64,000 nucleotides of DNA. It comes from Thermoflexibacter ruber (lineage in GTDB: Bacteria; Bacteroidota; Bacteroidia; Cytophagales; Thermoflexibacteraceae). The stretch lies in NCBI RefSeq assembly GCF_900113045.1, contig NZ_FONY01000012.1, positions 1 through 64,000 of the forward strand. Reading direction: 5' to 3'. The translations under genes and the position numbers were made by a program. The notes under the pieces were generated by a model. It was not told the origin of the DNA. It made no database searches and saw only the letters and a program-made list of their open reading frames with translations. Positions 1-64,000 of this stretch are shown here, in pieces. Numbering within the stretch: position 1 is the first letter of the stretch; each line of letters opens with the position of its first letter.

Positions 1-11
1 TTAGCAAGTTA

Positions 12-80
12 GAGCCTCTTTGAGCGAGAAAAAACTGGGGGTTTTCCACCCCGATTCGCTCATTGAGGCTCAGTTTTTTT
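12..80 (+). terminator. Intrinsic terminator reading rightward, from beyond the left edge
   Basis: A long imperfect hairpin: GAGCCTC (12-18) pairs with GAGGCTC (65-71) and TGAGCGA (21-27) with TCGCTCA (56-62), followed by seven T at 74-80. On the plus strand it would stop a transcript entering from left of position 1, for example a pre-crRNA or another small RNA. It faces cas2. What it terminates cannot be seen in this window. Confidence 0.6.
29..52 (-). terminator. Nested terminator for the cas operon
   Basis: Inside the larger hairpin, GGGG (49-52 read on the minus strand) pairs with CCCC (37-41), and the minus strand then reads AGTTTTTT (36-29). It lies about 40 bases past the cas2 stop codon, so it would end the leftward cas9-cas1-cas2 transcript. 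The two terminators share DNA, so this is a compact bidirectional terminator. Confidence 0.55.
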
Positions 81-88
81 GTTAAAAT

Positions 89-424
89 TTAAAACATTTG
101 CAGTTGCATACCGCCTTTGGGAGGGGCTTTGGGCTTCGCTTCGTAGAATACCTCTATGTCCCCAAACTGCTTGTCGGTAATGCTCATGATGACTACATGT
201 CCGAACTGCGGGAGTGCTTGCTTGACCCTATCTATGTGTACCCGAGCATTTTCCTTGCTCAGGCAGTGCCTGATGTAGATAGAGAATTGGAACATATCAA
301 AACCGTCTTTCAGCAGACTTTTGCGAAAGTCAGTATAAGCCCGTCTTTGCTTCTTGGTCTGTACGGGCAGGTCAAAGAATACAATTATCCACATGATTCT
401 GTATTGGCTTAGTCTTTCGAACAT
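89..424 (-). CDS. cas2: CRISPR-associated endoribonuclease Cas2
   Basis: 111 aa, the normal size for a type II Cas2. The N-terminus carries the ferredoxin-like first strand with the conserved aspartate (IIVFFDLPV, Asp about residue 18), followed by a lysine/arginine-rich helix and the FQFSIYIRHC strand. In known systems Cas2 is the central dimer of the Cas1-Cas2 integrase that inserts new spacers. It is the last gene of the leftward cas operon, 113 bp after cas1, and ends just before a bidirectional terminator. The CRISPR array is expected further left, outside the window. Confidence 0.95.
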   Translation of the reverse strand: MFERLSQYRIMWIIVFFDLPVQTKKQRRAYTDFRKSLLKDGFDMFQFSIYIRHCLSKENARVHIDRVKQALPQFGHVVIMSITDKQFGDIEVFYEAKPKAPPKGGMQLQMF

Positions 425-537
425 AGTTTTTTATTTTATTGAATACACTTAGTTTGAAATGGTTTGATTTTGTTTAAAATGGTTTTACGAGGTTAGTATT
501 TTTCCATTCCTCATGCCAGATTTTCAAAATTCCAGCT

Positions 538-1494
538 TTAAAGAACAGGGTAAAGAATATTTTTGGCTTCTCCCTCAAAGCACCGAGAAAGGGAGGCTGT
601 AGTGCGCTGACAAGCGACCATTAGGGGTCGCGTATCTCCGTCTATGCTTACGTCCATGACAGGAATTTGCAAAAAGATTTTTTTCATAGAGGGGGTAAGG
701 GTTAAAGCCCTACCCCGGTTTTCTGCCCCACCCCTGCCCTCAGTATGCACTGCGTCCCCAAAGGAGAGGGAGTTTTGCTCAGCGAGGATTTGGTGAACCA
801 GCCTGTCTATGTAAGGACGGTATGGTTCCATGATGTCATCGGCAAGGCAGTAGGCATTGTACTGGTTGTGGTGATGAATCCCAAAGGTAGGGAGTAGCCC
901 AGAGCCTACTAAGCTGCGGGCTACTATGGCTCTGAGAATGGCATAGCCGTAGTTGAGCAGGTGGTTAGGCGGCTCGCCTTCGGGGTGTCGAGTAAAGTCA
1001 TCCGTAAACTCAGAAAAGATTTTTCCCCAATAATAAGCTGCTGCTTTTGCCTCTCGGTTGGTGCTGTCGCCTGACTGCACTTCTTCTATGCAGTCTTTGA
1101 GCGTGCGTACCTCATAGCCCAAAGCCTGCAAGAGGCTCGCCTGATTGCGGATTTTTGCCTTGACGGTTTGCTGCCAAAGTCGTTTTTTGGTCGGTTCGGA
1201 AGCAGAGATTTGCCTGTTGAACTTGAGGGTTTGCTGAGAGTGTACGTTGAGCGGGAGGAGCAAGCCCGTAGGCAGGTGCTTCTCATCGCAGGTAATAAGG
1301 GCTACGTTGTTGTTGAGCAGAGCCTGAATCAGCCCTTGGGTAACCGTAACTTGCTGGTGGTCTATGATGACGATGCCGATGTCTTCTATGGGAATAGGCT
1401 CAAGAGGAGCATTGCCTTCTATCTTGATGAGCAACTGCTCGTGCTTCCTGCTTAGGTAAGCGGGATTGCCAAAGTATAGGGTGCGCTTAATCAT
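538..1494 (-). CDS. cas1: CRISPR-associated integrase Cas1 (type II)
   Basis: 318 aa when started at the ATG at 1494, which gives the typical type II N-terminus MIKRTLYFGNPAYLS. An upstream in-frame start at 1569 would add 25 poorly Cas1-like residues and is not preferred. The metal-binding residues are visible: Glu148 in REAKAAAYYWGKIF, the His triplet at 208-210 in FGIHHHNQYN, and Asp220/Asp221 with Glu224 in ADDIMEPYRP. Cas1 catalyses spacer integration together with Cas2. It lies 114 bp downstream of cas9 and is probably co-transcribed. No cas4 or csn2 gene is present, which supports subtype II-C. Confidence 0.96.
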   Translation of the reverse strand: MIKRTLYFGNPAYLSRKHEQLLIKIEGNAPLEPIPIEDIGIVIIDHQQVTVTQGLIQALLNNNVALITCDEKHLPTGLLLPLNVHSQQTLKFNRQISASEPTKKRLWQQTVKAKIRNQASLLQALGYEVRTLKDCIEEVQSGDSTNREAKAAAYYWGKIFSEFTDDFTRHPEGEPPNHLLNYGYAILRAIVARSLVGSGLLPTFGIHHHNQYNAYCLADDIMEPYRPYIDRLVHQILAEQNSLSFGDAVHTEGRGGAENRGRALTLTPSMKKIFLQIPVMDVSIDGDTRPLMVACQRTTASLSRCFEGEAKNILYPVL

Positions 1495-1608
1495 AAAGGT
1501 TTTAGAAGTAAAAAAGGAAAACGGAAGGGGTAGGAGGGGGTATATATTTAGACCTGTTAGCAGTTCCACTGTGGGTTTAAAAACTAACAGGTCTTGTGAA
1601 TTAGGAAG

Positions 1609-4600
1609 TTATACGCTTTTTTTGCGTCTGATGTTTCCTAAAATGTCGATTTCTACAGGAATTCCATTAAAATTTTTCCCTAATGGATAAATCTTAAGTG
1701 GAAGTGGGTCTGAATCTACATTTACTTTAGCTAAATGATGTTGTGAAAGAAAAATTTTTCCATTTGTTTTAGTCATTTTTCTAACAATGTACAACTTATC
1801 AAAAAGAAACCTACGTGCCTCTAAGTCTATCCTGTCCCAATTGATGTGCTTTTCTATCTCGTCGGGGTGGTTTTCATAGACTACGAACATATCGCCCTGC
1901 CTTGCCGTCAAGACCAATTTTTTACTGCCTCTCATGGAGTCTAAGACGGGTAGTTTTTTGATTTTTCTTTGTACGGCTTCGTAGAAAGAGGTGATATAGA
2001 CTTCTTTCTCTCCTGTGTTTGGGTCTTGGTAGATTCCCATGATGTAGTTACTTCCCGAAGGAACGTACAGGTTGCGTTTGTAGTCCTCATCTCCTTCTTT
2101 TTTATACAGAGGAATCATGCCTTCGTCATCTTTGTTTATGGCAATGCGTACCTTTTTGATAGGCATTTGCCAGCCTTTATTGTTGGTATCGGGCATATAA
2201 ATAGGCTCGGCAAGTGCCTGTTTGAAGCCTTTTTCTGCTATGGCTTTCTGTACGGTTTCTCTGATGACCCTATCTACTATCTGCTCGACTTGGTTTTCGT
2301 TCAAACTGCTTAGTTTTTTCCTGACAAAATACGCAGTTTTGGTTTTCTTGTCTTTGGCGGGCGGTGCCCCTTTGGGCAAGATGTGTTTGCCGTAATAGGT
2401 TGCTTCGTGAAGCTCACCTCTGATGCCTATTTGTACGCTTGTTTTTTTCTTTCCATTTTTTGTTTTGGTGATGGCTTTGCGCTTTATCAGTATGCCATTG
2501 TCTTGACGGTAAGAAACCAGCATACCGTGTAATTGCTGTTGGACATCGTATCGGAAACTGCTCCAAGGCAGGTCTATTTTTCTGCGTTCTTTTTTCCAGT
2601 CTATGTCTTTGGCGTTTGCCCAGTTGATAAGTTGTACTTTTGCTCTATTTGTACAGGCAATCACGATGGCATCTAAGGCATGGTGTCGGTGGTCGCCCCT
2701 GTCCTTCTCATTTTCTCCTTCTGGATTGAGCAGGGCATTTAACCCCCAATACCTTCTGAGCATACTCGTAATGGCACCTTGCGTAGTCTGCACGTCTTTG
2801 CATACAGATTGTAGCCTTTTAGCCATTTCTCTGGCGATGTAAGCCGTATCTGTGAGTTGGCTATTTCTGAATCCCTCTATTTCTTTTTCCCAAAGGAGGC
2901 GTTCCTGCTTGGGTTTAGGCAGCATCTTGATTCTGTGTTTGAAAGCCAGCCATTCTTCTTTGGTTTTCTTTTGAAAATACTCATAAGGCGTAAGGTTTCC
3001 TTTCTCGGCGTTGAACCAAGCCTCAGCAATAGATTTATTGGCAAAGGAGTCATCAAAACTGCGACTGTACGGCAAGATGTGTTCTATTTCATAATCTTTG
3101 GAAAATAGGCGTTGGAAAGGGATAACTTTACCTGTATAAACAGAAATGCGCTGTGCCTCTATCCATAATCTATACTTGTCCATATCATCTTTACCTATTT
3201 TACGAGCAAAATCTGCAAAACCTTTTTTAATACCTATTTCGTTGAGGTCTTTGTCAGCTACGGCAAGCTCGAGCCAAAGTTCGTACTTGCGTACATCTTC
3301 CATGTCTGGCTTGCTATTCAAGTCAAATTCTCTTTGTTTCCCAAAAAGCATCATAGAGTTTTCAGCTAAAAACTTTGCCAACTCTCTTCTGCGGTCAGTT
3401 TTTGCCTTGAGTTCTTTTTCTCTTTCATCTCTTTTTTTCTTGGTTTTCTTTAACTCTCTTGCTGTTTCTATACAAATGCTCTCTATTTCATATTCTTGCA
3501 ATAAGCGATTGACCAATTTGATAGTTTCTGTCAAGGCTCTTTGCACAGTAGGATTGCGGAGTTCGTTGTTTTGAAGTTTAGGGATTTTTGGGAGTAGCTT
3601 TCTATGCTTGTCAGGGAGCAGGGCATGGTCATAACCTGCTAATAGACAAGCATTGGTATAGTCTTCTCCAGTTTTCAAATACGCCAAAATAGGTCTTATG
3701 GCTTTGTAGCTAAGGCTGCCGTTTCCGTCTTCTAAGTTTTGGGCGGCATATTTTTCTGCCTGAACTTCTGAGAAGCCTAACTTTTCCACTGCATATTTTT
3801 TTAGCCATTTGTCGTTGTCTGCATAGAGCAGTGCGTGCCATATTTTGAAAAAATTAGTTTTCCTTTTCTCCTCGTACTCAAAGGCTTCGTTGTATGCTTG
3901 GTAAATTTCATCATATTTTTCGCCCAAGACCCTCCTCAATTTGATAGCAGTGGTATTTCCTTTGATGTCGTCCTCCTCTTTGTAGTTTAGATTTGCCTCC
4001 GTTCCCCATTCTTTTTTGAAAAGAGCCTTGATTTGCTTGAAAGTAAGACGCATTTCCTTGTTGGTCAGTCTGTCTAACTCATAGGCTATTTTTTGTTTTT
4101 CTTCTAAGGTGAGTAGGTCAGCTATGCGATTTTTATCAGGAATGGTAACTTTTATGGTGCTTAATTTCTGCCAAATCCTAAACTCTTGGAACTCTATGGC
4201 GGCTTTGGGGATACAGGAAGATTTAGGTTCAAAAGGGCATTTTTCCGTTTTCCCTTTTTGAGTCTTTAGCTTCCTTTGGTAGAAAATAGTTTCTTTTCCT
4301 ATCTCATTTTTTAGCTTTTCTGTCAGGATTTGAGGGTAAAACTGCTTTTGTTTTTCCCAAATCTGCTCAAATTCATCTTTGAGTAACTCCCTGCTTGTAT
4401 AGCGTTTTTCAGTAGGAAATCGATTACGAATGGCTTGTGCTGCTGTAAAGTCATGTTTTCTGTCTTGCAACAGCTTCCAATACAATTCTCCAATAGTTCG
4501 ACTATGGTGCGCTTGCAACAGGCTTTCGAGTTCCTTGATGCCTTCTTTTACCTTGCCCAATTCTTTTTCCTTGTCCTTATCTGCATTGGCTTGTTCTTTC

Positions 4601-4971
4601 CTATTGCTCTGGAAGCCCCTGCGTTGATTCAGGTGTAAAAAGACCCTGCCTAATTCCTCCAAACTTATTTGCTTGTCTAATGCTTTTGCTCTTAACTCGT
4701 ACACATGATAAGGGAACTTCTCTACGTATTTAGGCAACATCTTAGTTTTTGAAAGTAGATTTTGTAGTTTTTCCCTTCTTTGCTTGTAGCGGTGGTTATT
4801 TCTTCTCGCACCTCTGGCAGCGCGTCTTTGAATATTGCGAGGCTCTCCTGTTTTTTCGGTAACCCCTTGCGGAAAAATGTGAATGTTGGAATGAATAAGT
4901 TTTTTTTCCGTGTTTACAATAGCCCAACCGATAGAGTTAGTGCCAATGTCTAAGCCTAAAACGTTTCCCAT
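1609..4971 (-). CDS. cas9: CRISPR-associated endonuclease Cas9, subtype II-C
   Basis: 1120 aa, in the II-C size range. Both nuclease centres look intact. RuvC-I is GLDIGTNSIGWA (Asp8), followed by an arginine-rich bridge helix (about 45-70). RuvC-II is CIETARE (Glu502). The HNH motif is YEIEHILPYS (His631) with the ANKS and NAEKGN segments downstream. RuvC-III is HRHHALDAIVIA (His764, Asp767). The C-terminal third is the PAM-interacting region. Cas9 cuts target DNA guided by crRNA and tracrRNA. It is the first gene of the leftward cas operon. No clear consensus promoter is seen directly upstream; the tracrRNA candidate starts from the same 270-bp gap in the opposite direction. Confidence 0.97.
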   Translation of the reverse strand: MGNVLGLDIGTNSIGWAIVNTEKKLIHSNIHIFPQGVTEKTGEPRNIQRRAARGARRNNHRYKQRREKLQNLLSKTKMLPKYVEKFPYHVYELRAKALDKQISLEELGRVFLHLNQRRGFQSNRKEQANADKDKEKELGKVKEGIKELESLLQAHHSRTIGELYWKLLQDRKHDFTAAQAIRNRFPTEKRYTSRELLKDEFEQIWEKQKQFYPQILTEKLKNEIGKETIFYQRKLKTQKGKTEKCPFEPKSSCIPKAAIEFQEFRIWQKLSTIKVTIPDKNRIADLLTLEEKQKIAYELDRLTNKEMRLTFKQIKALFKKEWGTEANLNYKEEDDIKGNTTAIKLRRVLGEKYDEIYQAYNEAFEYEEKRKTNFFKIWHALLYADNDKWLKKYAVEKLGFSEVQAEKYAAQNLEDGNGSLSYKAIRPILAYLKTGEDYTNACLLAGYDHALLPDKHRKLLPKIPKLQNNELRNPTVQRALTETIKLVNRLLQEYEIESICIETARELKKTKKKRDEREKELKAKTDRRRELAKFLAENSMMLFGKQREFDLNSKPDMEDVRKYELWLELAVADKDLNEIGIKKGFADFARKIGKDDMDKYRLWIEAQRISVYTGKVIPFQRLFSKDYEIEHILPYSRSFDDSFANKSIAEAWFNAEKGNLTPYEYFQKKTKEEWLAFKHRIKMLPKPKQERLLWEKEIEGFRNSQLTDTAYIAREMAKRLQSVCKDVQTTQGAITSMLRRYWGLNALLNPEGENEKDRGDHRHHALDAIVIACTNRAKVQLINWANAKDIDWKKERRKIDLPWSSFRYDVQQQLHGMLVSYRQDNGILIKRKAITKTKNGKKKTSVQIGIRGELHEATYYGKHILPKGAPPAKDKKTKTAYFVRKKLSSLNENQVEQIVDRVIRETVQKAIAEKGFKQALAEPIYMPDTNNKGWQMPIKKVRIAINKDDEGMIPLYKKEGDEDYKRNLYVPSGSNYIMGIYQDPNTGEKEVYITSFYEAVQRKIKKLPVLDSMRGSKKLVLTARQGDMFVVYENHPDEIEKHINWDRIDLEARRFLFDKLYIVRKMTKTNGKIFLSQHHLAKVNVDSDPLPLKIYPLGKNFNGIPVEIDILGNIRRKKSV

Positions 4972-5008
4972 AGATAAAATTTGGTTTTGAAAAAAAGTGA
5001 TGAATAGG

Positions 5009-5038
5009 TTGGTTTTTATTCACAATTTATTAACTTTG
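5009..5038 (+). promoter_or_regulatory. Consensus Bacteroidota promoter for the tracrRNA candidate
   Basis: TTG (5009-5011), a 19-base spacer, and TAACTTTG (5031-5038) match the Bacteroidota primary sigma factor pattern TTG-N19-TAnnTTTG exactly. Transcription would start near 5045 and run away from cas9. Confidence 0.7.
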
Positions 5039-5044
5039 AATCAA

Positions 5045-5152
5045 TTTAACAAATCTTTTTAAAAACATATTATTTGTTTTTAGCTTTTCACAATAAAGAT
5101 TATTCTGAAGACTTTATTGTTCTGCCCCCACTTCTTGTCGGGGCTTTTTTAT
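5045..5152 (+). ncRNA. Putative tracrRNA of the II-C CRISPR system
   Basis: About 108 nt between a consensus promoter and an intrinsic terminator, divergent from cas9. The 5' part (about 5060-5095) would be the anti-repeat. Its reverse complement begins ATTGTGAAAAGCTAAAAAC, which resembles Bacteroidota II-C repeats that begin GTTGTGA...GCT. Next comes a stem of ACAATAAAG (5090-5098) with CTTTATTGT (5112-5120) around GATTATTC, similar to what I recall of other Bacteroidota tracrRNAs. A GC-rich terminator hairpin follows. The assignment rests on location, signals and resemblance; the array repeat that would prove pairing is not in the window. Confidence 0.7.
5124..5150 (+). terminator. Intrinsic terminator of the tracrRNA candidate
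   Basis: GCCCC (5124-5128) pairs with GGGGC (5140-5144) around a short loop, followed by six T at 5145-5150. The minus strand has no T run, so it works only rightward. Confidence 0.75.
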
Positions 5153-5243
5153 TTATATCCCTACAAAGGGAAAGTAAGAAAGAGTTTACTTAGGCACTTC
5201 CACAGGCTTCTAAGATAGTATAGTTTTTTATTTTAGCAAGCCC

Positions 5244-5774
5244 TCAAAATAAAGCAGGATAGTTTTTTGCGGAAATGCAATTAAAATGAGTTGCAATTTC
5301 ATGATTTGCACAAAGATGAAGTTGCTGCTCCTCCAAATACCGCTCTACTTTCTCTGCGGCAACTACGTTGGCTTCGCTTACATCGTAGGAGTAAGGCTGT
5401 CCGTTGCCGTAGAGAGTAATCTCAAAAAACAAATGACTAACCCAAATATGACAATTCGTCTGCTCCAAAGGGCAATTTAAAATCTGACAGTGAGAGGGTT
5501 GCAAATACTCAGGATAGTCATGGATAGGGCTTTCAAAGGCTTTTAGCTCAGAGGGCGTAGGTCTGAGCATGACTAATCGTGAAATTTTATCGAGGAGGTC
5601 TTTTTTGTCTTTGTAGTCCAGCCTTACCGTCAAAGACTCATAAAACTCTGCGTGTCCAGAGAAGAAGTTACCAAAAAGATAAAAATAGTGAAGCCTTTTT
5701 GCCCAAGCAATCATCTCTTCTGCTGTATGTCCTCCTAAAAATCGGTCTAAGGTATTGCTCATGTCCTGTCGCAT
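5244..5774 (-). CDS. Protein of unknown function next to the cas9/tracrRNA locus
   Basis: 176 aa (172 if the second ATG at 5762 is used). I do not recognise a family. No signal peptide or membrane segment is evident. The chain is rich in aromatic residues and histidine (RLHYFYLFGNFFSGHAEFYE), has a HLFFEITLYGNGQPYSYD segment suggesting beta strands, and an acidic helix VVAAEKVERYLEEQQ. Several Cys and His residues are scattered in the C-terminal half. It is on the cas9 strand, but the tracrRNA candidate converges on it, so it is probably not part of the cas operon. It has no overlapping better reading frame and appears to be a real gene. The CRISPR association is positional only. Confidence 0.6.
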   Translation of the reverse strand: MRQDMSNTLDRFLGGHTAEEMIAWAKRLHYFYLFGNFFSGHAEFYESLTVRLDYKDKKDLLDKISRLVMLRPTPSELKAFESPIHDYPEYLQPSHCQILNCPLEQTNCHIWVSHLFFEITLYGNGQPYSYDVSEANVVAAEKVERYLEEQQLHLCANHEIATHFNCISAKNYPALF

Positions 5775-6086
5775 TTTATGCTTATGAGATTTAAGAAACT
5801 GTTTGAATTAACGCCGCAGGGGTGAAATATGCCACTCCTACGGAGTTATTTTAGCCTAATTATTTAAGAATTTCTACCAATATACCATTCCTAATGGAAT
5901 TAAATATTAACTCAAACAACTTTTAGAGAATAATTTTGGAACACGGATTTTACAGATTAGACGGATTTCCACTGATGAATTACTCAAAAATCTCTGTTTC
6001 ATAGGTAAAATCAGCATTATCTTTTTTCTATAATAATTATCAAAAGGCATAAAAGCAAATATTAGCAAAAAATAGCTAAAAAATTT
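5775..6086. other. Non-coding gap with dispersed-repeat-like sequence
   Basis: No convincing gene. A weak 89-aa minus-strand frame (5907-6176) is low-complexity and overlaps the TonB receptor promoter. The gap holds a hairpin repeat at 5810-5846, a small ATTCC-TAAT-GGAAT hairpin at 5887-5900, and repeated ACGGATT/AGATT units at about 5945-5972 of a kind common in Bacteroidota non-coding DNA. Confidence 0.6.
5810..5846. repeat. Dispersed hairpin repeat, copy 1
   Basis: The segment starting AACGCCGCAGG and containing TGAAATATGCCAC and CTACG recurs, slightly diverged, at 38041-38077. CGCAGGGGTG pairs with CACTCCTACG (one mismatch, one G-T wobble) around a short loop. Two copies 32 kb apart in non-coding DNA suggest a REP-like element. 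Confidence 0.6.
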
Positions 6087-6105
6087 ATTTAGAATTAATC
6101 TAAAT
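6087..6105. promoter_or_regulatory. Dyad operator upstream of the TonB receptor promoter
   Basis: ATTTAGA (6087-6093), five bases, TCTAAAT (6099-6105): perfect 7-bp arms ending five bases before the promoter TTG. The half-site TCTAAATAA recurs at 6159-6167, directly before the start codon. Placement around an iron-uptake-type gene suggests a Fur- or DtxR-type regulator, but this is inference. Confidence 0.45.
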
Positions 6106-6109
6106 AATC

Positions 6110-6139
6110 TTGTTTTTTCAAAAAGCTCTTTTACTTTTG
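6110..6139 (+). promoter_or_regulatory. Consensus promoter of the TonB receptor operon
   Basis: TTG (6110-6112), 19 bases, TACTTTTG (6132-6139): an exact Bacteroidota-type promoter. The start site would be near 6146, leaving a leader of roughly 23 nt. Confidence 0.7.
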
Positions 6140-6168
6140 CTTTATTATTTATAATAAGTCTAAATAAA

Positions 6169-8340
6169 ATGAACACAAATAAATTTCTCCTTTATTTTCT
6201 TTTTTTACTTTTTCCTGCGTTGTGTTTTGCTCAAAAAGCAGATAGTACACAAGCCAGCAAAGACACTACGCTTACGCTTAAAGATATGACACTCAACGAA
6301 GTGGTCGTTTTCTCAAAAATCGGTGTAACCCAAGTCGAGCCTCAAAAGATAAAGTACGCCATCAGCGATTTGCCTTCGCAAAACGGGGGAACAGCAGGAG
6401 ATATTCTCAAAAATATGCCCAGCGTAGCTATGGGCGGCAGTCCTAACCACAATCGCGACATCAGGTACCGAGGCTTGGGCAATGGCTATACCACTGTACT
6501 CATCAATGGAAAACAAGCAGGCATGATAGGCAACAACAGGGAAACCGTCTTGGACATGATTCCTGCCACTCAGATAGAATACATAGAAATTATTTCGAAC
6601 CCTTCGGCAGACCATGTTTCCAATGGCATCAACGGAATAGTGAATATTGTGTTGAAAAAAGGGGCAAGCATAGGCACAAGTGGGCAGGTCTCTTTTTTTG
6701 CGGATAACTTGAAGGGCTACAATAGCCATGCAAGCGTGCAACACACCCAAGGGAACTTTTCTATTTCAGGCAGTTTCGAGAAGCTAAAAAGAAATGCAGA
6801 TAAGTTTGACAATGGAAGCCAGATAAAGTACAATACTGACGGTTCTGTGAAAGAAACCGTAGGCATCGACAAAAGTGAAATCAAGTCTTTTGACAACACA
6901 AGTGCCAGCCTAAGAGCAAGTTACCAGACCAAGAACAATTGGAAAGTGGTAGGAGAATATTTTTATGGTACGCAAGTAGAGGACAAAACCAAAGAGGAAC
7001 TCAATAGAACTTTTAACGCTAACACTACATTTAAAAGTGGGAAAAGTCGGGTGGAAACGGAACTCAAAAACCTAAAATTCCACAATCCCTCAGTTTCTTT
7101 GGAAAAAAATTGGGAAAATAGCTCCTTAGTATTTGCCTTCAATACCAACTTTACTGAAGAAAGCAAGGCAAAAACCCTCAAAGACTACAATGCCAATGCC
7201 CAAGGGGTTCGCATAGAAAACGTACTTCCTGCCCAGCAAAAAGAAAACGAAATCATTGATTTTAAAAATTACTTTCCCACTGTGGCTTTCACCAACCAAG
7301 TCAATAAGAACTTCTCTTTTAAAACAGGTTATCAAGGCTTTATCACCGAAAGAAAGGCTGATAGGCAGATGCAGAGATTGAATAATAGCAACAATACATG
7401 GACTATCGTATCTACCAATACCAATCAGTTCAACTTAGAAGAATATACTCATGCGGGCTATTTTTCAGGGAATTTAAACTTTGAAAAACTGAGAATAACT
7501 ATAGGCTATAGACACGAATACACCGCTATCAACTCCCAATCTATTGCCAATACGACTGAGGAAAATAAGGCGGACTACCACTTAGCATTGCCCAATGCGA
7601 GTTTGACGTACAACCTTACGCCCAAAAGTTACTTCAAGTCTTCAGTGGGCAGAAGAGTGCGAAGACCAGCCTATAACGACATGAACCCCTTTGTGGAAAT
7701 CAAAAGCCTCACCGAAATCAAAGTGGGCAATCCCGACTTAGTGCCAGAAACCGCTTGGGCGTATGAGGTAGGCTATTTCAACGAAATAAAAGGCGTAAAC
7801 TTTGGGGTCAATCTTTTCCACAGAGATATTAACAACTTGATTCAGAAAAACATTGCCACTGATGCAGATGGGCTTATCAAAGAAACGGTTATCAACCTGA
7901 GCCGTGCAGTATCCTCGGGAGCAGAGTTGTTAGTAGGTTTCCAAGCTACGAAATGGTACAGTGCCAACTTCAATTTTTCTAAGTTTTGGTCAGAAATCAG
8001 AAGCAATGAAGCCTTTGATGGAGAGGCTCTGAAAGACCAAACGGCATGGACTATCAAGGCATTACAAGATTTCAACATGCTAAAAAAAGTAAAGTTCCAA
8101 ATTGCTTCTAACTTCATAGGTCCGAAAAGAACTTCCCAAGAGTCAGAAGAAACGATTTGGTTTACCGATATTGCTTTGGAAAAACAATTTTTGGAAAAAG
8201 GCTTTTTTACTATTAGAATCACTGATATATTTGATTCTTTGAAAAAAGAAAAGACCAAAAACACAGGGATTCAGTTGGAAAGAATGACAGAAAATACTCC
8301 AGGACGCATTATCAGTGCAGGAATCCGTTGGCAATTTTAA
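6169..8340 (+). CDS. TonB-dependent outer-membrane receptor
   Basis: 723 aa with a signal peptide (MNTNKFLLYFLFLLFPALCFA/Q). A plug domain spans about residues 45-165 (DILKNMPSVAMGG, YRGLGNGYTTVLINGKQ, IEYIEIISNPSADH, GINGIVNIVLKKG), followed by a beta-barrel ending in the aromatic IRWQF. There is no N-terminal carboxypeptidase-like repeat, so it is not a SusC-type receptor. It resembles receptors for siderophores or other metal chelates. It lies 15 bp before a PepSY membrane protein, which supports iron uptake. A dyad operator and a consensus promoter precede it. The actual ligand is not evident. Confidence 0.9.
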   Translation: MNTNKFLLYFLFLLFPALCFAQKADSTQASKDTTLTLKDMTLNEVVVFSKIGVTQVEPQKIKYAISDLPSQNGGTAGDILKNMPSVAMGGSPNHNRDIRYRGLGNGYTTVLINGKQAGMIGNNRETVLDMIPATQIEYIEIISNPSADHVSNGINGIVNIVLKKGASIGTSGQVSFFADNLKGYNSHASVQHTQGNFSISGSFEKLKRNADKFDNGSQIKYNTDGSVKETVGIDKSEIKSFDNTSASLRASYQTKNNWKVVGEYFYGTQVEDKTKEELNRTFNANTTFKSGKSRVETELKNLKFHNPSVSLEKNWENSSLVFAFNTNFTEESKAKTLKDYNANAQGVRIENVLPAQQKENEIIDFKNYFPTVAFTNQVNKNFSFKTGYQGFITERKADRQMQRLNNSNNTWTIVSTNTNQFNLEEYTHAGYFSGNLNFEKLRITIGYRHEYTAINSQSIANTTEENKADYHLALPNASLTYNLTPKSYFKSSVGRRVRRPAYNDMNPFVEIKSLTEIKVGNPDLVPETAWAYEVGYFNEIKGVNFGVNLFHRDINNLIQKNIATDADGLIKETVINLSRAVSSGAELLVGFQATKWYSANFNFSKFWSEIRSNEAFDGEALKDQTAWTIKALQDFNMLKKVKFQIASNFIGPKRTSQESEETIWFTDIALEKQFLEKGFFTIRITDIFDSLKKEKTKNTGIQLERMTENTPGRIISAGIRWQF

Positions 8341-8355
8341 ACCTATTTTACACCC

Positions 8356-9180
8356 ATGACAAAGAAAAAAAACATCAATTGGAGCAAACAACTTTTTAAT
8401 TGGCACTTGTGGCTGGGCTTATTTTTTACGCTCCCCATTGTCTTAGTGGCGATTACTGCTATCCTCATTGCCCACGAAAAGGGCTTAGGCACAAAGGAAA
8501 TCGTAGTGAAAGCAGGCTGGTTGCCCGCCTACTCATCTAAGGAGAAAAACCTTTCCTATTACTTAGATGATGTCAAAGACATACAGATAGTACAGGGAAA
8601 AACGCTTTACGGAACAAAACTGGGTGTGGTAGAAGAAAGCAACGACCAACTTTCTATCGTCAAAGGCACAGAAGGCAAGGAAGTAAGGGACTTGCTTTGG
8701 GTAGAAAATCAACTTTGGGTAGCTACAAAAAAAGGCTTGCTCCTTGCGGAAAATGGCAATGCCAAACTCGTCAAAAAAGGTGATTTTCATGGGATTACCT
8801 TTGACGTCACTACTTTAATCGCCTCAGAAGGCAAAAAAGGATTTCACCTCAGCCAAGACCAAGGAAGGACTTGGGAAGCCAAAAAGATTTCTACACAAAT
8901 AGGAACTGCCAAGCTCCAAGCCTTTGCCAGCCAAGTAGATAAGGAAAGTTTTATGGAAGCACTGACATTGGAAAAATTAGCTTTGGACATTCATACAGGC
9001 AAGGCATTTTTCGGAGAGGGCAGTATGTGGGTGTGGATAGACTTGATAGCTGTTTCCCTCTTAGGCATGACTTTTACAGGGATTTTGATGTGGTACAAAA
9101 GGAAGTTCTCCAAGAAAGCCCCCGCCAAAACAAGCAACGCACCTGCCAAAAAAATCAAATTTAAGTTGCAAAAAGTGTAG
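8356..9180 (+). CDS. PepSY-associated membrane protein (iron-uptake operon)
   Basis: 274 aa. An N-terminal membrane helix after NWHLWLGLFFTLPIVLVAITAILIAHEKG and a C-terminal one (MWVWIDLIAVSLLGMTFTGILMWYKRK) flank a periplasmic region of about 180 residues that contains WV.N.LWVATKKGLLL, a beta-propeller-like repeat. This two-helix form is a short version of the PepSY_TM family, whose members are encoded beside siderophore receptors and may reduce ferric-siderophore in the inner membrane. It follows the receptor by 15 bp, so they form one operon. The specific activity is inferred from context. Confidence 0.75.
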   Translation: MTKKKNINWSKQLFNWHLWLGLFFTLPIVLVAITAILIAHEKGLGTKEIVVKAGWLPAYSSKEKNLSYYLDDVKDIQIVQGKTLYGTKLGVVEESNDQLSIVKGTEGKEVRDLLWVENQLWVATKKGLLLAENGNAKLVKKGDFHGITFDVTTLIASEGKKGFHLSQDQGRTWEAKKISTQIGTAKLQAFASQVDKESFMEALTLEKLALDIHTGKAFFGEGSMWVWIDLIAVSLLGMTFTGILMWYKRKFSKKAPAKTSNAPAKKIKFKLQKV

Positions 9181-9210
9181 TTCAAATTGTATTTTTCTTA
9201 TCTTTATACC

Positions 9211-10746
9211 ATGGAACACAAAATTAAATTGCTACTTAGTACATTGCTAATCAATGTGCTAAGTTTTATTTCTCTTATCGCTTTTGCTCAGAAAAAAGAG
9301 CCAAGCAATGCCCCTTTGAAGGACTTAGATGCCTTCGTAGAGCAAATGAGAAACACTTGGAACATTCCAGGGTGTGCCATAGCTGTAGTCCAAGACGGAA
9401 AGGTTATCCATGCCAAAGGTTACGGAATGAGGGATTTAGAACAAAATTTACCTGTTACCGCAGAAACGATTTTCCCCATTGCCTCCAATACAAAGGCGTT
9501 TACTACGGCAGGTTTAGCGATTTTAGTAGGAGAGGGAAAGTTAGATTGGGACAGACCTGCTAAGACGTATATTCCTGAGTTTCAACTTTTTGATGAGTAT
9601 GCTACTCAGCATATTACCCCAAGGGACATGGCTTGCCACCGCTCAGGTGTACCAAGGCACGATTTGGTTTGGTATGGAGCAAAATTTACCCGGCAAGAAT
9701 TGTTTACTCGCATGAGATACTTAGAACCTAACAAGCCCTTTCGTTCTCTGTATCAGTATAATAACCACATGTTCATGGCTTTGGGTGTACTCATAGAAAA
9801 AGTCAGCGGACAGCCTTGGGAAGATTTCATCAAAACTCGCCTTTTAAATCCTTTGGGCATGAAAAATACGATTTTTTCCGTAGATGATTTGTTGCAAAGA
9901 CCTAATTTTTCTTGGTCTTATAACTACGTCAATGGGAAAATGGAAAAAATGCCTTTTACGAGCAATGTAGATGCCATGGGACCTACAGGAGGCATTAAGT
10001 CCAATGTTTTAGATTTGTCTAATTGGGTCATTATGCAATTAGGCAAGGGTAAGTTTTCAGGGAATCAAATAGTTCCAGAGAAAGAATTAGCCCAGACGCA
10101 TACCCCCCAAGTAGTTGTTGCTCCGATGGAATTGAAATATGAGGAGTATAGCTACGGCAACTACGGCATGGGGTGGGCGGTCAATGAATATAAAGACCAT
10201 TTGAGAGTGATGCACAACGGGAGCATAGAAGGATTCCGCTCTCAAATAACTCTTTTCCCCAGAAAAAACATAGGTATCATCATGCTTACCAATACAGGCG
10301 TGGCGAACTATTGGTTTGTCAATGTGATTTCTAATTATATCAGCGACAAACTGCTTAACCTGCCTGTAACGGACTGGTCTACAAGGCTAAAAATAGAACA
10401 AAGCGAAGCTAAAAACTTAGAGTTGAAAAATGCTTCTGCCCCTGATACTATCAAAATAGCCAATACTCAGCCTTCGCATAGTCTTACTTCTTTTGCAGGC
10501 ATCTACGAACACCCTGCCTATGGTGAGTTTACCGTTATTTTCCAAAATAATGCTTTGAAAGGCAGTTTTAAAATTTTTGATTTTGACCTATTACACTATC
10601 ACTATGATACCTTTCAAACCAAAAGTGCTAATTTTGATAAGCAAAAAGTTACTTTCTATACCAACGCTCAAGGGCAAATAGATAAGTTAGGCATCATATT
10701 AGAAATGGCTTTGGGCAAGGAAATTGTTTTTGTAAGGAAAAAGTAG
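9211..10746 (+). CDS. Serine hydrolase of the beta-lactamase/PBP-like class C family
   Basis: 511 aa from the ATG at 9211; an upstream TTG at 9187 is less likely because the ATG gives a proper signal peptide (MEHKIKLLLSTLL...IAFA/Q). The three active-site motifs are present: SNTK (Ser about 94), YNN (about 182) and HNG (about 335). A C-terminal domain of about 110 residues (FAGIYEHPAYGEFTV) is of the type found in such peptidases. It is probably periplasmic and acts on a peptide or ester. True beta-lactamase activity cannot be assumed. It starts 30 bp after the PepSY gene and may be co-transcribed. Confidence 0.85.
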   Translation: MEHKIKLLLSTLLINVLSFISLIAFAQKKEPSNAPLKDLDAFVEQMRNTWNIPGCAIAVVQDGKVIHAKGYGMRDLEQNLPVTAETIFPIASNTKAFTTAGLAILVGEGKLDWDRPAKTYIPEFQLFDEYATQHITPRDMACHRSGVPRHDLVWYGAKFTRQELFTRMRYLEPNKPFRSLYQYNNHMFMALGVLIEKVSGQPWEDFIKTRLLNPLGMKNTIFSVDDLLQRPNFSWSYNYVNGKMEKMPFTSNVDAMGPTGGIKSNVLDLSNWVIMQLGKGKFSGNQIVPEKELAQTHTPQVVVAPMELKYEEYSYGNYGMGWAVNEYKDHLRVMHNGSIEGFRSQITLFPRKNIGIIMLTNTGVANYWFVNVISNYISDKLLNLPVTDWSTRLKIEQSEAKNLELKNASAPDTIKIANTQPSHSLTSFAGIYEHPAYGEFTVIFQNNALKGSFKIFDFDLLHYHYDTFQTKSANFDKQKVTFYTNAQGQIDKLGIILEMALGKEIVFVRKK

Positions 10747-10830
10747 AAAATTACTATTCGTTGATTCACCACTTTTCTTTTTTGTTTCCCTTTGCTAATT
10801 TTACATTTTCAAAATTACAAACCATAAAAA

Positions 10831-12027
10831 ATGAAATACGACGTTAGCATCATTGGAGGGGGAATTGTTGGGTTGGCGACTGCCCTGCAAATCTTAAAGT
10901 TGCGTCCTCAGACCAAGCTTTGCGTGATAGAAAAAGAACAAGCCGTCGCCCAGCATCAAACAGGGCATAATAGTGGGGTAATCCATTCAGGTATTTACTA
11001 TAAACCTAATAGTTTAAAAGCATTAAATTGTATTCGTGGGTATCAAATGCTCTTAGATTTTTGCCAGCAAGAAAATATCGGATACGAACTTTGTGGGAAA
11101 ATCATTGTAGCTACTGAGCAGTCAGAGTTAGCCACATTAGAAAATGTCTATCAAAGAGGCATAGCAAACGGTTTAGACAAAATCAAGAAAATCAGCAAAG
11201 AAGAAATCAAAGAGATAGAGCCTCACTGTCAGGGAATTGCAGGAATCTATGTGCCTTATACGGGTATCATTGACTACGTTGAGGTAGCTCAAAAATATGC
11301 TCAACTGATAAGAGAAAAAGGGGGACAGATTTTTTTAGGCAAAAAAGTAGAAAAAATACAAGAACAACAAAATAATTATGAGATAATTACACAAAATAGG
11401 ACTTATGCAAGCACTCTATTGATTAACTGTGCAGGGCTTTACTCTGATAAAATCACCCAACTTACACAGAAAAAGGTAGATTACCGAATTATTCCTTTCA
11501 GAGGAGAGTATTATCATATCAAACCTGAGAAGCAGTATTTAGTCAAGCATCTGATATATCCTGTCCCTGACCCCAATTTTCCGTTTTTGGGTGTCCACTT
11601 TACACGCATGATAAAGGGAGGTGTGGAAGCAGGACCGAATGCCGTATTTTCTTTCAAAAAAGAAGGGTACAAAAAAACAGATTTTGATTTTCAAGAAACT
11701 ATAGCTTCTATTAGTTGGCGGGGTTTTCAAAAAGTAGCATTCAAGTATTGGAAAACAGGATTGGGAGAGTTTTATCGTTCTTTTTCAAAAACTGCCTTTA
11801 CCAAAGCCTTACAACGATTGATACCAGAAATTCAAGAAAATGACTTAGAGCAAGGCGGAGCGGGAGTGAGGGCGCAAGCCTGCGATAGAAATGGAGGTTT
11901 GATAGATGATTTTCTTATTATAGAAAACAAAGGAATCATTCATGTAGGAAATGCTCCTTCGCCTGCCGCTACCTCCTCGCTTTCCATTGGCTTGACCGTA
12001 GCAGAAATGGCAGTAAAGAAGTTCTAA
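10831..12027 (+). CDS. lhgO: L-2-hydroxyglutarate oxidase
   Basis: 398 aa. The N-terminal FAD-binding motif is SIIGGGIVGLATAL, followed by IEKEQAVAQHQTGHNSGVIHSGIYY, a hallmark of LhgO/YgaF. The C-terminus has GGAGVRAQACDRNGG...HVGNAPSPAATSSLSIG, which closes the FAD site. The enzyme oxidises L-2-hydroxyglutarate to 2-oxoglutarate and passes electrons to the quinone pool. It stands alone, 84 bp after the serine hydrolase and convergent with the acetyltransferase gene. Confidence 0.9.
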   Translation: MKYDVSIIGGGIVGLATALQILKLRPQTKLCVIEKEQAVAQHQTGHNSGVIHSGIYYKPNSLKALNCIRGYQMLLDFCQQENIGYELCGKIIVATEQSELATLENVYQRGIANGLDKIKKISKEEIKEIEPHCQGIAGIYVPYTGIIDYVEVAQKYAQLIREKGGQIFLGKKVEKIQEQQNNYEIITQNRTYASTLLINCAGLYSDKITQLTQKKVDYRIIPFRGEYYHIKPEKQYLVKHLIYPVPDPNFPFLGVHFTRMIKGGVEAGPNAVFSFKKEGYKKTDFDFQETIASISWRGFQKVAFKYWKTGLGEFYRSFSKTAFTKALQRLIPEIQENDLEQGGAGVRAQACDRNGGLIDDFLIIENKGIIHVGNAPSPAATSSLSIGLTVAEMAVKKF

Positions 12028-12076
12028 AACACCAATACGGGTAAAGAAAGTCTTAATACAGAAGCAAACTGACCCC

Positions 12077-12517
12077 TCACGATAAGTCTTTAACAAAGCA
12101 AACGATTCGTTCTACTTCGCTAAATCCAACTTTCTTGTGAAAATCGATGCTTGAGAGGTTGGTGATTTCTGTATCAGAGGCTATCTGCTTCAATCCTTTT
12201 TGCTTAGCCCAGTTTTCTGCTACGGTGATTAGTGCTTTGGCAACACCTCTTTTTTGGAAATTGGGTTTTACATAAACTCCTTCGATATAGGCAACGGGAG
12301 AGCTTGCTGTCCCTGCCACATAGTCATTGCGAGTAGTTAAATGTATAAATGCAATGTGTTGTTCTTGCACTTTGGCGAGAAAGCAAATTTCATCTGAGGA
12401 ATCAATGATACTTTGATAGTTTTCTAATTCTTCCTCATAGGAGCATTCTGTCCATAACTCTAACACAAGCCCGATGAGTGCAGGAAGATTTTTTGCTGAG
12501 ACTACTTCTATCTCCAT
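12077..12517 (-). CDS. GNAT acetyltransferase resembling aminoglycoside 6'-N-acetyltransferases
   Basis: 146 aa, a single GNAT domain. Signature segments are RNDYVAGTASSPVAYIEGVYV, the acetyl-CoA loop KPNFQKRGVAKALI, and SDTEITNLSSIDFHKKVGFSEVERIVCFVKDL. This pattern is close to AAC(6')-I enzymes, which acetylate the 6' amino group of aminoglycosides, although relatives with other substrates exist. Length and motif order are normal. It is a single gene with its own promoter, and no mobile element adjoins it, so it looks like a chromosomal gene. Confidence 0.8.
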   Translation of the reverse strand: MEIEVVSAKNLPALIGLVLELWTECSYEEELENYQSIIDSSDEICFLAKVQEQHIAFIHLTTRNDYVAGTASSPVAYIEGVYVKPNFQKRGVAKALITVAENWAKQKGLKQIASDTEITNLSSIDFHKKVGFSEVERIVCFVKDLS

Positions 12518-12538
12518 TTCAGTTGTCTAAGTTTCTAC

Positions 12539-12570
12539 CAAAAATACAAGTTTTCAAAATCTATTTCAAA
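12539..12570 (-). promoter_or_regulatory. Promoter of the AAC(6')-like gene
   Basis: Read on the minus strand: TTTG (12570-12567), 20 bases, TATTTTTG (12546-12539), then the ATG at 12517. It overlaps the T run of the upstream terminator by a few bases, so one gene stops where the next begins. Confidence 0.6.
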
Positions 12571-12607
12571 AAAATCCCCTCTGCGGATAACTTACATACA
12601 CAGAGGG
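12568..12607 (-). terminator. Intrinsic terminator after the molybdenum hydroxylase gene
   Basis: On the minus strand CCCTCTG (12607-12601) pairs with CAGAGGG (12583-12577), followed by GATTTTTTT ending at 12568. It lies 63 bp past the stop of the gene at 12670. Confidence 0.7.
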
Positions 12608-12669
12608 TGAATTGTAGTTTCACACAAAACAAAGTTTAAAAGTATATCTGATACGAATTTTACTTTGAA

Positions 12670-14928
12670 TTACCCACCCACTTTCCCCAATTCAGGCTGA
12701 AATGGCTGGCTGTAAAACCGCTTACCTGTAGCTTTATAAAGCGCATTAGCCAAAGCACCCATTACTGGCGGGAAAGGAGGCTCTCCTAATCCTGTGGGGT
12801 CTATTTCGTTTTTTACAAAGTGTACTTCAATGGATTTTGGAGCTTCCTTGTGGCGAATGATGCGATATTTATCAAAATTCTTTTGCTCTGCTGCTCCGTC
12901 TTTAAAGGTCAAATTACCGTACAGTGCGTTACCAATGCCATCTATTACTGCCCCCTCTACCATATTGACCGCTCCTTCGGGATTGACTACTATCCCACAA
13001 TCCATTGCACTCACTACTTTGTCCACTATCACTTGCACTTCTTTGATAGACAACTCAACTACATGAGCAGCATAGGAGTTATGACAGAAATAAGCAGCAA
13101 CCCCACGATTACGTTTTTTGGATTCGCTACTGTCCCAATCTGATTTTTCTCTCACCAACTCTAACACGCCCATGTACCTACTCGCATCATAATCATTGTT
13201 TTTACCCACAGGGTTTTCTTTTGCTTTCTTAAGCAGTTCCAGGCGAAAGGCAATGGGGTCTTTGCCCACGACTTCTGCCAATTCATCTAAAAATGCCTGT
13301 TCTGCTCCTGCTATAAAGTTAGAACGAGGAGCGCGAAAAGCCCCAATCGTAATATTTGTTGGTAATGCCCAGCTTTCTGCCAAATAGTTGTCTATTGCCC
13401 CTGCGGGAAAGCGGTTGGCATGAACGGCACTCTCAGGGAATCCTCCGCCTTTTACATGAAAACCTATCAGGTTCTTGTTAGCGTCCAGCGCGGCGCGATA
13501 GGTTACTATATAAGTGGGGCGATAAATACCATAAGTCATGTCGTCTTCTCTGGTGTAAATCAGTTTGATAGGGGCTTTTACTTTTTGGGAAATCAGAGCC
13601 GCTTCGACCATGTAATGCCCGTAAGCACGCCTACCAAAACCGCCCCCCATGCGCAAGAGTTCTATGTCTATTTTTTCTATGGGAATGCCTAAGCGAGCAG
13701 AGATAGTTCTTTCAACAAACTCGGGGGCTTGAATAGGAGCGGCTAAGAAAACTTTGTCCTCTGTAACATGAGCAAAACAAGTCATTGGCTCCATGCAGTT
13801 GTGTGCCAAAAAAGGACAGGTATAGGTACGTTCTATGATTTGGGCTGCCTTAGCAAAAGCCTCCTCAGGATTGCCGTCTTTTCTGAGAACTTCCGCAGGT
13901 TTTTCATTCATTTCTTTCATTTTTTGATAATGAAGGTTTGTATTTTCAAGACCTGCTGGGATAGTTTCATCACGTTTTTGTCCAAAAAAGCTTACTTTCT
14001 CTGTGCTTGTCGAGATAGGCTCCCACTCTGCCACTAATTTTTTCTTAGCATTCATCACTTCCCAAGTAGAGTTGCCTACTATGATGACCAATTCATTGAA
14101 AGTACGAGTGTCAAACATTTCTCTTGCATAATCGTCATTGTAAACCTTGATGCTAAATACGTCTTTGATACCTGCCATTTTATTCACCGAAGCGGCATCA
14201 AAAGATTTGAGTTTTAAGCCAAAGGCAGGGGGGTGAACTATCATGGCTATCAACATTCCTTCCACACGATAATCCATTGTAAATAAAGGTTTTCCCGTTA
14301 CAATTTTTTCCCCTTCTACATTTTTTTGAGGTGTATTGAGCAGTTTAAAAGATTTTACTTCTTTGAGCTTTACTTCTTTTGGTACAGGAATTTTAGCAGC
14401 CGCAGAAGCCATTTGACCATAAGTAGCTGATTTTCCGCTTGCTTTATGATATAAAACGCCTGCTTCTGTGGTGATTTCCTCTAAAGGCACGTTCCACGCT
14501 TGGGAGGCGGCTTGTCGGAGCATTTGTCGGGCAGTAGCTCCCGCAGTACGCAAGGCTTTCCAACTTTGCCTAATAGACTGACTGCCTCCTGTAAACTGAC
14601 GACCGTAAAGTTGGGTATTGTAAGGAGCTTGTTCTACGATTACTTTTTGCCATTCTACATCAAGTTCCTCTGCCACTATCATAGGCATAGAAGTTCTTAC
14701 ATTTTGCCCAAATTCAGGATTGGGTGAGAGAATGGTAATTTCACCCTTATCAGTGATTTTGATGTAGCTATTCAAATTGAATATTTCTCTTAATGCGCTT
14801 TCTTCTACTTGCTTATCCAGAGGCTTGAAGCCCGTAAGCATACTGAAACCTATGACAAATCCTCCTCCTGAAAGTGCAGAAACTTTCAGAAAGGAACGTC
14901 TGTTATATGATGTTTTGATGAGAGTCAT
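12670..14928 (-). CDS. Molybdenum hydroxylase large subunit, IorB/xanthine dehydrogenase family (copy 1)
   Basis: 752 aa. The N-terminus carries a twin-arginine signal (NRRSFLKVSALSGGGFVIGF), so the folded enzyme is exported. Molybdopterin-binding segments are visible: LRMGGGFGRRAYGHY, GAFRAPRSNFIAG and, near the end, GLGEPPFPPVMGALANAL with the conserved catalytic Glu. Family members hydroxylate N-heterocycles or oxidise aldehydes, using a 2Fe-2S partner. The partner gene lies upstream at 15106. It is a close paralogue of the gene at 16783. Substrate unknown. A terminator follows. Confidence 0.9.
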   Translation of the reverse strand: MTLIKTSYNRRSFLKVSALSGGGFVIGFSMLTGFKPLDKQVEESALREIFNLNSYIKITDKGEITILSPNPEFGQNVRTSMPMIVAEELDVEWQKVIVEQAPYNTQLYGRQFTGGSQSIRQSWKALRTAGATARQMLRQAASQAWNVPLEEITTEAGVLYHKASGKSATYGQMASAAAKIPVPKEVKLKEVKSFKLLNTPQKNVEGEKIVTGKPLFTMDYRVEGMLIAMIVHPPAFGLKLKSFDAASVNKMAGIKDVFSIKVYNDDYAREMFDTRTFNELVIIVGNSTWEVMNAKKKLVAEWEPISTSTEKVSFFGQKRDETIPAGLENTNLHYQKMKEMNEKPAEVLRKDGNPEEAFAKAAQIIERTYTCPFLAHNCMEPMTCFAHVTEDKVFLAAPIQAPEFVERTISARLGIPIEKIDIELLRMGGGFGRRAYGHYMVEAALISQKVKAPIKLIYTREDDMTYGIYRPTYIVTYRAALDANKNLIGFHVKGGGFPESAVHANRFPAGAIDNYLAESWALPTNITIGAFRAPRSNFIAGAEQAFLDELAEVVGKDPIAFRLELLKKAKENPVGKNNDYDASRYMGVLELVREKSDWDSSESKKRNRGVAAYFCHNSYAAHVVELSIKEVQVIVDKVVSAMDCGIVVNPEGAVNMVEGAVIDGIGNALYGNLTFKDGAAEQKNFDKYRIIRHKEAPKSIEVHFVKNEIDPTGLGEPPFPPVMGALANALYKATGKRFYSQPFQPELGKVGG

Positions 14929-14939
14929 GTTTTTGAATA

Positions 14940-14960
14940 ATTAGGAATTAGGAATTAGGA
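14940..14960. repeat. Short tandem repeat, three 7-bp units
   Basis: ATTAGGA is repeated three times without interruption, 12 bp before the ATG of the downstream hydroxylase gene, in its leader. Such slippage-prone repeats could vary in copy number; no function is evident. Confidence 0.7.
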
Positions 14961-15023
14961 ATGAATATGAAAAACCGCACCTTTTGAACGCAGGTTTGTA
15001 CGGGAAATCTCAGACCTATTATT

Positions 15024-15045
15024 TTTCATGTGATAACACATAAAA
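15024..15045. promoter_or_regulatory. Dyad operator, hydroxylase copy
   Basis: TTTCATGTG, ATAA, CACATAAAA: a near-symmetric dyad in the 177-bp gap between the Fe-S and large-subunit genes. The surrounding 37 bases, including ATTG and CTTTTC, are shared with the region in front of the first AraC gene at 19841. It is a candidate binding site for a local regulator. Confidence 0.45.
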
Positions 15046-15105
15046 AATTGACTTTTCAATTTATCGTGTACTTGGCATCGAGAGTTATGAAACAATAAAC
15101 CAAGA

Positions 15106-15561
15106 TTACTTTTTCGCTGCAGTTTTGATAGCCGCTTTGATACGAGTGTAAGTTGCACAACGACAAATATTTCCATTCATAGCTGACTCTATTTCCTCAT
15201 CACTTGGGTTCGGGTTATTTTTCAAAAGAGAAACCGCACTCATAATTTGTCCTGCTTGGCAATAACCGCATTGGGCTACGTCATGTTCGAGCCATGCCTT
15301 TTGCACAGGGTGGTCGCCATTTTCAGACAAGCCCTCTATGGTCGTAATTTCCTGATTTCCTATCGCAGAAACAGGAAGCATACAAGAGCGCATCGCTGTT
15401 CCGTTGAGGTGAATCGTACAAGCACCGCACTGGGCAATGCCACAACCGTATTTTGTGCCTACCAAACCAAGGTGGTCTCGCAGTACCCACAACATAGGGG
15501 TAGTGGGGTCTATATCCACCTTTCTGATTTTTCCGTTTACTTTCAAATTAAACTTTGCCAT
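15106..15561 (-). CDS. 2Fe-2S subunit of a molybdenum hydroxylase (IorA-like)
   Basis: 151 aa, the usual length. The N-terminal plant-type ferredoxin cluster is GCGIAQCGACTIHLNGTAMRSC. The C-terminal helical cluster is CGYCQAGQIMSA...NICRCATYTRI. Together they carry two 2Fe-2S centres that move electrons from the molybdenum site. There is no signal of its own, as expected if it is co-exported with the Tat-tagged large subunit. It is the only Fe-S subunit for two large-subunit paralogues (12670 and 16783), so it may serve both. Confidence 0.93.
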   Translation of the reverse strand: MAKFNLKVNGKIRKVDIDPTTPMLWVLRDHLGLVGTKYGCGIAQCGACTIHLNGTAMRSCMLPVSAIGNQEITTIEGLSENGDHPVQKAWLEHDVAQCGYCQAGQIMSAVSLLKNNPNPSDEEIESAMNGNICRCATYTRIKAAIKTAAKK

Positions 15562-15626
15562 AGTTCTTTTAGTTTTATAAAATACTCATTAGTAGATATT
15601 TATATATCAAATTGGTGTATTACTTA

Positions 15627-16106
15627 TCAATAGATTAAATTAAAATTAATGGTTACATTTCCTGAACCAACTGCAGCAGCAAGACCTTCTGGATTTTCGA
15701 TACGTCCGATTTTTGTATATTGATAAGACGTTGGAAAAGTTTTGTAAAAAACTACCAAAGTATTTGACTCCCAAAGCAATAAATCACCTTCGTGAATCGT
15801 ACCTATGCTTATTGCATTTGTAGGTAAATCGGTAGAAAGTTGATAATACTTCTCATTACCATTTAGTTCACTCATGTTCAGTGAGAGTGGTAATAGTGCT
15901 TTAAGGGCTTCTGTTGTCTTGTTATCATGCAGAATTGCCATAAAAGTATATGACCCAATTGTTATTTTCATTTTATTTCTTCCCATTTTATTATTCAAGT
16001 TCCTATCGCTTTGGGCATCTGGGTTATTTGATATTTCTTTTCCCTGTTTAGCAAAACAAGAATAAAAGATAAATCCTAATAAAGTGATTAAAAGTAGATA
16101 TTTCAT
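15627..16106 (-). CDS. Cyclophilin-like fold protein, probable lipoprotein
   Basis: 159 aa. The N-terminus MKYLLLITLLGFIFYSCFAK fits a lipoprotein signal with Cys17. The rest (KITIGSYTFMAILHDNKTTEALKALLPLSLNMSELNGNEKYY, then TIHEGDLLLWESNTLVVFYKTFPTSYQYTKIGRI) matches the small cyclophilin-like family found in bacteria, whose biochemical role is unclear. It sits inside the hydroxylase cluster, same strand, between the acetyltransferase and Fe-S genes, and may be co-transcribed. Confidence 0.75.
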   Translation of the reverse strand: MKYLLLITLLGFIFYSCFAKQGKEISNNPDAQSDRNLNNKMGRNKMKITIGSYTFMAILHDNKTTEALKALLPLSLNMSELNGNEKYYQLSTDLPTNAISIGTIHEGDLLLWESNTLVVFYKTFPTSYQYTKIGRIENPEGLAAAVGSGNVTINFNLIY

Positions 16107-16158
16107 TGAAATTCAGTTATTTATTTTAGATATACTTTAAACCTCATCAAATATGAGG

Positions 16159-16725
16159 TTAAATTGTTTTAACAAATTTGGCGGGAATACCTGCCACAAT
16201 CGTATTTGCAAGAACATCTTTTGTTACTACTGCCCCTGCTGCGACTATCGAATTTTCACCAATAGTAACACCAGGTAATATTGTTGCATTTGCTCCAATC
16301 CACACATTGCGTTTGATAGTAACTGATTTAAGGTCAAGCGATTTTCGTTTCGTAGGGTCTATTGGATGATTTTCTGTAATTATATTTACTTGAGTGCCTA
16401 TCATTGTATCATCTTCAATGAGAATGCCGCCAAGGTCAAGAAAGGTACATCCATGATTGATAAAAACATTTTTACCTAATTTTATGTGTATGCCAAAGTT
16501 TGTATGGAATGGCGGAAAAATGGTCGTGCTTTTATCAATTTCTTGTCCAATTATCTCACTCAATCGCTCACGAACTTGGTCAACATCTGTGGATGTATTT
16601 AGTGTTGTTGATAATTTGATGGTTCTAAAAACAACTTCCCATACTTTGGGCATTTCAGGGTCAGTTGGCACAAAGATTCCACCTAATAACATTCTGCTAA
16701 AAATATCGTTTTCGTTTGTAGTCAT
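16159..16725 (-). CDS. Sugar O-acetyltransferase, hexapeptide-repeat (LacA/Maa-like)
   Basis: 188 aa. A short helical N-terminus precedes a left-handed beta-helix with hexapeptide repeats (IHIKLGKNVFINHGCTF, IEDDTMIGTQVNIITENHPIDP, VWIGANATILPGVTIGENSIVAAGAVVTKDV). The His in ENHPIDP is the catalytic residue of this family. These enzymes transfer acetyl from acetyl-CoA to sugars, but the family is often misnamed and the acceptor is unknown. It lies within the hydroxylase cluster, 57 bp after the second large subunit. Confidence 0.85.
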   Translation of the reverse strand: MTTNENDIFSRMLLGGIFVPTDPEMPKVWEVVFRTIKLSTTLNTSTDVDQVRERLSEIIGQEIDKSTTIFPPFHTNFGIHIKLGKNVFINHGCTFLDLGGILIEDDTMIGTQVNIITENHPIDPTKRKSLDLKSVTIKRNVWIGANATILPGVTIGENSIVAAGAVVTKDVLANTIVAGIPAKFVKTI

Positions 16726-16782
16726 TTTGACAAATAGGTATTAAATTTTTAACTATCACTTGCTCTAACCTAAGCCTTCACT

Positions 16783-19023
16783 TTACATTTTACCCAAGTC
16801 AGTCTGGAAAGGCTGGCTGTAAAACCGCTTTCCTGTGGCTTTGTAGAGTGCATTTGCCAAAGCACCAAAAACTGGCGGATAGGCTGGTTCGCCCATACCT
16901 GTTGGGTCTATGTTGTTTTCTACAAAATAAACTTCAATATTTTTGGGTGCTTCTTTATGGCGTATCATGCGGTATTTGTTAAAATTATTGCTGTCAGGTA
17001 CGCCTTTGGTGAAAGTCATATTGCCAAAAAGAGCCGTACCAATGCCATCTACGATGCCTCCCTCTGCCATATTCTTAGCAGCCTCTGGATTTACTACTAT
17101 CCCACAATCAATCGCACACCATACATTTTTTATGATTGGCTCGCTACTTTTCATTTCCAAATCAAGTACATGAGCAACATAAGAATCGTGGCAGAAATAG
17201 GCAGAAACACCCAGACTCCTTTTTGATTTGAGCTGCTCCCAACCAGATTTTTCTCTAACAAGTTCCAATACTCCTGCAAAGCGAGTAGGGTCGTAGTCGT
17301 TGTCTTTGCCTACAGGATTTTCTTTAGCTCGTTTTAAGAGTTCTAACCTGAATGTAATGGGGTCTTTACCAGCCGCTTCTGCGACTTCATCAAGGAAAGA
17401 CTGCTCAGCGGCTGCGATGAAATTAGAACGAGGAGCCCTAAATGAGCCAATAGTGATATTAGAATCAATCGTCCAGTCTTCTGCCAAATAATTGTCCACT
17501 GCCCCCGCAGGAAAGCGGTTGGCATACAAGGGCGATTCAGGAATCCCCCCTGCTTTTACGTGAAAAGCAATCAAATTATTATTGGCATCTAAGGCGGCAC
17601 GGTAGGTCGCTGAGTAAGTGGAACGATAAATACCCGCAGTCATATCATCTTCTCTGGTGTAAATCAGCTTGATAGGGGCTTTCATTTCTTGGGAAATAAG
17701 GGCGGCTTCTATGAGCCAGTGTGCGTAAGAACGTCTGCCAAAACCTCCGCCAAGCCGAGTCATCTGAATATCTATTTTCTCCAAAGGCATACCCAAACGA
17801 GCCGATAAAGCCTGTTCTGTAAATTCTGGTTTTTGAAGCCCTCCCACCAATTCTGCCTTTTCCTCTGTTACGTAGGCAAAGAAATTCATTGGCTCCATGC
17901 AGTTATGCGCCAAAAAAGGTCCCGTGTAGGTACGTTCTATTACTTTTGCAGCATTCTTGAAAGCAGTTTCAGGGTCGCCATCTTTGCGGCGAAGCGTTGC
18001 TTCCTTGCCCTGCATAGCAATCATTTTTGCACTGTGTTCTTCTGTACTTTCCAAACCCGCAGGGATTTTTTCTGTCAATTTCCTACCCAACATATTTCTA
18101 TTTTGAGTATAGCCTTCAAAGGTTTCCCACTCTATTTTTATGGCTTTTTTGGCTTGCATCACTTCCCAAGTAGTATTCCCTACAATAGCCACCACTTCTC
18201 CAAAGGTGGTAGTATCAAAAAATTGTTTTTCATAATCATCTCTAAAGATTTTAATAGGGAAAGCGTCTTTGATTCCCGGCATTTTTTTGATAGAGGAAGC
18301 ATCAAAAGACTTGAATTTCAAGCCAAAAGCAGGTGGGTGTACTATCATTGCGATTAACATTCCTTCTCTTTGGTAATCAATCCCAAACAAAGGTTTCCCT
18401 GTTACTATTTTTAAACCATCTATATTTTTTTGAGAAGTACCTATTAACTTAAAGGCTTTGCTATCTTTCAATTTAACCTCTTGTGGTATGGGAATTTTAG
18501 TTGCTTCCAAAGCCATTTCGCCATAAGTAGCGGACTTCCCACTTGCTTTGTGGTACAACTTCCCTGCTTCTGTCGTAATTTCTTCTACTGCCACTTGCCA
18601 TTGCTTAGCGGCAGCTTCTCTGAGCATTTGGCGAGCAGTAGCTCCCGCAGTGCGTAAACTTTTCCACCCTTGACGAATCGCCTGACTACCACCTATGAAC
18701 TGTCTTGTAAAATGTTTGGTATCCAAACCAGCCTGTTCCACCACAATACTTTTCCATTCCACATCGAGTTCCTCCGCTACTATCATAGGCATTGAAGTTT
18801 TTACACCTTGCCCGCCCTCTGGATTAGGCGACATGATTTTGATGACATTATCAGAAGTAATTTTGATATAGCCGTTTAGCTCGTTCCAATCAGCAGGAAG
18901 TTTAGCAGCTTCGGCAGGTTTAAAACCCGCTAACATACTGAAACCTAAAAGGAAACCTCCTCCTGAAAGTGCGGAAACTTTTAGGAAGGAACGCCTATTG
19001 TAGGAAGTGGTTATGGTAGCCAT
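16783..19023 (-). CDS. Molybdenum hydroxylase large subunit, IorB/xanthine dehydrogenase family (copy 2)
   Basis: 746 aa, closely similar to the copy at 12670 along its whole length. It has a twin-arginine signal (NRRSFLKVSALSGGGFLLGF), the motifs LGGGFGRRSYAHW and GSFRAPRSNFIAA, and the C-terminal GMGEPAYPPVFGALANAL with the catalytic Glu. It is the first gene of the leftward cluster. It has no Fe-S gene directly beside it, so it probably shares the one at 15106. Differences between the copies may mean different substrates. Confidence 0.9.
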   Translation of the reverse strand: MATITTSYNRRSFLKVSALSGGGFLLGFSMLAGFKPAEAAKLPADWNELNGYIKITSDNVIKIMSPNPEGGQGVKTSMPMIVAEELDVEWKSIVVEQAGLDTKHFTRQFIGGSQAIRQGWKSLRTAGATARQMLREAAAKQWQVAVEEITTEAGKLYHKASGKSATYGEMALEATKIPIPQEVKLKDSKAFKLIGTSQKNIDGLKIVTGKPLFGIDYQREGMLIAMIVHPPAFGLKFKSFDASSIKKMPGIKDAFPIKIFRDDYEKQFFDTTTFGEVVAIVGNTTWEVMQAKKAIKIEWETFEGYTQNRNMLGRKLTEKIPAGLESTEEHSAKMIAMQGKEATLRRKDGDPETAFKNAAKVIERTYTGPFLAHNCMEPMNFFAYVTEEKAELVGGLQKPEFTEQALSARLGMPLEKIDIQMTRLGGGFGRRSYAHWLIEAALISQEMKAPIKLIYTREDDMTAGIYRSTYSATYRAALDANNNLIAFHVKAGGIPESPLYANRFPAGAVDNYLAEDWTIDSNITIGSFRAPRSNFIAAAEQSFLDEVAEAAGKDPITFRLELLKRAKENPVGKDNDYDPTRFAGVLELVREKSGWEQLKSKRSLGVSAYFCHDSYVAHVLDLEMKSSEPIIKNVWCAIDCGIVVNPEAAKNMAEGGIVDGIGTALFGNMTFTKGVPDSNNFNKYRMIRHKEAPKNIEVYFVENNIDPTGMGEPAYPPVFGALANALYKATGKRFYSQPFQTDLGKM

Positions 19024-19078
19024 ATGTTCTTAAATTTTTTTGATTATTGCTTTTATTTTATAAGTCTATAAAGCCTAT

Positions 19079-19086
19079 CAAATATA
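19079..19086 (-). promoter_or_regulatory. Possible -7 element for the hydroxylase cluster
   Basis: TATATTTG on the minus strand matches TAnnTTTG, 56 bp before the ATG at 19023. The -33 region is weak (GTT at the expected distance). Confidence 0.35.
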
Positions 19087-19196
19087 TAAAAAAAGTTCAA
19101 TTAAAACTACTAAAAATACAAGTTAATATCCTGTCAATCCAGCCCTTTCTTTTTTTAATGCCTCCTAAAATTAACCATAATTTAGAATCTAATTTA

Positions 19197-19649
19197 CTAT
19201 TTCTTAATCTCATGCGTGTCCCGCACACTACTAAATGTTAAAGCCAAGAGTTTCCAATCGTTGTCTTCTTTTAGATAGACTTCGGTAACGGTAAACTCTA
19301 CTTTAGCATCATTTCCTCTAACGACCGACTCAAGTGTAATGCGATTCCAAACGATAGCTGTTCCACCAACTACTTCTATTGCTGTATCGTGAATGGTGGC
19401 TTTTTTATACCATATACTTCCCATTTTAATGATTTCAAGTTCCTCATCTTTTTTCCAAGTTCCGCTCATGTGGACAAATTTTGATTTTTCATGGAAAAAT
19501 GGCTTCAATTTGTCCACATTTTTATCTGCCATCCACTGCCATTTGTCTTTGGAAAGTTGGATAATTTTCTGTTCTTCCGAGGTGGATTGCGCAAAAGAAA
19601 ATTGCACACTTATTAGTAATAAAAATAGTCCAAAAATTGATACTTTCAT
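19197..19649 (-). CDS. Secreted NTF2-like (DUF4440-type) protein
   Basis: 150 aa. The signal peptide is MKVSIFGLFLLLISVQFSFA/Q. The mature part is a single NTF2-like fold: a long helix (EEQKIIQLSKDKWQWMADKNVDKLKPFFHEKSKFVHMSG) and alternating strands ending WKLLALTFSSVRDTHEI. Members of this fold bind small ligands or act as simple enzymes. Nothing shows which applies here. It lies upstream of the hydroxylase cluster on the same strand, 173 bp away, with no certain functional link. Confidence 0.8.
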   Translation of the reverse strand: MKVSIFGLFLLLISVQFSFAQSTSEEQKIIQLSKDKWQWMADKNVDKLKPFFHEKSKFVHMSGTWKKDEELEIIKMGSIWYKKATIHDTAIEVVGGTAIVWNRITLESVVRGNDAKVEFTVTEVYLKEDNDWKLLALTFSSVRDTHEIKK

Positions 19650-19840
19650 ATAAAATTTTCAATTAAAAGTCTTTGATTATAAAATTTTTAACACCACAAA
19701 GGTACGTATTTACAATAGACGCATTGGTATATAAATTACTGCATTTTCTACCATTTTTACTGATTATATTACTTAGATAGTTTTAGCTGTATAGGAATGA
19801 TTAAATTTGTTCATCAGTATTTTTAGCGCAAGCAGTAGTT

Positions 19841-19863
19841 TTTCACGTGAATAACACATGAAA
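19841..19863. promoter_or_regulatory. Dyad operator in front of the first AraC gene
   Basis: TTTCACGTG, AATAA, CACATGAAA: arms differ by one base. The core TTCACGTGAA is itself a perfect palindrome. The following AAATTG and CTTTTC also occur after the similar dyad at 15024. Confidence 0.5.
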
Positions 19864-19880
19864 AATTGTCTTTTCGCTGA

Positions 19881-19900
19881 TTCATGTGTTTTCACATGAA
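19881..19900. promoter_or_regulatory. Second dyad in front of the first AraC gene
   Basis: TTCATGTG, TTTT, CACATGAA: a perfect 8-bp inverted repeat 18 bases after the first dyad and 65 bp before the ATG. It uses the same half-site. The 315-bp gap 19650-19964 holds nothing else recognised. Confidence 0.5.
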
Positions 19901-19964
19901 TTACTATGTGCTAAAAGGTCAGGATAGCCCTTAAATTTTGTATCAGAAAAACAAAAGAATAGAT

Positions 19965-20876
19965 ATGGAAAAGATATACAGATTTGATACTATTAATGAA
20001 TACAATGCCCTGAACAATCACAAAACGCTACACCCTTTGGTAAGTGTGATTGATTTTTCAAAAGCCAATCCAAGAAATTGGGGAGGGACAAAAACAGTAA
20101 AGCTCTATTACGGCTTGTATTGTATTTTTCTAAAAGATGTAAAATGTGGGGATTTGAAATATGGTCGCCAATACTATGACTATCAGGAAGGTACTTTAGT
20201 GTTTTTTGCCCCAGGACAGGTAGCAGAAATAGAAAATGCCAATGTAAGTTACCAACCAATGGGATATGCTTTAGTTTTTCACCCTGATTTGATATGTGGG
20301 ACTGCACTTGCCAAAAATATTCATAAATACAATTTTTTTAGTTATAAAACGAACGAAGCCCTCCACCTCTCAGAGCAAGAAAGGCAGGTAGTACTGGACT
20401 GCTTCTCGAAAATAGAAATGGAATTAAAACAAGCGATTGACAAGCACAGCAAGAAACTGATTGCCTCCAATATTGAGTTGTTCCTGAATTACTGCGAACG
20501 CTTTTATGACCGTCAGTTCATTACCAGAGATAACGTAAACAGAGGAATTTTAGAAAAATTTGAAGAACTGCTGAACTCTTATTTTTTATCAGACAAACCT
20601 CAAACTATTGGCTTGCCTTCGGTGGCTTATTTTGCAGATGCCTTGCATCTATCAGCTAACTATTTTGGTGATTTGATAAAAAAAGAAATAGGACAATCAG
20701 CAAAGGAATACATACAAAACAAAGTGATTGACATGGCTAAGAACAAAGTGTTTGGTACGGATAAAACGGTGAACGAAATTGCTTATGAATTGGGGTTTAA
20801 ATATTCCCAGCATTTTACTCGCTTTTTTAAGCAAAAGGTGGGGGTTACACCAAGTGAGTATAGGGGAATGAATTGA
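19965..20876 (+). CDS. AraC family transcriptional regulator (paralogue 1)
   Basis: 303 aa from the ATG at 19965; a TTG nine codons earlier is disfavoured. The N-terminal half is a cupin-like sensor (FLKDVKCGDLKYGRQYYDYQEGTLVFFAPGQV). The C-terminal 100 residues are the double helix-turn-helix DNA-binding domain (LSANYFGDLIKKEIGQSAKEYI, then VNEIAYELGFKYSQHFTRFFKQKVGVTPSEYR). It is highly similar to the regulator at 21820. Two dyads of a shared type lie in its promoter region, which suggests autoregulation or control with the hydroxylase cluster. Confidence 0.9.
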   Translation: MEKIYRFDTINEYNALNNHKTLHPLVSVIDFSKANPRNWGGTKTVKLYYGLYCIFLKDVKCGDLKYGRQYYDYQEGTLVFFAPGQVAEIENANVSYQPMGYALVFHPDLICGTALAKNIHKYNFFSYKTNEALHLSEQERQVVLDCFSKIEMELKQAIDKHSKKLIASNIELFLNYCERFYDRQFITRDNVNRGILEKFEELLNSYFLSDKPQTIGLPSVAYFADALHLSANYFGDLIKKEIGQSAKEYIQNKVIDMAKNKVFGTDKTVNEIAYELGFKYSQHFTRFFKQKVGVTPSEYRGMN

Positions 20877-20893
20877 TTTTATGAGCAATAAAA

Positions 20894-21658
20894 TTATCTT
20901 TTCCTCTCATACTCTTTATTAATATTGTAAACTAAACCCACACTCCACAAAAAATCTTTCCCCACAATTTCTGATTGGAGGGCTTGGTTAGCAATGAGAG
21001 AGATAGAAACAGGGAAATTGTTTTTTGCAAAGCCCAAAGTAGCATTGATATATGTGCCTGTTAATTGGTCTTGTTTTAAGTAGTAAACTTGCGGAATGAA
21101 CATAAAATTGAAGTTCTTACCTAATGGAATATTGGAAATAATGCTTCTCAATGCTACAAAATGAGTGTATTGAATCAAGTCTTTAGTCAATCCATGCGAA
21201 CCTAAGTAGTAAAGTCCTATACCTATTTTCTTGTTCAGATGATAGGTTGGCGTGGCTTCCCAAGCAAAATAGCGTTGGGTAGTCATCACTTCCTTGCTTA
21301 CCCCGTTGGTAGTGAGGATTTCAGTTCTAAAAAGATAAGAAGGGTGCGCTCCTATACTCATAGAGAACTTTTGCTTAGCAATGAGTTTGTATCGAAACCA
21401 AAAGACAAATACCCAAGGCTTTGTATTGAGTCCAAAGCGAAACATAGGGTCAAAACTGAGGCGACCTTTGCCCACAGATAAGTCGAACAGTGCCGCAGGG
21501 TTGTTTAGAGAGAAATTAGGAATAAGCGAAATTCCGTTATTGGTAGCGGTAATTTGCCCTCTGAAAAAACTTGGCGTTTGGGTGGTGCTGTCCTTGCTTT
21601 GGGCAAGGGAAAAATGACATAAAAATAAAAAACAGGAAAATGCGATTATTTTTTTCAT
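20894..21658 (-). CDS. Outer-membrane-type protein of unknown function
   Basis: 254 aa from the ATG at 21658, which gives a clean signal peptide (MKKIIAFSCFLFLCHFSLA/Q); a longer frame to 21742 is less likely. The mature part alternates hydrophobic and polar residues in short strands (WVFVFWFRYKLI, FAWEATPTYHLNKKIGIGLYYLG, FNFMFIPQVYYL, FLWSVGLVYNI), as expected for a small beta-barrel. It sits between two AraC paralogues and converges with the first. It is likely a target of one of them, by position only. Confidence 0.65.
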   Translation of the reverse strand: MKKIIAFSCFLFLCHFSLAQSKDSTTQTPSFFRGQITATNNGISLIPNFSLNNPAALFDLSVGKGRLSFDPMFRFGLNTKPWVFVFWFRYKLIAKQKFSMSIGAHPSYLFRTEILTTNGVSKEVMTTQRYFAWEATPTYHLNKKIGIGLYYLGSHGLTKDLIQYTHFVALRSIISNIPLGKNFNFMFIPQVYYLKQDQLTGTYINATLGFAKNNFPVSISLIANQALQSEIVGKDFLWSVGLVYNINKEYERKR

Positions 21659-21819
21659 AAATTGATGATTGCATGATGACTTTGCAAAGTTCCCTCTATT
21701 TTCCCAATTGGCACTTACCCGTATTACAGAATCTCTTACCACTTTTACTGATTTGATGAAGTAAATAAAAAAATTATAAATAACTTACAGTATTTTTGAA
21801 TCAAAAGTCATTGAAAATC

Positions 21820-22716
21820 ATGGATAAAATTGAGAAATTAGTAAGCGTTACGCAGTTCAATTCCAGAAGGGGGCAAGCCACTTTGCACCCCTTAGTCAGT
21901 GTTTTAGACCAGTCAAAATCTATAAAAATTCAGGCTAATAGGTACTTGTCAGAACTTTACGTTATCTTTTTAAAAGATGTAAAATGTGAGGAAATGACCT
22001 ATGGACGCAGCCATTATGACTACCAAGAAGAAACACTGATTTTTATAGCACCGGGGCAGGTGTTTGGGTTTGACTTGCCTGAGGAGATTTTGGTACAGCC
22101 AAGTGGTTGGGCTTTGGTATTCCACCCAGATTTTATACGCGGTACTTCGTTAGGTAAAAGTATCAAAAATTACAATTTTTTCTCTTACGATGTTAATGAA
22201 GCCCTGCACATTTCAGAGCGCGAAAGAGAGATTGTCTTGGACTGTTTCAAGAAAATCAAAGAAGAGTTGGAGCGTGGGATTGACAAACATAGTAAAACCC
22301 TCATAGTTAGTAATATAGAGCTATTTCTAAACTATTGTGTAAGGTTTTATGACCGACAATTTATCACACAAGAGAGCATAAACAAAGATATTTTAGTGCG
22401 GTTTGAGGATTTAATTGATAAATATTTCAACTCTGACCTACCCCAAACCACAGGTTTGCCCTCAGTGGCTTACTTTGCCGAAAAGATGAATCTCTCAGCT
22501 AATTATTTTGGTGATTTGATAAAAAAAGAAACAGGAAAGTCCGCACAAGAATACATACAAGCTACGTTGATAGAATTAGCCAAGGAAAAAATACTTGACA
22601 TTAGCAAGTCAGTTAGCGAAATTGCTTACGAGTTAGGATTCGAGTATCCGCAACATTTTACTCGCTTTTTTAAGCAAAAAGTAGGACTTACGCCTAATGA
22701 ATACAGAAAAATATAA
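21820..22716 (+). CDS. AraC family transcriptional regulator (paralogue 2)
   Basis: 298 aa from the ATG at 21820. It has the same plan as the regulator at 19965: the sensor half with FLKDVKCEEMTYGRSHYDYQEETLIFIAPGQV, then the AraC DNA-binding half (LSANYFGDLIKKETGKSAQEYI...VSEIAYELGFEYPQHFTRFFKQKVGLTPNEYR). The recognition helices are almost identical in the two proteins, so they may bind the same sites but sense different ligands. A local duplication is the simplest explanation. Confidence 0.9.
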   Translation: MDKIEKLVSVTQFNSRRGQATLHPLVSVLDQSKSIKIQANRYLSELYVIFLKDVKCEEMTYGRSHYDYQEETLIFIAPGQVFGFDLPEEILVQPSGWALVFHPDFIRGTSLGKSIKNYNFFSYDVNEALHISEREREIVLDCFKKIKEELERGIDKHSKTLIVSNIELFLNYCVRFYDRQFITQESINKDILVRFEDLIDKYFNSDLPQTTGLPSVAYFAEKMNLSANYFGDLIKKETGKSAQEYIQATLIELAKEKILDISKSVSEIAYELGFEYPQHFTRFFKQKVGLTPNEYRKI

Positions 22717-22794
22717 AAATTTACCTATTAGTCTGAGTTTGTAGTCCTACTTTTAGAAATTAGTTGCCTCATTATCAATATTTTAATAAGAATA

Positions 22795-23970
22795 CTAATT
22801 CAACAGCTCATATACCCCAGCTACCCCCTGTCCCCCACCTACACAAGCCGTTACCATACCATATTTTTGCTTTCTTCTTCTCATTTCATTAAAGAGTTGG
22901 ATAGAAAGTTTTGCACCTGTGCAACCAAGCGGGTGTCCTAAGGCAATCGCTCCTCCATTGACATTTACGATTTCAGGGTTGATGTCCAAAGTACGAATTA
23001 CCCCCAGAGCCTGAGCTGCAAATGCTTCATTTAGTTCTATTTGCTCAATATCTTGAAGTTTTAAACCTGCTTGTTTGAGTGCTTTGGGAATAGCCGCTAC
23101 GGGACCTATGCCCATAATGCGCGGTTCTACCCCTACCGCCGCATAAGACATCATTCTGGCGATGGGCTTGAGATTATAACGTTGTACCATCTGCTCAGAC
23201 ATGATAAGAACAAAAGCCGCACCATCAGAAGTTTGTGAGGAATTTCCTGCGGTTACAGAACCCCCATTAGCAAAAGCAGGCTTCAATTTTGCTAAGGCTT
23301 CCAAAGAAGTATCTGCTCTGGGACCTTCGTCAGTATCTACTACAAATTCTCTTGTTTTTCTCTTTCCGCTTTCATCTATATAAGTTTCTGATACTTTGAT
23401 AGGTACTATCTCTTCTTTGAATTTGCCTTCTTTAATTGCCGAAATAGCTTTCTGGTGAGAATGGTAAGAAAATACATCTTGGTCTTCTCTGGAAATTTTG
23501 TAGTCTTTGGCAACCTGCTCGGCAGTTAAGCCCATGCTAAGGTAATAGTCAGGGTGTTTTTCTGCTATTTTCCAGTTAAGTGCGGTCTTGTAGCCCATCA
23601 TAGGGACTAAGGACATGGATTCTGTACCACCCGCAATCATACAATCAGCCAAGCCTGCGTGAATCTTGGCAGAGGCAAGGGAGATAGCCTCTACGCCAGA
23701 GCCACAGTATCGATTGATAATCATGCCTGCTACATTGATAGGTAAAGATAAAAGCGAAATCATACGTCCCATTTGCATTCCTTGTTCTGCCTCAGGAACA
23801 GCATTTCCTACGATTACATCATCTACTTCCGCAGGGTCAAAGTTAGGAATTGAACTTACCAAGTGTTTGATTACATCGGCGGCAAGGTCATCAGGTCTGG
23901 TAAATCTAAAACCACCTCTGCTTGCCTTGCCAACGGCAGTTCTATAACCAGCTACAATATATGCGTTCAT
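22795..23970 (-). CDS. Acetyl-CoA acyltransferase (thiolase)
   Basis: 391 aa, full length. The nucleophile Cys89 is in INRYCGSGVEAI. The second pair of catalytic residues is in GGAIALGHPLGCTGA (His) and TACVGGGQGVAG (Cys). NEAFAAQ is also present. The enzyme either cleaves 3-ketoacyl-CoA in beta-oxidation (FadA type) or condenses acetyl-CoA. No partner fadB or acyl-CoA dehydrogenase adjoins it, so the direction in the cell is unclear. It has its own promoter. Confidence 0.92.
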   Translation of the reverse strand: MNAYIVAGYRTAVGKASRGGFRFTRPDDLAADVIKHLVSSIPNFDPAEVDDVIVGNAVPEAEQGMQMGRMISLLSLPINVAGMIINRYCGSGVEAISLASAKIHAGLADCMIAGGTESMSLVPMMGYKTALNWKIAEKHPDYYLSMGLTAEQVAKDYKISREDQDVFSYHSHQKAISAIKEGKFKEEIVPIKVSETYIDESGKRKTREFVVDTDEGPRADTSLEALAKLKPAFANGGSVTAGNSSQTSDGAAFVLIMSEQMVQRYNLKPIARMMSYAAVGVEPRIMGIGPVAAIPKALKQAGLKLQDIEQIELNEAFAAQALGVIRTLDINPEIVNVNGGAIALGHPLGCTGAKLSIQLFNEMRRRKQKYGMVTACVGGGQGVAGVYELLN

Positions 23971-24041
23971 ATTTTTTAGTTTATGGTTTCTTATTTTGGA
24001 TTTTATTAAAAGCTAAAATTGCTCTGCTTGCATAACAATTC

Positions 24042-24070
24042 CAAACTTATAAATTTTTTTTCATATTCAA
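24042..24070 (-). promoter_or_regulatory. Promoter of the thiolase gene
   Basis: On the minus strand TTG (24070-24068), 18 bases, TAAGTTTG (24049-24042), 72 bp before the ATG. Confidence 0.6.
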
Positions 24071-24123
24071 TATATAAGAGCAAACAAAATTTTTATTTCT
24101 AAGATTCCTAAATAAAATAGGGA

Positions 24124-24873
24124 TTAGGGTTTGCTCACTGAAACAAAAATAGAGGTAGAAAGGAAAGGGATTGAGGTCGTATTTCCTTTAAAAACATGTT
24201 TGAGTAGCCAAGTTTTCAATTTGCCATCTTTCAACACATCTAAAGGGGCGGTAATATACTGCACATCTTCAGTGATGAATCCCGCTGAAGCTAAGAGCTT
24301 AATAATTCGCTTCTTAGTATAAATACGGGCATTGGCAAATCGTTCATGGATAGGGCGGGGAAGCCAAGAGAAAAAAGGTACTCTGTTCCAAGGGAGTAGC
24401 GGAAGTTTTGCTCCATGAGTTTCAAAAATCCACCACTTGTTGGGTACGCTGATTGCCGCTTTCCCCCCTGATTTGAGCATATCAAACAAGGCTTTTACAT
24501 TCTTTTCCTCAGCTAAATGCTCAATGACCTCAAAGCAAATGATTCTATCAAATTGCTCAGGATATTTTTCTTTTTCAATATCAAAGATGATAAACTCACA
24601 GTTGCTTGCGTTTTGGGCTTGCTTCATTTGCTCAAAGACTTGCTGATGCGTGCTAAAAACCTCAAAACCAACACATTTTTTCATTTTGTCTGCCAAGAGA
24701 AACATAGAAGCCCCATTTCCACAACCTACGTCAGCGAGCGTAAGGTCTTTGCTACAAAAGTCTTTTATTTGCTCTGTCAAAGCAATTCTTTTTAGGATAA
24801 TTCTATCTGTGAACTCCGCAGGTTTGCCCAAATAATGTCCCTCAACAAATAAGTTTTTATCGACAAAAGTCAT
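24124..24873 (-). CDS. Class I SAM-dependent methyltransferase
   Basis: 249 aa. The SAM-binding motif I is LADVGCGNGASMFLLA (about 43-58). The acidic residue of motif II is in VGFEVFSTHQ, and FDRIICFEVIEHLAEEKN with LLKSGGKAAISVPN forms motifs post-I to III, as in Methyltransf_11/23 proteins. The C-terminal part (ARIYTKKRIIKLLASAGF) is typical of methyltransferases of lipids, quinones or sugars. Substrate unknown. It is a single gene upstream of the thiolase and divergent from the ABC-F gene. Confidence 0.85.
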   Translation of the reverse strand: MTFVDKNLFVEGHYLGKPAEFTDRIILKRIALTEQIKDFCSKDLTLADVGCGNGASMFLLADKMKKCVGFEVFSTHQQVFEQMKQAQNASNCEFIIFDIEKEKYPEQFDRIICFEVIEHLAEEKNVKALFDMLKSGGKAAISVPNKWWIFETHGAKLPLLPWNRVPFFSWLPRPIHERFANARIYTKKRIIKLLASAGFITEDVQYITAPLDVLKDGKLKTWLLKHVFKGNTTSIPFLSTSIFVSVSKP

Positions 24874-24959
24874 TAAAAAGTAAAGATATGATGCTCAGAA
24901 ATTCAATATAGTTTTGAAAAACCCTTTCAAAGTTAATTTTTTATAAGTTATAAAATCCT

Positions 24960-24967
24960 TACCTTTG
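24960..24967 (+). promoter_or_regulatory. -7 element for the ABC-F gene
   Basis: TACCTTTG matches TAnnTTTG, 90 bp before the ATG at 25058; the -33 region is only T-rich. Confidence 0.45.
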
Positions 24968-25048
24968 CACAAAAAATTCAATTATCTTGAAAAAGATTGA
25001 CAATTTTAAAAGTTAAAAAACACAGCAATCTCATTTTCAACAATTTAG

Positions 25049-26677
<1,629 letters not shown>

Positions 26678-26712
26678 CATTTTTAGTGTTAATTTTTTAC
26701 TGTAATTTTTTT

Positions 26713-26744
26713 TTTGTTACTTTGAATAGGAAAGTGTAACTTTG
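26713..26744 (+). promoter_or_regulatory. Promoter of the TM2 protein gene
   Basis: TTTG (26713-26716), 20 bases, TAACTTTG (26737-26744), 36 bp before the ATG. Both elements match the Bacteroidota consensus. Confidence 0.65.
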
Positions 26745-26779
26745 AAAAAAATCCTAATCAGAATTTTAAATATTGCTCA

Positions 26780-27697
26780 ATGGCAAATATTATTCCTTAC
26801 TACGTAGAAAAAGATTTACCTTTTGCAGTAAGTGCGCAATTGGCAGATTTGCCCGAACAAGCTCAAAGGGACTTTTTGAATGAATATAATCGAAGAGCAA
26901 AAAATCTTGTGCTTTCTTATATTTTGCATTTTGTCTTTCCCGCTCACTATCTATACTTGGACAAAATACTTACCCAAATCATTTATTGGATTACCTTTGG
27001 CGGTTTTGGCTTTTGGTGGTTTATAGATATTTTTCGCATGTCTTCTTTGGTAAAAGATAGAAACAAAGAAATCGCCGATGAGTGTTTACGCTATATTTTG
27101 CATCAATACAAAGGACAGCATCAGCAAACATATAAAACGCAACCTACTTTTATTCCTAATACTCCACAACCAAAGCAACTACATACACCTGATTTTGACC
27201 CTATGCGTCCTTCTATTGAGTCTTTGAAAATGAACTATTTAGTAGATTACAATTTCAAGACTTGGCATGTTGTAGGGGAAACGCAGTACGATTGGAGTAA
27301 CAATATTTCTGACAGAGAGTTCAAGTTGGTCAATGGCACTGATATTTTGTACTTAACGGTAAGGAGAGAGGGTATGTATGTACACTGCCATATTGGGAGT
27401 TTGGTGAATCTTTATTCTATAGATACTAACTTAGATAATTACATTTCTCAGTACCAAAACCCTCCAAATACAATTACGCAAGGGGATTTTACCTTTTTTA
27501 GAGAGAACCGCTTAGAAGGATATGCTTTTGACAAAGCATCTGCTACACCACCTCTTAGAGTGATTGCATGGGATTTTTATGATGCTAACCGAAGATTTCG
27601 ACTTAGGATAGAGCAAACAGGAAGGAGTCAGTTCAAAGCCGTGCTTTCCCAAACAGCTAACGAGATAGATTTTACAGACATTCTCCCCATGGGCTAA
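26780..27697 (+). CDS. TM2-domain membrane protein with DUF4178-like C-terminus
   Basis: 305 aa. Residues about 45-90 form two close membrane helices with the TM2 pattern (SYILHFVFPAHYLYLDKILTQIIYWITFGGFGFWWFIDIFRM). A proline/glutamine-rich linker (about 118-140) leads to a soluble domain with VDYNFKTWHVVGETQYDWSNN and GDFTFFRENRLEGYAFD, like DUF4178. TM2 proteins are widespread but poorly understood. It overlaps nothing and converges with the transglutaminase gene, leaving only 5 bp. Confidence 0.7.
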   Translation: MANIIPYYVEKDLPFAVSAQLADLPEQAQRDFLNEYNRRAKNLVLSYILHFVFPAHYLYLDKILTQIIYWITFGGFGFWWFIDIFRMSSLVKDRNKEIADECLRYILHQYKGQHQQTYKTQPTFIPNTPQPKQLHTPDFDPMRPSIESLKMNYLVDYNFKTWHVVGETQYDWSNNISDREFKLVNGTDILYLTVRREGMYVHCHIGSLVNLYSIDTNLDNYISQYQNPPNTITQGDFTFFRENRLEGYAFDKASATPPLRVIAWDFYDANRRFRLRIEQTGRSQFKAVLSQTANEIDFTDILPMG

Positions 27698-27702
27698 CTT
27701 TT

Positions 27703-28572
27703 TTACTCTATTCTAAGCACATCTACAGCTACTTTCATTGACTGCGCCCCACTGCTCATAATAATTCCCTTCAAAGGCGGAACATCGGCATAATCTCTGC
27801 CATAAGCAAGAGTAATGTATTGATTATTAACTAATTGATTATTGGTAGGGTCAAAATCTACCCAGCCTATTTCAGGGCTATACACTGCAAACCAAGCATG
27901 AGAGGCATCAGCCCCTACTAACTTTTCTTTACCTTCGGGGGCTATAGTTTCTATATAACCGCTCACATAATAAGCCGCCAAACCAATAGACCGCAGGCAG
28001 GCGATAGCTAAATGAGCAAAATCTTGGCAGACCCCTTTTTTATGTTTAAAAACATTGAGCAAAGGAGTAGCTACATTAGTAGCTCCCGCAACAAACTTAA
28101 AATCCTTGAAAATGCGGCGTGTTAAGTGCAAAGTAGCTTCCAATAAAGGACGAGAAGGAGTAAAAGACTTCAGCGTATATGCTTTTATTTCTGGTAAAAT
28201 AGGAACTAAAGGGGATTCTAAGGCAAATTGTTTTGCCCATAAGTCTTGCTCAACAAGAGAATTTTGTAAAATATTTACAGTTTCTTCCCATACAAGCCTA
28301 CTACTCAAATCATAATGCCTATTTACCTCGACCTGATGCGTAGCAATTACATTCATCTCATCGTGTGGATATTGGATAGCAAAGTAGGAAAATAGATTCC
28401 CTAAAAAATCATAATCTTCATTATATACAGAAGGTACTGGAGTGATATGGATTTTCTTTTGCAAACAATATTGAAAAGAGGCTTCTAAGGGCAGCATCCA
28501 AGCCTTGTTATGTGCCAAATTAACTTTTTCGTGGTACTTGTAATGTGTATGGTGTGTAATTTTGTACTTCAA
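27703..28572 (-). CDS. Transglutaminase-like cysteine protease-fold protein
   Basis: 289 aa. It begins at a TTG codon at 28572: the protein start (KYKITHHTHYKYHEKVNLAHNKAWMLP) is that of the family and no ATG is available. The N-terminal beta domain (about 1-130) precedes the transglutaminase core with the triad Cys in GVCQDFAHLAIACLRS, His in GADASHAWFAVY and Asp in WVDFDPTNNQ. The C-terminus has the usual ITLAYGRDYADVPPLKG. Bacterial members are thought to be cytoplasmic peptidases or amidases. Its exact role is unknown. Confidence 0.88.
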   Translation of the reverse strand: MKYKITHHTHYKYHEKVNLAHNKAWMLPLEASFQYCLQKKIHITPVPSVYNEDYDFLGNLFSYFAIQYPHDEMNVIATHQVEVNRHYDLSSRLVWEETVNILQNSLVEQDLWAKQFALESPLVPILPEIKAYTLKSFTPSRPLLEATLHLTRRIFKDFKFVAGATNVATPLLNVFKHKKGVCQDFAHLAIACLRSIGLAAYYVSGYIETIAPEGKEKLVGADASHAWFAVYSPEIGWVDFDPTNNQLVNNQYITLAYGRDYADVPPLKGIIMSSGAQSMKVAVDVLRIE

Positions 28573-28899
28573 GGTATGATGATGGTGTTTATTCTGTAAT
28601 TTTATTAATTACTTACAAAACTATTGCAAATTAATGTCAAAATGCTTAAAAACTTGTAAATAAAAACAGATTCCTATTGCAATTTTTGCATTATTCATTA
28701 AGCAAACCTAATTATCATTTTTGATAATATAAAAAAATAAATACTTTCTATCAAATCAGACAAGTAAAAATAGCTTGATAAAACAAACATTTTTTTAATT
28801 CTTGGGTTTTATTAATTTTGTTTTTAAATTTATAGACTTAGATTCAATGTTATCAATATTAAATACTGATTTCTGAGCATCACTTTTAGTTTTCTATCC
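28573..28899. other. AT-rich intergenic region
   Basis: 327 bp between divergent genes. I see no gene. A TAATTTTG -7 element at 28813-28820, with a T-only -33 region, may serve the dehydrogenase gene. A TATCAA/TTGATA inverted repeat lies at about 28750-28780. Confidence 0.4.
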
Positions 28900-30255
28900 A
28901 TGAAATTCAAAACCATTAATCCATATAATAATCGTCCTATTGAGGATTTTGATACCTATACCGATGAGAAAATAGCAGATATGCTATATATTTCCTCTCA
29001 GGCATTTATCTCTTGGAAGTCAAAATCTTATTCGGATAGGGCAGAGCTATTTTTTAAACTTTCAGATATTTTAAGAACCCGTCAGCAGGCTTTTGCGGAT
29101 ACCATCTCCAAAGAAATGGGTAAACCTATCAAAGAAGCCAAAGCAGAGATTATGAAGTGTGCGTGGGTATGCGATTATTATGCTCAACACGCAGCAAAAT
29201 TTATGGCAGAGGAGGAGGTAAAAACTGATGCAAGCAAAAGCTATATAGTTTACGAACCTTTAGGAATCGTTTTAGGAATTATGCCTTGGAATTTCCCGTT
29301 TTGGCAAGTTTTCCGTTTTGCTGCACCCGCCCTTATGGCAGGGAATACTGTAGTGCTAAAACCAGCTACCAGCACTATCAGAGCGGGATTGGTCATAGAA
29401 TATATCTTTTTGACTGCGGGTTTTCCAAGAGGTACCTTCCAAACTATTATTGCAGATAATGAGCAAATTAGACAGATGATAGGTAGCCCTTACATACAAG
29501 GAGTAGCACTAACAGGAAGTGAGAGAGCAGGCATTGCTGTTGCTTCTGCGGCAGGCGCAAATATCAAAAAAACAGTCTTAGAGTTGGGAGGAAGCGACCC
29601 CTTTATTGTATTCGCTGATGCAGACCTCAAAGAAGCTGCAAAAATTGGGGTACAATCACGCATGATAAATGGAGGGCAAAGTTGTGTAGCAGCAAAGCGT
29701 TTTTTAGTAGAGGAAAGCATTTTAGATAAATTTGTAGAGTTTGCTAAACAAGAAATGGAAAAATTAGTGGTAGGCGATCCTCTGGACGAGAAGACAGATG
29801 TAGGACCTATGGCTCGTTTGGATTTGGCGGAAAAACTACACGAGCAGGTACAAAAATCTATTAAAAAAGGAGCAAAGTTAGTCATGGGAGGAGAGCAGAG
29901 AGGGAGCTTTTACATGCCCACTATTTTGACTGAAGCCAAATATGGTATGCCTATTTTTGATGAGGAAACCTTCGGACCTATTATGGCTATTTCTTCTTTT
30001 AAAACAGAAGAAGAAGCAATTAGGTTGGCAAATTCTACGGATTTTGGCTTAGCAGCTACCGTCTTTACTCAAAACATACAAAGAGCAGAACGCATGAGTA
30101 GAGCATTAGAAGTTGGTTCTGTTTATGTCAATGCCTTGGCAAAATCAGACCCTCGTATGCCCTTTGGTGGGACAAAAAAGTCTGGCTATGGTCGAGAACT
30201 CTACATACATGGTATCAGAGAGTTTACCAATGTAAAAACGGTGTATATCGCATAA
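28900..30255 (+). CDS. gabD: NAD(P)-dependent succinate-semialdehyde dehydrogenase-type aldehyde dehydrogenase
   Basis: 451 aa, the short form common in SSADH (Sad/GabD-like) enzymes. Segments seen are EPLGIVLGIMPWNFPFWQ and KPATSTIRAG (NAD-binding), LTGSERAG, the catalytic Glu in LELGGSDPF, the nucleophile Cys in GGQSCVAAKRF, and EETFGPIM. It oxidises succinic semialdehyde or a related aldehyde to the acid. It stands alone, followed by a terminator, so the pathway is not shown by the neighbours. Confidence 0.88.
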   Translation: MKFKTINPYNNRPIEDFDTYTDEKIADMLYISSQAFISWKSKSYSDRAELFFKLSDILRTRQQAFADTISKEMGKPIKEAKAEIMKCAWVCDYYAQHAAKFMAEEEVKTDASKSYIVYEPLGIVLGIMPWNFPFWQVFRFAAPALMAGNTVVLKPATSTIRAGLVIEYIFLTAGFPRGTFQTIIADNEQIRQMIGSPYIQGVALTGSERAGIAVASAAGANIKKTVLELGGSDPFIVFADADLKEAAKIGVQSRMINGGQSCVAAKRFLVEESILDKFVEFAKQEMEKLVVGDPLDEKTDVGPMARLDLAEKLHEQVQKSIKKGAKLVMGGEQRGSFYMPTILTEAKYGMPIFDEETFGPIMAISSFKTEEEAIRLANSTDFGLAATVFTQNIQRAERMSRALEVGSVYVNALAKSDPRMPFGGTKKSGYGRELYIHGIREFTNVKTVYIA

Positions 30256-30279
30256 AAAGGAGTTTTTTACTTTTCACAA

Positions 30280-30320
30280 AAACGTATATAGGTTTGTAGT
30301 GCTTATATGCGTTTTTTTAT
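30280..30320 (+). terminator. Intrinsic terminator after gabD
   Basis: AAACGTATATA (30280-30290) pairs with TATATGCGTTT (30304-30314, one G-T wobble), merging into a run of T. It lies 25 bp past the gabD stop. Confidence 0.65.
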
Positions 30321-30358
30321 TTTATTTTGGAAAATAGATTAAACTTATCAAAATCTTC

Positions 30359-31393
30359 ATGGCAAGCACCAATGTTTTTAGCAAATTAAAACAATTTTTT
30401 ATTGCATTTGGCTTATTTGCTCTTAGTGTAATTTCTGGCTTGATAGGTTTTCAAATCATAGAGGGCTACGGTTTTTCAGATGCTTTCTATATGACGATGA
30501 TGGTCGTTTCTACTACTGGCATGAATGAAGTCAGACATTTAAGCGATAGCGGTAGGGCTTTTGTTTCCATATACTTAATTTTCAATTTATTAATTTTTGG
30601 TTATTTTATTTCAGTAGTAACATCTTATATCTTTGAGGGAGGTTTACAAGAAGTTTTCAAAAACTATATGACACACCGCGTTGCAAACAAGATGAAAGAC
30701 CACACCATTGTTTGTGGATATGGAAGAAACGGTTCTAAGGCTTGCGAGGAGCTATTCCGCAGCAATATGCAATTTGCCATTATAGAAAAAGACCCTCAAA
30801 AGCTACAAGAAGCGATTAACTTATACGAAAATAAAAGAAATATTTATATATTGGAAGGTGATGCTACCTCTGACGAAGTATTGATAGATGCAGGCGTAAA
30901 AAAAGCTAAAACTATTATCTCTACACTTGGAGAAGATGCTGATAATGTATTTGTTACTTTGACAGCCAGAGAGCTAAATCCTCATATCAAAATTATTGCT
31001 AAGGCTATCAAAGAAAGTGCAGTGCCTAAATTGATGCGTGCAGGGGCGCATCACGTAGTTGTACCTGAGATTATTGGAGGAACTCACATGGCAAGTTTAG
31101 TAACTCGTCCTGATGTTATCGAGTTTTTGAGCATGCTTAATGGAGTTGGCAGTACAGAACTTCGTTTGGAAGAGATGAAAGTGATAGACATGAAAGACGA
31201 GTTCCAAGGGAAAGACATCAAAGAACTAAACGTAAGAGGGCTAACGGGAGTGAATATCATTGCTTATAAAGACTTAGATGGCTTTGTTTTTAACCCTACT
31301 CCTGAAACAATCTTAGAAACAGGAGGGGTGGTGATTGTGTTGGGAACAGAAAATGAAATTCGTACATTTATGTCTTATTTTGGAAAGTATTAG
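30359..31393 (+). CDS. Ion channel with RCK (TrkA-N) domain
   Basis: 344 aa. Two membrane helices (about 13-32 and 66-90) flank a pore loop. A TrkA-N Rossmann domain (TIVCGYGRNGSKACEEL, about 115-235) and a TrkA-C domain follow. The architecture is that of MthK-like K+ channels gated by nucleotide or cation. The pore loop reads MVVSTTGMNEVRHLS where K+ channels have TVGYGD or TVGFGE, so the filter is unusual and K+ selectivity is not certain. It lies upstream of pfkA, same strand. Confidence 0.8.
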   Translation: MASTNVFSKLKQFFIAFGLFALSVISGLIGFQIIEGYGFSDAFYMTMMVVSTTGMNEVRHLSDSGRAFVSIYLIFNLLIFGYFISVVTSYIFEGGLQEVFKNYMTHRVANKMKDHTIVCGYGRNGSKACEELFRSNMQFAIIEKDPQKLQEAINLYENKRNIYILEGDATSDEVLIDAGVKKAKTIISTLGEDADNVFVTLTARELNPHIKIIAKAIKESAVPKLMRAGAHHVVVPEIIGGTHMASLVTRPDVIEFLSMLNGVGSTELRLEEMKVIDMKDEFQGKDIKELNVRGLTGVNIIAYKDLDGFVFNPTPETILETGGVVIVLGTENEIRTFMSYFGKY

Positions 31394-31462
31394 AAAGTAT
31401 AGTCAAGCGAGCATTATTAAAAAGCTATTTACTCAAAATGATACATTTTAAAGCGTAACTTT

Positions 31463-32560
31463 ATGAAAAAGAAAGTATTAGTAGCTACTGGGGGAGGGGA
31501 TTGTCCCGGATTAAACGCGGTGATTAGAGCTATCGTGAAGCGAGCCAGCCAAGAACCAGATTGGGAAGTAATTGGAAGCATAGAAGCCTACAACGGCTTG
31601 CTCAAAGACCCTATGGAATTAGTAACATTGGACAACAAAGCGGTCGCAGGTATCCACGTCAAAGGTGGCACTATCATCAAAACTACTAACAAAGGAGGTC
31701 CTTTCAACTGGTCAGTACAGCAGCCTGACGGTACTTGGAAGAGTATAGATAGGTCAGATGAAATGATAGAACGCATGAACCGACTCGGTATAGAAGCTAT
31801 CATCAGCATAGGGGGAGATGGCTCTCAACGTATCTCATTGGCTTTGCATGATAAAGGCGTAAAAATTATAGGTGTACCAAAAACTATTGACAACGACCTT
31901 GCTTCCACAGATTATACTTTTGGCTTTCAGACTGCTGTACAGGTAGCTACTGAAAGTTTTGATAAATTAGTAACAACGGCAGAAAGCCACAGCAGAGTAA
32001 TGATTATGGAAGTCATGGGCAGAGATGCGGGTTGGATAGCCCTGCATACTGCCATAGCGGGAGGAGCAGAGGTATGCCTAATTCCTGAGATTCCGTATGA
32101 CATTCATAAAGTTGTAGCCCGACTCAATTCAAGATTTACTAATGGTCGTGGTTTTGCTCATGTTATTATTGCTGAGGGAGCAAAACCGAAGGAAGGACAG
32201 ATTTTTAGTAAAAAAAGTACAGAAATTGGCTATGAAAATGTCCGCTTAGGGGGAGTAGCCTTCAAGCTCTCTGCAGAACTCAAAGCAGCAGGCTTACAGG
32301 CAGATATTAGAGAAACCGTCTTAGGACACATACAAAGAGGAGGTACGCCTATTGCCTATGACAGAATTTTAGCTACCCAATTTGGCGTAAAAGCCTTTGA
32401 AATGGTATTAGCCAAAGATTTTGGAAAAATGGTAACTTACAAAAATAATGAAATAGGTACTGTTTCGCTCAAAGAAGCCGTAGAAAAGTATAATACCGTC
32501 AATCCAGATTCTTTTATCGTAAAAGCTGCTAAGGGAGTAGGTATTTCTTTTGGTGAATAG
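31463..32560 (+). CDS. pfkA: 6-phosphofructokinase
   Basis: 365 aa, family PfkA. Motifs are ATGGGDCPGLNAVIR, IGGDGSQ (Gly120), PKTIDND (Lys140), MGRDAGWIALH and GHIQRGGTP. Gly at the first position is typical of ATP-dependent enzymes, whereas Lys in PKTIDND is typical of PPi-dependent or mixed group III enzymes. ATP use is the more likely reading, with the exact donor unproven. It phosphorylates fructose 6-phosphate in glycolysis. It lies between the channel gene and pyrR. Confidence 0.92.
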   Translation: MKKKVLVATGGGDCPGLNAVIRAIVKRASQEPDWEVIGSIEAYNGLLKDPMELVTLDNKAVAGIHVKGGTIIKTTNKGGPFNWSVQQPDGTWKSIDRSDEMIERMNRLGIEAIISIGGDGSQRISLALHDKGVKIIGVPKTIDNDLASTDYTFGFQTAVQVATESFDKLVTTAESHSRVMIMEVMGRDAGWIALHTAIAGGAEVCLIPEIPYDIHKVVARLNSRFTNGRGFAHVIIAEGAKPKEGQIFSKKSTEIGYENVRLGGVAFKLSAELKAAGLQADIRETVLGHIQRGGTPIAYDRILATQFGVKAFEMVLAKDFGKMVTYKNNEIGTVSLKEAVEKYNTVNPDSFIVKAAKGVGISFGE

Positions 32561-32639
32561 ATTATACCCAAACAAAATTAGTTTGCCAAACCTGAAGGTA
32601 TGAGTATAAAATAATACAAAAACTTATTTCAATAGATTT

Positions 32640-33185
32640 ATGGAGAAAGTTTTGTTATTTGATGAAAAATCATTGGATATAACCATCAATCGCCTTTGCC
32701 AACAATTAATAGAGAATCATAATGATTTTCAGGATACTGTATTGGTAGGTATGCAACCCAGAGGAATTTTTTTTGCAGAAAGAGTAAAAAAAAAGTTAGA
32801 TAAAATCACTGAAAAAAATATTCCTCTTGGATATTTGGACATCACCTTTCACAGAGATGACTTTCGCAGGCGCGAACAGCCTTTAATACCCAGCACTACT
32901 AAAATGCCTTTTTTAGTTGAGAAAAAAAAAGTTATACTTATAGATGACGTATTATTTACAGGAAGAACCATACGCGCCGCACTTTCAGTGATTAACGAAT
33001 TTGGCAGACCAAAACAAATAGAACTTTTAGTGTTGGTGGACAGAAAATACAGCAGAGATTTGCCCATACAACCCAATTACGTAGGTAGGTCAGTCAATAC
33101 TATCCAATCGCAAAGGGTACAAGTAGAATGGAAAGAACAAGGCACAACCAAAGATAATATTTGGTTAATCAATGAACAAAAATAA
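32640..33185 (+). CDS. pyrR: PyrR-like uracil phosphoribosyltransferase/regulator
   Basis: 181 aa, standard PyrR length. Seen are GMQPRGIFFAERV, GYLDITFHRDDFRR, the PRPP-binding loop VILIDDVLFTGRTIRAAL and LVLVDRKYSRDLPIQPNYVGR. PyrR controls pyrimidine genes by RNA binding in some phyla and has UPRT activity. No pyr gene or attenuator is visible nearby, so the regulatory role here is open. Confidence 0.9.
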   Translation: MEKVLLFDEKSLDITINRLCQQLIENHNDFQDTVLVGMQPRGIFFAERVKKKLDKITEKNIPLGYLDITFHRDDFRRREQPLIPSTTKMPFLVEKKKVILIDDVLFTGRTIRAALSVINEFGRPKQIELLVLVDRKYSRDLPIQPNYVGRSVNTIQSQRVQVEWKEQGTTKDNIWLINEQK

Positions 33186-33218
33186 AAAAGCTCATTAGTA
33201 CTATCTAACTCCTCTGAG

Positions 33219-34115
33219 TCAGATGCTCAATAATACCTTCCAAGCAGTCAAAACTTCTTTTTTCTCCAAATAAGTTTGGGCTAATTGATGAATCGCTTTT
33301 TCTAACTCAAAAGGCTGATTAGCAAATTGCTGGAGTAGATTTCTTATCTCTTCTGTCTTTTTAAATTCTTCAGTTTCTGCTTGGGAAGGTAGTTGTTCTA
33401 TATTTCCTAATCGCCCTAAATTGTTTCCTGTCAGAACTGTACTGTTCCTGATACGTTCAGGAATATTATCTACTCCTATACCTTTGGTTTGCAGAGGTTT
33501 AGGCACTTCAAAAAGCATCTCTCCCTGCGACCTGCTGTACCAATCTCCTCCCATGCGTGCTACTAAGTCTATTTTATAAGGACTAATTTTGCCATTTTCA
33601 TCAAAAATTTCCTCTTTCAAGTGCATCAATATCACCTCACAGATGACCAAGTTTCCTGCGCCTCCCTGCTCGCCTAAGGGAATAACTTGCTTGACCTTGC
33701 ACTCCAAAGCGGCAGGCGACTCGGCAACTCTTGGAGGTTTTACTAAGACTGAAGGCTCAGGGGAGAGTCCAGCTTTGACAAACTCATTTACTCCCTTTTC
33801 ATACTCAGTACTTGCCAAAGAAGTTTGCTCTACCATATTGTAATTCACTATATTAATCACTACTTCAGGGACTTCTATTACATTGTCCAAAGTGTGCTTG
33901 GTTGTATTGTCCCGCACCCTGCGCGAAGGTGAAAATACAACAATGGGAGGGTTAGCACTAAATAAATTAAAAAAGCTAAAGGGGCTTAGGTTTATTTTTC
34001 CTTCTTTGTCCATAGTACTTGCAAAAGCAATAGGGCGTGGAGCAACTACGCTTTGCAGATAGTTTTGCAGCGTAGGAGTACTAATTTCTTGCGGATAGAT
34101 AGTTTTCCAAGACAT
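33219..34115 (-). CDS. Flavin reductase family protein (FMN-binding split barrel)
   Basis: 298 aa. The first 200 residues form the split-barrel domain: LQSVVAPRPIAFASTMDKEGKINLSPFSFFN, PPIVVFSPS, TKHTLDN, VINIVNYNMVEQ and GNLVICEVILMHL. The remaining 90 residues are mostly helical and conserved in Bacteroidota relatives. It binds FMN and probably reduces it or acts on a small substrate. It converges with pyrR. Confidence 0.85.
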   Translation of the reverse strand: MSWKTIYPQEISTPTLQNYLQSVVAPRPIAFASTMDKEGKINLSPFSFFNLFSANPPIVVFSPSRRVRDNTTKHTLDNVIEVPEVVINIVNYNMVEQTSLASTEYEKGVNEFVKAGLSPEPSVLVKPPRVAESPAALECKVKQVIPLGEQGGAGNLVICEVILMHLKEEIFDENGKISPYKIDLVARMGGDWYSRSQGEMLFEVPKPLQTKGIGVDNIPERIRNSTVLTGNNLGRLGNIEQLPSQAETEEFKKTEEIRNLLQQFANQPFELEKAIHQLAQTYLEKKEVLTAWKVLLSI

Positions 34116-34191
34116 AAATGAATATGGGTTTAGTTTACAACCTCTGCATACTTTTTGCGTTAATCTAAATACAAATTTACCCTATAAAACC

Positions 34192-35613
34192 ATGAGCAAA
34201 TATAAGATTATTTTTATTTGTACTGTTATTCTCTTTTCTTGCCAGTACTCTTTTTTTTGTTTTGCCCAAACCTTACAGTACAAAACGGGCTGCTTGTTTG
34301 ATACCAGCAAATATGGAGAAGTTCCCCTCAAAGCGGCACTGCTGACGCGGGAGTACAAGGTGTTACCTCCAAGAAATTCGCTAAAAAAGTATTGCCCTAT
34401 GCCAAGAAATCAAGGTGATTATGGCACTTGTACGGCTTGGGCAGTAGCTTACTCGGCTCGCACTATCATAGAAGCAAAACAAAATAATTTCATATCTCCT
34501 CAGCAAGTCAATCAGCAGGCTTTCTCTCCTTTTTTTACCTACGCTATGGCAAAGTTCAACTTTGATAAGGAATGTACTTATGGAACTTTCATTGCTGATG
34601 CTTTGGAAAATATGAAGAATAACGGTGCTGTCAAATATAACGATTTCAAGAGTGCATGTCCTACTTCTATTCCTTCATACTTAGTATCCAAAGCCCAAAA
34701 TTTCAAAATTAAATCATATCTAAAATTATTTAATAACTATGATAATCAGCAAAATAGATGGCTAAAAGTTAATGCAGTGAAAAAAAGTCTATCCGAAGAC
34801 AAGCCCGTAATTATTGGTATGAAATGCCCTATCTCTTTTCAAACAGCTAAAAACTGTTGGATTCCAAAAGAAAATCCCTCAGGAGAACATTATGGACACG
34901 CCATGACAGTTATAGGTTACGATGATGCCAAATTTGGAGGGGCTTTCGAGATCATGAATAGTTGGGGAACGACTTGGGGCAATCAGGGATTTATCTGGAT
35001 ACGCTATCAAGACTTTGCCAACTTTGTACAAGAGGCTTATGAAATGATAGAACTACCAAGTAAAAATCCTCCCCCTGCTACTGCTCTCTCGGCTGATTTA
35101 TCAGGCAAGCTAAAAATAGTAACCGCAAGTGGCGAAGAGATAAAAACTACTTGGAACGGTAAGTGCTACGAGATAGAACGTCCTATAGCAGCAGGTACAC
35201 GTTTTCGTTTGTACTTTTCCAATAATGAACCTGCCTACGTTTATGTTTTTGCTTCAGATAACCAAAACCATATCTCCCAACTTTTTCCGCATCAAGTAGG
35301 AGTTAGCCCTGCCCTTACTTCTAAGAAAAGTGAGTTAGCTATTCCCGACGAGGAGCATTATTTGGCAGTAGATGAAGGAAAAGGCAAAGATTATCTTTGT
35401 ATTATCTATTCTAAGGAAATGCTTGATGTACAAAGCTTTAAAAATAATTTAGAAAATAGTACAGGATACTTTACTGACAAAGTTCAACATATTTTATCCT
35501 CAAAATTAGTTGCTAAACAAGATATTAAGTATAAAACCAATGAGATAGCATTTTCTGCAATAAGTAAAGGCAAGGAAACCGTTTTGCTCACGGTAGAGAT
35601 TTCGCATCAATAG
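34192..35613 (+). CDS. Secreted papain-family (C1) cysteine peptidase with DUF4384
   Basis: 473 aa. A hydrophobic N-terminal signal (ending about CFAQT) targets it out of the cytoplasm. The C1 domain has the oxyanion Gln and nucleophile Cys in PRNQGDYGTCTAWA (Cys about 81), the His in YGHAMTVIGYDD (about 238) and the Asn in EIMNSWGTTWG (about 256). From about 310 on, a DUF4384-like domain follows (GTRFRLYFSNNEPAYVYVFASDNQNHISQLFPH). This pairing occurs in Bacteroidota surface or periplasmic peptidases. No pro-domain with an ERFNIN motif is evident. Confidence 0.88.
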   Translation: MSKYKIIFICTVILFSCQYSFFCFAQTLQYKTGCLFDTSKYGEVPLKAALLTREYKVLPPRNSLKKYCPMPRNQGDYGTCTAWAVAYSARTIIEAKQNNFISPQQVNQQAFSPFFTYAMAKFNFDKECTYGTFIADALENMKNNGAVKYNDFKSACPTSIPSYLVSKAQNFKIKSYLKLFNNYDNQQNRWLKVNAVKKSLSEDKPVIIGMKCPISFQTAKNCWIPKENPSGEHYGHAMTVIGYDDAKFGGAFEIMNSWGTTWGNQGFIWIRYQDFANFVQEAYEMIELPSKNPPPATALSADLSGKLKIVTASGEEIKTTWNGKCYEIERPIAAGTRFRLYFSNNEPAYVYVFASDNQNHISQLFPHQVGVSPALTSKKSELAIPDEEHYLAVDEGKGKDYLCIIYSKEMLDVQSFKNNLENSTGYFTDKVQHILSSKLVAKQDIKYKTNEIAFSAISKGKETVLLTVEISHQ

Positions 35614-35639
35614 GAGTTTTTTATAATCAAAAACTTTTA

Positions 35640-35647
35640 TACCTTTG
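35640..35647 (+). promoter_or_regulatory. -7 element for the PQQ dehydrogenase gene
   Basis: TACCTTTG, 15 bp before the ATG at 35663, with a T-rich -33 region 19 bases upstream. The leader would be very short. Confidence 0.45.
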
Positions 35648-35662
35648 GACAAATAAAAAATA

Positions 35663-37834
35663 ATGAAAATGAAAAAATATTTGCTCTGGGCTTTTTTAGT
35701 CCTTGTGTCTGCTATGCTTAATTTGAGTTGTGATTTTGCTCCCTCACAAACATCTACCGATTGGACTACTTATGGCGGCGATAAGGAAGGTTCGCGCTAT
35801 TCTGCTCTTACTCAAATCAACAAAGAAAATGTCAAAAACTTAAAAGTAGCATGGATTTATCGCACAGGAGATGCCGATACAATAAACAACCGCTCCCAAA
35901 TACAGTGTCAGCCCATAGTCATTAAAGGAGTACTTTATGCTTCTTCACCTCAAAAAAAGTTTTTTGCCTTAGATGCCTCTACAGGTAAAGAACTCTGGAT
36001 CTTTGACCCTTTAAAAGAAATATCAGAAGGGGAATACGCTTGGGCAGGAACTAATAGAGGAGTAACTTATTGGGAATCAGGTGAAGATAAAAGAATTTTA
36101 GCTACCGCAGGAGCTTATCTCTTTGCTATCAATGCTAAAACAGGAGAGATTATCCGCTCTTTTGGCAAAGACGGCAAAGTAGATTTGCATGAGGATTTGG
36201 ATTATCATAAAAAAGACTTTTTCATCGTTTCCAATACTCCCGGTATTGTTTACAAAGATTTACTTATTTTAGGTATGAGAGTATCCGAAGGTGCTGATGC
36301 AGCACCGGGACACGTTAGAGCATACAATATAAAAACAGGAAAAAGAGAATGGATTTTCCACACTATTCCTCGCCCCAAAGAATTTGGTTTTGATACTTGG
36401 GAAGACTCAGCAGCTTGGAGAAAAGTAGGGGGAGCAAATAATTGGGCAGGCATGAGTTTGGACGAGCAGAGAGGCATTATCTTCGTTCCTACTGGCTCGG
36501 CGGCATTTGACTTCTATGGTGGCAACCGCAAAGGAGCAAATTTATTTGCTAACTGTTTGATTGCACTCAAAGCAGATACAGGAGAACGTATTTGGCACTT
36601 TCAAACCGTTCATCACGATATTTGGGACAGGGACTTGCCTGCCAATCCCAATTTGGTAACTATCACCAAAGACGGTAAGCCAATAGATGCTGTCGCTCAA
36701 ATTACTAAACATGGTTTTGTTTTTTTATTTGAAAGAGAAACAGGAAAGCCTATTTTCCCTATTGAGGAGGTAGCTGTACCTTCCTCTGACTTAGCAGGAG
36801 AACAAACTTATCCTACTCAGCCCATTCCTTCTTTACCTGAGCCTTTTGTCCGTCAGCTATTCACACAAGAAGAAATCACGAACATTTCACCAGAAGCAAA
36901 TGAATATGTCAAGAAGATTTGGCAAGGATTGAGAAAAGGACATCTTTTCACGCCACCAAGCAAAGAGGGAACTATTATCTTTCCCGGATTTGATGGGGGA
37001 GGGGAGTGGGGCGGTGCCTCTTTTGATAAAGAATCAGGTATTTTATATGTCAATGCCAATGAAATGGCTTGGATATTGAAAATTATTGATATAGAACAAG
37101 CCGACGTATTAGATTTTGCCAAAATGGGAAGGAATATATATGTAAAAAATTGTGCAGTTTGTCATGGAGAAAATCGTGAAGGCAATACAGGGGGAAACTA
37201 TCCTCCTTTGGTAGATATAAAAAAGAAATATAAACAAGGTGATGTAGTCAATATACTCAACAATGGAAAAGGCATGATGCCTGCTTTCAAACAACTTAGC
37301 AATGGGGAAAAAGAAGCCTTAGTAGCTTATCTCTTAGAAATAGAAGGAAAAAAAGAAGTGATTATGAAAGAAGTATCTGAAAAGAAGAAAGATAAGCGTA
37401 GCGTAGAAATACCTTACACCACCACAGGCTACAATCGCTTTTTTGACCAAAATGGTTATCCTGCAGTTCGGCCTCCTTGGGGCACGCTCAATGCGATAGA
37501 CCTTAGCTCAGGGAAGATTCTTTGGAAAGTTCCCTTAGGAGAATATGAAGAACTTACCAAAAAAGGTGTCCCTATTACAGGTACAGAAAATTATGGAGGT
37601 CCCATTACCACCAAAGGAGGCTTAGTGTTTATTGGAGCGAGTAAAGATGAGAAATTTCGTGCTTTTGACAAAGACAATGGAAAAATCCTTTGGGAAACTA
37701 AACTTCCTGCGGCGGGCTATGCTACACCATGCACCTACGAAGTAAACGGCAAGCAATATGTAGTTATAGCCGCAGGAGGCGGTAAAATAGGTACTAAATC
37801 AGGAGATGCGTATGTGGCTTTTGCCTTAGAATAA
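35663..37834 (+). CDS. PQQ-dependent dehydrogenase with embedded cytochrome c domain
   Basis: 723 aa. A lipoprotein signal (MLNLSC at about 18-23) is followed by an eight-bladed quinoprotein propeller (WTTYGGDKEGSRYSAL, WIYRTGD, FALDASTGKELWIFDP, WHFQTVHHDIWDRDLPANP). A cytochrome c domain with the heme site CAVCH (about 497-501) and distal Met (GMMPAF) interrupts the propeller at about 488-565; the last blade (NAIDLSSGKILWKVPLGE) follows. It oxidises a sugar or alcohol in the periplasm and hands electrons to its own heme. Substrate not evident. Confidence 0.9.
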   Translation: MKMKKYLLWAFLVLVSAMLNLSCDFAPSQTSTDWTTYGGDKEGSRYSALTQINKENVKNLKVAWIYRTGDADTINNRSQIQCQPIVIKGVLYASSPQKKFFALDASTGKELWIFDPLKEISEGEYAWAGTNRGVTYWESGEDKRILATAGAYLFAINAKTGEIIRSFGKDGKVDLHEDLDYHKKDFFIVSNTPGIVYKDLLILGMRVSEGADAAPGHVRAYNIKTGKREWIFHTIPRPKEFGFDTWEDSAAWRKVGGANNWAGMSLDEQRGIIFVPTGSAAFDFYGGNRKGANLFANCLIALKADTGERIWHFQTVHHDIWDRDLPANPNLVTITKDGKPIDAVAQITKHGFVFLFERETGKPIFPIEEVAVPSSDLAGEQTYPTQPIPSLPEPFVRQLFTQEEITNISPEANEYVKKIWQGLRKGHLFTPPSKEGTIIFPGFDGGGEWGGASFDKESGILYVNANEMAWILKIIDIEQADVLDFAKMGRNIYVKNCAVCHGENREGNTGGNYPPLVDIKKKYKQGDVVNILNNGKGMMPAFKQLSNGEKEALVAYLLEIEGKKEVIMKEVSEKKKDKRSVEIPYTTTGYNRFFDQNGYPAVRPPWGTLNAIDLSSGKILWKVPLGEYEELTKKGVPITGTENYGGPITTKGGLVFIGASKDEKFRAFDKDNGKILWETKLPAAGYATPCTYEVNGKQYVVIAAGGGKIGTKSGDAYVAFALE

Positions 37835-38040
37835 TCTACTAATGTACTCAATCAAAAGTAGGTGGTGGTTTAGGAATTTTCCTTAGTAAAAATTTCTTTT
37901 CCATCAGTATAAAATTAAGGTTATGAAAAACTATCTGGTTCTTTGACGCTTTTTGTGGAGTTAGCAAATAAATAATACTACATGTAAATTAAGCTCATAA
38001 AGCTGTAATTTTTGTAGAAAACAGTAAGCCCAATATACGC

Positions 38041-38086
38041 AACGCCGCAGGTATGAAATATGCCACCGCTACGCAGTTTTAAGTAG
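38041..38086. repeat. Dispersed hairpin repeat, copy 2
   Basis: It starts with the same AACGCCGCAGG and shares TGAAATATGCCAC and GCTACG with the copy at 5810. The inverted symmetry is less perfect here. Confidence 0.6.
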
Positions 38087-38253
38087 GCATATTCATTATT
38101 TTCTTTCTACAAAAATAGCACACCTACAGTGTTAGTCAATACAGACTAAAACATAGTTTTATACAGAAAGTGTCACAGAGCCAACTATTTTATTTTGGGT
38201 ATAATTCTGTAAAGACTACTATGTAATCTATAAAATCTCGTTTCTAAACAAGT

Positions 38254-38307
38254 AATATTAATAAGTTTTAGACGTTCCACGTGGAACGTCTAAAACTTAT
38301 TAATATT
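38254..38307. promoter_or_regulatory. 54-bp perfect palindrome centred on a parS-like core
   Basis: 27-bp arms without mismatch and without a spacer, axis between 38280 and 38281. The centre CGTTCCACGTGGAACG differs from the parS consensus TGTTNCACGTGAAACA only at the outer and one inner position, in a way that makes it fully symmetric. No T run follows, so it is not an ordinary terminator. It is a probable ParB binding site. Confidence 0.65.
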
Positions 38308-38369
38308 TGTACTTCATTATAGATAATTACCTATACTCTACTTCTATAAACCAAAATACATAACCTAAG

Positions 38370-38385
38370 TGTTCCACGTGAAACA
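38370..38385. promoter_or_regulatory. parS centromere site
   Basis: TGTTCCACGTGAAACA is identical to the widely conserved bacterial parS consensus. It is flanked by 9-bp inverted arms AATACATAA (38355-38363) and TTATGTATT (38387-38395). In known systems ParB loads at parS near the replication origin. No parA or parB gene is in the window. Confidence 0.8.
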
Positions 38386-38619
38386 TTTATGTATTGTATC
38401 CTATTTAAGCAATCTTTCATTTATCTCACTTCCTTTTCTCATAAAAAATATAGAACTTTGCAGAACCAATTATCGTTTACAAATAAGCGATTGATTAGAA
38501 AATACACTATAAAAATGCTGAGTAGCAAGTTTTGTTATTTTATGTATTTTTCTTTATGCTAAATACATAAAAACCATGATAATAATTTATTCATAATTAA
38601 TAATTCATCATTGAATTAG

Positions 38620-40485
38620 ATGTATCCAAGTTACGATATTATAGTAGTAGGTGCAGGACACGCAGGTTGCGAGGCGGCACATGCCGCTGCTAAAATGGGA
38701 GCAAAGGTCTTGCTTGCCACCATGAATATGCAAACCATTGCTCAGATGAGTTGCAATCCTGCAATGGGAGGGGTTGCCAAAGGGCAAATCGTCAGAGAAA
38801 TTGATGCATTGGGCGGAATGTCAGGCATTATTACAGACAAGACCATGATCCAATTCCGTATGCTCAACCGTTCCAAAGGGGCAGCCATGTGGAGTCCAAG
38901 AGCGCAGTCTGATAGAATGAGGTTTGCAGAAGAATGGCGTTTGGCTTTGGAAAGAAATCCTAACGTGGACTTTTGGCAAGAAATGATACCCAGCCTGCTC
39001 ATAGAAAATGGGAAAGTAGTAGGAATCAAAACTGCTTTGGGCATAGAATTTAGAGCAAAAGCCGTCGTTCTTACTAATGGAACTTTCTTAAATGGATTAA
39101 TCCATATAGGTACTAAACAGTTTGGGGGAGGAAGAACAGGAGAAAAAGCAGCCACAGGAATCACAGAGCAGTTAGTAGGCTTAGGTTTTGAAGCAGGAAG
39201 AATGAAGACAGGAACACCTCCAAGAGTGGACGGGAGAACGCTCAACTACGAGGCTATGCAAGAGCAAGAAGGAGACGAAAATCCAAGTAAATTTTCTTAT
39301 TCTGATGAAACCCAACCTTTGAAAGAGCAAAGGAGTTGCTTCATTACTTATACCAATGAAGATGTCCATGAAATTCTAAGGTCAGGATTTGACCGTTCTC
39401 CTATGTTCAATGGAACAATTAAGTCAATCGGACCCCGTTATTGCCCTTCGGTAGAAGATAAAATTAACCGATTTGCAGAGAGAGAACGTCATCAAATTTT
39501 TGTAGAACCAGAAGGCTGGAATACAGTAGAAGTATATGTCAATGGTTTTTCTACTTCACTCCCAGAGGATGTGCAGTATAAAGCATTGAAAAAGATACCC
39601 GGTTTTGAAAATTGCAAAATGTTTCGTCCTGGTTATGCCATAGAATACGACTACTTCCCTCCTACCCAACTCAAACCAACGTTAGAAACAAAATTGGTAG
39701 AGAATCTATTTTTTGCAGGGCAAATCAATGGAACTACAGGTTATGAAGAAGCCGCCTGTCAAGGGCTAATAGCAGGAATAAATGCTTATAACAAAGTATT
39801 TGGGAAAGAAGAATTTGTACTAAGTCGTGCAGAAGCATATATTGGCGTATTGATTGATGACTTGGTGCATAAAGGCACAGAAGAACCCTATCGCATGTTT
39901 ACCTCGAGGGCAGAGTATAGAATCCTTCTGCGACAAGACAATGCAGACATTCGTTTGACGGAAAAGGGGTATAAAATAGGCTTGGCAGAAGAAAGTCGCT
40001 TAGCAAAAGTACAAGCGAAACTCAGAGATACAGCAAAAATTATAGCTTTCTTGAAAAATAAAAGTATTTCCCCTACTGATGTCAATGATAAGCTAAGAGA
40101 AATGCAATCCGCAGAACTTTCTCAAAGCCAAAAAGCAGCACAACTCCTCAAACGCCCTGAAATGGAATTGGCAACCTTGATGAATATGACAGAAGGATTG
40201 AAAGAGGAATTGAGTAGGTACAGCGAAGAGGCTTTAATGCAAGCAGAAATCTTGGTCAAATATGATGCTTATATTGAAAAAGAGGAAAAGTTAGCAGAAA
40301 AGTTGGGAAACTTAGACAATATCAAATTAGGAGATTGGTTAAATTATAAGGAGATTAAACAGCTTTCCAACGAGGCAAGGGACAAACTAACCAAAATAAA
40401 ACCGCAAACTTTGGGGCAGGCATCAAGGATTAGTGGTGTTTCCCCTGCAGATATTTCGGTGCTAATGGTCTATTTGAACAAATAA
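38620..40485 (+). CDS. mnmG: tRNA uridine-5-carboxymethylaminomethyl modification enzyme MnmG (GidA)
   Basis: 621 aa, full length. The FAD motif is [19 protein letters not shown]. Other segments are [22 protein letters not shown], the conserved [27 protein letters not shown] and [18 protein letters not shown], plus the C-terminal tRNA-binding region ([18 protein letters not shown]). With MnmE it forms the cmnm5U34 modification in tRNA. In many bacteria the gene lies next to the origin; here it directly follows the parS region. Confidence 0.97.
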
Positions 40486-40529
40486 CAAGTTTTAGTATAT
40501 TTCTTTTCCAACAAGTAAATAATTTTCCA

Positions 40530-40570
40530 AGAGAAGCAACCTTTTAGCATGGTTGCTTCTCTATATTTTG
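40530..40570 (+). terminator. Terminator after mnmG
   Basis: AGAGAAGCAACC (40530-40541) pairs perfectly with GGTTGCTTCTCT (40551-40562); the tail ATATTTTG is a weak T run. 44 bp past the stop. Confidence 0.6.
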
Positions 40571-40660
40571 TATGATTATTTATTGGGTTTTAGAAACATC
40601 ATTTTAACATTTTACGTAAGATATACTAAATAAAACTTAAACTACTTAGTTAAAAATTCT

Positions 40661-41470
40661 ATGTCTATCTCTAAATTTATTTTACTTTTGCTTATTTATA
40701 TTTTCTCTTACCTTTTTGCTCATGCTCAAAATCTTCCCACTACAAGCAATGAAACTCCACTAAGAAACAATTTTTATTTTGCTTTGCACTTAGGAACAGG
40801 TATGAGTGCTTGGCAGGTGAGAGCTTCACAGTTCACTATACAATTTCCTATCTCTTCTAACGAATTTATTTACAACACCAAAAGCATTGCCGAGCATACT
40901 TACGCACCTAACATAAATTTTGGAGTAGAAATAGGGGGCTACAAGGGTGGATTCTTTGGCTTCGATATGCAGTTTACCTTTGGAGGCATGATAGGTTCTT
41001 ACTTTGGCATAGCTGGAGGACTGAATATCCCACTTAGCCAAAACGGGAGAGCCTTGCTCCAATTGGGTTCTGGAGCTTTTTATCAAATAGCAAGTAAGGA
41101 ATTAGATAGCAGAAGACTAAGACAGTCCACCTATTTGCAAGGAAAGTTTTTTAATACCAATAATACCTTTATTACTTCGCTCATAGATGAGAACTTTGGC
41201 TTACGTCCCTTTGCGAGCTTGAGAATCCCTATTGGGAGAGTAGCACATATCAAAATTACAGGCGGACATCAGTTCAACTTTATTACTACCTCACGCATAC
41301 GTTTTTCCCAAAATCGTCCTTCAGGAAGAAATAATAGCTCGACCATTACAGCAAGATACCATACTGACGACAATCTATTTGATTTTCAATACAATAATCA
41401 AAGAATTTCAAGAACTCCTTTCGATTATAGCGGCTTATTTGTGAATGTAGGCATTGCTTGGGTGCTGTAG
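40661..41470 (+). CDS. Outer-membrane beta-barrel protein
   Basis: 269 aa. The signal peptide is MSISKFILLLLIYIFSYLFAHA/Q. The mature chain consists of alternating strands rich in Gly and aromatics (FYFALHLGTGMSAW, GFFGFDMQFTFGGMIGSYFGIAGGLNI, LLQLGSGAFYQI, FVNVGIAWVL) and ends in a hydrophobic strand, as for a small OmpW/OmpA-like barrel. Function not evident. It is a single gene between mnmG and the Ig-like lipoprotein. Confidence 0.75.
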   Translation: MSISKFILLLLIYIFSYLFAHAQNLPTTSNETPLRNNFYFALHLGTGMSAWQVRASQFTIQFPISSNEFIYNTKSIAEHTYAPNINFGVEIGGYKGGFFGFDMQFTFGGMIGSYFGIAGGLNIPLSQNGRALLQLGSGAFYQIASKELDSRRLRQSTYLQGKFFNTNNTFITSLIDENFGLRPFASLRIPIGRVAHIKITGGHQFNFITTSRIRFSQNRPSGRNNSSTITARYHTDDNLFDFQYNNQRISRTPFDYSGLFVNVGIAWVL

Positions 41471-41595
41471 CATCTGCTCCCTACTCTATTGATATTTATT
41501 TGGTGCAGAAGTCATTTTTGAGGAATACTGAGCTGCCTCTAAACCTTTATTCCTGAAAATACTTACAATTTTTGTTAATATTTAAAAAAATAACA

Positions 41596-41625
41596 TTCTC
41601 ATTACCAAAGACTTTCCTACATTTG
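41596..41625 (+). promoter_or_regulatory. Promoter of the Ig-like lipoprotein gene
   Basis: TTC (41596-41598), 19 bases, TACATTTG (41618-41625), 19 bp before the ATG. The -7 element matches fully; the -33 has one mismatch. Confidence 0.5.
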
Positions 41626-41644
41626 CAAGAAAAAATTAAAGGTA

Positions 41645-43339
41645 ATGAAAGCTGTTTATCGACTTATTCACCACTTATTCACATTTTTATTTGTTTCATT
41701 TTTGTTTTATGACTGTGCTAGCATAGGTACACCCACAGGAGGTCCTAAAGATACGAAGCCTCCTGTTTTGCTCAATGTCATTCCCAAAGACCAAAGCACC
41801 AATTTCAAAGGAAGAGTCATTGCCCTACAATTTAATGAATACATAGAACTGAAAAATATCAAACAAGGTTTGCTCATTACGCCAAGCCTGAGCGAGGACA
41901 ATGACTATGAGTACAAAATCAACCAGCCCAACTTGATTCTTACTTTCAAGAAAGACCTTGCACCGAATACTACTTACGTGCTTGACTTTGGGGAGGTAGT
42001 AACCGATGTAACTGAAAAAAATAAAGCAGAAAATCTCAAGTTGGCTTTTAGTACAGGAATTTCTATAGATTCTTCTTTTATACAAGGCACGGTCAGAGAT
42101 CTATATACCAACAAGCCTCTCATCAAAGGAACCGTAGGGATTTATAATGCAGAAGATACACTCGATATCGAGAAAAATAAGCCCCTTTATTATACCAAGA
42201 CCGATTCCTTAGGCAAGTTCAAACTTCGCAATTTAAAACCTGCAAAATATAAAATCTATGCTTTGTTAGAAGATAAAAAAAAGGACAACATTTACAATGG
42301 GGACGTAGAAGAAAAAATTGCATTCTTGGACAAACCCGTAGATTTGACTAACCGTCCCTTCGCATTAGTAGATGAACTCAGAGTAGCGAGCTATGACTTA
42401 AAGCCTATCAAACTGCTTAGACCAAGAAAAAATAGGCATTATGTAGAATGGAGAGCAAACAAAGAAATAGACAACTATGAAGTAAAATTTACTGATAGCC
42501 AATACGATACAGCAGTATTACATACCAAAGAAAAAGACTTTGTGCGATTTTTTCATACAAGCAACACTGATACAGATAGTATAGAAATCACACTCACGGT
42601 GAGAGATAGCCTTGGTAACTTCGCCACAGAAACTAATAAAATAAAGTTCGAGCAAGTAGAAAAACTCCGACCACTCGGGTTATCATTTAGTGAATTTCCT
42701 AAAAGTGGCACAGCCTTCGAGCCTCGCAAAGACAGTACCTATCAAGTCAATCTCACTTTTAGATTTAACAAGCCTATGAAAGAAATTATTAACATAGACA
42801 GCATCTTCTATAAAGTTTCTCCCAAAGATACTATAGGGCAAAAATTAGCACTAAACGATTTTCAATGGAATGAAAATAGAACCGCTATTAGTATCTCTAA
42901 AAAAATATTCTCCAAAGAGCCTATCAATTTTACACTCAAAAAAGGAGTTTTTATTTCTATGGAAAACGACTCCTCTGCTGCCAGACCTATCATCTCCTAC
43001 CCTATCAAAAAAATAGAGGAATTTGGTACTATCAGTGGGCAAGTTCGCTCCCAGCTGTACAAATCCTTTATTATTCAGCTTTTAGACGAAGGCTATAAAC
43101 AAGTAGAGCAAGAAATCGCCAATACCACAAACTTCAAATTTACTTATGTAAAACCCGGAAAAAAGCGTATTAGGGTATTAATAGATGAAAATAACGATGG
43201 CAAGTGGGAAAAAGGAGATTTTAAAAACCGCATTCCGCCTGAGAAAATATTTTTTTTCAAAGAAGCAATACAAGTCAAACCCAACTGGGACTACGAGGAT
43301 AATCTAATAGATTTAGATGATGCGGAGCAGGTAAAGTAA
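41645..43339 (+). CDS. Ig-like domain lipoprotein (Bacteroidota PTGGPKD family)
   Basis: 564 aa. The membrane signal ends FLFYDC, a probable lipobox, followed by ASIGTPTGGPKDTKPPVLLNVIPKDQ, a hallmark of a family widespread in this phylum. A Big_5-like domain (about 35-140), then carboxypeptidase-regulatory-like repeats (GTVRDLYTNKPLIKGTVGIYN; TISGQVRSQ) and a final RVLIDENNDGKWEKGDF segment suggest a beta-sandwich envelope protein. Function is unknown. Two DnaA-box-like 9-mers lie in its first 50 bases. Confidence 0.8.
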   Translation: MKAVYRLIHHLFTFLFVSFLFYDCASIGTPTGGPKDTKPPVLLNVIPKDQSTNFKGRVIALQFNEYIELKNIKQGLLITPSLSEDNDYEYKINQPNLILTFKKDLAPNTTYVLDFGEVVTDVTEKNKAENLKLAFSTGISIDSSFIQGTVRDLYTNKPLIKGTVGIYNAEDTLDIEKNKPLYYTKTDSLGKFKLRNLKPAKYKIYALLEDKKKDNIYNGDVEEKIAFLDKPVDLTNRPFALVDELRVASYDLKPIKLLRPRKNRHYVEWRANKEIDNYEVKFTDSQYDTAVLHTKEKDFVRFFHTSNTDTDSIEITLTVRDSLGNFATETNKIKFEQVEKLRPLGLSFSEFPKSGTAFEPRKDSTYQVNLTFRFNKPMKEIINIDSIFYKVSPKDTIGQKLALNDFQWNENRTAISISKKIFSKEPINFTLKKGVFISMENDSSAARPIISYPIKKIEEFGTISGQVRSQLYKSFIIQLLDEGYKQVEQEIANTTNFKFTYVKPGKKRIRVLIDENNDGKWEKGDFKNRIPPEKIFFFKEAIQVKPNWDYEDNLIDLDDAEQVK

Positions 43340-43872
43340 AAAAAACAATAATTAAAAAATAATTTCAATTTTATTTGATTTTATATTTTTATATTGTAAT
43401 TTTGTAATACTTATACAATCCAATCATTATTCACCATTTTGTGAAGTTTTCTTGGATAGCCAATGAATAAAAGTTGAATAACTTGAATAAGTTCGCATAG
43501 CTTAACTTTTTATAATGGCTTATTCAAAATTTGGCTTCTTTATCTTTTGCTTTTTTCACAAGCTATTCACCTACTCTTTTATTCAATGTAGTTTATATTT
43601 TTATTCACTATTCAAAAATAGTGTGAATAAACAGTCTAACCTATCCCAAAATAAATACAAACAATCATGCAAGATTTTTCCAAAGTGAATGAATTTTGAA
43701 TAAGTTTTTTAGCCCTTTTAACTAAACACTTATTCACATATTCACGTCTTAATAAGTATAATAAAATCTATTTTATATAAATCAATTTTATTAGTATATT
43801 GTTGTTGATTTGTGAATAAACAAATTTGGAGTTTGAGGTTTACTGTTTTATGATTTAAAATTGAGAAGAATT
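43340..43872. other. Candidate replication origin (oriC)
   Basis: 533 bp without a gene, very AT-rich, holding a cluster of DnaA-box-like 9-mers. Exact TTATTCACA: 43730-43738 (+), 43622-43630 (-), 43811-43819 (-). One-base variants: 43427 (TTATTCACC), 43601 (TTATTCACT), 43520 (TTATTCAAA). TTATTCANN or close: 43462, 43473, 43482, 43563, 43579 and 43695. The left end (43336-43420) is almost pure A/T and could be the unwinding element. mnmG and parS sites lie 3-5 kb away. No dnaA gene is in the window. Confidence 0.55.
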
Positions 43873-45675
43873 ATGTTGAAAAGATTAGCATTTGTTTTTG
43901 TAATTTGTCTGCCTGCACTTGCTTTTGCCCAAGACAAGGAAATAGATTTGGCAAATGAATATTATAGCAATGGAGAATATGAGAAGGCAATTTCCATATA
44001 TAGTAATATTACCAAAGAAAGACAATTTGTCTTTACCGTGCATAAGAATTACTTAGATGCGCTGCTCAAATTGGAGAAATTTGATGAAACAGAAAAATAC
44101 CTCAAACGACAACTTAGAAACTTTCCTAACGAGAGCCTTTTTCAAGTGGACTATGGTGTTTTTTTGATTATGCGTGGCAAAAAGGAAGAAGCTGAAAAAC
44201 ATTTTGCGGCTTATATAGAAACTTTGAAAAAGGACGATGCCCAGATTCGCTATGCGGCGCGTAATTTTATTAATGCCAATCTGTACGATTATGCCGAGCA
44301 ACTCTACTTAGCTGGGCGCAAGAATGGCAATGATAAGTTTACTTACGAGTTGGCGAGCCTATATGCTATGGCGGGAAAAACGGATATGATGATTACTGAA
44401 TACTTGGATATACTCAAAGATGATGAGGAGCAGCTGGAGTACATAGAAAACATTATGCAAGCCCGCATGAGAGAGGAGGAGGACTTTGCAAAGATTGAGC
44501 CTGTAATTTTTAAGTTTATCCAACGCTATCCTGATAAGGTAGTATATAATGAGATGTTAGTATGGTTTTATGTGCAGATGAAAAATTTTAGTAAAGCTTT
44601 TTTCCAAGCTAAATCAGTAGATAAAAGAAAAAAATTAGAGGGAAGTGGAATTTATGATATTGGCAACTTGGCAATGGAAAATAAAGATTACGAAAATGCT
44701 ATCAAGATTTTTGAGTTTTTAGTAGAAAGATACAGAAAAGAAAGTATCTATGTCATGGCACGTCGTCAGTTGGTCAAGGCAAAAGAAGAATTAGTAAAAA
44801 ATACTTTTCCTGTGGACATAGAAAAAATCAAATCCTTAGTCAAAGATTATCAACAAATTATAGGGGAGTTGGGTTTGGTGGATTATACCGCAGAGGCAGC
44901 GCGAAGCATGGCACTCCTTCAAGCGTTTTATCTAAATAATAAGGATACTGCTATCAAAGTTTTTGAGGAAATTATTAATAAACCTACTATTCGCAAAGAC
45001 TTTACCGACCAAGTAAAGTTAGATTTAGGAGATATTTACTTGCTTAAAAATGAACCTTGGGAATCTACCCTTCTCTATTCCCAAGTAGAAAAACGCCAAA
45101 AAGAAAAAGATTTGGGACACTTAGCCAAGTTGAAAAATGCTAAACTTTCTTATTACAAAGGAGATTTTGAACTGGCAAAAGAAAACTTAGATGTGTTGAA
45201 ACTGGCAACAAGTCGTGAAATAGCCAATGATGCTATGCAACTTTCGCTATTGATAGGGGATAACATTGCCTTAGACACTACCGAAGCGGCTTTGAAAGAG
45301 TATGCCTCTATAGACCTACTTGTCTTTCAAGGGCAGCTCGAGAACGCCTTAGAAAGATACAAAGCCATGCAAAAGCAGTTCAGCTATCATCCTATTGTTG
45401 ATGAAATTCTCTGGGCAAAGGCAAATATCTACTTGAAATTGGGGAAATTTGAGCAGGCTATAGACGAACTGACTAAAATTATAGAAGAACATAACGATGA
45501 TATTTGGGCAGATGATGCCAACTTTCTCATTGCTAAGATATATGACGAAAACCTGAAAAATAAAGACAAGGCAATGGAATACTATCAAAAACAACTCACT
45601 GACTATCAAGGGAGTATATATTCTTTAGAAGCAAGAAAGCGATACAGGCAGCTTAGAGGAGACAACGTAAATTAG
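43873..45675 (+). CDS. Tetratricopeptide-repeat protein with signal peptide
   Basis: 600 aa from the ATG at 43873; a TTG four codons upstream is not preferred. The signal peptide is MLKRLAFVFVICLPALAFA/Q. The rest is almost all paired helices with TPR spacing: NEYYSNGEYEKAISIYSNI, NYLDALLKLEKFDETEKYLK, GNLAMENKDYENAIKIFEFLV, KANIYLKLGKFEQAIDELTKII and DKAMEYYQKQLTDYQGS. TPR arrays scaffold protein complexes, here in the periplasm. The gene follows the candidate origin directly. Partner unknown. Confidence 0.85.
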   Translation: MLKRLAFVFVICLPALAFAQDKEIDLANEYYSNGEYEKAISIYSNITKERQFVFTVHKNYLDALLKLEKFDETEKYLKRQLRNFPNESLFQVDYGVFLIMRGKKEEAEKHFAAYIETLKKDDAQIRYAARNFINANLYDYAEQLYLAGRKNGNDKFTYELASLYAMAGKTDMMITEYLDILKDDEEQLEYIENIMQARMREEEDFAKIEPVIFKFIQRYPDKVVYNEMLVWFYVQMKNFSKAFFQAKSVDKRKKLEGSGIYDIGNLAMENKDYENAIKIFEFLVERYRKESIYVMARRQLVKAKEELVKNTFPVDIEKIKSLVKDYQQIIGELGLVDYTAEAARSMALLQAFYLNNKDTAIKVFEEIINKPTIRKDFTDQVKLDLGDIYLLKNEPWESTLLYSQVEKRQKEKDLGHLAKLKNAKLSYYKGDFELAKENLDVLKLATSREIANDAMQLSLLIGDNIALDTTEAALKEYASIDLLVFQGQLENALERYKAMQKQFSYHPIVDEILWAKANIYLKLGKFEQAIDELTKIIEEHNDDIWADDANFLIAKIYDENLKNKDKAMEYYQKQLTDYQGSIYSLEARKRYRQLRGDNVN

Positions 45676-45700
45676 TAGTAAAAAAATTTAGTTGATAAAA

Positions 45701-45732
45701 TTTGTAAAAAACAAGCAGACCTTATAACTTTG
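45701..45732 (+). promoter_or_regulatory. Consensus promoter of an orphan small RNA
   Basis: TTTG (45701-45704), 20 bases, TAACTTTG (45725-45732). No start codon with a coding frame follows before a terminator about 100 bases downstream. Confidence 0.65.
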
Positions 45733-45738
45733 GGGCTA

Positions 45739-45836
45739 ATACAGTAAATGTTTAGGGCTTTGCTCTAAATATTTCTATTCATAGCTGGTTGAAAGAACTT
45801 GAGGGTAGGGAGAAATCTCGCCCTCAAGATTTTTGT
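45739..45836 (+). ncRNA. Putative small RNA of about 98 nt
   Basis: It is bounded by a consensus promoter and an intrinsic terminator, and no reading frame of use lies inside. Hairpin 1: AAATGTTTAGGGC (45746-45758) pairs along 13 bases (two G-U) with GCTCTAAATATTT (45762-45774) over a 3-nt loop. A 23-nt linker follows, then the terminator hairpin. It is not recognised as SRP RNA, tmRNA or RNase P. It could be a 6S-like or regulatory RNA of the phylum; this is speculation. Confidence 0.5.
45798..45836 (+). terminator. Terminator of the small RNA
   Basis: CTTGAGGG (45798-45805) pairs with CCCTCAAG (45821-45828), with GAGA/TCTC inside the loop, followed by ATTTTTG. It could also end readthrough from the TPR gene. 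Confidence 0.7.
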
Positions 45837-45995
45837 ACGTAATTACTGCCCAACTCACCGCAAACTTTTACATACTTTCATGCTCACTATTGAAAAAACC
45901 TTTAACTTTATTCAAGCCTATTGATGTAAATTTCTTTACTTTGCAAAATTATCGTTTCACTTGATTTTTGAGTTTAGTCAATTTTATTATTGCAA

Positions 45996-47039
45996 ATGGA
46001 ATTTACAGTCCAACAAATCGCACACATACTAAAAGGAGAAGTAAAAGGAGATAATACCAGAAAAATAAATAATTTGGCAAAAATACAAGAAGCCAAAGAG
46101 GGAGACATTTGCTTTCTGTCTAATTTGAAATACGAAAACTATTTATACACTACTGAGGCGAGTGCAGTCATTATCAACAAAGATTTTGAGCCTAAAAAAG
46201 AATACCAATCTACGCTTATTTTAGTTGATGATGCTTACACTGCTTTTTCCGTATTGTTAGAAGAATATGCTAAAATCATTAATTTTTCTAAAATAGGCAT
46301 AGAACAACCCTCCTATATCGCTCCTACAGCCACTTATGGAGAAGGAGCATACATAGGAGCCTTTGCTTATATAGGGAATTACGTCAAAATAGGAAATAAT
46401 GTCAAGATTTATCCTCATGTTTATATAGGTGATAAAGTAAGCATAGGCGACAATACCATTCTATATGCAGGAGTAAAGATATACGCAGACTGTAAAATAG
46501 GAAATCAATGCACTATTCATGCTGGGGCTGTGATAGGTAGTGATGGTTTTGGGTTTGCTCCTCAGTCAGATGGTACTTATAAGGCTATCCCCCAAGTAGG
46601 CACTGTAATTATAGAAGACAATGTAGATATAGGAGCGAACACTACCATAGACAGAGCTACTATGGGAGCAACTTTAATAGAACAAGGCGTAAAATTGGAC
46701 AATTTGATTCAAGTAGCCCACAATGTGCGTATTGGAAAAAATACCGTCATTGCCTCGCAGGTAGGCATTTCTGGCTCTACTACTATAGGCGAAAATTGTA
46801 TTATTGCGGGTCAGGTCGGAATAGTAGGTCATATTCGTATTGCCAATAGAACTACTATAGGAGCGCAGTCTGGAGTTTCTAACTCTATAGATAAAGAAGG
46901 GATGACTGTACTTGGCGCACCTGCCATAGACCATAGAGAGCAACTAAAAAACTATGTGATTGCTCGTAAATTACCTGAATTTAAGAAACGCATAGAAGAA
47001 CTCGAGAAAAAAATTGTAACTTTGCAAGAATCAAAGTAG
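45996..47039 (+). CDS. lpxD: UDP-3-O-(3-hydroxyacyl)glucosamine N-acyltransferase LpxD
   Basis: 347 aa from the ATG at 45996. The N-terminal uridine-binding domain ([17 protein letters not shown]...[24 protein letters not shown]) precedes a left-handed beta-helix of hexapeptide repeats. The catalytic His is in [16 protein letters not shown], and [16 protein letters not shown] is a family signature. The C-terminal helix is an arm of the trimer. It adds the N-linked acyl chain in lipid A synthesis. It leads the lpxD-lpxC/fabZ-lpxA cluster. Confidence 0.96.
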
Positions 47040-47105
47040 TGATAGCTTTCTCATAGATAAAATTATTTTTTCACCTGCCAAATAAAAATTGAATATTGAA
47101 ATACC

Positions 47106-48509
47106 ATGTTATATAGCAAGCAACATACGATTCAGAAATCAGTTACCTTGTCAGGAGTAGGTCTGCACACAGGCGTACAAGCAAACATGACTTTTCTTCC
47201 TGCACCTCCTAATCACGGCATTAAGTTTCAAAGAATTGACTTAGAAGGGCAACCCATTGTAGATGCCGATGCAGACAATGTGGTCGACTTATCAAGAGGC
47301 ACTACCATAGAGCAAAGTGGTGCAAGAATAAATACGGTAGAACATACCTTAGCGGCTTTGGTAGGAATGCAGATAGATAATGTACTTATTCAATTAGATG
47401 GTCCTGAGCCACCTATCATGGACGGAAGCTCTCAACAATTCATAGTGGCATTACAAACCTGCGGTCTGCAAGAGCAGGATATGCTGAGAAATTTCTTCCA
47501 ACCCGAGCAGGGAATCTTTTACCAAGAGCCGGATAGAGATGTAGAGATAGCCGCCTTGCCTTTGGACGACTATCGCCTTACCGTCATGGTAGATTACAAC
47601 TCCCCTGTACTGGGAAGCCAGCACGCTTCTTTGAATGATATAGAGCAATTTTCTGAGGAAATAGCCTCCTGTCGCACTTTTTGCTTTTTGCATGAGTTAG
47701 AGATGCTATACAAAAACAATCTTATTAGAGGAGGAGATTTGAACAATGCCATTGTCATCGTAGATAGGGTAGTAGAAGATGGTGAATTAGAATACTTAGC
47801 CTCGCTTTTTAACAAACCCAAAGTTGAGGTCAAAAAAGAGGGGATTTTGAATAATATAGAACTGCGTTATAAAAATGAGCCAGCCCGTCATAAATTACTG
47901 GATTTGGTTGGGGACTTGGCTTTAGTAGGCAGACCTTTGAAAGCACAAATCTTAGCAGCGCGACCCGGGCATGCGGCAAACGTGGGTTTTGCAAAGAAAA
48001 TCAAAAAAGCAATGAAAAAGGCACAAAACAAGGAGCAGATTCCTGTTTACGACCCCAAGATGCCGCCCGTTTTTGACATCAACAGAATAGCAGAGCTTTT
48101 GCCACATCGCTATCCTTTTCTAATGATAGATAAGATTATTCAATTAGATGAAACTACAGTAACCGCAGTAAAAAATATTACTGTAAACGAGCCTTATTTC
48201 ATGGGGCATTTTCCTAACAATCCGGTCTTTCCCGGTGTATTGCAAATAGAGGCAATGGCGCAAACAGGAGGCATCTTGGCAATCAATAATATGGGAATCA
48301 ATGAGCAATGGTGGACTTATTTTCTCAGTGTCGACCAGTGTCGTTTTAGAAAAATGGTTATTCCGGGCGATACAGTAATTTTTAGATGTGAACTTCTCGA
48401 GCCTATCAGGAGAGGAATCGTAAAGATGAAAGGTATGGCTTATGTTGGGAGCGACTTAGTTTGTGAGGCAGTAATGTCTGCAAGATTGGTAAAAAAAGAG
48501 ACTAATTAG
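47106..48509 (+). CDS. lpxC/fabZ: Bifunctional LpxC deacetylase / FabZ dehydratase
   Basis: 467 aa. Residues about 1-305 are LpxC, a zinc deacetylase of lipid A synthesis: VEHTLAALVG carries one zinc His and ARHKLLDLVGDLALVG the other ligands. Residues about 320-467 are FabZ, the 3-hydroxyacyl-ACP dehydratase: LLPHRYPFLMIDKI, then YFMGHFPNNPVFPGVLQIEAMAQ with catalytic His and Glu. This fusion is known from Bacteroidota and couples lipid A and fatty-acid branches. It lies between lpxD and lpxA. Confidence 0.97.
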   Translation: MLYSKQHTIQKSVTLSGVGLHTGVQANMTFLPAPPNHGIKFQRIDLEGQPIVDADADNVVDLSRGTTIEQSGARINTVEHTLAALVGMQIDNVLIQLDGPEPPIMDGSSQQFIVALQTCGLQEQDMLRNFFQPEQGIFYQEPDRDVEIAALPLDDYRLTVMVDYNSPVLGSQHASLNDIEQFSEEIASCRTFCFLHELEMLYKNNLIRGGDLNNAIVIVDRVVEDGELEYLASLFNKPKVEVKKEGILNNIELRYKNEPARHKLLDLVGDLALVGRPLKAQILAARPGHAANVGFAKKIKKAMKKAQNKEQIPVYDPKMPPVFDINRIAELLPHRYPFLMIDKIIQLDETTVTAVKNITVNEPYFMGHFPNNPVFPGVLQIEAMAQTGGILAINNMGINEQWWTYFLSVDQCRFRKMVIPGDTVIFRCELLEPIRRGIVKMKGMAYVGSDLVCEAVMSARLVKKETN

Positions 48510-48562
48510 AAAGACTCTGTATCAAGTAGAGAGATTAAATGTTAAAAAAAATAAAATAAAAA

Positions 48563-49384
48563 ATGCTACATCATTTGGCATACATTCATCCTGAGGCGAA
48601 AATAGGAGCAAACGTAACTGTAGAACCTTTTGCATACATAGAAGCAGATGTAGAAATCGGGGAAGGAACTTGGATTGGGGCGCATGCAGTCATTAAAAAT
48701 GGTTCTCGTATAGGTAAAAATTGTAAGATATACTACGGAGCAGTTATTTCACAAATTCCTCAAGACCTTAAATACGAAGGGGAGCAGACTTTGACCATTA
48801 TCGGTGATAATACCGCAGTAAGAGAATACGCTACTATCAGCTGCGGGACAAAAGACCGTTTTCAAACAGTTATTGGTAAAAATTGCTTAATCATGTCTTA
48901 TGCTCATATAGCCCATGATTGTATTTTAGGAAATAATTGCATCATTGTTAATTCTGTGCAGATAGCAGGACACGTGGTCATAGACGATTTTGCTGTGATT
49001 GGGGGAACTGCCGCTGTTCAGCAGTTTGTAAGGATAGGCAAGCACGTTATGGTAGGTGGAGGGTCTTTAGTAAGAAAAGATGTACCTCCTTTTATCAAAG
49101 TAGCACGCGAGCCACTCAGCTATGTAGGTTTGAACTTAGTGGGCTTAAAGCGTAGAGGTTTTAGCTCTGAGAAAATCAATGAGTTACAAGAAGTCTATCG
49201 CACTATCTACCTCAAAGGATACAACAACTCACAAGCCTTGCATATTATAGAAAACAGTATGCCCTACTCTATTGAAAGAGATGAAGTATTAGACTTTATC
49301 AAGTCTTCTAAAAGAGGAATTATGCCTGCAAGCAGAAATGGAAAAAATGCACTCAATAATGGTCAAGCAGACGAAGATGAATAA
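48563..49384 (+). CDS. lpxA: UDP-N-acetylglucosamine acyltransferase LpxA
   Basis: 273 aa. Hexapeptide-repeat helix (IHPEAKIGANVTVEPFAYIEADVEIGEGTWIGAHAVI), the catalytic His in SYAHIAHDCILGNNCI, and the C-terminal helical domain beginning VGLNLVGLKRRGFSSEKI. It performs the first acylation of lipid A. It is 53 bp after lpxC/fabZ and 7 bp before the ABC ATPase gene, so one operon. Confidence 0.96.
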   Translation: MLHHLAYIHPEAKIGANVTVEPFAYIEADVEIGEGTWIGAHAVIKNGSRIGKNCKIYYGAVISQIPQDLKYEGEQTLTIIGDNTAVREYATISCGTKDRFQTVIGKNCLIMSYAHIAHDCILGNNCIIVNSVQIAGHVVIDDFAVIGGTAAVQQFVRIGKHVMVGGGSLVRKDVPPFIKVAREPLSYVGLNLVGLKRRGFSSEKINELQEVYRTIYLKGYNNSQALHIIENSMPYSIERDEVLDFIKSSKRGIMPASRNGKNALNNGQADEDE

Positions 49385-49391
49385 GTAGGCA

Positions 49392-50006
49392 ATGAATAAA
49401 ATTGTAGCAAAAAATGTAGGTAAGCAATTTGGCAGAGAGTGGATTTTTAAAAATTTTAGCTTTGAGTTCCTTGAAAATCAAAGCTATGCTATCATAGGAA
49501 GCAATGGAAGTGGTAAATCAACCTTAATGAAAATATTAACAGGAATGATGCCTGCAACCATGGGAGAGGTAGATTACGTATATAATGAAAAAAAAATTGA
49601 TTCACGAGATTGGTTCAAAGATTTAGCGATTGCCGCCCCTTACTTAGAGTTAGTAGAGGAGTTTTCTTTGAAAGAAATGATAGACTTTCATACCAATTTT
49701 AAAAAATTATCCGTTAAAAGAGAAGAACTAATAAAAATATTAGGATTTCAAAAAAGTACCTACAAACCTATCAAGTTCTTTTCCTCAGGTATGAAGCAAA
49801 AACTCAAGTTAGCTTTGGCAATGTATGCCAAATCAAAAGTTTTGTTTTTAGATGAGCCAACGGCTAACTTAGATGAGAAAAATATTGATTGGTATGTAGA
49901 AAATATCAAAGAGGTATCAGCCAATAAAGTGGTGATAATATGCTCCAATCAGCAATATGAATATAATTTTTGCAATCAGATTGTTAATTTAATGCTTTTT
50001 AAATAA
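49392..50006 (+). CDS. ABC transporter ATP-binding protein
   Basis: 204 aa, a single ATPase domain: Walker A GSNGSGKST, signature FFSSGMKQKLKLAL, Walker B VLFLDEPTANLD. It begins 7 bp after lpxA and is surely co-transcribed. No permease gene is present nearby, so the membrane partner must be encoded elsewhere. Involvement in envelope or lipid transport is suggested only by the operon. Confidence 0.88.
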   Translation: MNKIVAKNVGKQFGREWIFKNFSFEFLENQSYAIIGSNGSGKSTLMKILTGMMPATMGEVDYVYNEKKIDSRDWFKDLAIAAPYLELVEEFSLKEMIDFHTNFKKLSVKREELIKILGFQKSTYKPIKFFSSGMKQKLKLALAMYAKSKVLFLDEPTANLDEKNIDWYVENIKEVSANKVVIICSNQQYEYNFCNQIVNLMLFK

Positions 50007-50104
50007 AACTTTTGTAACTTAGCCAAAGTGTCTATATCTTAAACAGGATAGTATAAAAAAATAAATGCCTACTGAATATCCGAAAATCTAAAATTAGAAC
50101 CAAT

Positions 50105-50563
50105 ATGAAATTACTCCAGTACTTAGTAAGTAAAAAATTGTTATTTGCTGCCTCATTTATTATTTTGCTTAGTGCATGTGGCGGCGGCGGTGGTGGAAGC
50201 ACCCCAAAAACTTTGTTGGAAATATTGTCAAAAAATTGGCGAATTACCAAAGTAACTATTAATGGAACGGTAGATACTCAAGGGAATTATAGCAACTATC
50301 GAATCGTGTTGCAACAGAATGGAACGTATGCCGTTACTCTGGGTAACTCTCCCGTGAATATTGTTATCAATCCTGCCAATAATGGTCGCTGGGAAATTAC
50401 TGATAACGAAACTTCCATCACCTTTGATAAAGGTACTCCGAATGAATTTAAAGTTACCTTAGTTACTAAAACAGAAACTTCTTTCTCTGTACGCTTTAAA
50501 GTCCCAAGGAGCGTTAATAAAACCGAACCCGAGTACATCATAGAATTTACAGCAGTTTCTTAA
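50105..50563 (+). CDS. Small lipoprotein of unknown function
   Basis: 152 aa. The signal ends LLSAC with six glycines after the Cys, a lipobox with a flexible tether. The rest resembles a small lipocalin-like beta barrel found in Bacteroidota lipoproteins (LSKNWRITKVTINGTVD, GTYAVTLG, NNGRWEITDNETSITFDKG, FSVRFKV). Single gene with a strong terminator. Ligand unknown. Confidence 0.75.
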   Translation: MKLLQYLVSKKLLFAASFIILLSACGGGGGGSTPKTLLEILSKNWRITKVTINGTVDTQGNYSNYRIVLQQNGTYAVTLGNSPVNIVINPANNGRWEITDNETSITFDKGTPNEFKVTLVTKTETSFSVRFKVPRSVNKTEPEYIIEFTAVS

Positions 50564-50596
50564 AAGTACCTGTAAGAAAATCATACATTTATCTCC

Positions 50597-50639
50597 CCTT
50601 ACATTATCTAATCTAATCAGGTAGTGTAAGGTTTTTTTT
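50597..50639 (+). terminator. Terminator after the small lipoprotein
   Basis: CCTTACATTATCT (50597-50609) pairs along 13 bases, with two G-T wobbles, with AGGTAGTGTAAGG (50619-50631), followed by eight T. Confidence 0.85.
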
Positions 50640-50782
50640 ACTATACTTGGAAAAGAAAAACTCAAGTAAACTTTTAACCAGTCAAAACCTTCCTGATATT
50701 CAAAATCAGTTACTTATTTGCTTGCAATACACATCTTCTTATTTCGTTTTATACTCATAGTCAATCTCTAAATTTTCCTAAA

Positions 50783-53700
50783 ATGAAAAAGCTATTAATT
50801 ATATTTTGTCTTACCTATCTATATAATTCTCAGGCTATTCATGCCCAAGATTTTGGTTGTGGAACGGCAGACCCCACTCCCGAACAGAGAGAAATGCTCA
50901 TACGCTTAGGGCAAGCTAAGCCAAGTCGCTTTAAAACAGAAACTATTGAGGGAGTAGCTACTTATTTTCCTTTGGCGATTTACATTTTGCGAAAGACGGA
51001 CGGTACAGGAGGCGTAAGCGAATTGCAAGTGATGAGAGGAATTGCAGACCTCAATAGACAATTTAGGGTAATAGACATTCAGTTTTATATGTGTGGTGGC
51101 TTTAACTACGTCAATGATGATACTTTTTATGATTTTGAAAATTCAGAAGAGCCTGCTTTGGTAAGTGCAGGGCATTTTCAAGCAGGAAAAATTAATATTT
51201 ACTATGCCAATACCGTCAAGTCAGGGAGCAAGTTTGTAGGAGGATATGCTTGGCTTCCGGGAGGTCCTGAGCGTATGTTGATAAAAAACTCCCAAGCCAA
51301 CGATGGAAAAACCGTTCCACATGAAATGGGGCATTATTTTGGACTTTTGCATACTTTCCAAAGCAGTAATAATCCAACTATTTCTGAAAGAGAATTAGTT
51401 ACGAGAGGAGCAGGGGCAAACTGTTCTCTTAAAGGCGATTTGATTTGCGATACTCCTGCTGACCCTTACGAACAACCTAACGGAAATATCATCTCTGCTT
51501 GCGCTTATACAGGGGGAAATGTAGATGCCAATGGAGAAGCATATACTCCTATGACCAGCAATATCATGGGCTATTACTTTAACTGTGGAAATGAGTTTAC
51601 CGTAGGGCAGTATAGCCGTATGCAGATTTTTGCAGGAGGTTCAAGGAACTATTCCTCTGCTACTTGCTCGGCTACTACTCCCTCTGCTCCTACCCTAATT
51701 TCTTTAAATTTAGTAGGAAATGGAGTTACAGCTACTTGGACAGACGTAGCCAACGAGGTAGGTTATTTCATAGAACGTTCTATTGACAATATCAATTTTA
51801 CCTCTGTAGGTGTAGTCAATACCAATATTACCACTTTTTCAGATAATACAGTTACCTCAAATACAGTGTATTACTACCGAATTAAGCCTGTAAACGCTCC
51901 TGCAAGTTTTAGCAATGTATTGAGCATCACTACGGGTTTGATTTACTGCACCCCTACCTACTCTGGAGCGTGCAGCGCGACGGGCAGTATCAATGATTTT
52001 ATTTTTTCACAAGGAGCGACCAATCTGATTAATGACATAGCAACAGGCTGCTCGGCAAGTAGTTATGGAAATTTTACTGCCACTCCTGTCAATGTAAGTA
52101 AAGGAACAACTTATGATTATGCACTTAGTTTGCTCACAGGAACTTGCTTTGGCACTTTCTCCCCTCGTAACATGGCTATTTGGGTGGACTATAACCAAAA
52201 TGGTATTTTTGAACCAAGCGAAAAAGTAGCCAATGACGAAACAAGTAATATTTGTTTTACAGGAAGTTTTACTATTCCGCTTACTGCCCAAAGTGGTCAT
52301 ACACGCATGAGAATCAGATTGAGAGAGAGAGCGGCTGGTTCGGTAGATGACGCTTGTACCAATTATGGTTTTGGAGAAGTCCACGACTATACTTTAAACA
52401 TCTCGGGAGGAAATGACAATACTTCCAGAGTAGAAAGTCCTCTTACCCAAGTTCCGACTGCAAGTATTAACATTGGTTCTACTGATGTAAGCGTTTTTAA
52501 GTTTACTATTAGGGATTTAGGAACTTCTGATGGCTTGCCCACTCACGTAAATCAAGTAAAAATTAGGCAGGGCTTGGGCAATAATATTGCCAATTGGGTA
52601 GGGAAAATCACTAACGCCAAACTTTTGGATGGTGCTACACCCATTCCCACCACCCCAACAATTAACGCTACGGACATAACTTTTTCCATCGGCGGAACGG
52701 ATTTACCAATCGCTAATAACGGAAGTAAAGAAATTACTTTGGCAATTAGTTTAGGGACAACGGGTTTTACAGATACCGACAAATTAGCTTTCCAAGTGCT
52801 GGCGAGTTCGCATGGCTTTATAGCTGCCAGCACAGGAAGTTCAGAATTTGCACCTACTTTTCCCGCAGCAGTAATAGGCAATGTTATGAGTATCGTTATT
52901 CCCCCTCAAGTAGGAGATGTAGTGATTAACGAATTTGTTACCGAACCCCAGCAAGATTGGAGTACCAATAATTTCAATGGAATAATAGGAGGTGGAGCGG
53001 TATCGCAAGGGGTAGATGAATGGGTAGAGCTATTTATCAAACGTTCAGGTTTAGACTTGACCAATTGGACAATAGACCTTGACGATGCTACACCTTTTTT
53101 AGGAGGAAATCTTACCAATGGAGTGGGCAGTGCTTTCCAAGTATCTAATTACATAAGTGCAAGCGGAGGGACTTTTACTAATACCAAAGCAGGCGACTAC
53201 TTAGTGCTTGGAAATGTCAGAGGTGTTACAAGCAATGCTATGAATAACACTAACTTAACTATTCGTTTGAAAGATGCAAGCGGAACAGTCATAGACGAGG
53301 TAAAGGTGGGCATTAATACAACAAGTGCAGGTGGCATAGCAGGAAGTGGCTCTACAGGAACGGCAGATGAAGCTATGGCGCGAGTGCCTAATGGAACTAA
53401 AACAGGCAATGACAATACTGATTTTAGAAAGCAAACCGCGACTATGGGAAAAATTAATACGCCTGATTTGATAGTAACCACAACCGAGTTTAGAAGTGGA
53501 AACTTCAATAACGTAACCGTAAAAAATACAGGAGTGCTGAATATTTCTGGAATGCTCAACGCAGAGGGGAATTTTTTGGTAGAAACAGGAGGACAACTAA
53601 TTACTGATTTTGGCATAGTAACAGGTACAGGTAACTTCACTATGCAAAGCGGAACTACCCTCTCTATTTCTGATGAAGATGGCATTACGCTTTCTGGCAA

Positions 53701-55465
53701 TACAGGAGCAATTCGCATGAGCGGTACGCGTAACTATCATGGAGATGCTACCTACATTTACAGACCTTTTAAAATAGACACTCAAACAGGCAACGGTCTG
53801 CCTCCCATCGTTACAAACCTAATTATAGATGCTTTTAGGGAACAGGGAGTTCAAGTATCTACGAGCGGAAATGTCATTTTGACTCGTCCAACAGTAGTTA
53901 CTCGCTTAGTAGAACTGCGAAACGGCGATTTGACTTCCAACGGCAATCTTACCTTAGCCTCTGATGCCAATAGAACAGCTATGGTAATTCAAAAAGCTGA
54001 CGGTTCTAATAAAGTCATAGGAGAGGTTACAGTCAATAGGCACATCACAGGAGGGCAAACTGTTTACCCCGCCGCCTACGCAGGAGCAGGAGGCTATCAT
54101 TATTTCTCTTCTCCTATCCAAAACGCTACTGTTGCTCAAATTGCTGACGACATAGGTTTAGTACTCAATCCTGCTTACGATTGGGTAGTACCATATACAG
54201 GTGCTTTCCCAAATTTTTATTTTTATGATGAAAATAGAGTACAAGCCACCGCCCCAAACGATATATTTGAAAAAGGTTGGTATAGCCCTGCCAATACAAG
54301 CCAAGCTATCCAAACTTCACGAGGTTTCATCATCAATGTTTCTCAGGGAAATACTTTAGACTTTGTAGGCACTCTTAATAATGGAAATGCTCCCACAGGA
54401 AGTTTACCTGACATCAACCTAACCAGAGGAACTTCCACCAATGCAGGTTGGCAACTCATGGGCAATCCTTTCCCCTCTCCTATTTCTTGGACAGCCTTGA
54501 AAAGCATCAATCCTAATATAGAAAACACTTTTGTTCGTAGGATTCCTATAGGTCGCTATGAAGGCACTTGGGCATACTTTACTGCTCCTGTGCCTCCAAG
54601 TACTGTGGGTATAGGCATGAATGGAGGAGAAGACGAAATTGCAATTGGGCAAGGATTTTTCGTAAGGGCAACGGCAAATAATGTTGCTTTCAAAATGAAT
54701 AACTCCGTGAGATTAGCAAGCGTTCCAGCAACAAACCCTACTTTTTTTAGAACCGAAGAAAGCGAAAGTTCAGTAAGAAGTGGCTTAGTCAAATTAGGAA
54801 TTAGTCAAGGAAAATATGCAGATGAAACAGCGATTTACTTTGAGGAAGGAGCAGAAGCCCAATACGACCAATACGATGCAGAAAAATTCCACTTCAATTC
54901 CAATCCTGTACCTTCTATTTACACACTTTCAGAGGATAACAAAAACTTAGCTATCAACGGCTTACCTTCGTTAAAAGAGGATTTTACTATTCCGCTTACG
55001 GTTTATACCTATACCAGAGGTTTGCATACCATTAGACTAAATGAAATCAATTATTTTAAGCAAAACGTCCAAATCTACTTAGAAGATAAGCAATTAGATA
55101 TTATCCATAATTTAACTCAAAAGCCTGAATACCAATTTAGTGTCAATAATTTAGGCTACATCAAAGACCGCTTTGTAGTGCGTTTTTCTACTTCTGTAAC
55201 CGACAAGGGCGAGTTGGATTATTTATTGCTTTACCCCAATCCAACAGATAAAGAACTCAAAATCAAAATGTTTAGCAACTATAAAGGAGAGGTAAATCTC
55301 AATGTTTATGACCTTTCAGGAAGATTGCACAAGTCCTTGATAATTAATAAAAATTCTAATAGATTTGAAAACCAATTAGATTTGGAAAACTTGCCACAAG
55401 GCATTTATATCATGGAAATTATAGATGGCTTAGGAAGGAAAGTAAAGAGAATTAGCAAGTTGTAA
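50783..55465 (+). CDS. Secreted M43-type zinc metalloprotease with T9SS sorting domain
   Basis: 1560 aa. A signal peptide (MKKLLIIFCLTYLYNSQAIHA) is followed by a pappalysin-like domain with the zinc motif HEMGHYFGLLH (about 180-190) and a downstream Met-turn in SNIMGYYFNCG. Then come a fibronectin III domain (about 300-390), a GEVED domain (about 455-545, FGEVHDYTLNI), a lamin-tail domain (about 708-840, VVINEFVTEP), a long adhesin-like part and a C-terminal type A sorting signal (LLYPNPTDKELKIK ... GIYIMEIIDG). The protein is exported by T9SS and anchored or released at the surface. Confidence 0.9.
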   Translation: MKKLLIIFCLTYLYNSQAIHAQDFGCGTADPTPEQREMLIRLGQAKPSRFKTETIEGVATYFPLAIYILRKTDGTGGVSELQVMRGIADLNRQFRVIDIQFYMCGGFNYVNDDTFYDFENSEEPALVSAGHFQAGKINIYYANTVKSGSKFVGGYAWLPGGPERMLIKNSQANDGKTVPHEMGHYFGLLHTFQSSNNPTISERELVTRGAGANCSLKGDLICDTPADPYEQPNGNIISACAYTGGNVDANGEAYTPMTSNIMGYYFNCGNEFTVGQYSRMQIFAGGSRNYSSATCSATTPSAPTLISLNLVGNGVTATWTDVANEVGYFIERSIDNINFTSVGVVNTNITTFSDNTVTSNTVYYYRIKPVNAPASFSNVLSITTGLIYCTPTYSGACSATGSINDFIFSQGATNLINDIATGCSASSYGNFTATPVNVSKGTTYDYALSLLTGTCFGTFSPRNMAIWVDYNQNGIFEPSEKVANDETSNICFTGSFTIPLTAQSGHTRMRIRLRERAAGSVDDACTNYGFGEVHDYTLNISGGNDNTSRVESPLTQVPTASINIGSTDVSVFKFTIRDLGTSDGLPTHVNQVKIRQGLGNNIANWVGKITNAKLLDGATPIPTTPTINATDITFSIGGTDLPIANNGSKEITLAISLGTTGFTDTDKLAFQVLASSHGFIAASTGSSEFAPTFPAAVIGNVMSIVIPPQVGDVVINEFVTEPQQDWSTNNFNGIIGGGAVSQGVDEWVELFIKRSGLDLTNWTIDLDDATPFLGGNLTNGVGSAFQVSNYISASGGTFTNTKAGDYLVLGNVRGVTSNAMNNTNLTIRLKDASGTVIDEVKVGINTTSAGGIAGSGSTGTADEAMARVPNGTKTGNDNTDFRKQTATMGKINTPDLIVTTTEFRSGNFNNVTVKNTGVLNISGMLNAEGNFLVETGGQLITDFGIVTGTGNFTMQSGTTLSISDEDGITLSGNTGAIRMSGTRNYHGDATYIYRPFKIDTQTGNGLPPIVTNLIIDAFREQGVQVSTSGNVILTRPTVVTRLVELRNGDLTSNGNLTLASDANRTAMVIQKADGSNKVIGEVTVNRHITGGQTVYPAAYAGAGGYHYFSSPIQNATVAQIADDIGLVLNPAYDWVVPYTGAFPNFYFYDENRVQATAPNDIFEKGWYSPANTSQAIQTSRGFIINVSQGNTLDFVGTLNNGNAPTGSLPDINLTRGTSTNAGWQLMGNPFPSPISWTALKSINPNIENTFVRRIPIGRYEGTWAYFTAPVPPSTVGIGMNGGEDEIAIGQGFFVRATANNVAFKMNNSVRLASVPATNPTFFRTEESESSVRSGLVKLGISQGKYADETAIYFEEGAEAQYDQYDAEKFHFNSNPVPSIYTLSEDNKNLAINGLPSLKEDFTIPLTVYTYTRGLHTIRLNEINYFKQNVQIYLEDKQLDIIHNLTQKPEYQFSVNNLGYIKDRFVVRFSTSVTDKGELDYLLLYPNPTDKELKIKMFSNYKGEVNLNVYDLSGRLHKSLIINKNSNRFENQLDLENLPQGIYIMEIIDGLGRKVKRISKL

Positions 55466-55489
55466 GTTTAGCCGAACATAGACAGGAGC

Positions 55490-57928
55490 ATGAAATACCA
55501 AGACCTCAGAGAAGAAGAATTGAAAAACAAGGTCGCCAAAGATTATTTTTGGTTATATGATTGCACGCGCATTATCGGGAATGTAGATTTTTGTGTAGCT
55601 ATGCACCAAAGCCATCCTGAACTGTACGAATCTACCTCGCTGGTATGGGCAGAAGCTAAAAAAGGGAAATCCAACTTGTATCATTCTCTCGTTCAGCTTA
55701 TTCTGACTATTGGCAAGGCTCGTACTTTTGATAAACACCTGCCTCCGCCTTACTTAGCTGCTTTTGACGCTGAAGCTATTGCTTTTGTCCCTTATAACGA
55801 CATTCAGGAAGTTTTTTACCTCAATGATTTCAACTGGAACGTTACTCCTTCCAACTACGACACTAAAGAGTTCAGTCTTCTGTACGAAAAAGTTAAAAAT
55901 ACCATTGACCAAAAAGCCCTACTTTTTAGATTTACTAATGATGACAAGGAACTCCAGCGATTTATTAAAAAACTTGCAGAGGACAAATTTGGGACTACTA
56001 AAATTAGAATTGATAAAAATAACTTTTTGGTGATTTATAACAAGTGGTTGCAAATCGTCAAACCTACGATTGCAGTAAATTGGGAAATCGCTAAAAAACA
56101 GGGCATCATTGACGGCGATTTTTACCTCGCTGATTTGCTCTCGCAAGAAAATATTACCCTCAAAGAAAAACTTTTTGTTCTGCTCAGAAAAGACCATTAC
56201 CAACTGGACAGAAAAATAGATGAAGCAGGAATGTTTAACTCAAAAACGGTTGATTTCAAAGATAAGCAAGTTGCTCATAATCAGTTTTGGAACAGATACG
56301 AACGCCCTCCCAAAGAGCAATATTGGGACTACATCGTCCAACGCCGCGATTTGCTCGTTCCCCAAGATGTGCGTGAGCGAAAGGGCAGTTTTTTTACTCC
56401 TCAAATTTGGGTAGAACTTTCCCAAAGATACCTTGCCAAGGTCTTAGGAGAAAATTGGCAGGACGAGTACTACATTTGGGACTGCGCCGCAGGGACAGGA
56501 AATCTACTTGCAGGACTCACAAATAAGTATCATATTTGGGCATCTACGCTGGACAAGCAAGACGTAGAAGTGATGCACGACCGCATCAACAATGGAACGA
56601 ACCTTTTGCACGACCATGTTTTTCAGTTTGATTTTTTGAACGATGAATTTTTGCCCAAGTCCAAAGGTGGAAAACTACCCGATAGTCTTTACAAAATCCT
56701 TACAGAGGAAGGAAAGCGAAAAAAACTGGTTATTTATATCAATCCTCCTTATGCAGAAAGCAATAGCAGGGTTAGCACGAAAAGAAGTGAAGTTCAAAAC
56801 ACAAAAATTTACCAAAAATACAATGCGAAATTAGGCAAGGCAAGAGCTGAACTTTATATACAGTTTTTAATGCGTATTTATGCTGAGATTCCCGATAGCT
56901 ACATAGCCCAATTTTCAAAATTTAAAGCTGTGTGTTCGGGCAATTCAAAGCTATTTAGAAGTCATTTTCTTGCTAAAAATGAAAAAACTTTTGCCGTTCC
57001 TGCCAATACCTTTGACAACGTGAAGGGAAAATTTCCTATCGGATTTTTTATATGGAATACGCAACAAAAAGAAAAAATCAGCACGGTTTCAGTAGATATT
57101 TATGATGCTCAGGGGAAGTTTATGCTTAACAAGAATTTTTATGCTAACGATGATGAAGCAGGTAGAATCAATGATTGGTTAGACCAGTTTGCTTTTCAGG
57201 GGGAGAATGGTTTTATAGGAGTATTGGTGGCAGATGCTCCTGACTTCCAAAACAATAACTTTATCGCTATACAAAATAGCAAAGGAATAAGACATGGCAA
57301 GTATTTTTATATAAACAAAAGCAATTTGATTTTCGCTTGCATCTACTTTGCCGTTCGCCACTGCATCAAAGCCACTTGGCTCAACGACCGCGACCAATTC
57401 CTTTATCCTAATAGTGATTGGGAAAAAGACACAGATTTTCAAAACGATTGCTTGGCTTTTACACTTTTTCATGGACAAAACAAAATTTCAAGTCAAGAAG
57501 GGACAAATCATTGGATACCTTTTACCGAGCGGGAAGTCAATGCGAGAGAGAAGTTTGATAGTAACTTTATCCCCCAATTTATCGAGGGTAAGTTAAAAAA
57601 AGGCTCTAACGGGCATCTTTTTGAAAAAGTGACAGAATTTAATGAGCCACTTATATTTTCAAAGGAAGCCCAAGCTGTATTTGAGGCAGGGCGAGAACTT
57701 TGGCGATATTACCACAGCCAAAACTTCATAGAAGGAACTTACAATCCGAATGCTTCTCTGTACGACATCAAAGCGTATTTTCAGGGCAGAGATGAAAAAG
57801 ACAAAATGAATAACAAAAGTATAGACGAAACCTTCAACGCACTCCTTGCCAATTTGCGAGAAAGTTTAAACAAATTAGCCCAAAAAATAGAACCCAAAGT
57901 GTATGAATACGGGTTTCTGAAAAGATAG
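55490..57928 (+). CDS. Type IIG-like restriction-modification protein (N6-adenine methyltransferase)
   Basis: 812 aa. Methyltransferase motifs: X in RKGSFFTPQIWVEL, I in WDCAAGTGNLLAGLT (about 332-346), IV as INPPYAES (about 420), then a target-recognition-like C-terminal half. The first 120 residues contain WAEAKKGKSNLYHSLVQLILTIGK (about 53-76), which resembles the E-x-K and Gln of a PD-(D/E)XK nuclease, as in Eco57I-type enzymes. It is probably a single-chain enzyme that cuts and methylates; cutting is not proven. No separate R, M or S gene adjoins it. It starts 24 bp after the metalloprotease gene. Confidence 0.78.
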   Translation: MKYQDLREEELKNKVAKDYFWLYDCTRIIGNVDFCVAMHQSHPELYESTSLVWAEAKKGKSNLYHSLVQLILTIGKARTFDKHLPPPYLAAFDAEAIAFVPYNDIQEVFYLNDFNWNVTPSNYDTKEFSLLYEKVKNTIDQKALLFRFTNDDKELQRFIKKLAEDKFGTTKIRIDKNNFLVIYNKWLQIVKPTIAVNWEIAKKQGIIDGDFYLADLLSQENITLKEKLFVLLRKDHYQLDRKIDEAGMFNSKTVDFKDKQVAHNQFWNRYERPPKEQYWDYIVQRRDLLVPQDVRERKGSFFTPQIWVELSQRYLAKVLGENWQDEYYIWDCAAGTGNLLAGLTNKYHIWASTLDKQDVEVMHDRINNGTNLLHDHVFQFDFLNDEFLPKSKGGKLPDSLYKILTEEGKRKKLVIYINPPYAESNSRVSTKRSEVQNTKIYQKYNAKLGKARAELYIQFLMRIYAEIPDSYIAQFSKFKAVCSGNSKLFRSHFLAKNEKTFAVPANTFDNVKGKFPIGFFIWNTQQKEKISTVSVDIYDAQGKFMLNKNFYANDDEAGRINDWLDQFAFQGENGFIGVLVADAPDFQNNNFIAIQNSKGIRHGKYFYINKSNLIFACIYFAVRHCIKATWLNDRDQFLYPNSDWEKDTDFQNDCLAFTLFHGQNKISSQEGTNHWIPFTEREVNAREKFDSNFIPQFIEGKLKKGSNGHLFEKVTEFNEPLIFSKEAQAVFEAGRELWRYYHSQNFIEGTYNPNASLYDIKAYFQGRDEKDKMNNKSIDETFNALLANLRESLNKLAQKIEPKVYEYGFLKR

Positions 57929-57970
57929 GAGTACCAAACTCATAAGTTTACAAAAATTCTCTTTATAAAA

Positions 57971-58001
57971 TTTGCAAATTGAAAGTTTTACTTTAACTTA
58001 G
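57971..58001 (+). promoter_or_regulatory. Promoter of the two-TM gene pair
   Basis: TTTG (57971-57974), 19 bases, TAACTTAG (57994-58001; one mismatch to TAnnTTTG), 64 bp before the ATG at 58066. Confidence 0.5.
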
Positions 58002-58065
58002 TGATTTTAAATATTTGAAAATCAAAGTTTCGCTTAGATTATTTCCAGATAAAATAAAAATATAT

Positions 58066-58713
58066 ATGGAAGAAGACCTTACACAACCTCCTAATTATCA
58101 GTCGCAAACTCCTTTTGTTGCTTCTTTTGGGGCTGATACTTCTCAAATTTCGCCGCAAGCCTTAGTCCGTCAGCGTCTTTTTTCCAAAACAAGACGCAAG
58201 ATAGTAAGCGAGGCAGAACGCAAAGAGGTAGAACTCAAACTCTCTATTTTAGAGAGTGAGATAGAATCAGACATTAAATTATACAAAAAGCGAGGAAAGT
58301 TAAAAGGAAGAGGAGCTTTTATTTTTCGCTTTCTAAGCACCGCTTTGGCGGCAGTAGTAACGGTGCTATTAGGGGTAAATCTGACTGTTTTTGACGGCAT
58401 GGAAAATGTCCGTACTCCCTTCGGTCAGCCTTTGAGATGGTATGCTAATACCATTGCCATTATGATTAGTGCTTTTCTGACGGTCATAGGTGCTTTGCGT
58501 ACTTTTTTAGATTCCAATGAGTTATGGGTAGTTTATACAGACACAGTAAGTCAGTTTACTCAACTTTTAGAGGATATCCAATACCTAAAAATTGGGTTTA
58601 ATTACTGCACCTTAGACGATATAAACTTGCTCAACTTAGAATATGCACGCATCAAAGAAGAAGCGGAGAATGCCCGACTAAAACTTAGAATGGACGATTA
58701 CAGAAAAAATTAA
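58066..58713 (+). CDS. Two-TM protein, SLATT/DUF4231-like (paralogue 1)
   Basis: 215 aa from the ATG at 58066; an upstream TTG at 58015 is not preferred. A polar N-terminus, a charged helix (SEAERKEVELKLSILESEIESDIKLYKKRGK), then two membrane helices (FIFRFLSTALAAVVTVLLGVNL, about 87-110, and WYANTIAIMISAFLTVIGALRTF, about 126-149), then DSNELWVVYTDTVSQFTQLLEDI and a long helix. Two helices followed by ELW..Y and a helix is the plan of SLATT proteins, proposed pore-forming effectors of nucleotide-signal immunity. The family assignment is tentative. Confidence 0.55.
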   Translation: MEEDLTQPPNYQSQTPFVASFGADTSQISPQALVRQRLFSKTRRKIVSEAERKEVELKLSILESEIESDIKLYKKRGKLKGRGAFIFRFLSTALAAVVTVLLGVNLTVFDGMENVRTPFGQPLRWYANTIAIMISAFLTVIGALRTFLDSNELWVVYTDTVSQFTQLLEDIQYLKIGFNYCTLDDINLLNLEYARIKEEAENARLKLRMDDYRKN

Positions 58714-58725
58714 AATAGAAAGAAT

Positions 58726-59373
58726 ATGGAAACAGCAGATTTACAAAATTTTTCTACAACAACTTCTGGCGAGGCAACGACTTTTGTTCCCAATTTCTTT
58801 CAAACAGATAGTAAACTTAGCCCTCAAACTATTTTGCGAATGAAGTTATTTACTCGCAAGCAAGTAAAATCCATATCTAATGAGGAAAAGATTGAAGTAG
58901 CAGATAAATTAGAATACTTAGAAAATAAAATTCAGGAAGATTTAGCCACAAGCCAAAAGCAAGAACGCAAACAGCAGTGGGGAGCTTTGGTACTAACAAT
59001 GTTAGGTACAGTATCAGCCGCCCTACTCACCGTTATTTTGGGGATAAACCTTACAGGAAAATTGGCAGAACCTATTTTTGGCATACCTTCCACTTGGTTT
59101 GTAAATACGCTTGCACTCATTATCAGTGCTTTTATGACGATTATTAGCGATTTGCGTATGTTTTTTGATTCCCACGAACTTTGGGTAAGGCACTCGGCTA
59201 CGGTAAGCCAACTGAAGAACCTTTTGTACTACATTCGCTATTTGCGTACATCTCCAGAAACCATTACTATGACGGAAGTGGACTTAATAAAATTAGACTA
59301 CAGCCGTATCCGAGAAGAAACAGATAAGGCTATTGTCAAAGCAAGGTCTTCTGGATTGAGTAAGCCAAATTAA
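58726..59373 (+). CDS. Two-TM protein, SLATT/DUF4231-like (paralogue 2)
   Basis: 215 aa, the same length and plan as its upstream neighbour, 12 bp away, so co-transcribed. Shared features: SPQTILRMKLFTRKQVKSISNEEKIEV versus SPQALVRQRLFSKTRRKIVSEAERKEV; membrane helices GALVLTMLGTVSAALLTVIL and WFVNTLALIISAFMTIISDL; and the following DSHELWVRHSATVSQLKNLLYYI. The sequences are clearly related but diverged, suggesting an old duplication and a possible hetero-oligomer. No nucleotide cyclase is encoded nearby. Function not known. Confidence 0.55.
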   Translation: METADLQNFSTTTSGEATTFVPNFFQTDSKLSPQTILRMKLFTRKQVKSISNEEKIEVADKLEYLENKIQEDLATSQKQERKQQWGALVLTMLGTVSAALLTVILGINLTGKLAEPIFGIPSTWFVNTLALIISAFMTIISDLRMFFDSHELWVRHSATVSQLKNLLYYIRYLRTSPETITMTEVDLIKLDYSRIREETDKAIVKARSSGLSKPN

Positions 59374-59378
59374 TTCCC

Positions 59379-60635
59379 TTATTTAGAGCGAATAGCAATC
59401 ACAGGGTCTAAGCGAGAGGCAGAAATAGCGGGAATAATTCCTGCTAAAATACCTATGACCGAAGATACTCCTAAGCCAATTAAGATGTTGAGCGTAGTTA
59501 GTTTGATAACAAAAGTTTCTGAGGAAAGAAATGACAACATAGAAACTAAAAGTAGCCCTGCTAATCCACCAATCACACTTAGAAAGATAGCTTCAAAAAG
59601 GAATTGGGACAGAATAAAATAATTTTTTGCTCCTAAGGACTTTTGAATACCTATGAGGTTGGTGCGTTCTTTAACTGACACAAACATAATGTTAGCAATA
59701 CCAAAACAGCCAACTAACATAGAGAAACTTCCAATAAGCCACCCACCTATTTTGAGCGTAACAATAATACCGTCTATGAAATCAAAAAGTGCTTCAGGAC
59801 GGTTGAGTGCGAAGTTATCCTCCTCCAAAGGTTTCAAACCTCTGTAAGCACGCAGTACGCCTTTGGCTTCGTATTCCAATTCTTGCAATCCTGTATCGCT
59901 TTCAAAGCCTTTCAAAGCGATTTGTGGTCTTACCCCTCTCCTACGTGTAGAAATAAACATTTTTTGCATACTCTTGAAAGGAGCGATGCAGAGATTGTCC
60001 GTACTTGGCGCACCCAATAGATTATCTCCTTGCTTTTTCAATACTGCAATTACATTGAAGGGAATATTATTTATTTTGATAGTTTGCCCAATAGGGTCGG
60101 CGTTCCCAAAAAGGTCTTTTGCCAAAGTTGCCCCAATGAGTATTACATTTCTACCGCTTTCTGTTTCCTGCTCGGTAAAGTATCTTCCGTTTTCTATGCG
60201 AAGGTCTGCTACTTTGTTGTGTGCATAGGAAATTCCTTGCATAACTACCCCTTTTGCACTGCTGTTTTTATATTTGACATTTAATCCACCCCTCACTCCA
60301 AAGACCGAAACGGCAGAGGCTTGAGTCAAATTTTTTTCCAAGAACTTATATTCCTCATAGGTAGGATTAGGGCGTTTGATGTATTTCCACCAAGGATATT
60401 CTCCTTTGCCAAAAGTCCAAGGGAAAACATCTACATAAATTACCTTATTGCCGATAAAAGAAAGGCTATTCTTAATGCTGTCATTTAGCGTATCTACCAA
60501 AGTCAGTACGCCAATGATAGCAAAAATCCCCACAGTAACCCCCAAAAGCGACAAAATAGTACGTAAAAGATTCTCTTTCAAAGCACTTAAGGCAAAGAGA
60601 AGGCTCTCATAAATTTGTTTGATTGCAAACCACAT
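59379..60635 (-). CDS. ABC transporter permease (MacB/FtsX type)
   Basis: 418 aa. An N-terminal membrane helix (LRTILSLLGVTVGIFAIIGVLTLVDTL) is followed by a periplasmic MacB-like domain (about 45-275) and three C-terminal helices with the FtsX pattern (IGGWLIGSFSMLVGCFGIANIMFVSVKERTNLIGIQKSLGA ... LDPVIAIRSK). Such permeases work with a separate ATPase in mechanotransmission or export. No dedicated ATPase lies beside it; LptB upstream is divergent. It converges with the two-TM pair, leaving 5 bp. Confidence 0.9.
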   Translation of the reverse strand: MWFAIKQIYESLLFALSALKENLLRTILSLLGVTVGIFAIIGVLTLVDTLNDSIKNSLSFIGNKVIYVDVFPWTFGKGEYPWWKYIKRPNPTYEEYKFLEKNLTQASAVSVFGVRGGLNVKYKNSSAKGVVMQGISYAHNKVADLRIENGRYFTEQETESGRNVILIGATLAKDLFGNADPIGQTIKINNIPFNVIAVLKKQGDNLLGAPSTDNLCIAPFKSMQKMFISTRRRGVRPQIALKGFESDTGLQELEYEAKGVLRAYRGLKPLEEDNFALNRPEALFDFIDGIIVTLKIGGWLIGSFSMLVGCFGIANIMFVSVKERTNLIGIQKSLGAKNYFILSQFLFEAIFLSVIGGLAGLLLVSMLSFLSSETFVIKLTTLNILIGLGVSSVIGILAGIIPAISASRLDPVIAIRSK

Positions 60636-60772
60636 AAGTATTTATTGAGTTTTTAGAAAATAAATGTACTCTTTCTTATGTTTCATTTCCAAAGTTTTGG
60701 CAAGATAAATAAAATCCCGCACACCCCAATCATAATTTTTGTTATTTTCTGTTTCACAATAAGATAATCTTG

Positions 60773-60780
60773 TAATTTTG
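60773..60780 (+). promoter_or_regulatory. Possible -7 element for lptB
   Basis: TAATTTTG, 65 bp before the lptB ATG; the -33 region (TGT) is weak. Confidence 0.4.
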
Positions 60781-60845
60781 TTTTTTGGGAAATATGGACA
60801 TCTTTTTACTCCACATTTTTCATCAGTTATTAGTAATTCAAAAAA

Positions 60846-61583
60846 ATGATTCTCAGAGCAGAAGACTTAGTAAAGCGATATAAAGCAAGAACGATAGTAA
60901 ACCACGTTTCCGTAGAGGTCAAGCAAGGCGAAATAGTGGGCTTGTTGGGTCCTAATGGAGCAGGAAAAACCACTACTTTCTACATGATGGTGGGTTTGGT
61001 TAAGCCCAACAGTGGCAGTATCTACCTTGATGACCAAGAAGTTACCAAATTAGCCATGTATAAAAGGGCAAGATTGGGCGTGGGCTACTTGGCGCAAGAG
61101 CCTTCTGTGTTTCGCCAGCTGACGGTAGAGGAAAATATTTTAGCCCCCTTGCAGATGACGAATCTGTCCAAAGCCGAGCAAAAAGAAAAAGTAGAAATGC
61201 TTTTAGAAGAATTTAGCTTGCTCAGAGTAAGAAAAAATATGGGGGCAGTACTTTCAGGTGGAGAAAGACGCAGAACAGAAATTGCAAGGGCTTTGGCTGT
61301 CGACCCTAAGTTTATCCTCCTTGATGAGCCTTTTGCTGGAGTCGACCCCCTTGCCGTAGAGGAAATCCAAAAAATTGTTTATAAGTTGAAAAACAGGAAC
61401 ATAGGTATTCTTATTACCGACCACAACGTAGATGAGACCCTGTCTATTACTGACCGTGCCTATATCTTGACCAATGGAAATATTTTTATTTCCGACATTC
61501 CCGAAAACTTAGTGGTGAACGAGCAGGTGAAAAAAGCCTACTTAGGTGAGAAATACGAGTTTAAGCGAAAGATTTTTGATTAA
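60846..61583 (+). CDS. lptB: LPS export ABC ATPase LptB
   Basis: 245 aa. Walker A GPNGAGKTT, Q-loop in GYLAQEPSVFRQLTVEENILAPL, signature LSGGERRRTEIARAL, Walker B ILLDEPFAGVDP and switch His in ILITDHNVDETL. The sequence between Walker A and signature, and the C-terminal region beginning ENLVVNEQVKKAYLGE, are typical of LptB. It powers lipopolysaccharide transport with LptFG, which is not in the window. Confidence 0.94.
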   Translation: MILRAEDLVKRYKARTIVNHVSVEVKQGEIVGLLGPNGAGKTTTFYMMVGLVKPNSGSIYLDDQEVTKLAMYKRARLGVGYLAQEPSVFRQLTVEENILAPLQMTNLSKAEQKEKVEMLLEEFSLLRVRKNMGAVLSGGERRRTEIARALAVDPKFILLDEPFAGVDPLAVEEIQKIVYKLKNRNIGILITDHNVDETLSITDRAYILTNGNIFISDIPENLVVNEQVKKAYLGEKYEFKRKIFD

Positions 61584-61678
61584 AATTTTGCCACAAATCC
61601 TTGCAATTCATCAATTTATTTAACTAATTGCAAATCATACTCAGTCCAAAGTAGTCATACACCAAACTCCTTACCAAA

Positions 61679-62902
61679 GTGGCAAAAAAAGAGATTAAAC
61701 AACGAGAGATAAAAACCGTTCTCTGTTTTACTACCTACTTCAAAGGTGTGCAGTTCATGAAAACCTGCAAAGAGATAGGTTGCAAGGTCATGCTTATTAC
61801 TTCTAAAAAATTAGAACATAAAGAGTGGCCCCGCGAAAGTTTAGATGAAATCTTTTATATCCCTGATGACAACGAAAATGTAAATATGGACAATGTGATG
61901 AAAGGCATTGCTTACATCATGCGTGAACACAAGTTCGACATTATCGTTGCCTTAGATGACTACGATGTGGAGCGTGTAGCCCATATTCGTGAGGAGTTCA
62001 GGATTCCGGGCATGGGGCAGACTACAGCAAGGCATTTTAGAGATAAGTTAGCCATGCGGATACAAGCCAAAGATGGCGGCTTACTCGTCCCTCCTTTTAC
62101 TGATGTTTTTAATAATCAGACTGTTGCCAATTATATCAGCCAAGTACCCGCCCCTTGGGTACTCAAACCTCGCTCTGCTGCCTCAGCTATTGGCATTAAA
62201 AAAATCCAAACTGCAGACCAACTTTGGCAGCTTTTAGATACACTGGGCGACAAGCGTTTTCAATACGTTTTAGAGCAGTTTGTTCCCGGTGATGTTTTTC
62301 ATGTGGACGCACTGATAAATAACGACAAAGTTATTTTTTCTCGCGTTCACCAGTACATGAATACACCTATGGAAGTAGCTCACGAAGGAGGTGTATTTCG
62401 CTCTCATACAGTTACTTATGGTTCTGAGGACGAAAAAGCCCTACAAGCCATGAATATAGAAGTTCTCAAAGCCTTTGGCTTGCGTAGGGGAGCCTCTCAT
62501 ACGGAGTTTATCAAAGCCCATGCTGACGGTAAATTTTACTTTTTGGAAACCTCTGCTCGTGTAGGCGGAGCAAATATTGTCGAGATGGTAGAGGCTTCGA
62601 GTGGCATCAATCTTTGGGCAGAATGGGCAAAAATCGAAGTTTTCCAAGATGAATATAAATTACCCAAAATTAACAAAGATTACTCAGGCATCATTGTTTC
62701 TTTGGCAAAACAGCAGTTCCCTGATACTTCTGCTTACAACGACCCTGAGATTTGCTGGCGAATGAATATGGAAAGCCATGCAGGGCTGATAGTAAAAAGC
62801 AAAAAGTTAGAACGAATCAAAGAATTACTTAATCAGTATGCAAGTCGCTTCTATACAGACTTTTTTGCCAAAGCCCCTATCAGAGATGCTCCGACAAACT
62901 AA
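61679..62902 (+). CDS. ATP-grasp domain protein
   Basis: 407 aa, starting at a GTG codon (61679); no ATG fits before the conserved TVLCFTTYFKG. A Rossmann-like first domain (about 10-110), then the ATP-grasp fold: MGQTTARHFRDKLAMRIQAKDGG, PWVLKPRSAASAIGIKKI (nucleotide-binding lysine), YVLEQFVPGDVFHVDALINN, and the metal-binding ETSARVGGANIVEMVEASSGINLWAEWAKIEV. Members ligate a carboxylate to an amine or thiol. The substrate is unknown. It lies after lptB and converges with the ABC exporter. Confidence 0.82.
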   Translation: MAKKEIKQREIKTVLCFTTYFKGVQFMKTCKEIGCKVMLITSKKLEHKEWPRESLDEIFYIPDDNENVNMDNVMKGIAYIMREHKFDIIVALDDYDVERVAHIREEFRIPGMGQTTARHFRDKLAMRIQAKDGGLLVPPFTDVFNNQTVANYISQVPAPWVLKPRSAASAIGIKKIQTADQLWQLLDTLGDKRFQYVLEQFVPGDVFHVDALINNDKVIFSRVHQYMNTPMEVAHEGGVFRSHTVTYGSEDEKALQAMNIEVLKAFGLRRGASHTEFIKAHADGKFYFLETSARVGGANIVEMVEASSGINLWAEWAKIEVFQDEYKLPKINKDYSGIIVSLAKQQFPDTSAYNDPEICWRMNMESHAGLIVKSKKLERIKELLNQYASRFYTDFFAKAPIRDAPTN

Positions 62903-62905
62903 GTT

Positions 62906-64000
62906 TTATGTGTAGCCTTTGGCTTGTAGCCTAAACAAGTCCGCATACTTTCCATTGAGTTGCATCAGCTCCTCGTGGCTGCCTATTTCTTTGAGTTCAC
63001 CATTTTCTAAAAATAAGATTCGGTCAGCCATGCGGACTGTGGAAAAACGATGCGAAATGAGTACTGCCATCTTTCCCGTGATGAGTTCTGAAAATCTTAG
63101 AAAAACCTCATGCTCAGCCCTTGCATCTAAGGAAGCAGTAGGCTCGTCTAAAATCACTAATTGGGCATCTCGCATATAGGCACGTGCTAAAGCGATTTTT
63201 TGCCACTCTCCTCCTGACATTTCTACCCCTCCTTTGAATCTGCGAGCAAGCATCTGCTCGTAACCCTCAGGAAATTTTTTAACTACTGTATCCGCCAAAC
63301 TTTTCTGCGCCGCTGTTTTAATTAGTTCTAAATTGTTGATTTCTTTAATATTACCTACTGCTATGTTTTCTGATACTTTCAAAGCAAACTTCACATAGTC
63401 TTGGAAAATAATCCCAATTTGGCTTCTCAAATCTTCTATGTCATATTCCCTCAAATCTACCCCATCTAATAAGATTCTGCCTTCTGTAGGTTCATAAAGC
63501 CTTGCTAAAAGTTTCACCAAAGTAGTTTTTCCCGCACCGTTTTCGCCTACTAAGGCAATTTTTTCCCCTATTTTTAAGTGAAAAGAAATATTTTTCAAAG
63601 AGTAGTTATCTTTATCAGGATATTGGAAACTTACATGCTCGAAGGTAAAACCTTTTTGAATAGGTCTGGGTACTTTTTTAGACGAATTATCCGAAATAAT
63701 AGCAGGTTTGAGGTCAAAAAAATCAAAGAAATCCTGTAAATACAAAGCACGCGAAGATATATCTGCAAAGCGATTCATAATTGTTTGGAAAGCAGACCTC
63801 ATGCGGTCAAAAGAGCCAGCTAAAAAAGTCAAATCTCCCAAAGTGATAGCTCCGTGTACTGTATTGATAATGATGTAGATATATGCTCCATAATACACAC
63901 CTGTACTTAGCAAGTAGAGCAGACCGCCCCAAAAAGCACTCCTAATACTAAGTTTCCGATTGGCTTCGTAAAACTCATGAGAGAGTTTGGTAAAGCGTTG
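62906..64000 (-). CDS. ABC exporter, C-terminal part (cut by the window edge)
   Basis: The frame stays open to 64000, so the gene continues to the right; 364 residues are visible. The last membrane helices (GGLLYLLSTGVYYGAYIYIIINTVHGAITLGDLTFLAGS) precede the ATPase: Walker A GENGAGKTT, Q-loop GIIFQDYVKFALKVSENIAVG, signature MSGGEWQKIALARAY, Walker B LVILDEPTASLD and switch His in VLISHRFSTV. This is the ABCB/MsbA-type fused exporter plan, which acts as a dimer. Substrate unknown. Confidence 0.9.
   Translation of the reverse strand, partial: QRFTKLSHEFYEANRKLSIRSAFWGGLLYLLSTGVYYGAYIYIIINTVHGAITLGDLTFLAGSFDRMRSAFQTIMNRFADISSRALYLQDFFDFFDLKPAIISDNSSKKVPRPIQKGFTFEHVSFQYPDKDNYSLKNISFHLKIGEKIALVGENGAGKTTLVKLLARLYEPTEGRILLDGVDLREYDIEDLRSQIGIIFQDYVKFALKVSENIAVGNIKEINNLELIKTAAQKSLADTVVKKFPEGYEQMLARRFKGGVEMSGGEWQKIALARAYMRDAQLVILDEPTASLDARAEHEVFLRFSELITGKMAVLISHRFSTVRMADRILFLENGELKEIGSHEELMQLNGKYADLFRLQAKGYT

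Follow-up and report, generated by a model that had tools for sequence, protein, structure and literature searches.

The gene-free gap at positions 43340 to 43860 of the window (the whole stretch of DNA analysed here, 64,000 nucleotides long) is very probably the chromosomal replication origin, oriC, of a Cytophagales bacterium; judging from the sequence, we put the probability at about 0.9. This reading had been proposed in a first-pass annotation, and it stands as clearly the best explanation of the clustering of DnaA boxes, of a core shared with other genomes, of the GC skew of one complete genome (G039) and of the presence of parS. It is well supported because the core is kept where its usual neighbor, a gene for a TPR-repeat protein, has been replaced, or is found elsewhere together with the box cluster. 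It would be an origin of an ordinary kind with two features worth experiment: a mirrored core, in which DnaA boxes point toward one another from either side of an AT-rich segment, and a pairing between one base of the box and one residue of DnaA. The features of the locus are as follows.

43340..43860, no strand: predicted oriC gap, gene-free, about 520 bases, 22% GC, with DnaA-box array
43427, 43520, 43579 and 43601, plus strand: TTATTCA boxes of the array outside the core (range of the array 43427..43703)
43462, 43473, 43482, 43622 and 43695, minus strand: TTATTCA boxes of the array outside the core (same range)
43552, plus strand: TTTTTCACA box in the array
43730..43821, plus strand: conserved mirrored core, 92 bp, the best site of profile R1 in its own genome
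43730-43738 and 43738-43746, plus strand: left arm of the core, tandem DnaA boxes TTATTCACA and ATATTCACG, similar in G001 and G002
43747..43763, plus strand: TAATAAGTATAATAA tract after the tandem boxes, DnaA-trio-like
43747..43810, no strand: AT-rich candidate unwinding element between the arms
43759-43793: imperfect palindrome inside the candidate unwinding element
43811..43819, minus strand: right arm of the core, inverted DnaA box TTATTCACA, 81 bp after the start of the left box
41664-41672 and 41675-41683, plus strand: outlying boxes TTATTCACC and TTATTCACA, within the beginning of the ORF to the left of the gap
43374..43404, plus strand: promoter-like match TTTG-N19-TAATTTTG, directed toward the TPR gene with the array in between
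41645..43339, plus strand: gene for a bacterial Ig-like (Big_5) protein, the ORF flanking the gap on the left
43861..45675, plus strand: gene for the TPR-repeat protein, the ORF flanking the gap on the right and the usual right-hand neighbor (match in 53 of 59 genomes, its own included)
38620..40485, plus strand: mnmG (gidA)
38273..38288, no strand: parS-like palindrome with the exact 12-base core TTCCACGTGGAA, starting at 38275
38370..38385, no strand: second parS-like site, one mismatch, with the near copy at 38372

Box clustering, unstable DNA and the surroundings of the gap

The gap contains, on both strands together, 11 copies of TTATTCA, five of TTATTCAC and three of TTATTCACA, where dinucleotide-preserving shuffles of the gap have means of 0.44, 0.04, and 0.03, respectively. 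For all three words alike, the observed count was reached in none of 2000 shuffles. Outside the gap, TTATTCA is found at most twice per 521-bp window when the 64 kb are scanned every 50 bp, and among 105 7-mers of the same composition it has the highest count in the gap, the runner-up reaching 4. Compared with TTATTCACA, there are eight boxes in the gap with at most one mismatch and 17 with at most two, some of these doubtful, so that the cluster of about twelve boxes on both strands announced for 43340-43872 in the first-pass annotation is a fair count. The two extra boxes that it placed near 41662-41682 are those listed above, and its A/T segment beside the boxes was likewise recovered: in addition to the low GC content of the gap, the two least stable 60-mers of the whole window start at 43350 and 43747, both inside it, the second least stable being the one at 43747. 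Both an AT-rich segment suited to unwinding and a box cluster beside it, as expected of an oriC, are thus present.

The annotation had also claimed that such boxes are rare by chance. This stands for the clustering in the gap, which is far above that of the shuffles, and fails for the window as a whole, where TTATNCACA at one mismatch occurs 78 times against 74 expected; window-wide enrichment of one-mismatch boxes was therefore rejected. In the entire genome there are 63 copies of TTATTCACA against 54 of the reversed control, which is no clear enrichment, and the full list of these 63 shows the gap to be the sole place in the genome with three copies inside 200 bp. The signal of the boxes is their clustering.

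Both mnmG, announced at about 3 kb from the gap, and parS, at about 5 kb, are found at these distances. The exact match to TTCCACGTGGAA is present at one place in the 5.5-Mb genome, before mnmG and 5 kb from the gap. The dnaA gene is on another contig and codes for a normal DnaA protein (TIGR00362); it is also far from the core in G015, G039, G044, and G047. The dnaA neighborhood, with four TTATTCA and one TTATTCAC in 20 kb, was rejected as an origin, and so was a pair on contig C46 consisting of just two exact boxes. The promoter-like match at 43374 is one of eight in 64 kb and corresponds to what we take to be the Bacteroidota-type promoter consensus; by eye, G001 and G002 are similar at this place. 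Transcription from such a promoter would cross the box array and enter the TPR gene. Directly after this gene, at 45990-49384, are the lipid A genes lpxD, lpxC-fabZ (a fusion), and lpxA. At the other end of the window, positions 89-4971 of the minus strand hold type II CRISPR genes (Cas9 at 1609-4971, TIGR01865; Cas1 at 538-1569; Cas2 at 89-424); no direct repeats of at least 22 nt were found in 1-6200, and a CRISPR array could precede the window.

The genome is in 123 contigs, and the cumulative GC skew of the contig carrying the gap has its minimum at 19.8 kb, with no minimum seen at the gap. Local skew roughly tracks gene direction in this contig, and skew inside the window or contig was rejected as an origin marker. 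In the complete genome G039, the box cluster (6,624,206-6,624,552) is about 17 kb from the cumulative minimum of a contiguous 375 kb, at 6,640,985. Among the sampled windows of this genome, 13 of 14 are negative from 3.15 Mb through the cluster, 13 of 17 positive from the cluster to 7.02 Mb, and all nine positive between 0 and 2.8 Mb. The minimum is displaced or noisy in G015, G044, and G047, where 20-kb samples put 7.9%, 21.1%, and 11.7% of the genome, respectively, between it and the core. The skew maximum is separated from the core by 48-50% of the genome in G015, G039, and G044 and by 32% in G047, a regularity remarked post hoc.

Distribution of the box cluster and of the mirrored core

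The 600 bp preceding the TPR gene contain at least three TTATNCAC in 16 of the 30 loci that were fetched (the best 30 of 53 genomes). The same holds for 28 of 79 named loci, which are the top 80 among at least 562 minus L142, which is too short; the two sets overlap in some genomes. No cluster was found at the TPR locus in 14 of the 30 and 51 of the 79, including Pontibacter and Adhaeribacter, whose loci are without any such box. Hence, this position is not universal. The form of the box varies as well. TTATTCAC is used in the genus of the window and in several genera of its family, with 16 copies in G011 and 10 in G004; another member of this family, G007, carries 21 TTATCCAC at the TPR locus. 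The classical box, TTATCCACA, is used in several other families, and Flammeovirga, Flexithrix, and G058 have other or mixed forms, the boxes of Flexithrix being of the T type. In G047, box cluster and core share a site at 2.059 Mb, and the TPR gene is 1.16 Mb away. This site (L178 8870-9578, C1 2.059 Mb) adjoins a glutamate dehydrogenase-like gene.

Alignments of the gaps reveal a recurring module made of two abutting boxes, a short and often C-rich spacer, a TAATAATA-like tract, 50-60 bp of A/T, and an inverted box. In the window, the second of the abutting boxes has two mismatches. Core-like left arms are present in 48 of 123 regions against five of 369 resampled controls, and in 40 of 110 when the 13 regions from a pattern search (see following) are removed. 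The automatic finding of cores requires T-rich triplets and so favors TAATA somewhat; for 16 cores, including sites mis-chosen and cores missed by the automatic search, the anchor was placed manually on left-arm words, ahead of the test of the right arm. The right arm was then sought 40-110 bp downstream of the left arm, in both box orientations and with the fifth base free, leaving out L129 (too short) and L027 (where the site is not the core). At one mismatch or fewer, 28 of 46 cores have an inverted box and none has a direct one, against an expectation of 1.6, related rows being counted more than once in this set. The result is 23 of 39 without the rows chosen by pattern, 22 of 39 without the family of the window, and 26 of 43 after dropping rows more than 80% alike, the direct count being zero each time. 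The right box starts 77-82 bp after the left box in 22 of the 27 clear cases.

TAATA is found within 16 nt after the second box in 30 of the 40 cores that were not chosen by pattern, against a shuffled expectation of 6.1 and against six of the same 40 at a control position 20 bases further in. Formally, three or more 3'-NAN-5' triplets lie no further than 16 bp from a box in the core of the window; shuffled AT-rich DNA gives runs equally long, and run length was rejected as a test of a DnaA-trio. Because triplet runs are no longer than chance, this label rests on position and conservation. An inner box in the right arm is seen, at two mismatches or fewer, in 11 of 27 cores against a shuffled expectation of about 5%, which is no more than suggestive of a second box there.

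The core can also be found independently of the TPR gene. The pattern TTATNCACNTATNCACN{1,9}TAATA, which names no gene, matches 14 of the 390 genomes from the order, with 15 listed places corresponding to 14 sites; its reversed control gives three hits. In 13 of the 14 the TPR gene directly follows the core. In the remaining one, G289, a gene for an AMP-binding enzyme (L249 1-1374) takes its place with the core kept in front, so the core is not simply the promoter of the TPR gene. Among the 13 other genomes matched by the pattern, a Big_5 homolog adjoins the core in nine.

A profile, R1, was made from 37 cores, none of them from the 13 genomes known to belong to the family of the window (f1); its E-values are rough. 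The top site of R1 in the genome of the window is 43730-43821 (25.8 bits, E = 5.4e-5), the minus strand of the same core reaches 20.9 bits, and the next distinct site 17.8 bits. Fourteen genomes were searched, four of which (G015, G039, G044, and G058) contributed to the training set, so that their matches are by construction. In genomes outside this set, R1 recovers the cores of G002 and G007 and finds one in G047 at 2.0595 Mb, where the independently found box cluster ends. It also scores strongly at candidate sites in G032 and G055, and weakly (E = 0.099) at a site in G020 that precedes the TPR gene. At the TPR locus, the cores of G001, G004, and G011 escaped the whole-genome search; the match in G011 is located elsewhere, and the core of G001 scores 18.4 bits in a smaller search. 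In a sample of the phylum, R1 matches 20 of 118 genomes at E ≤ 1e-4 (that of the window, four of the order, and 15 outside the order) and gave no match in the other 98. One of the four of the order is G045, a genome in which the TPR gene was not found. The core is common to several Cytophagales families and to some genomes beyond the order; cultured relatives that have it are Flexithrix, Fulvivirga, and Flammeovirga.

The fifth box base and residue 438 of DnaA

The residue of DnaA matching position 438 of E. coli, a numbering transferred through the positions given in PMC5043019, covaries with the fifth base of the box, box types being majorities (three T and one A in G002; 21 C and one T in G007). 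Ser (G000, G002, G008, and G011) or Thr (G004) is found where the boxes are TTATTCAC, and Ile (G007 and G015) where they are TTATCCAC. G047 has Ile and, at the fifth base, 13 C, three T, and two A. Because G044 has Val and a mixed set of boxes (one C, two T), it counts for neither side. The search for DnaA sequences did not find the one of G001. G005 and G009 have Thr and are without boxes at the TPR locus, from which T-type clusters were predicted; groups of such boxes were then found elsewhere in a search of same-strand pairs only, namely three boxes with T spanning 50 bp of G005 (C6:4875-4924) and nine, also with T, spread over about 700 bp of G009 (C22:25768-26478). In total, a polar residue accompanies T in seven of seven genomes and Ile accompanies C in three of three, that is, 10 of 11 genomes with one mixed. 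The Fisher test gives 0.008 for genomes that are related, and independent changes are therefore few. His439 is unchanged across box types and Ser435 is present in both groups. These data suggest that the fifth base, T here, may be read by the residue matching E. coli 438, Ser here.

A similar combination is found in Epsilonproteobacteria. Passages of PMC5043019 report T at the fifth base in 33 of 33 identified boxes and Ser438 in many DnaA of epsilon- and deltaproteobacteria; they leave open the cause of the epsilonproteobacterial specificity, naming positions 435, 438, and 439. The predicted origin of the window shares with these the T and, with many of them, Ser438; it differs in belonging to another phylum, in that His is kept at 439, and in that residue 435 does not track the box type. 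The same passages describe the fifth base as not important for binding by E. coli DnaA, an argument against a simple contact with residue 438.

Competing readings and significance

The gap resembles bacterial origins in general by its box array, its AT-rich segment, and the nearby parS, and differs from them by having dnaA elsewhere, a TPR gene as its usual neighbor, and TTATTCACA as its box. The proximity of mnmG (gidA) recalls E. coli, in which oriC is also close to gidA. The E. coli origin is placed between gidA and mioC in a passage of PMC10225481. The left arm resembles the basal unwinding system (BUS) of B. subtilis, which part of PMC8287927 describes as broadly conserved: both have tandem boxes (here TTATTCACA at 43730 and ATATTCACG at 43738), a short spacer, and a triplet-like AT tract. 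It differs in that a second, inverted box faces the first arm at a fixed distance, in that tandem boxes mostly start 8-9 bp apart, and in the degenerate tract of the genus of the window. A mirrored origin core in Bacteroidota was not found described among the listed titles and abstract starts of the open-licence literature, which is no proof of novelty.

In the proposed sequence of events, DnaA would fill the array at 43427-43703 first and the left pair and the right box afterwards. Filaments of ATP-DnaA would grow inward along single strands and melt 43747-43810; the opened AT-rich segment would take two helicases, and the forks would leave both ways. ParB at parS (38.3 kb) would then help to move the copied origin. 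These steps follow parts of the literature on DnaA and the BUS (PMC8287927, PMC10721633), and only the sequence features are observed here. More broadly, we tentatively propose, at chances clearly below even, that many Bacteroidota origins share a mirrored core at about 80 bp, each arm unwinding its own strand and handing over one helicase, and that in the family of the window residue 438 (Ser/Thr or Ile) sets the fifth base (T or C, respectively), a pairing that would also have arisen in Epsilonproteobacteria.

A one-sided origin, in which the left arm alone works as in the B. subtilis BUS and the inverted box is accessory, has in our view nearly an even chance. The left arm is the better conserved, the inner box and the triplets of the right arm are weak, and 18 of 46 cores are without an inverted box at one mismatch or fewer; the spacing of the inverted box is nevertheless kept across families, and R1 matches both strands of the core in G000, G047, and G044.

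DnaA titration loci such as E. coli datA have dense DnaA boxes. The gap has them too. A conserved gene follows it, a promoter-like match is present at 43374, and the skew of its own genome is not decisive; one may ask whether the gap is a datA-like titration site or a DnaA-regulated promoter region of the TPR gene instead of an origin. We consider this quite unlikely. The core stays in place when the TPR gene is replaced (G289) or not found (G045), it is away from this gene in G047 and G032, and the cluster of G039 is near the skew minimum, while titration needs no mirrored core with inverted arms around a very unstable candidate unwinding segment. Less likely still, the TTATTCA repeats would be bound by some other repeat-binding regulator or would be an effect of composition. 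The gap is indeed AT-rich, five of the 11 TTATTCA are TTATTCAA- or TTATTCAT-like and not TTATTCAC, and six of the 11 are without C, but shuffles and 7-mers of the same composition fall short of the TTATTCA count, and relatives have the classical TTATCCACA at the same place, or the 21 TTATCCAC in the case of G007.

Taking the gap as oriC, the mirrored core with its fixed spacing would be a natural test system for the loading of two helicases in opposite directions, a process called not understood in part of PMC10721633. The pairing of base and residue would narrow the question of epsilonproteobacterial specificity from positions 435, 438, and 439 to a single residue. Finally, the core gives a search profile for origins in draft genomes of Bacteroidota, where skew can fail.
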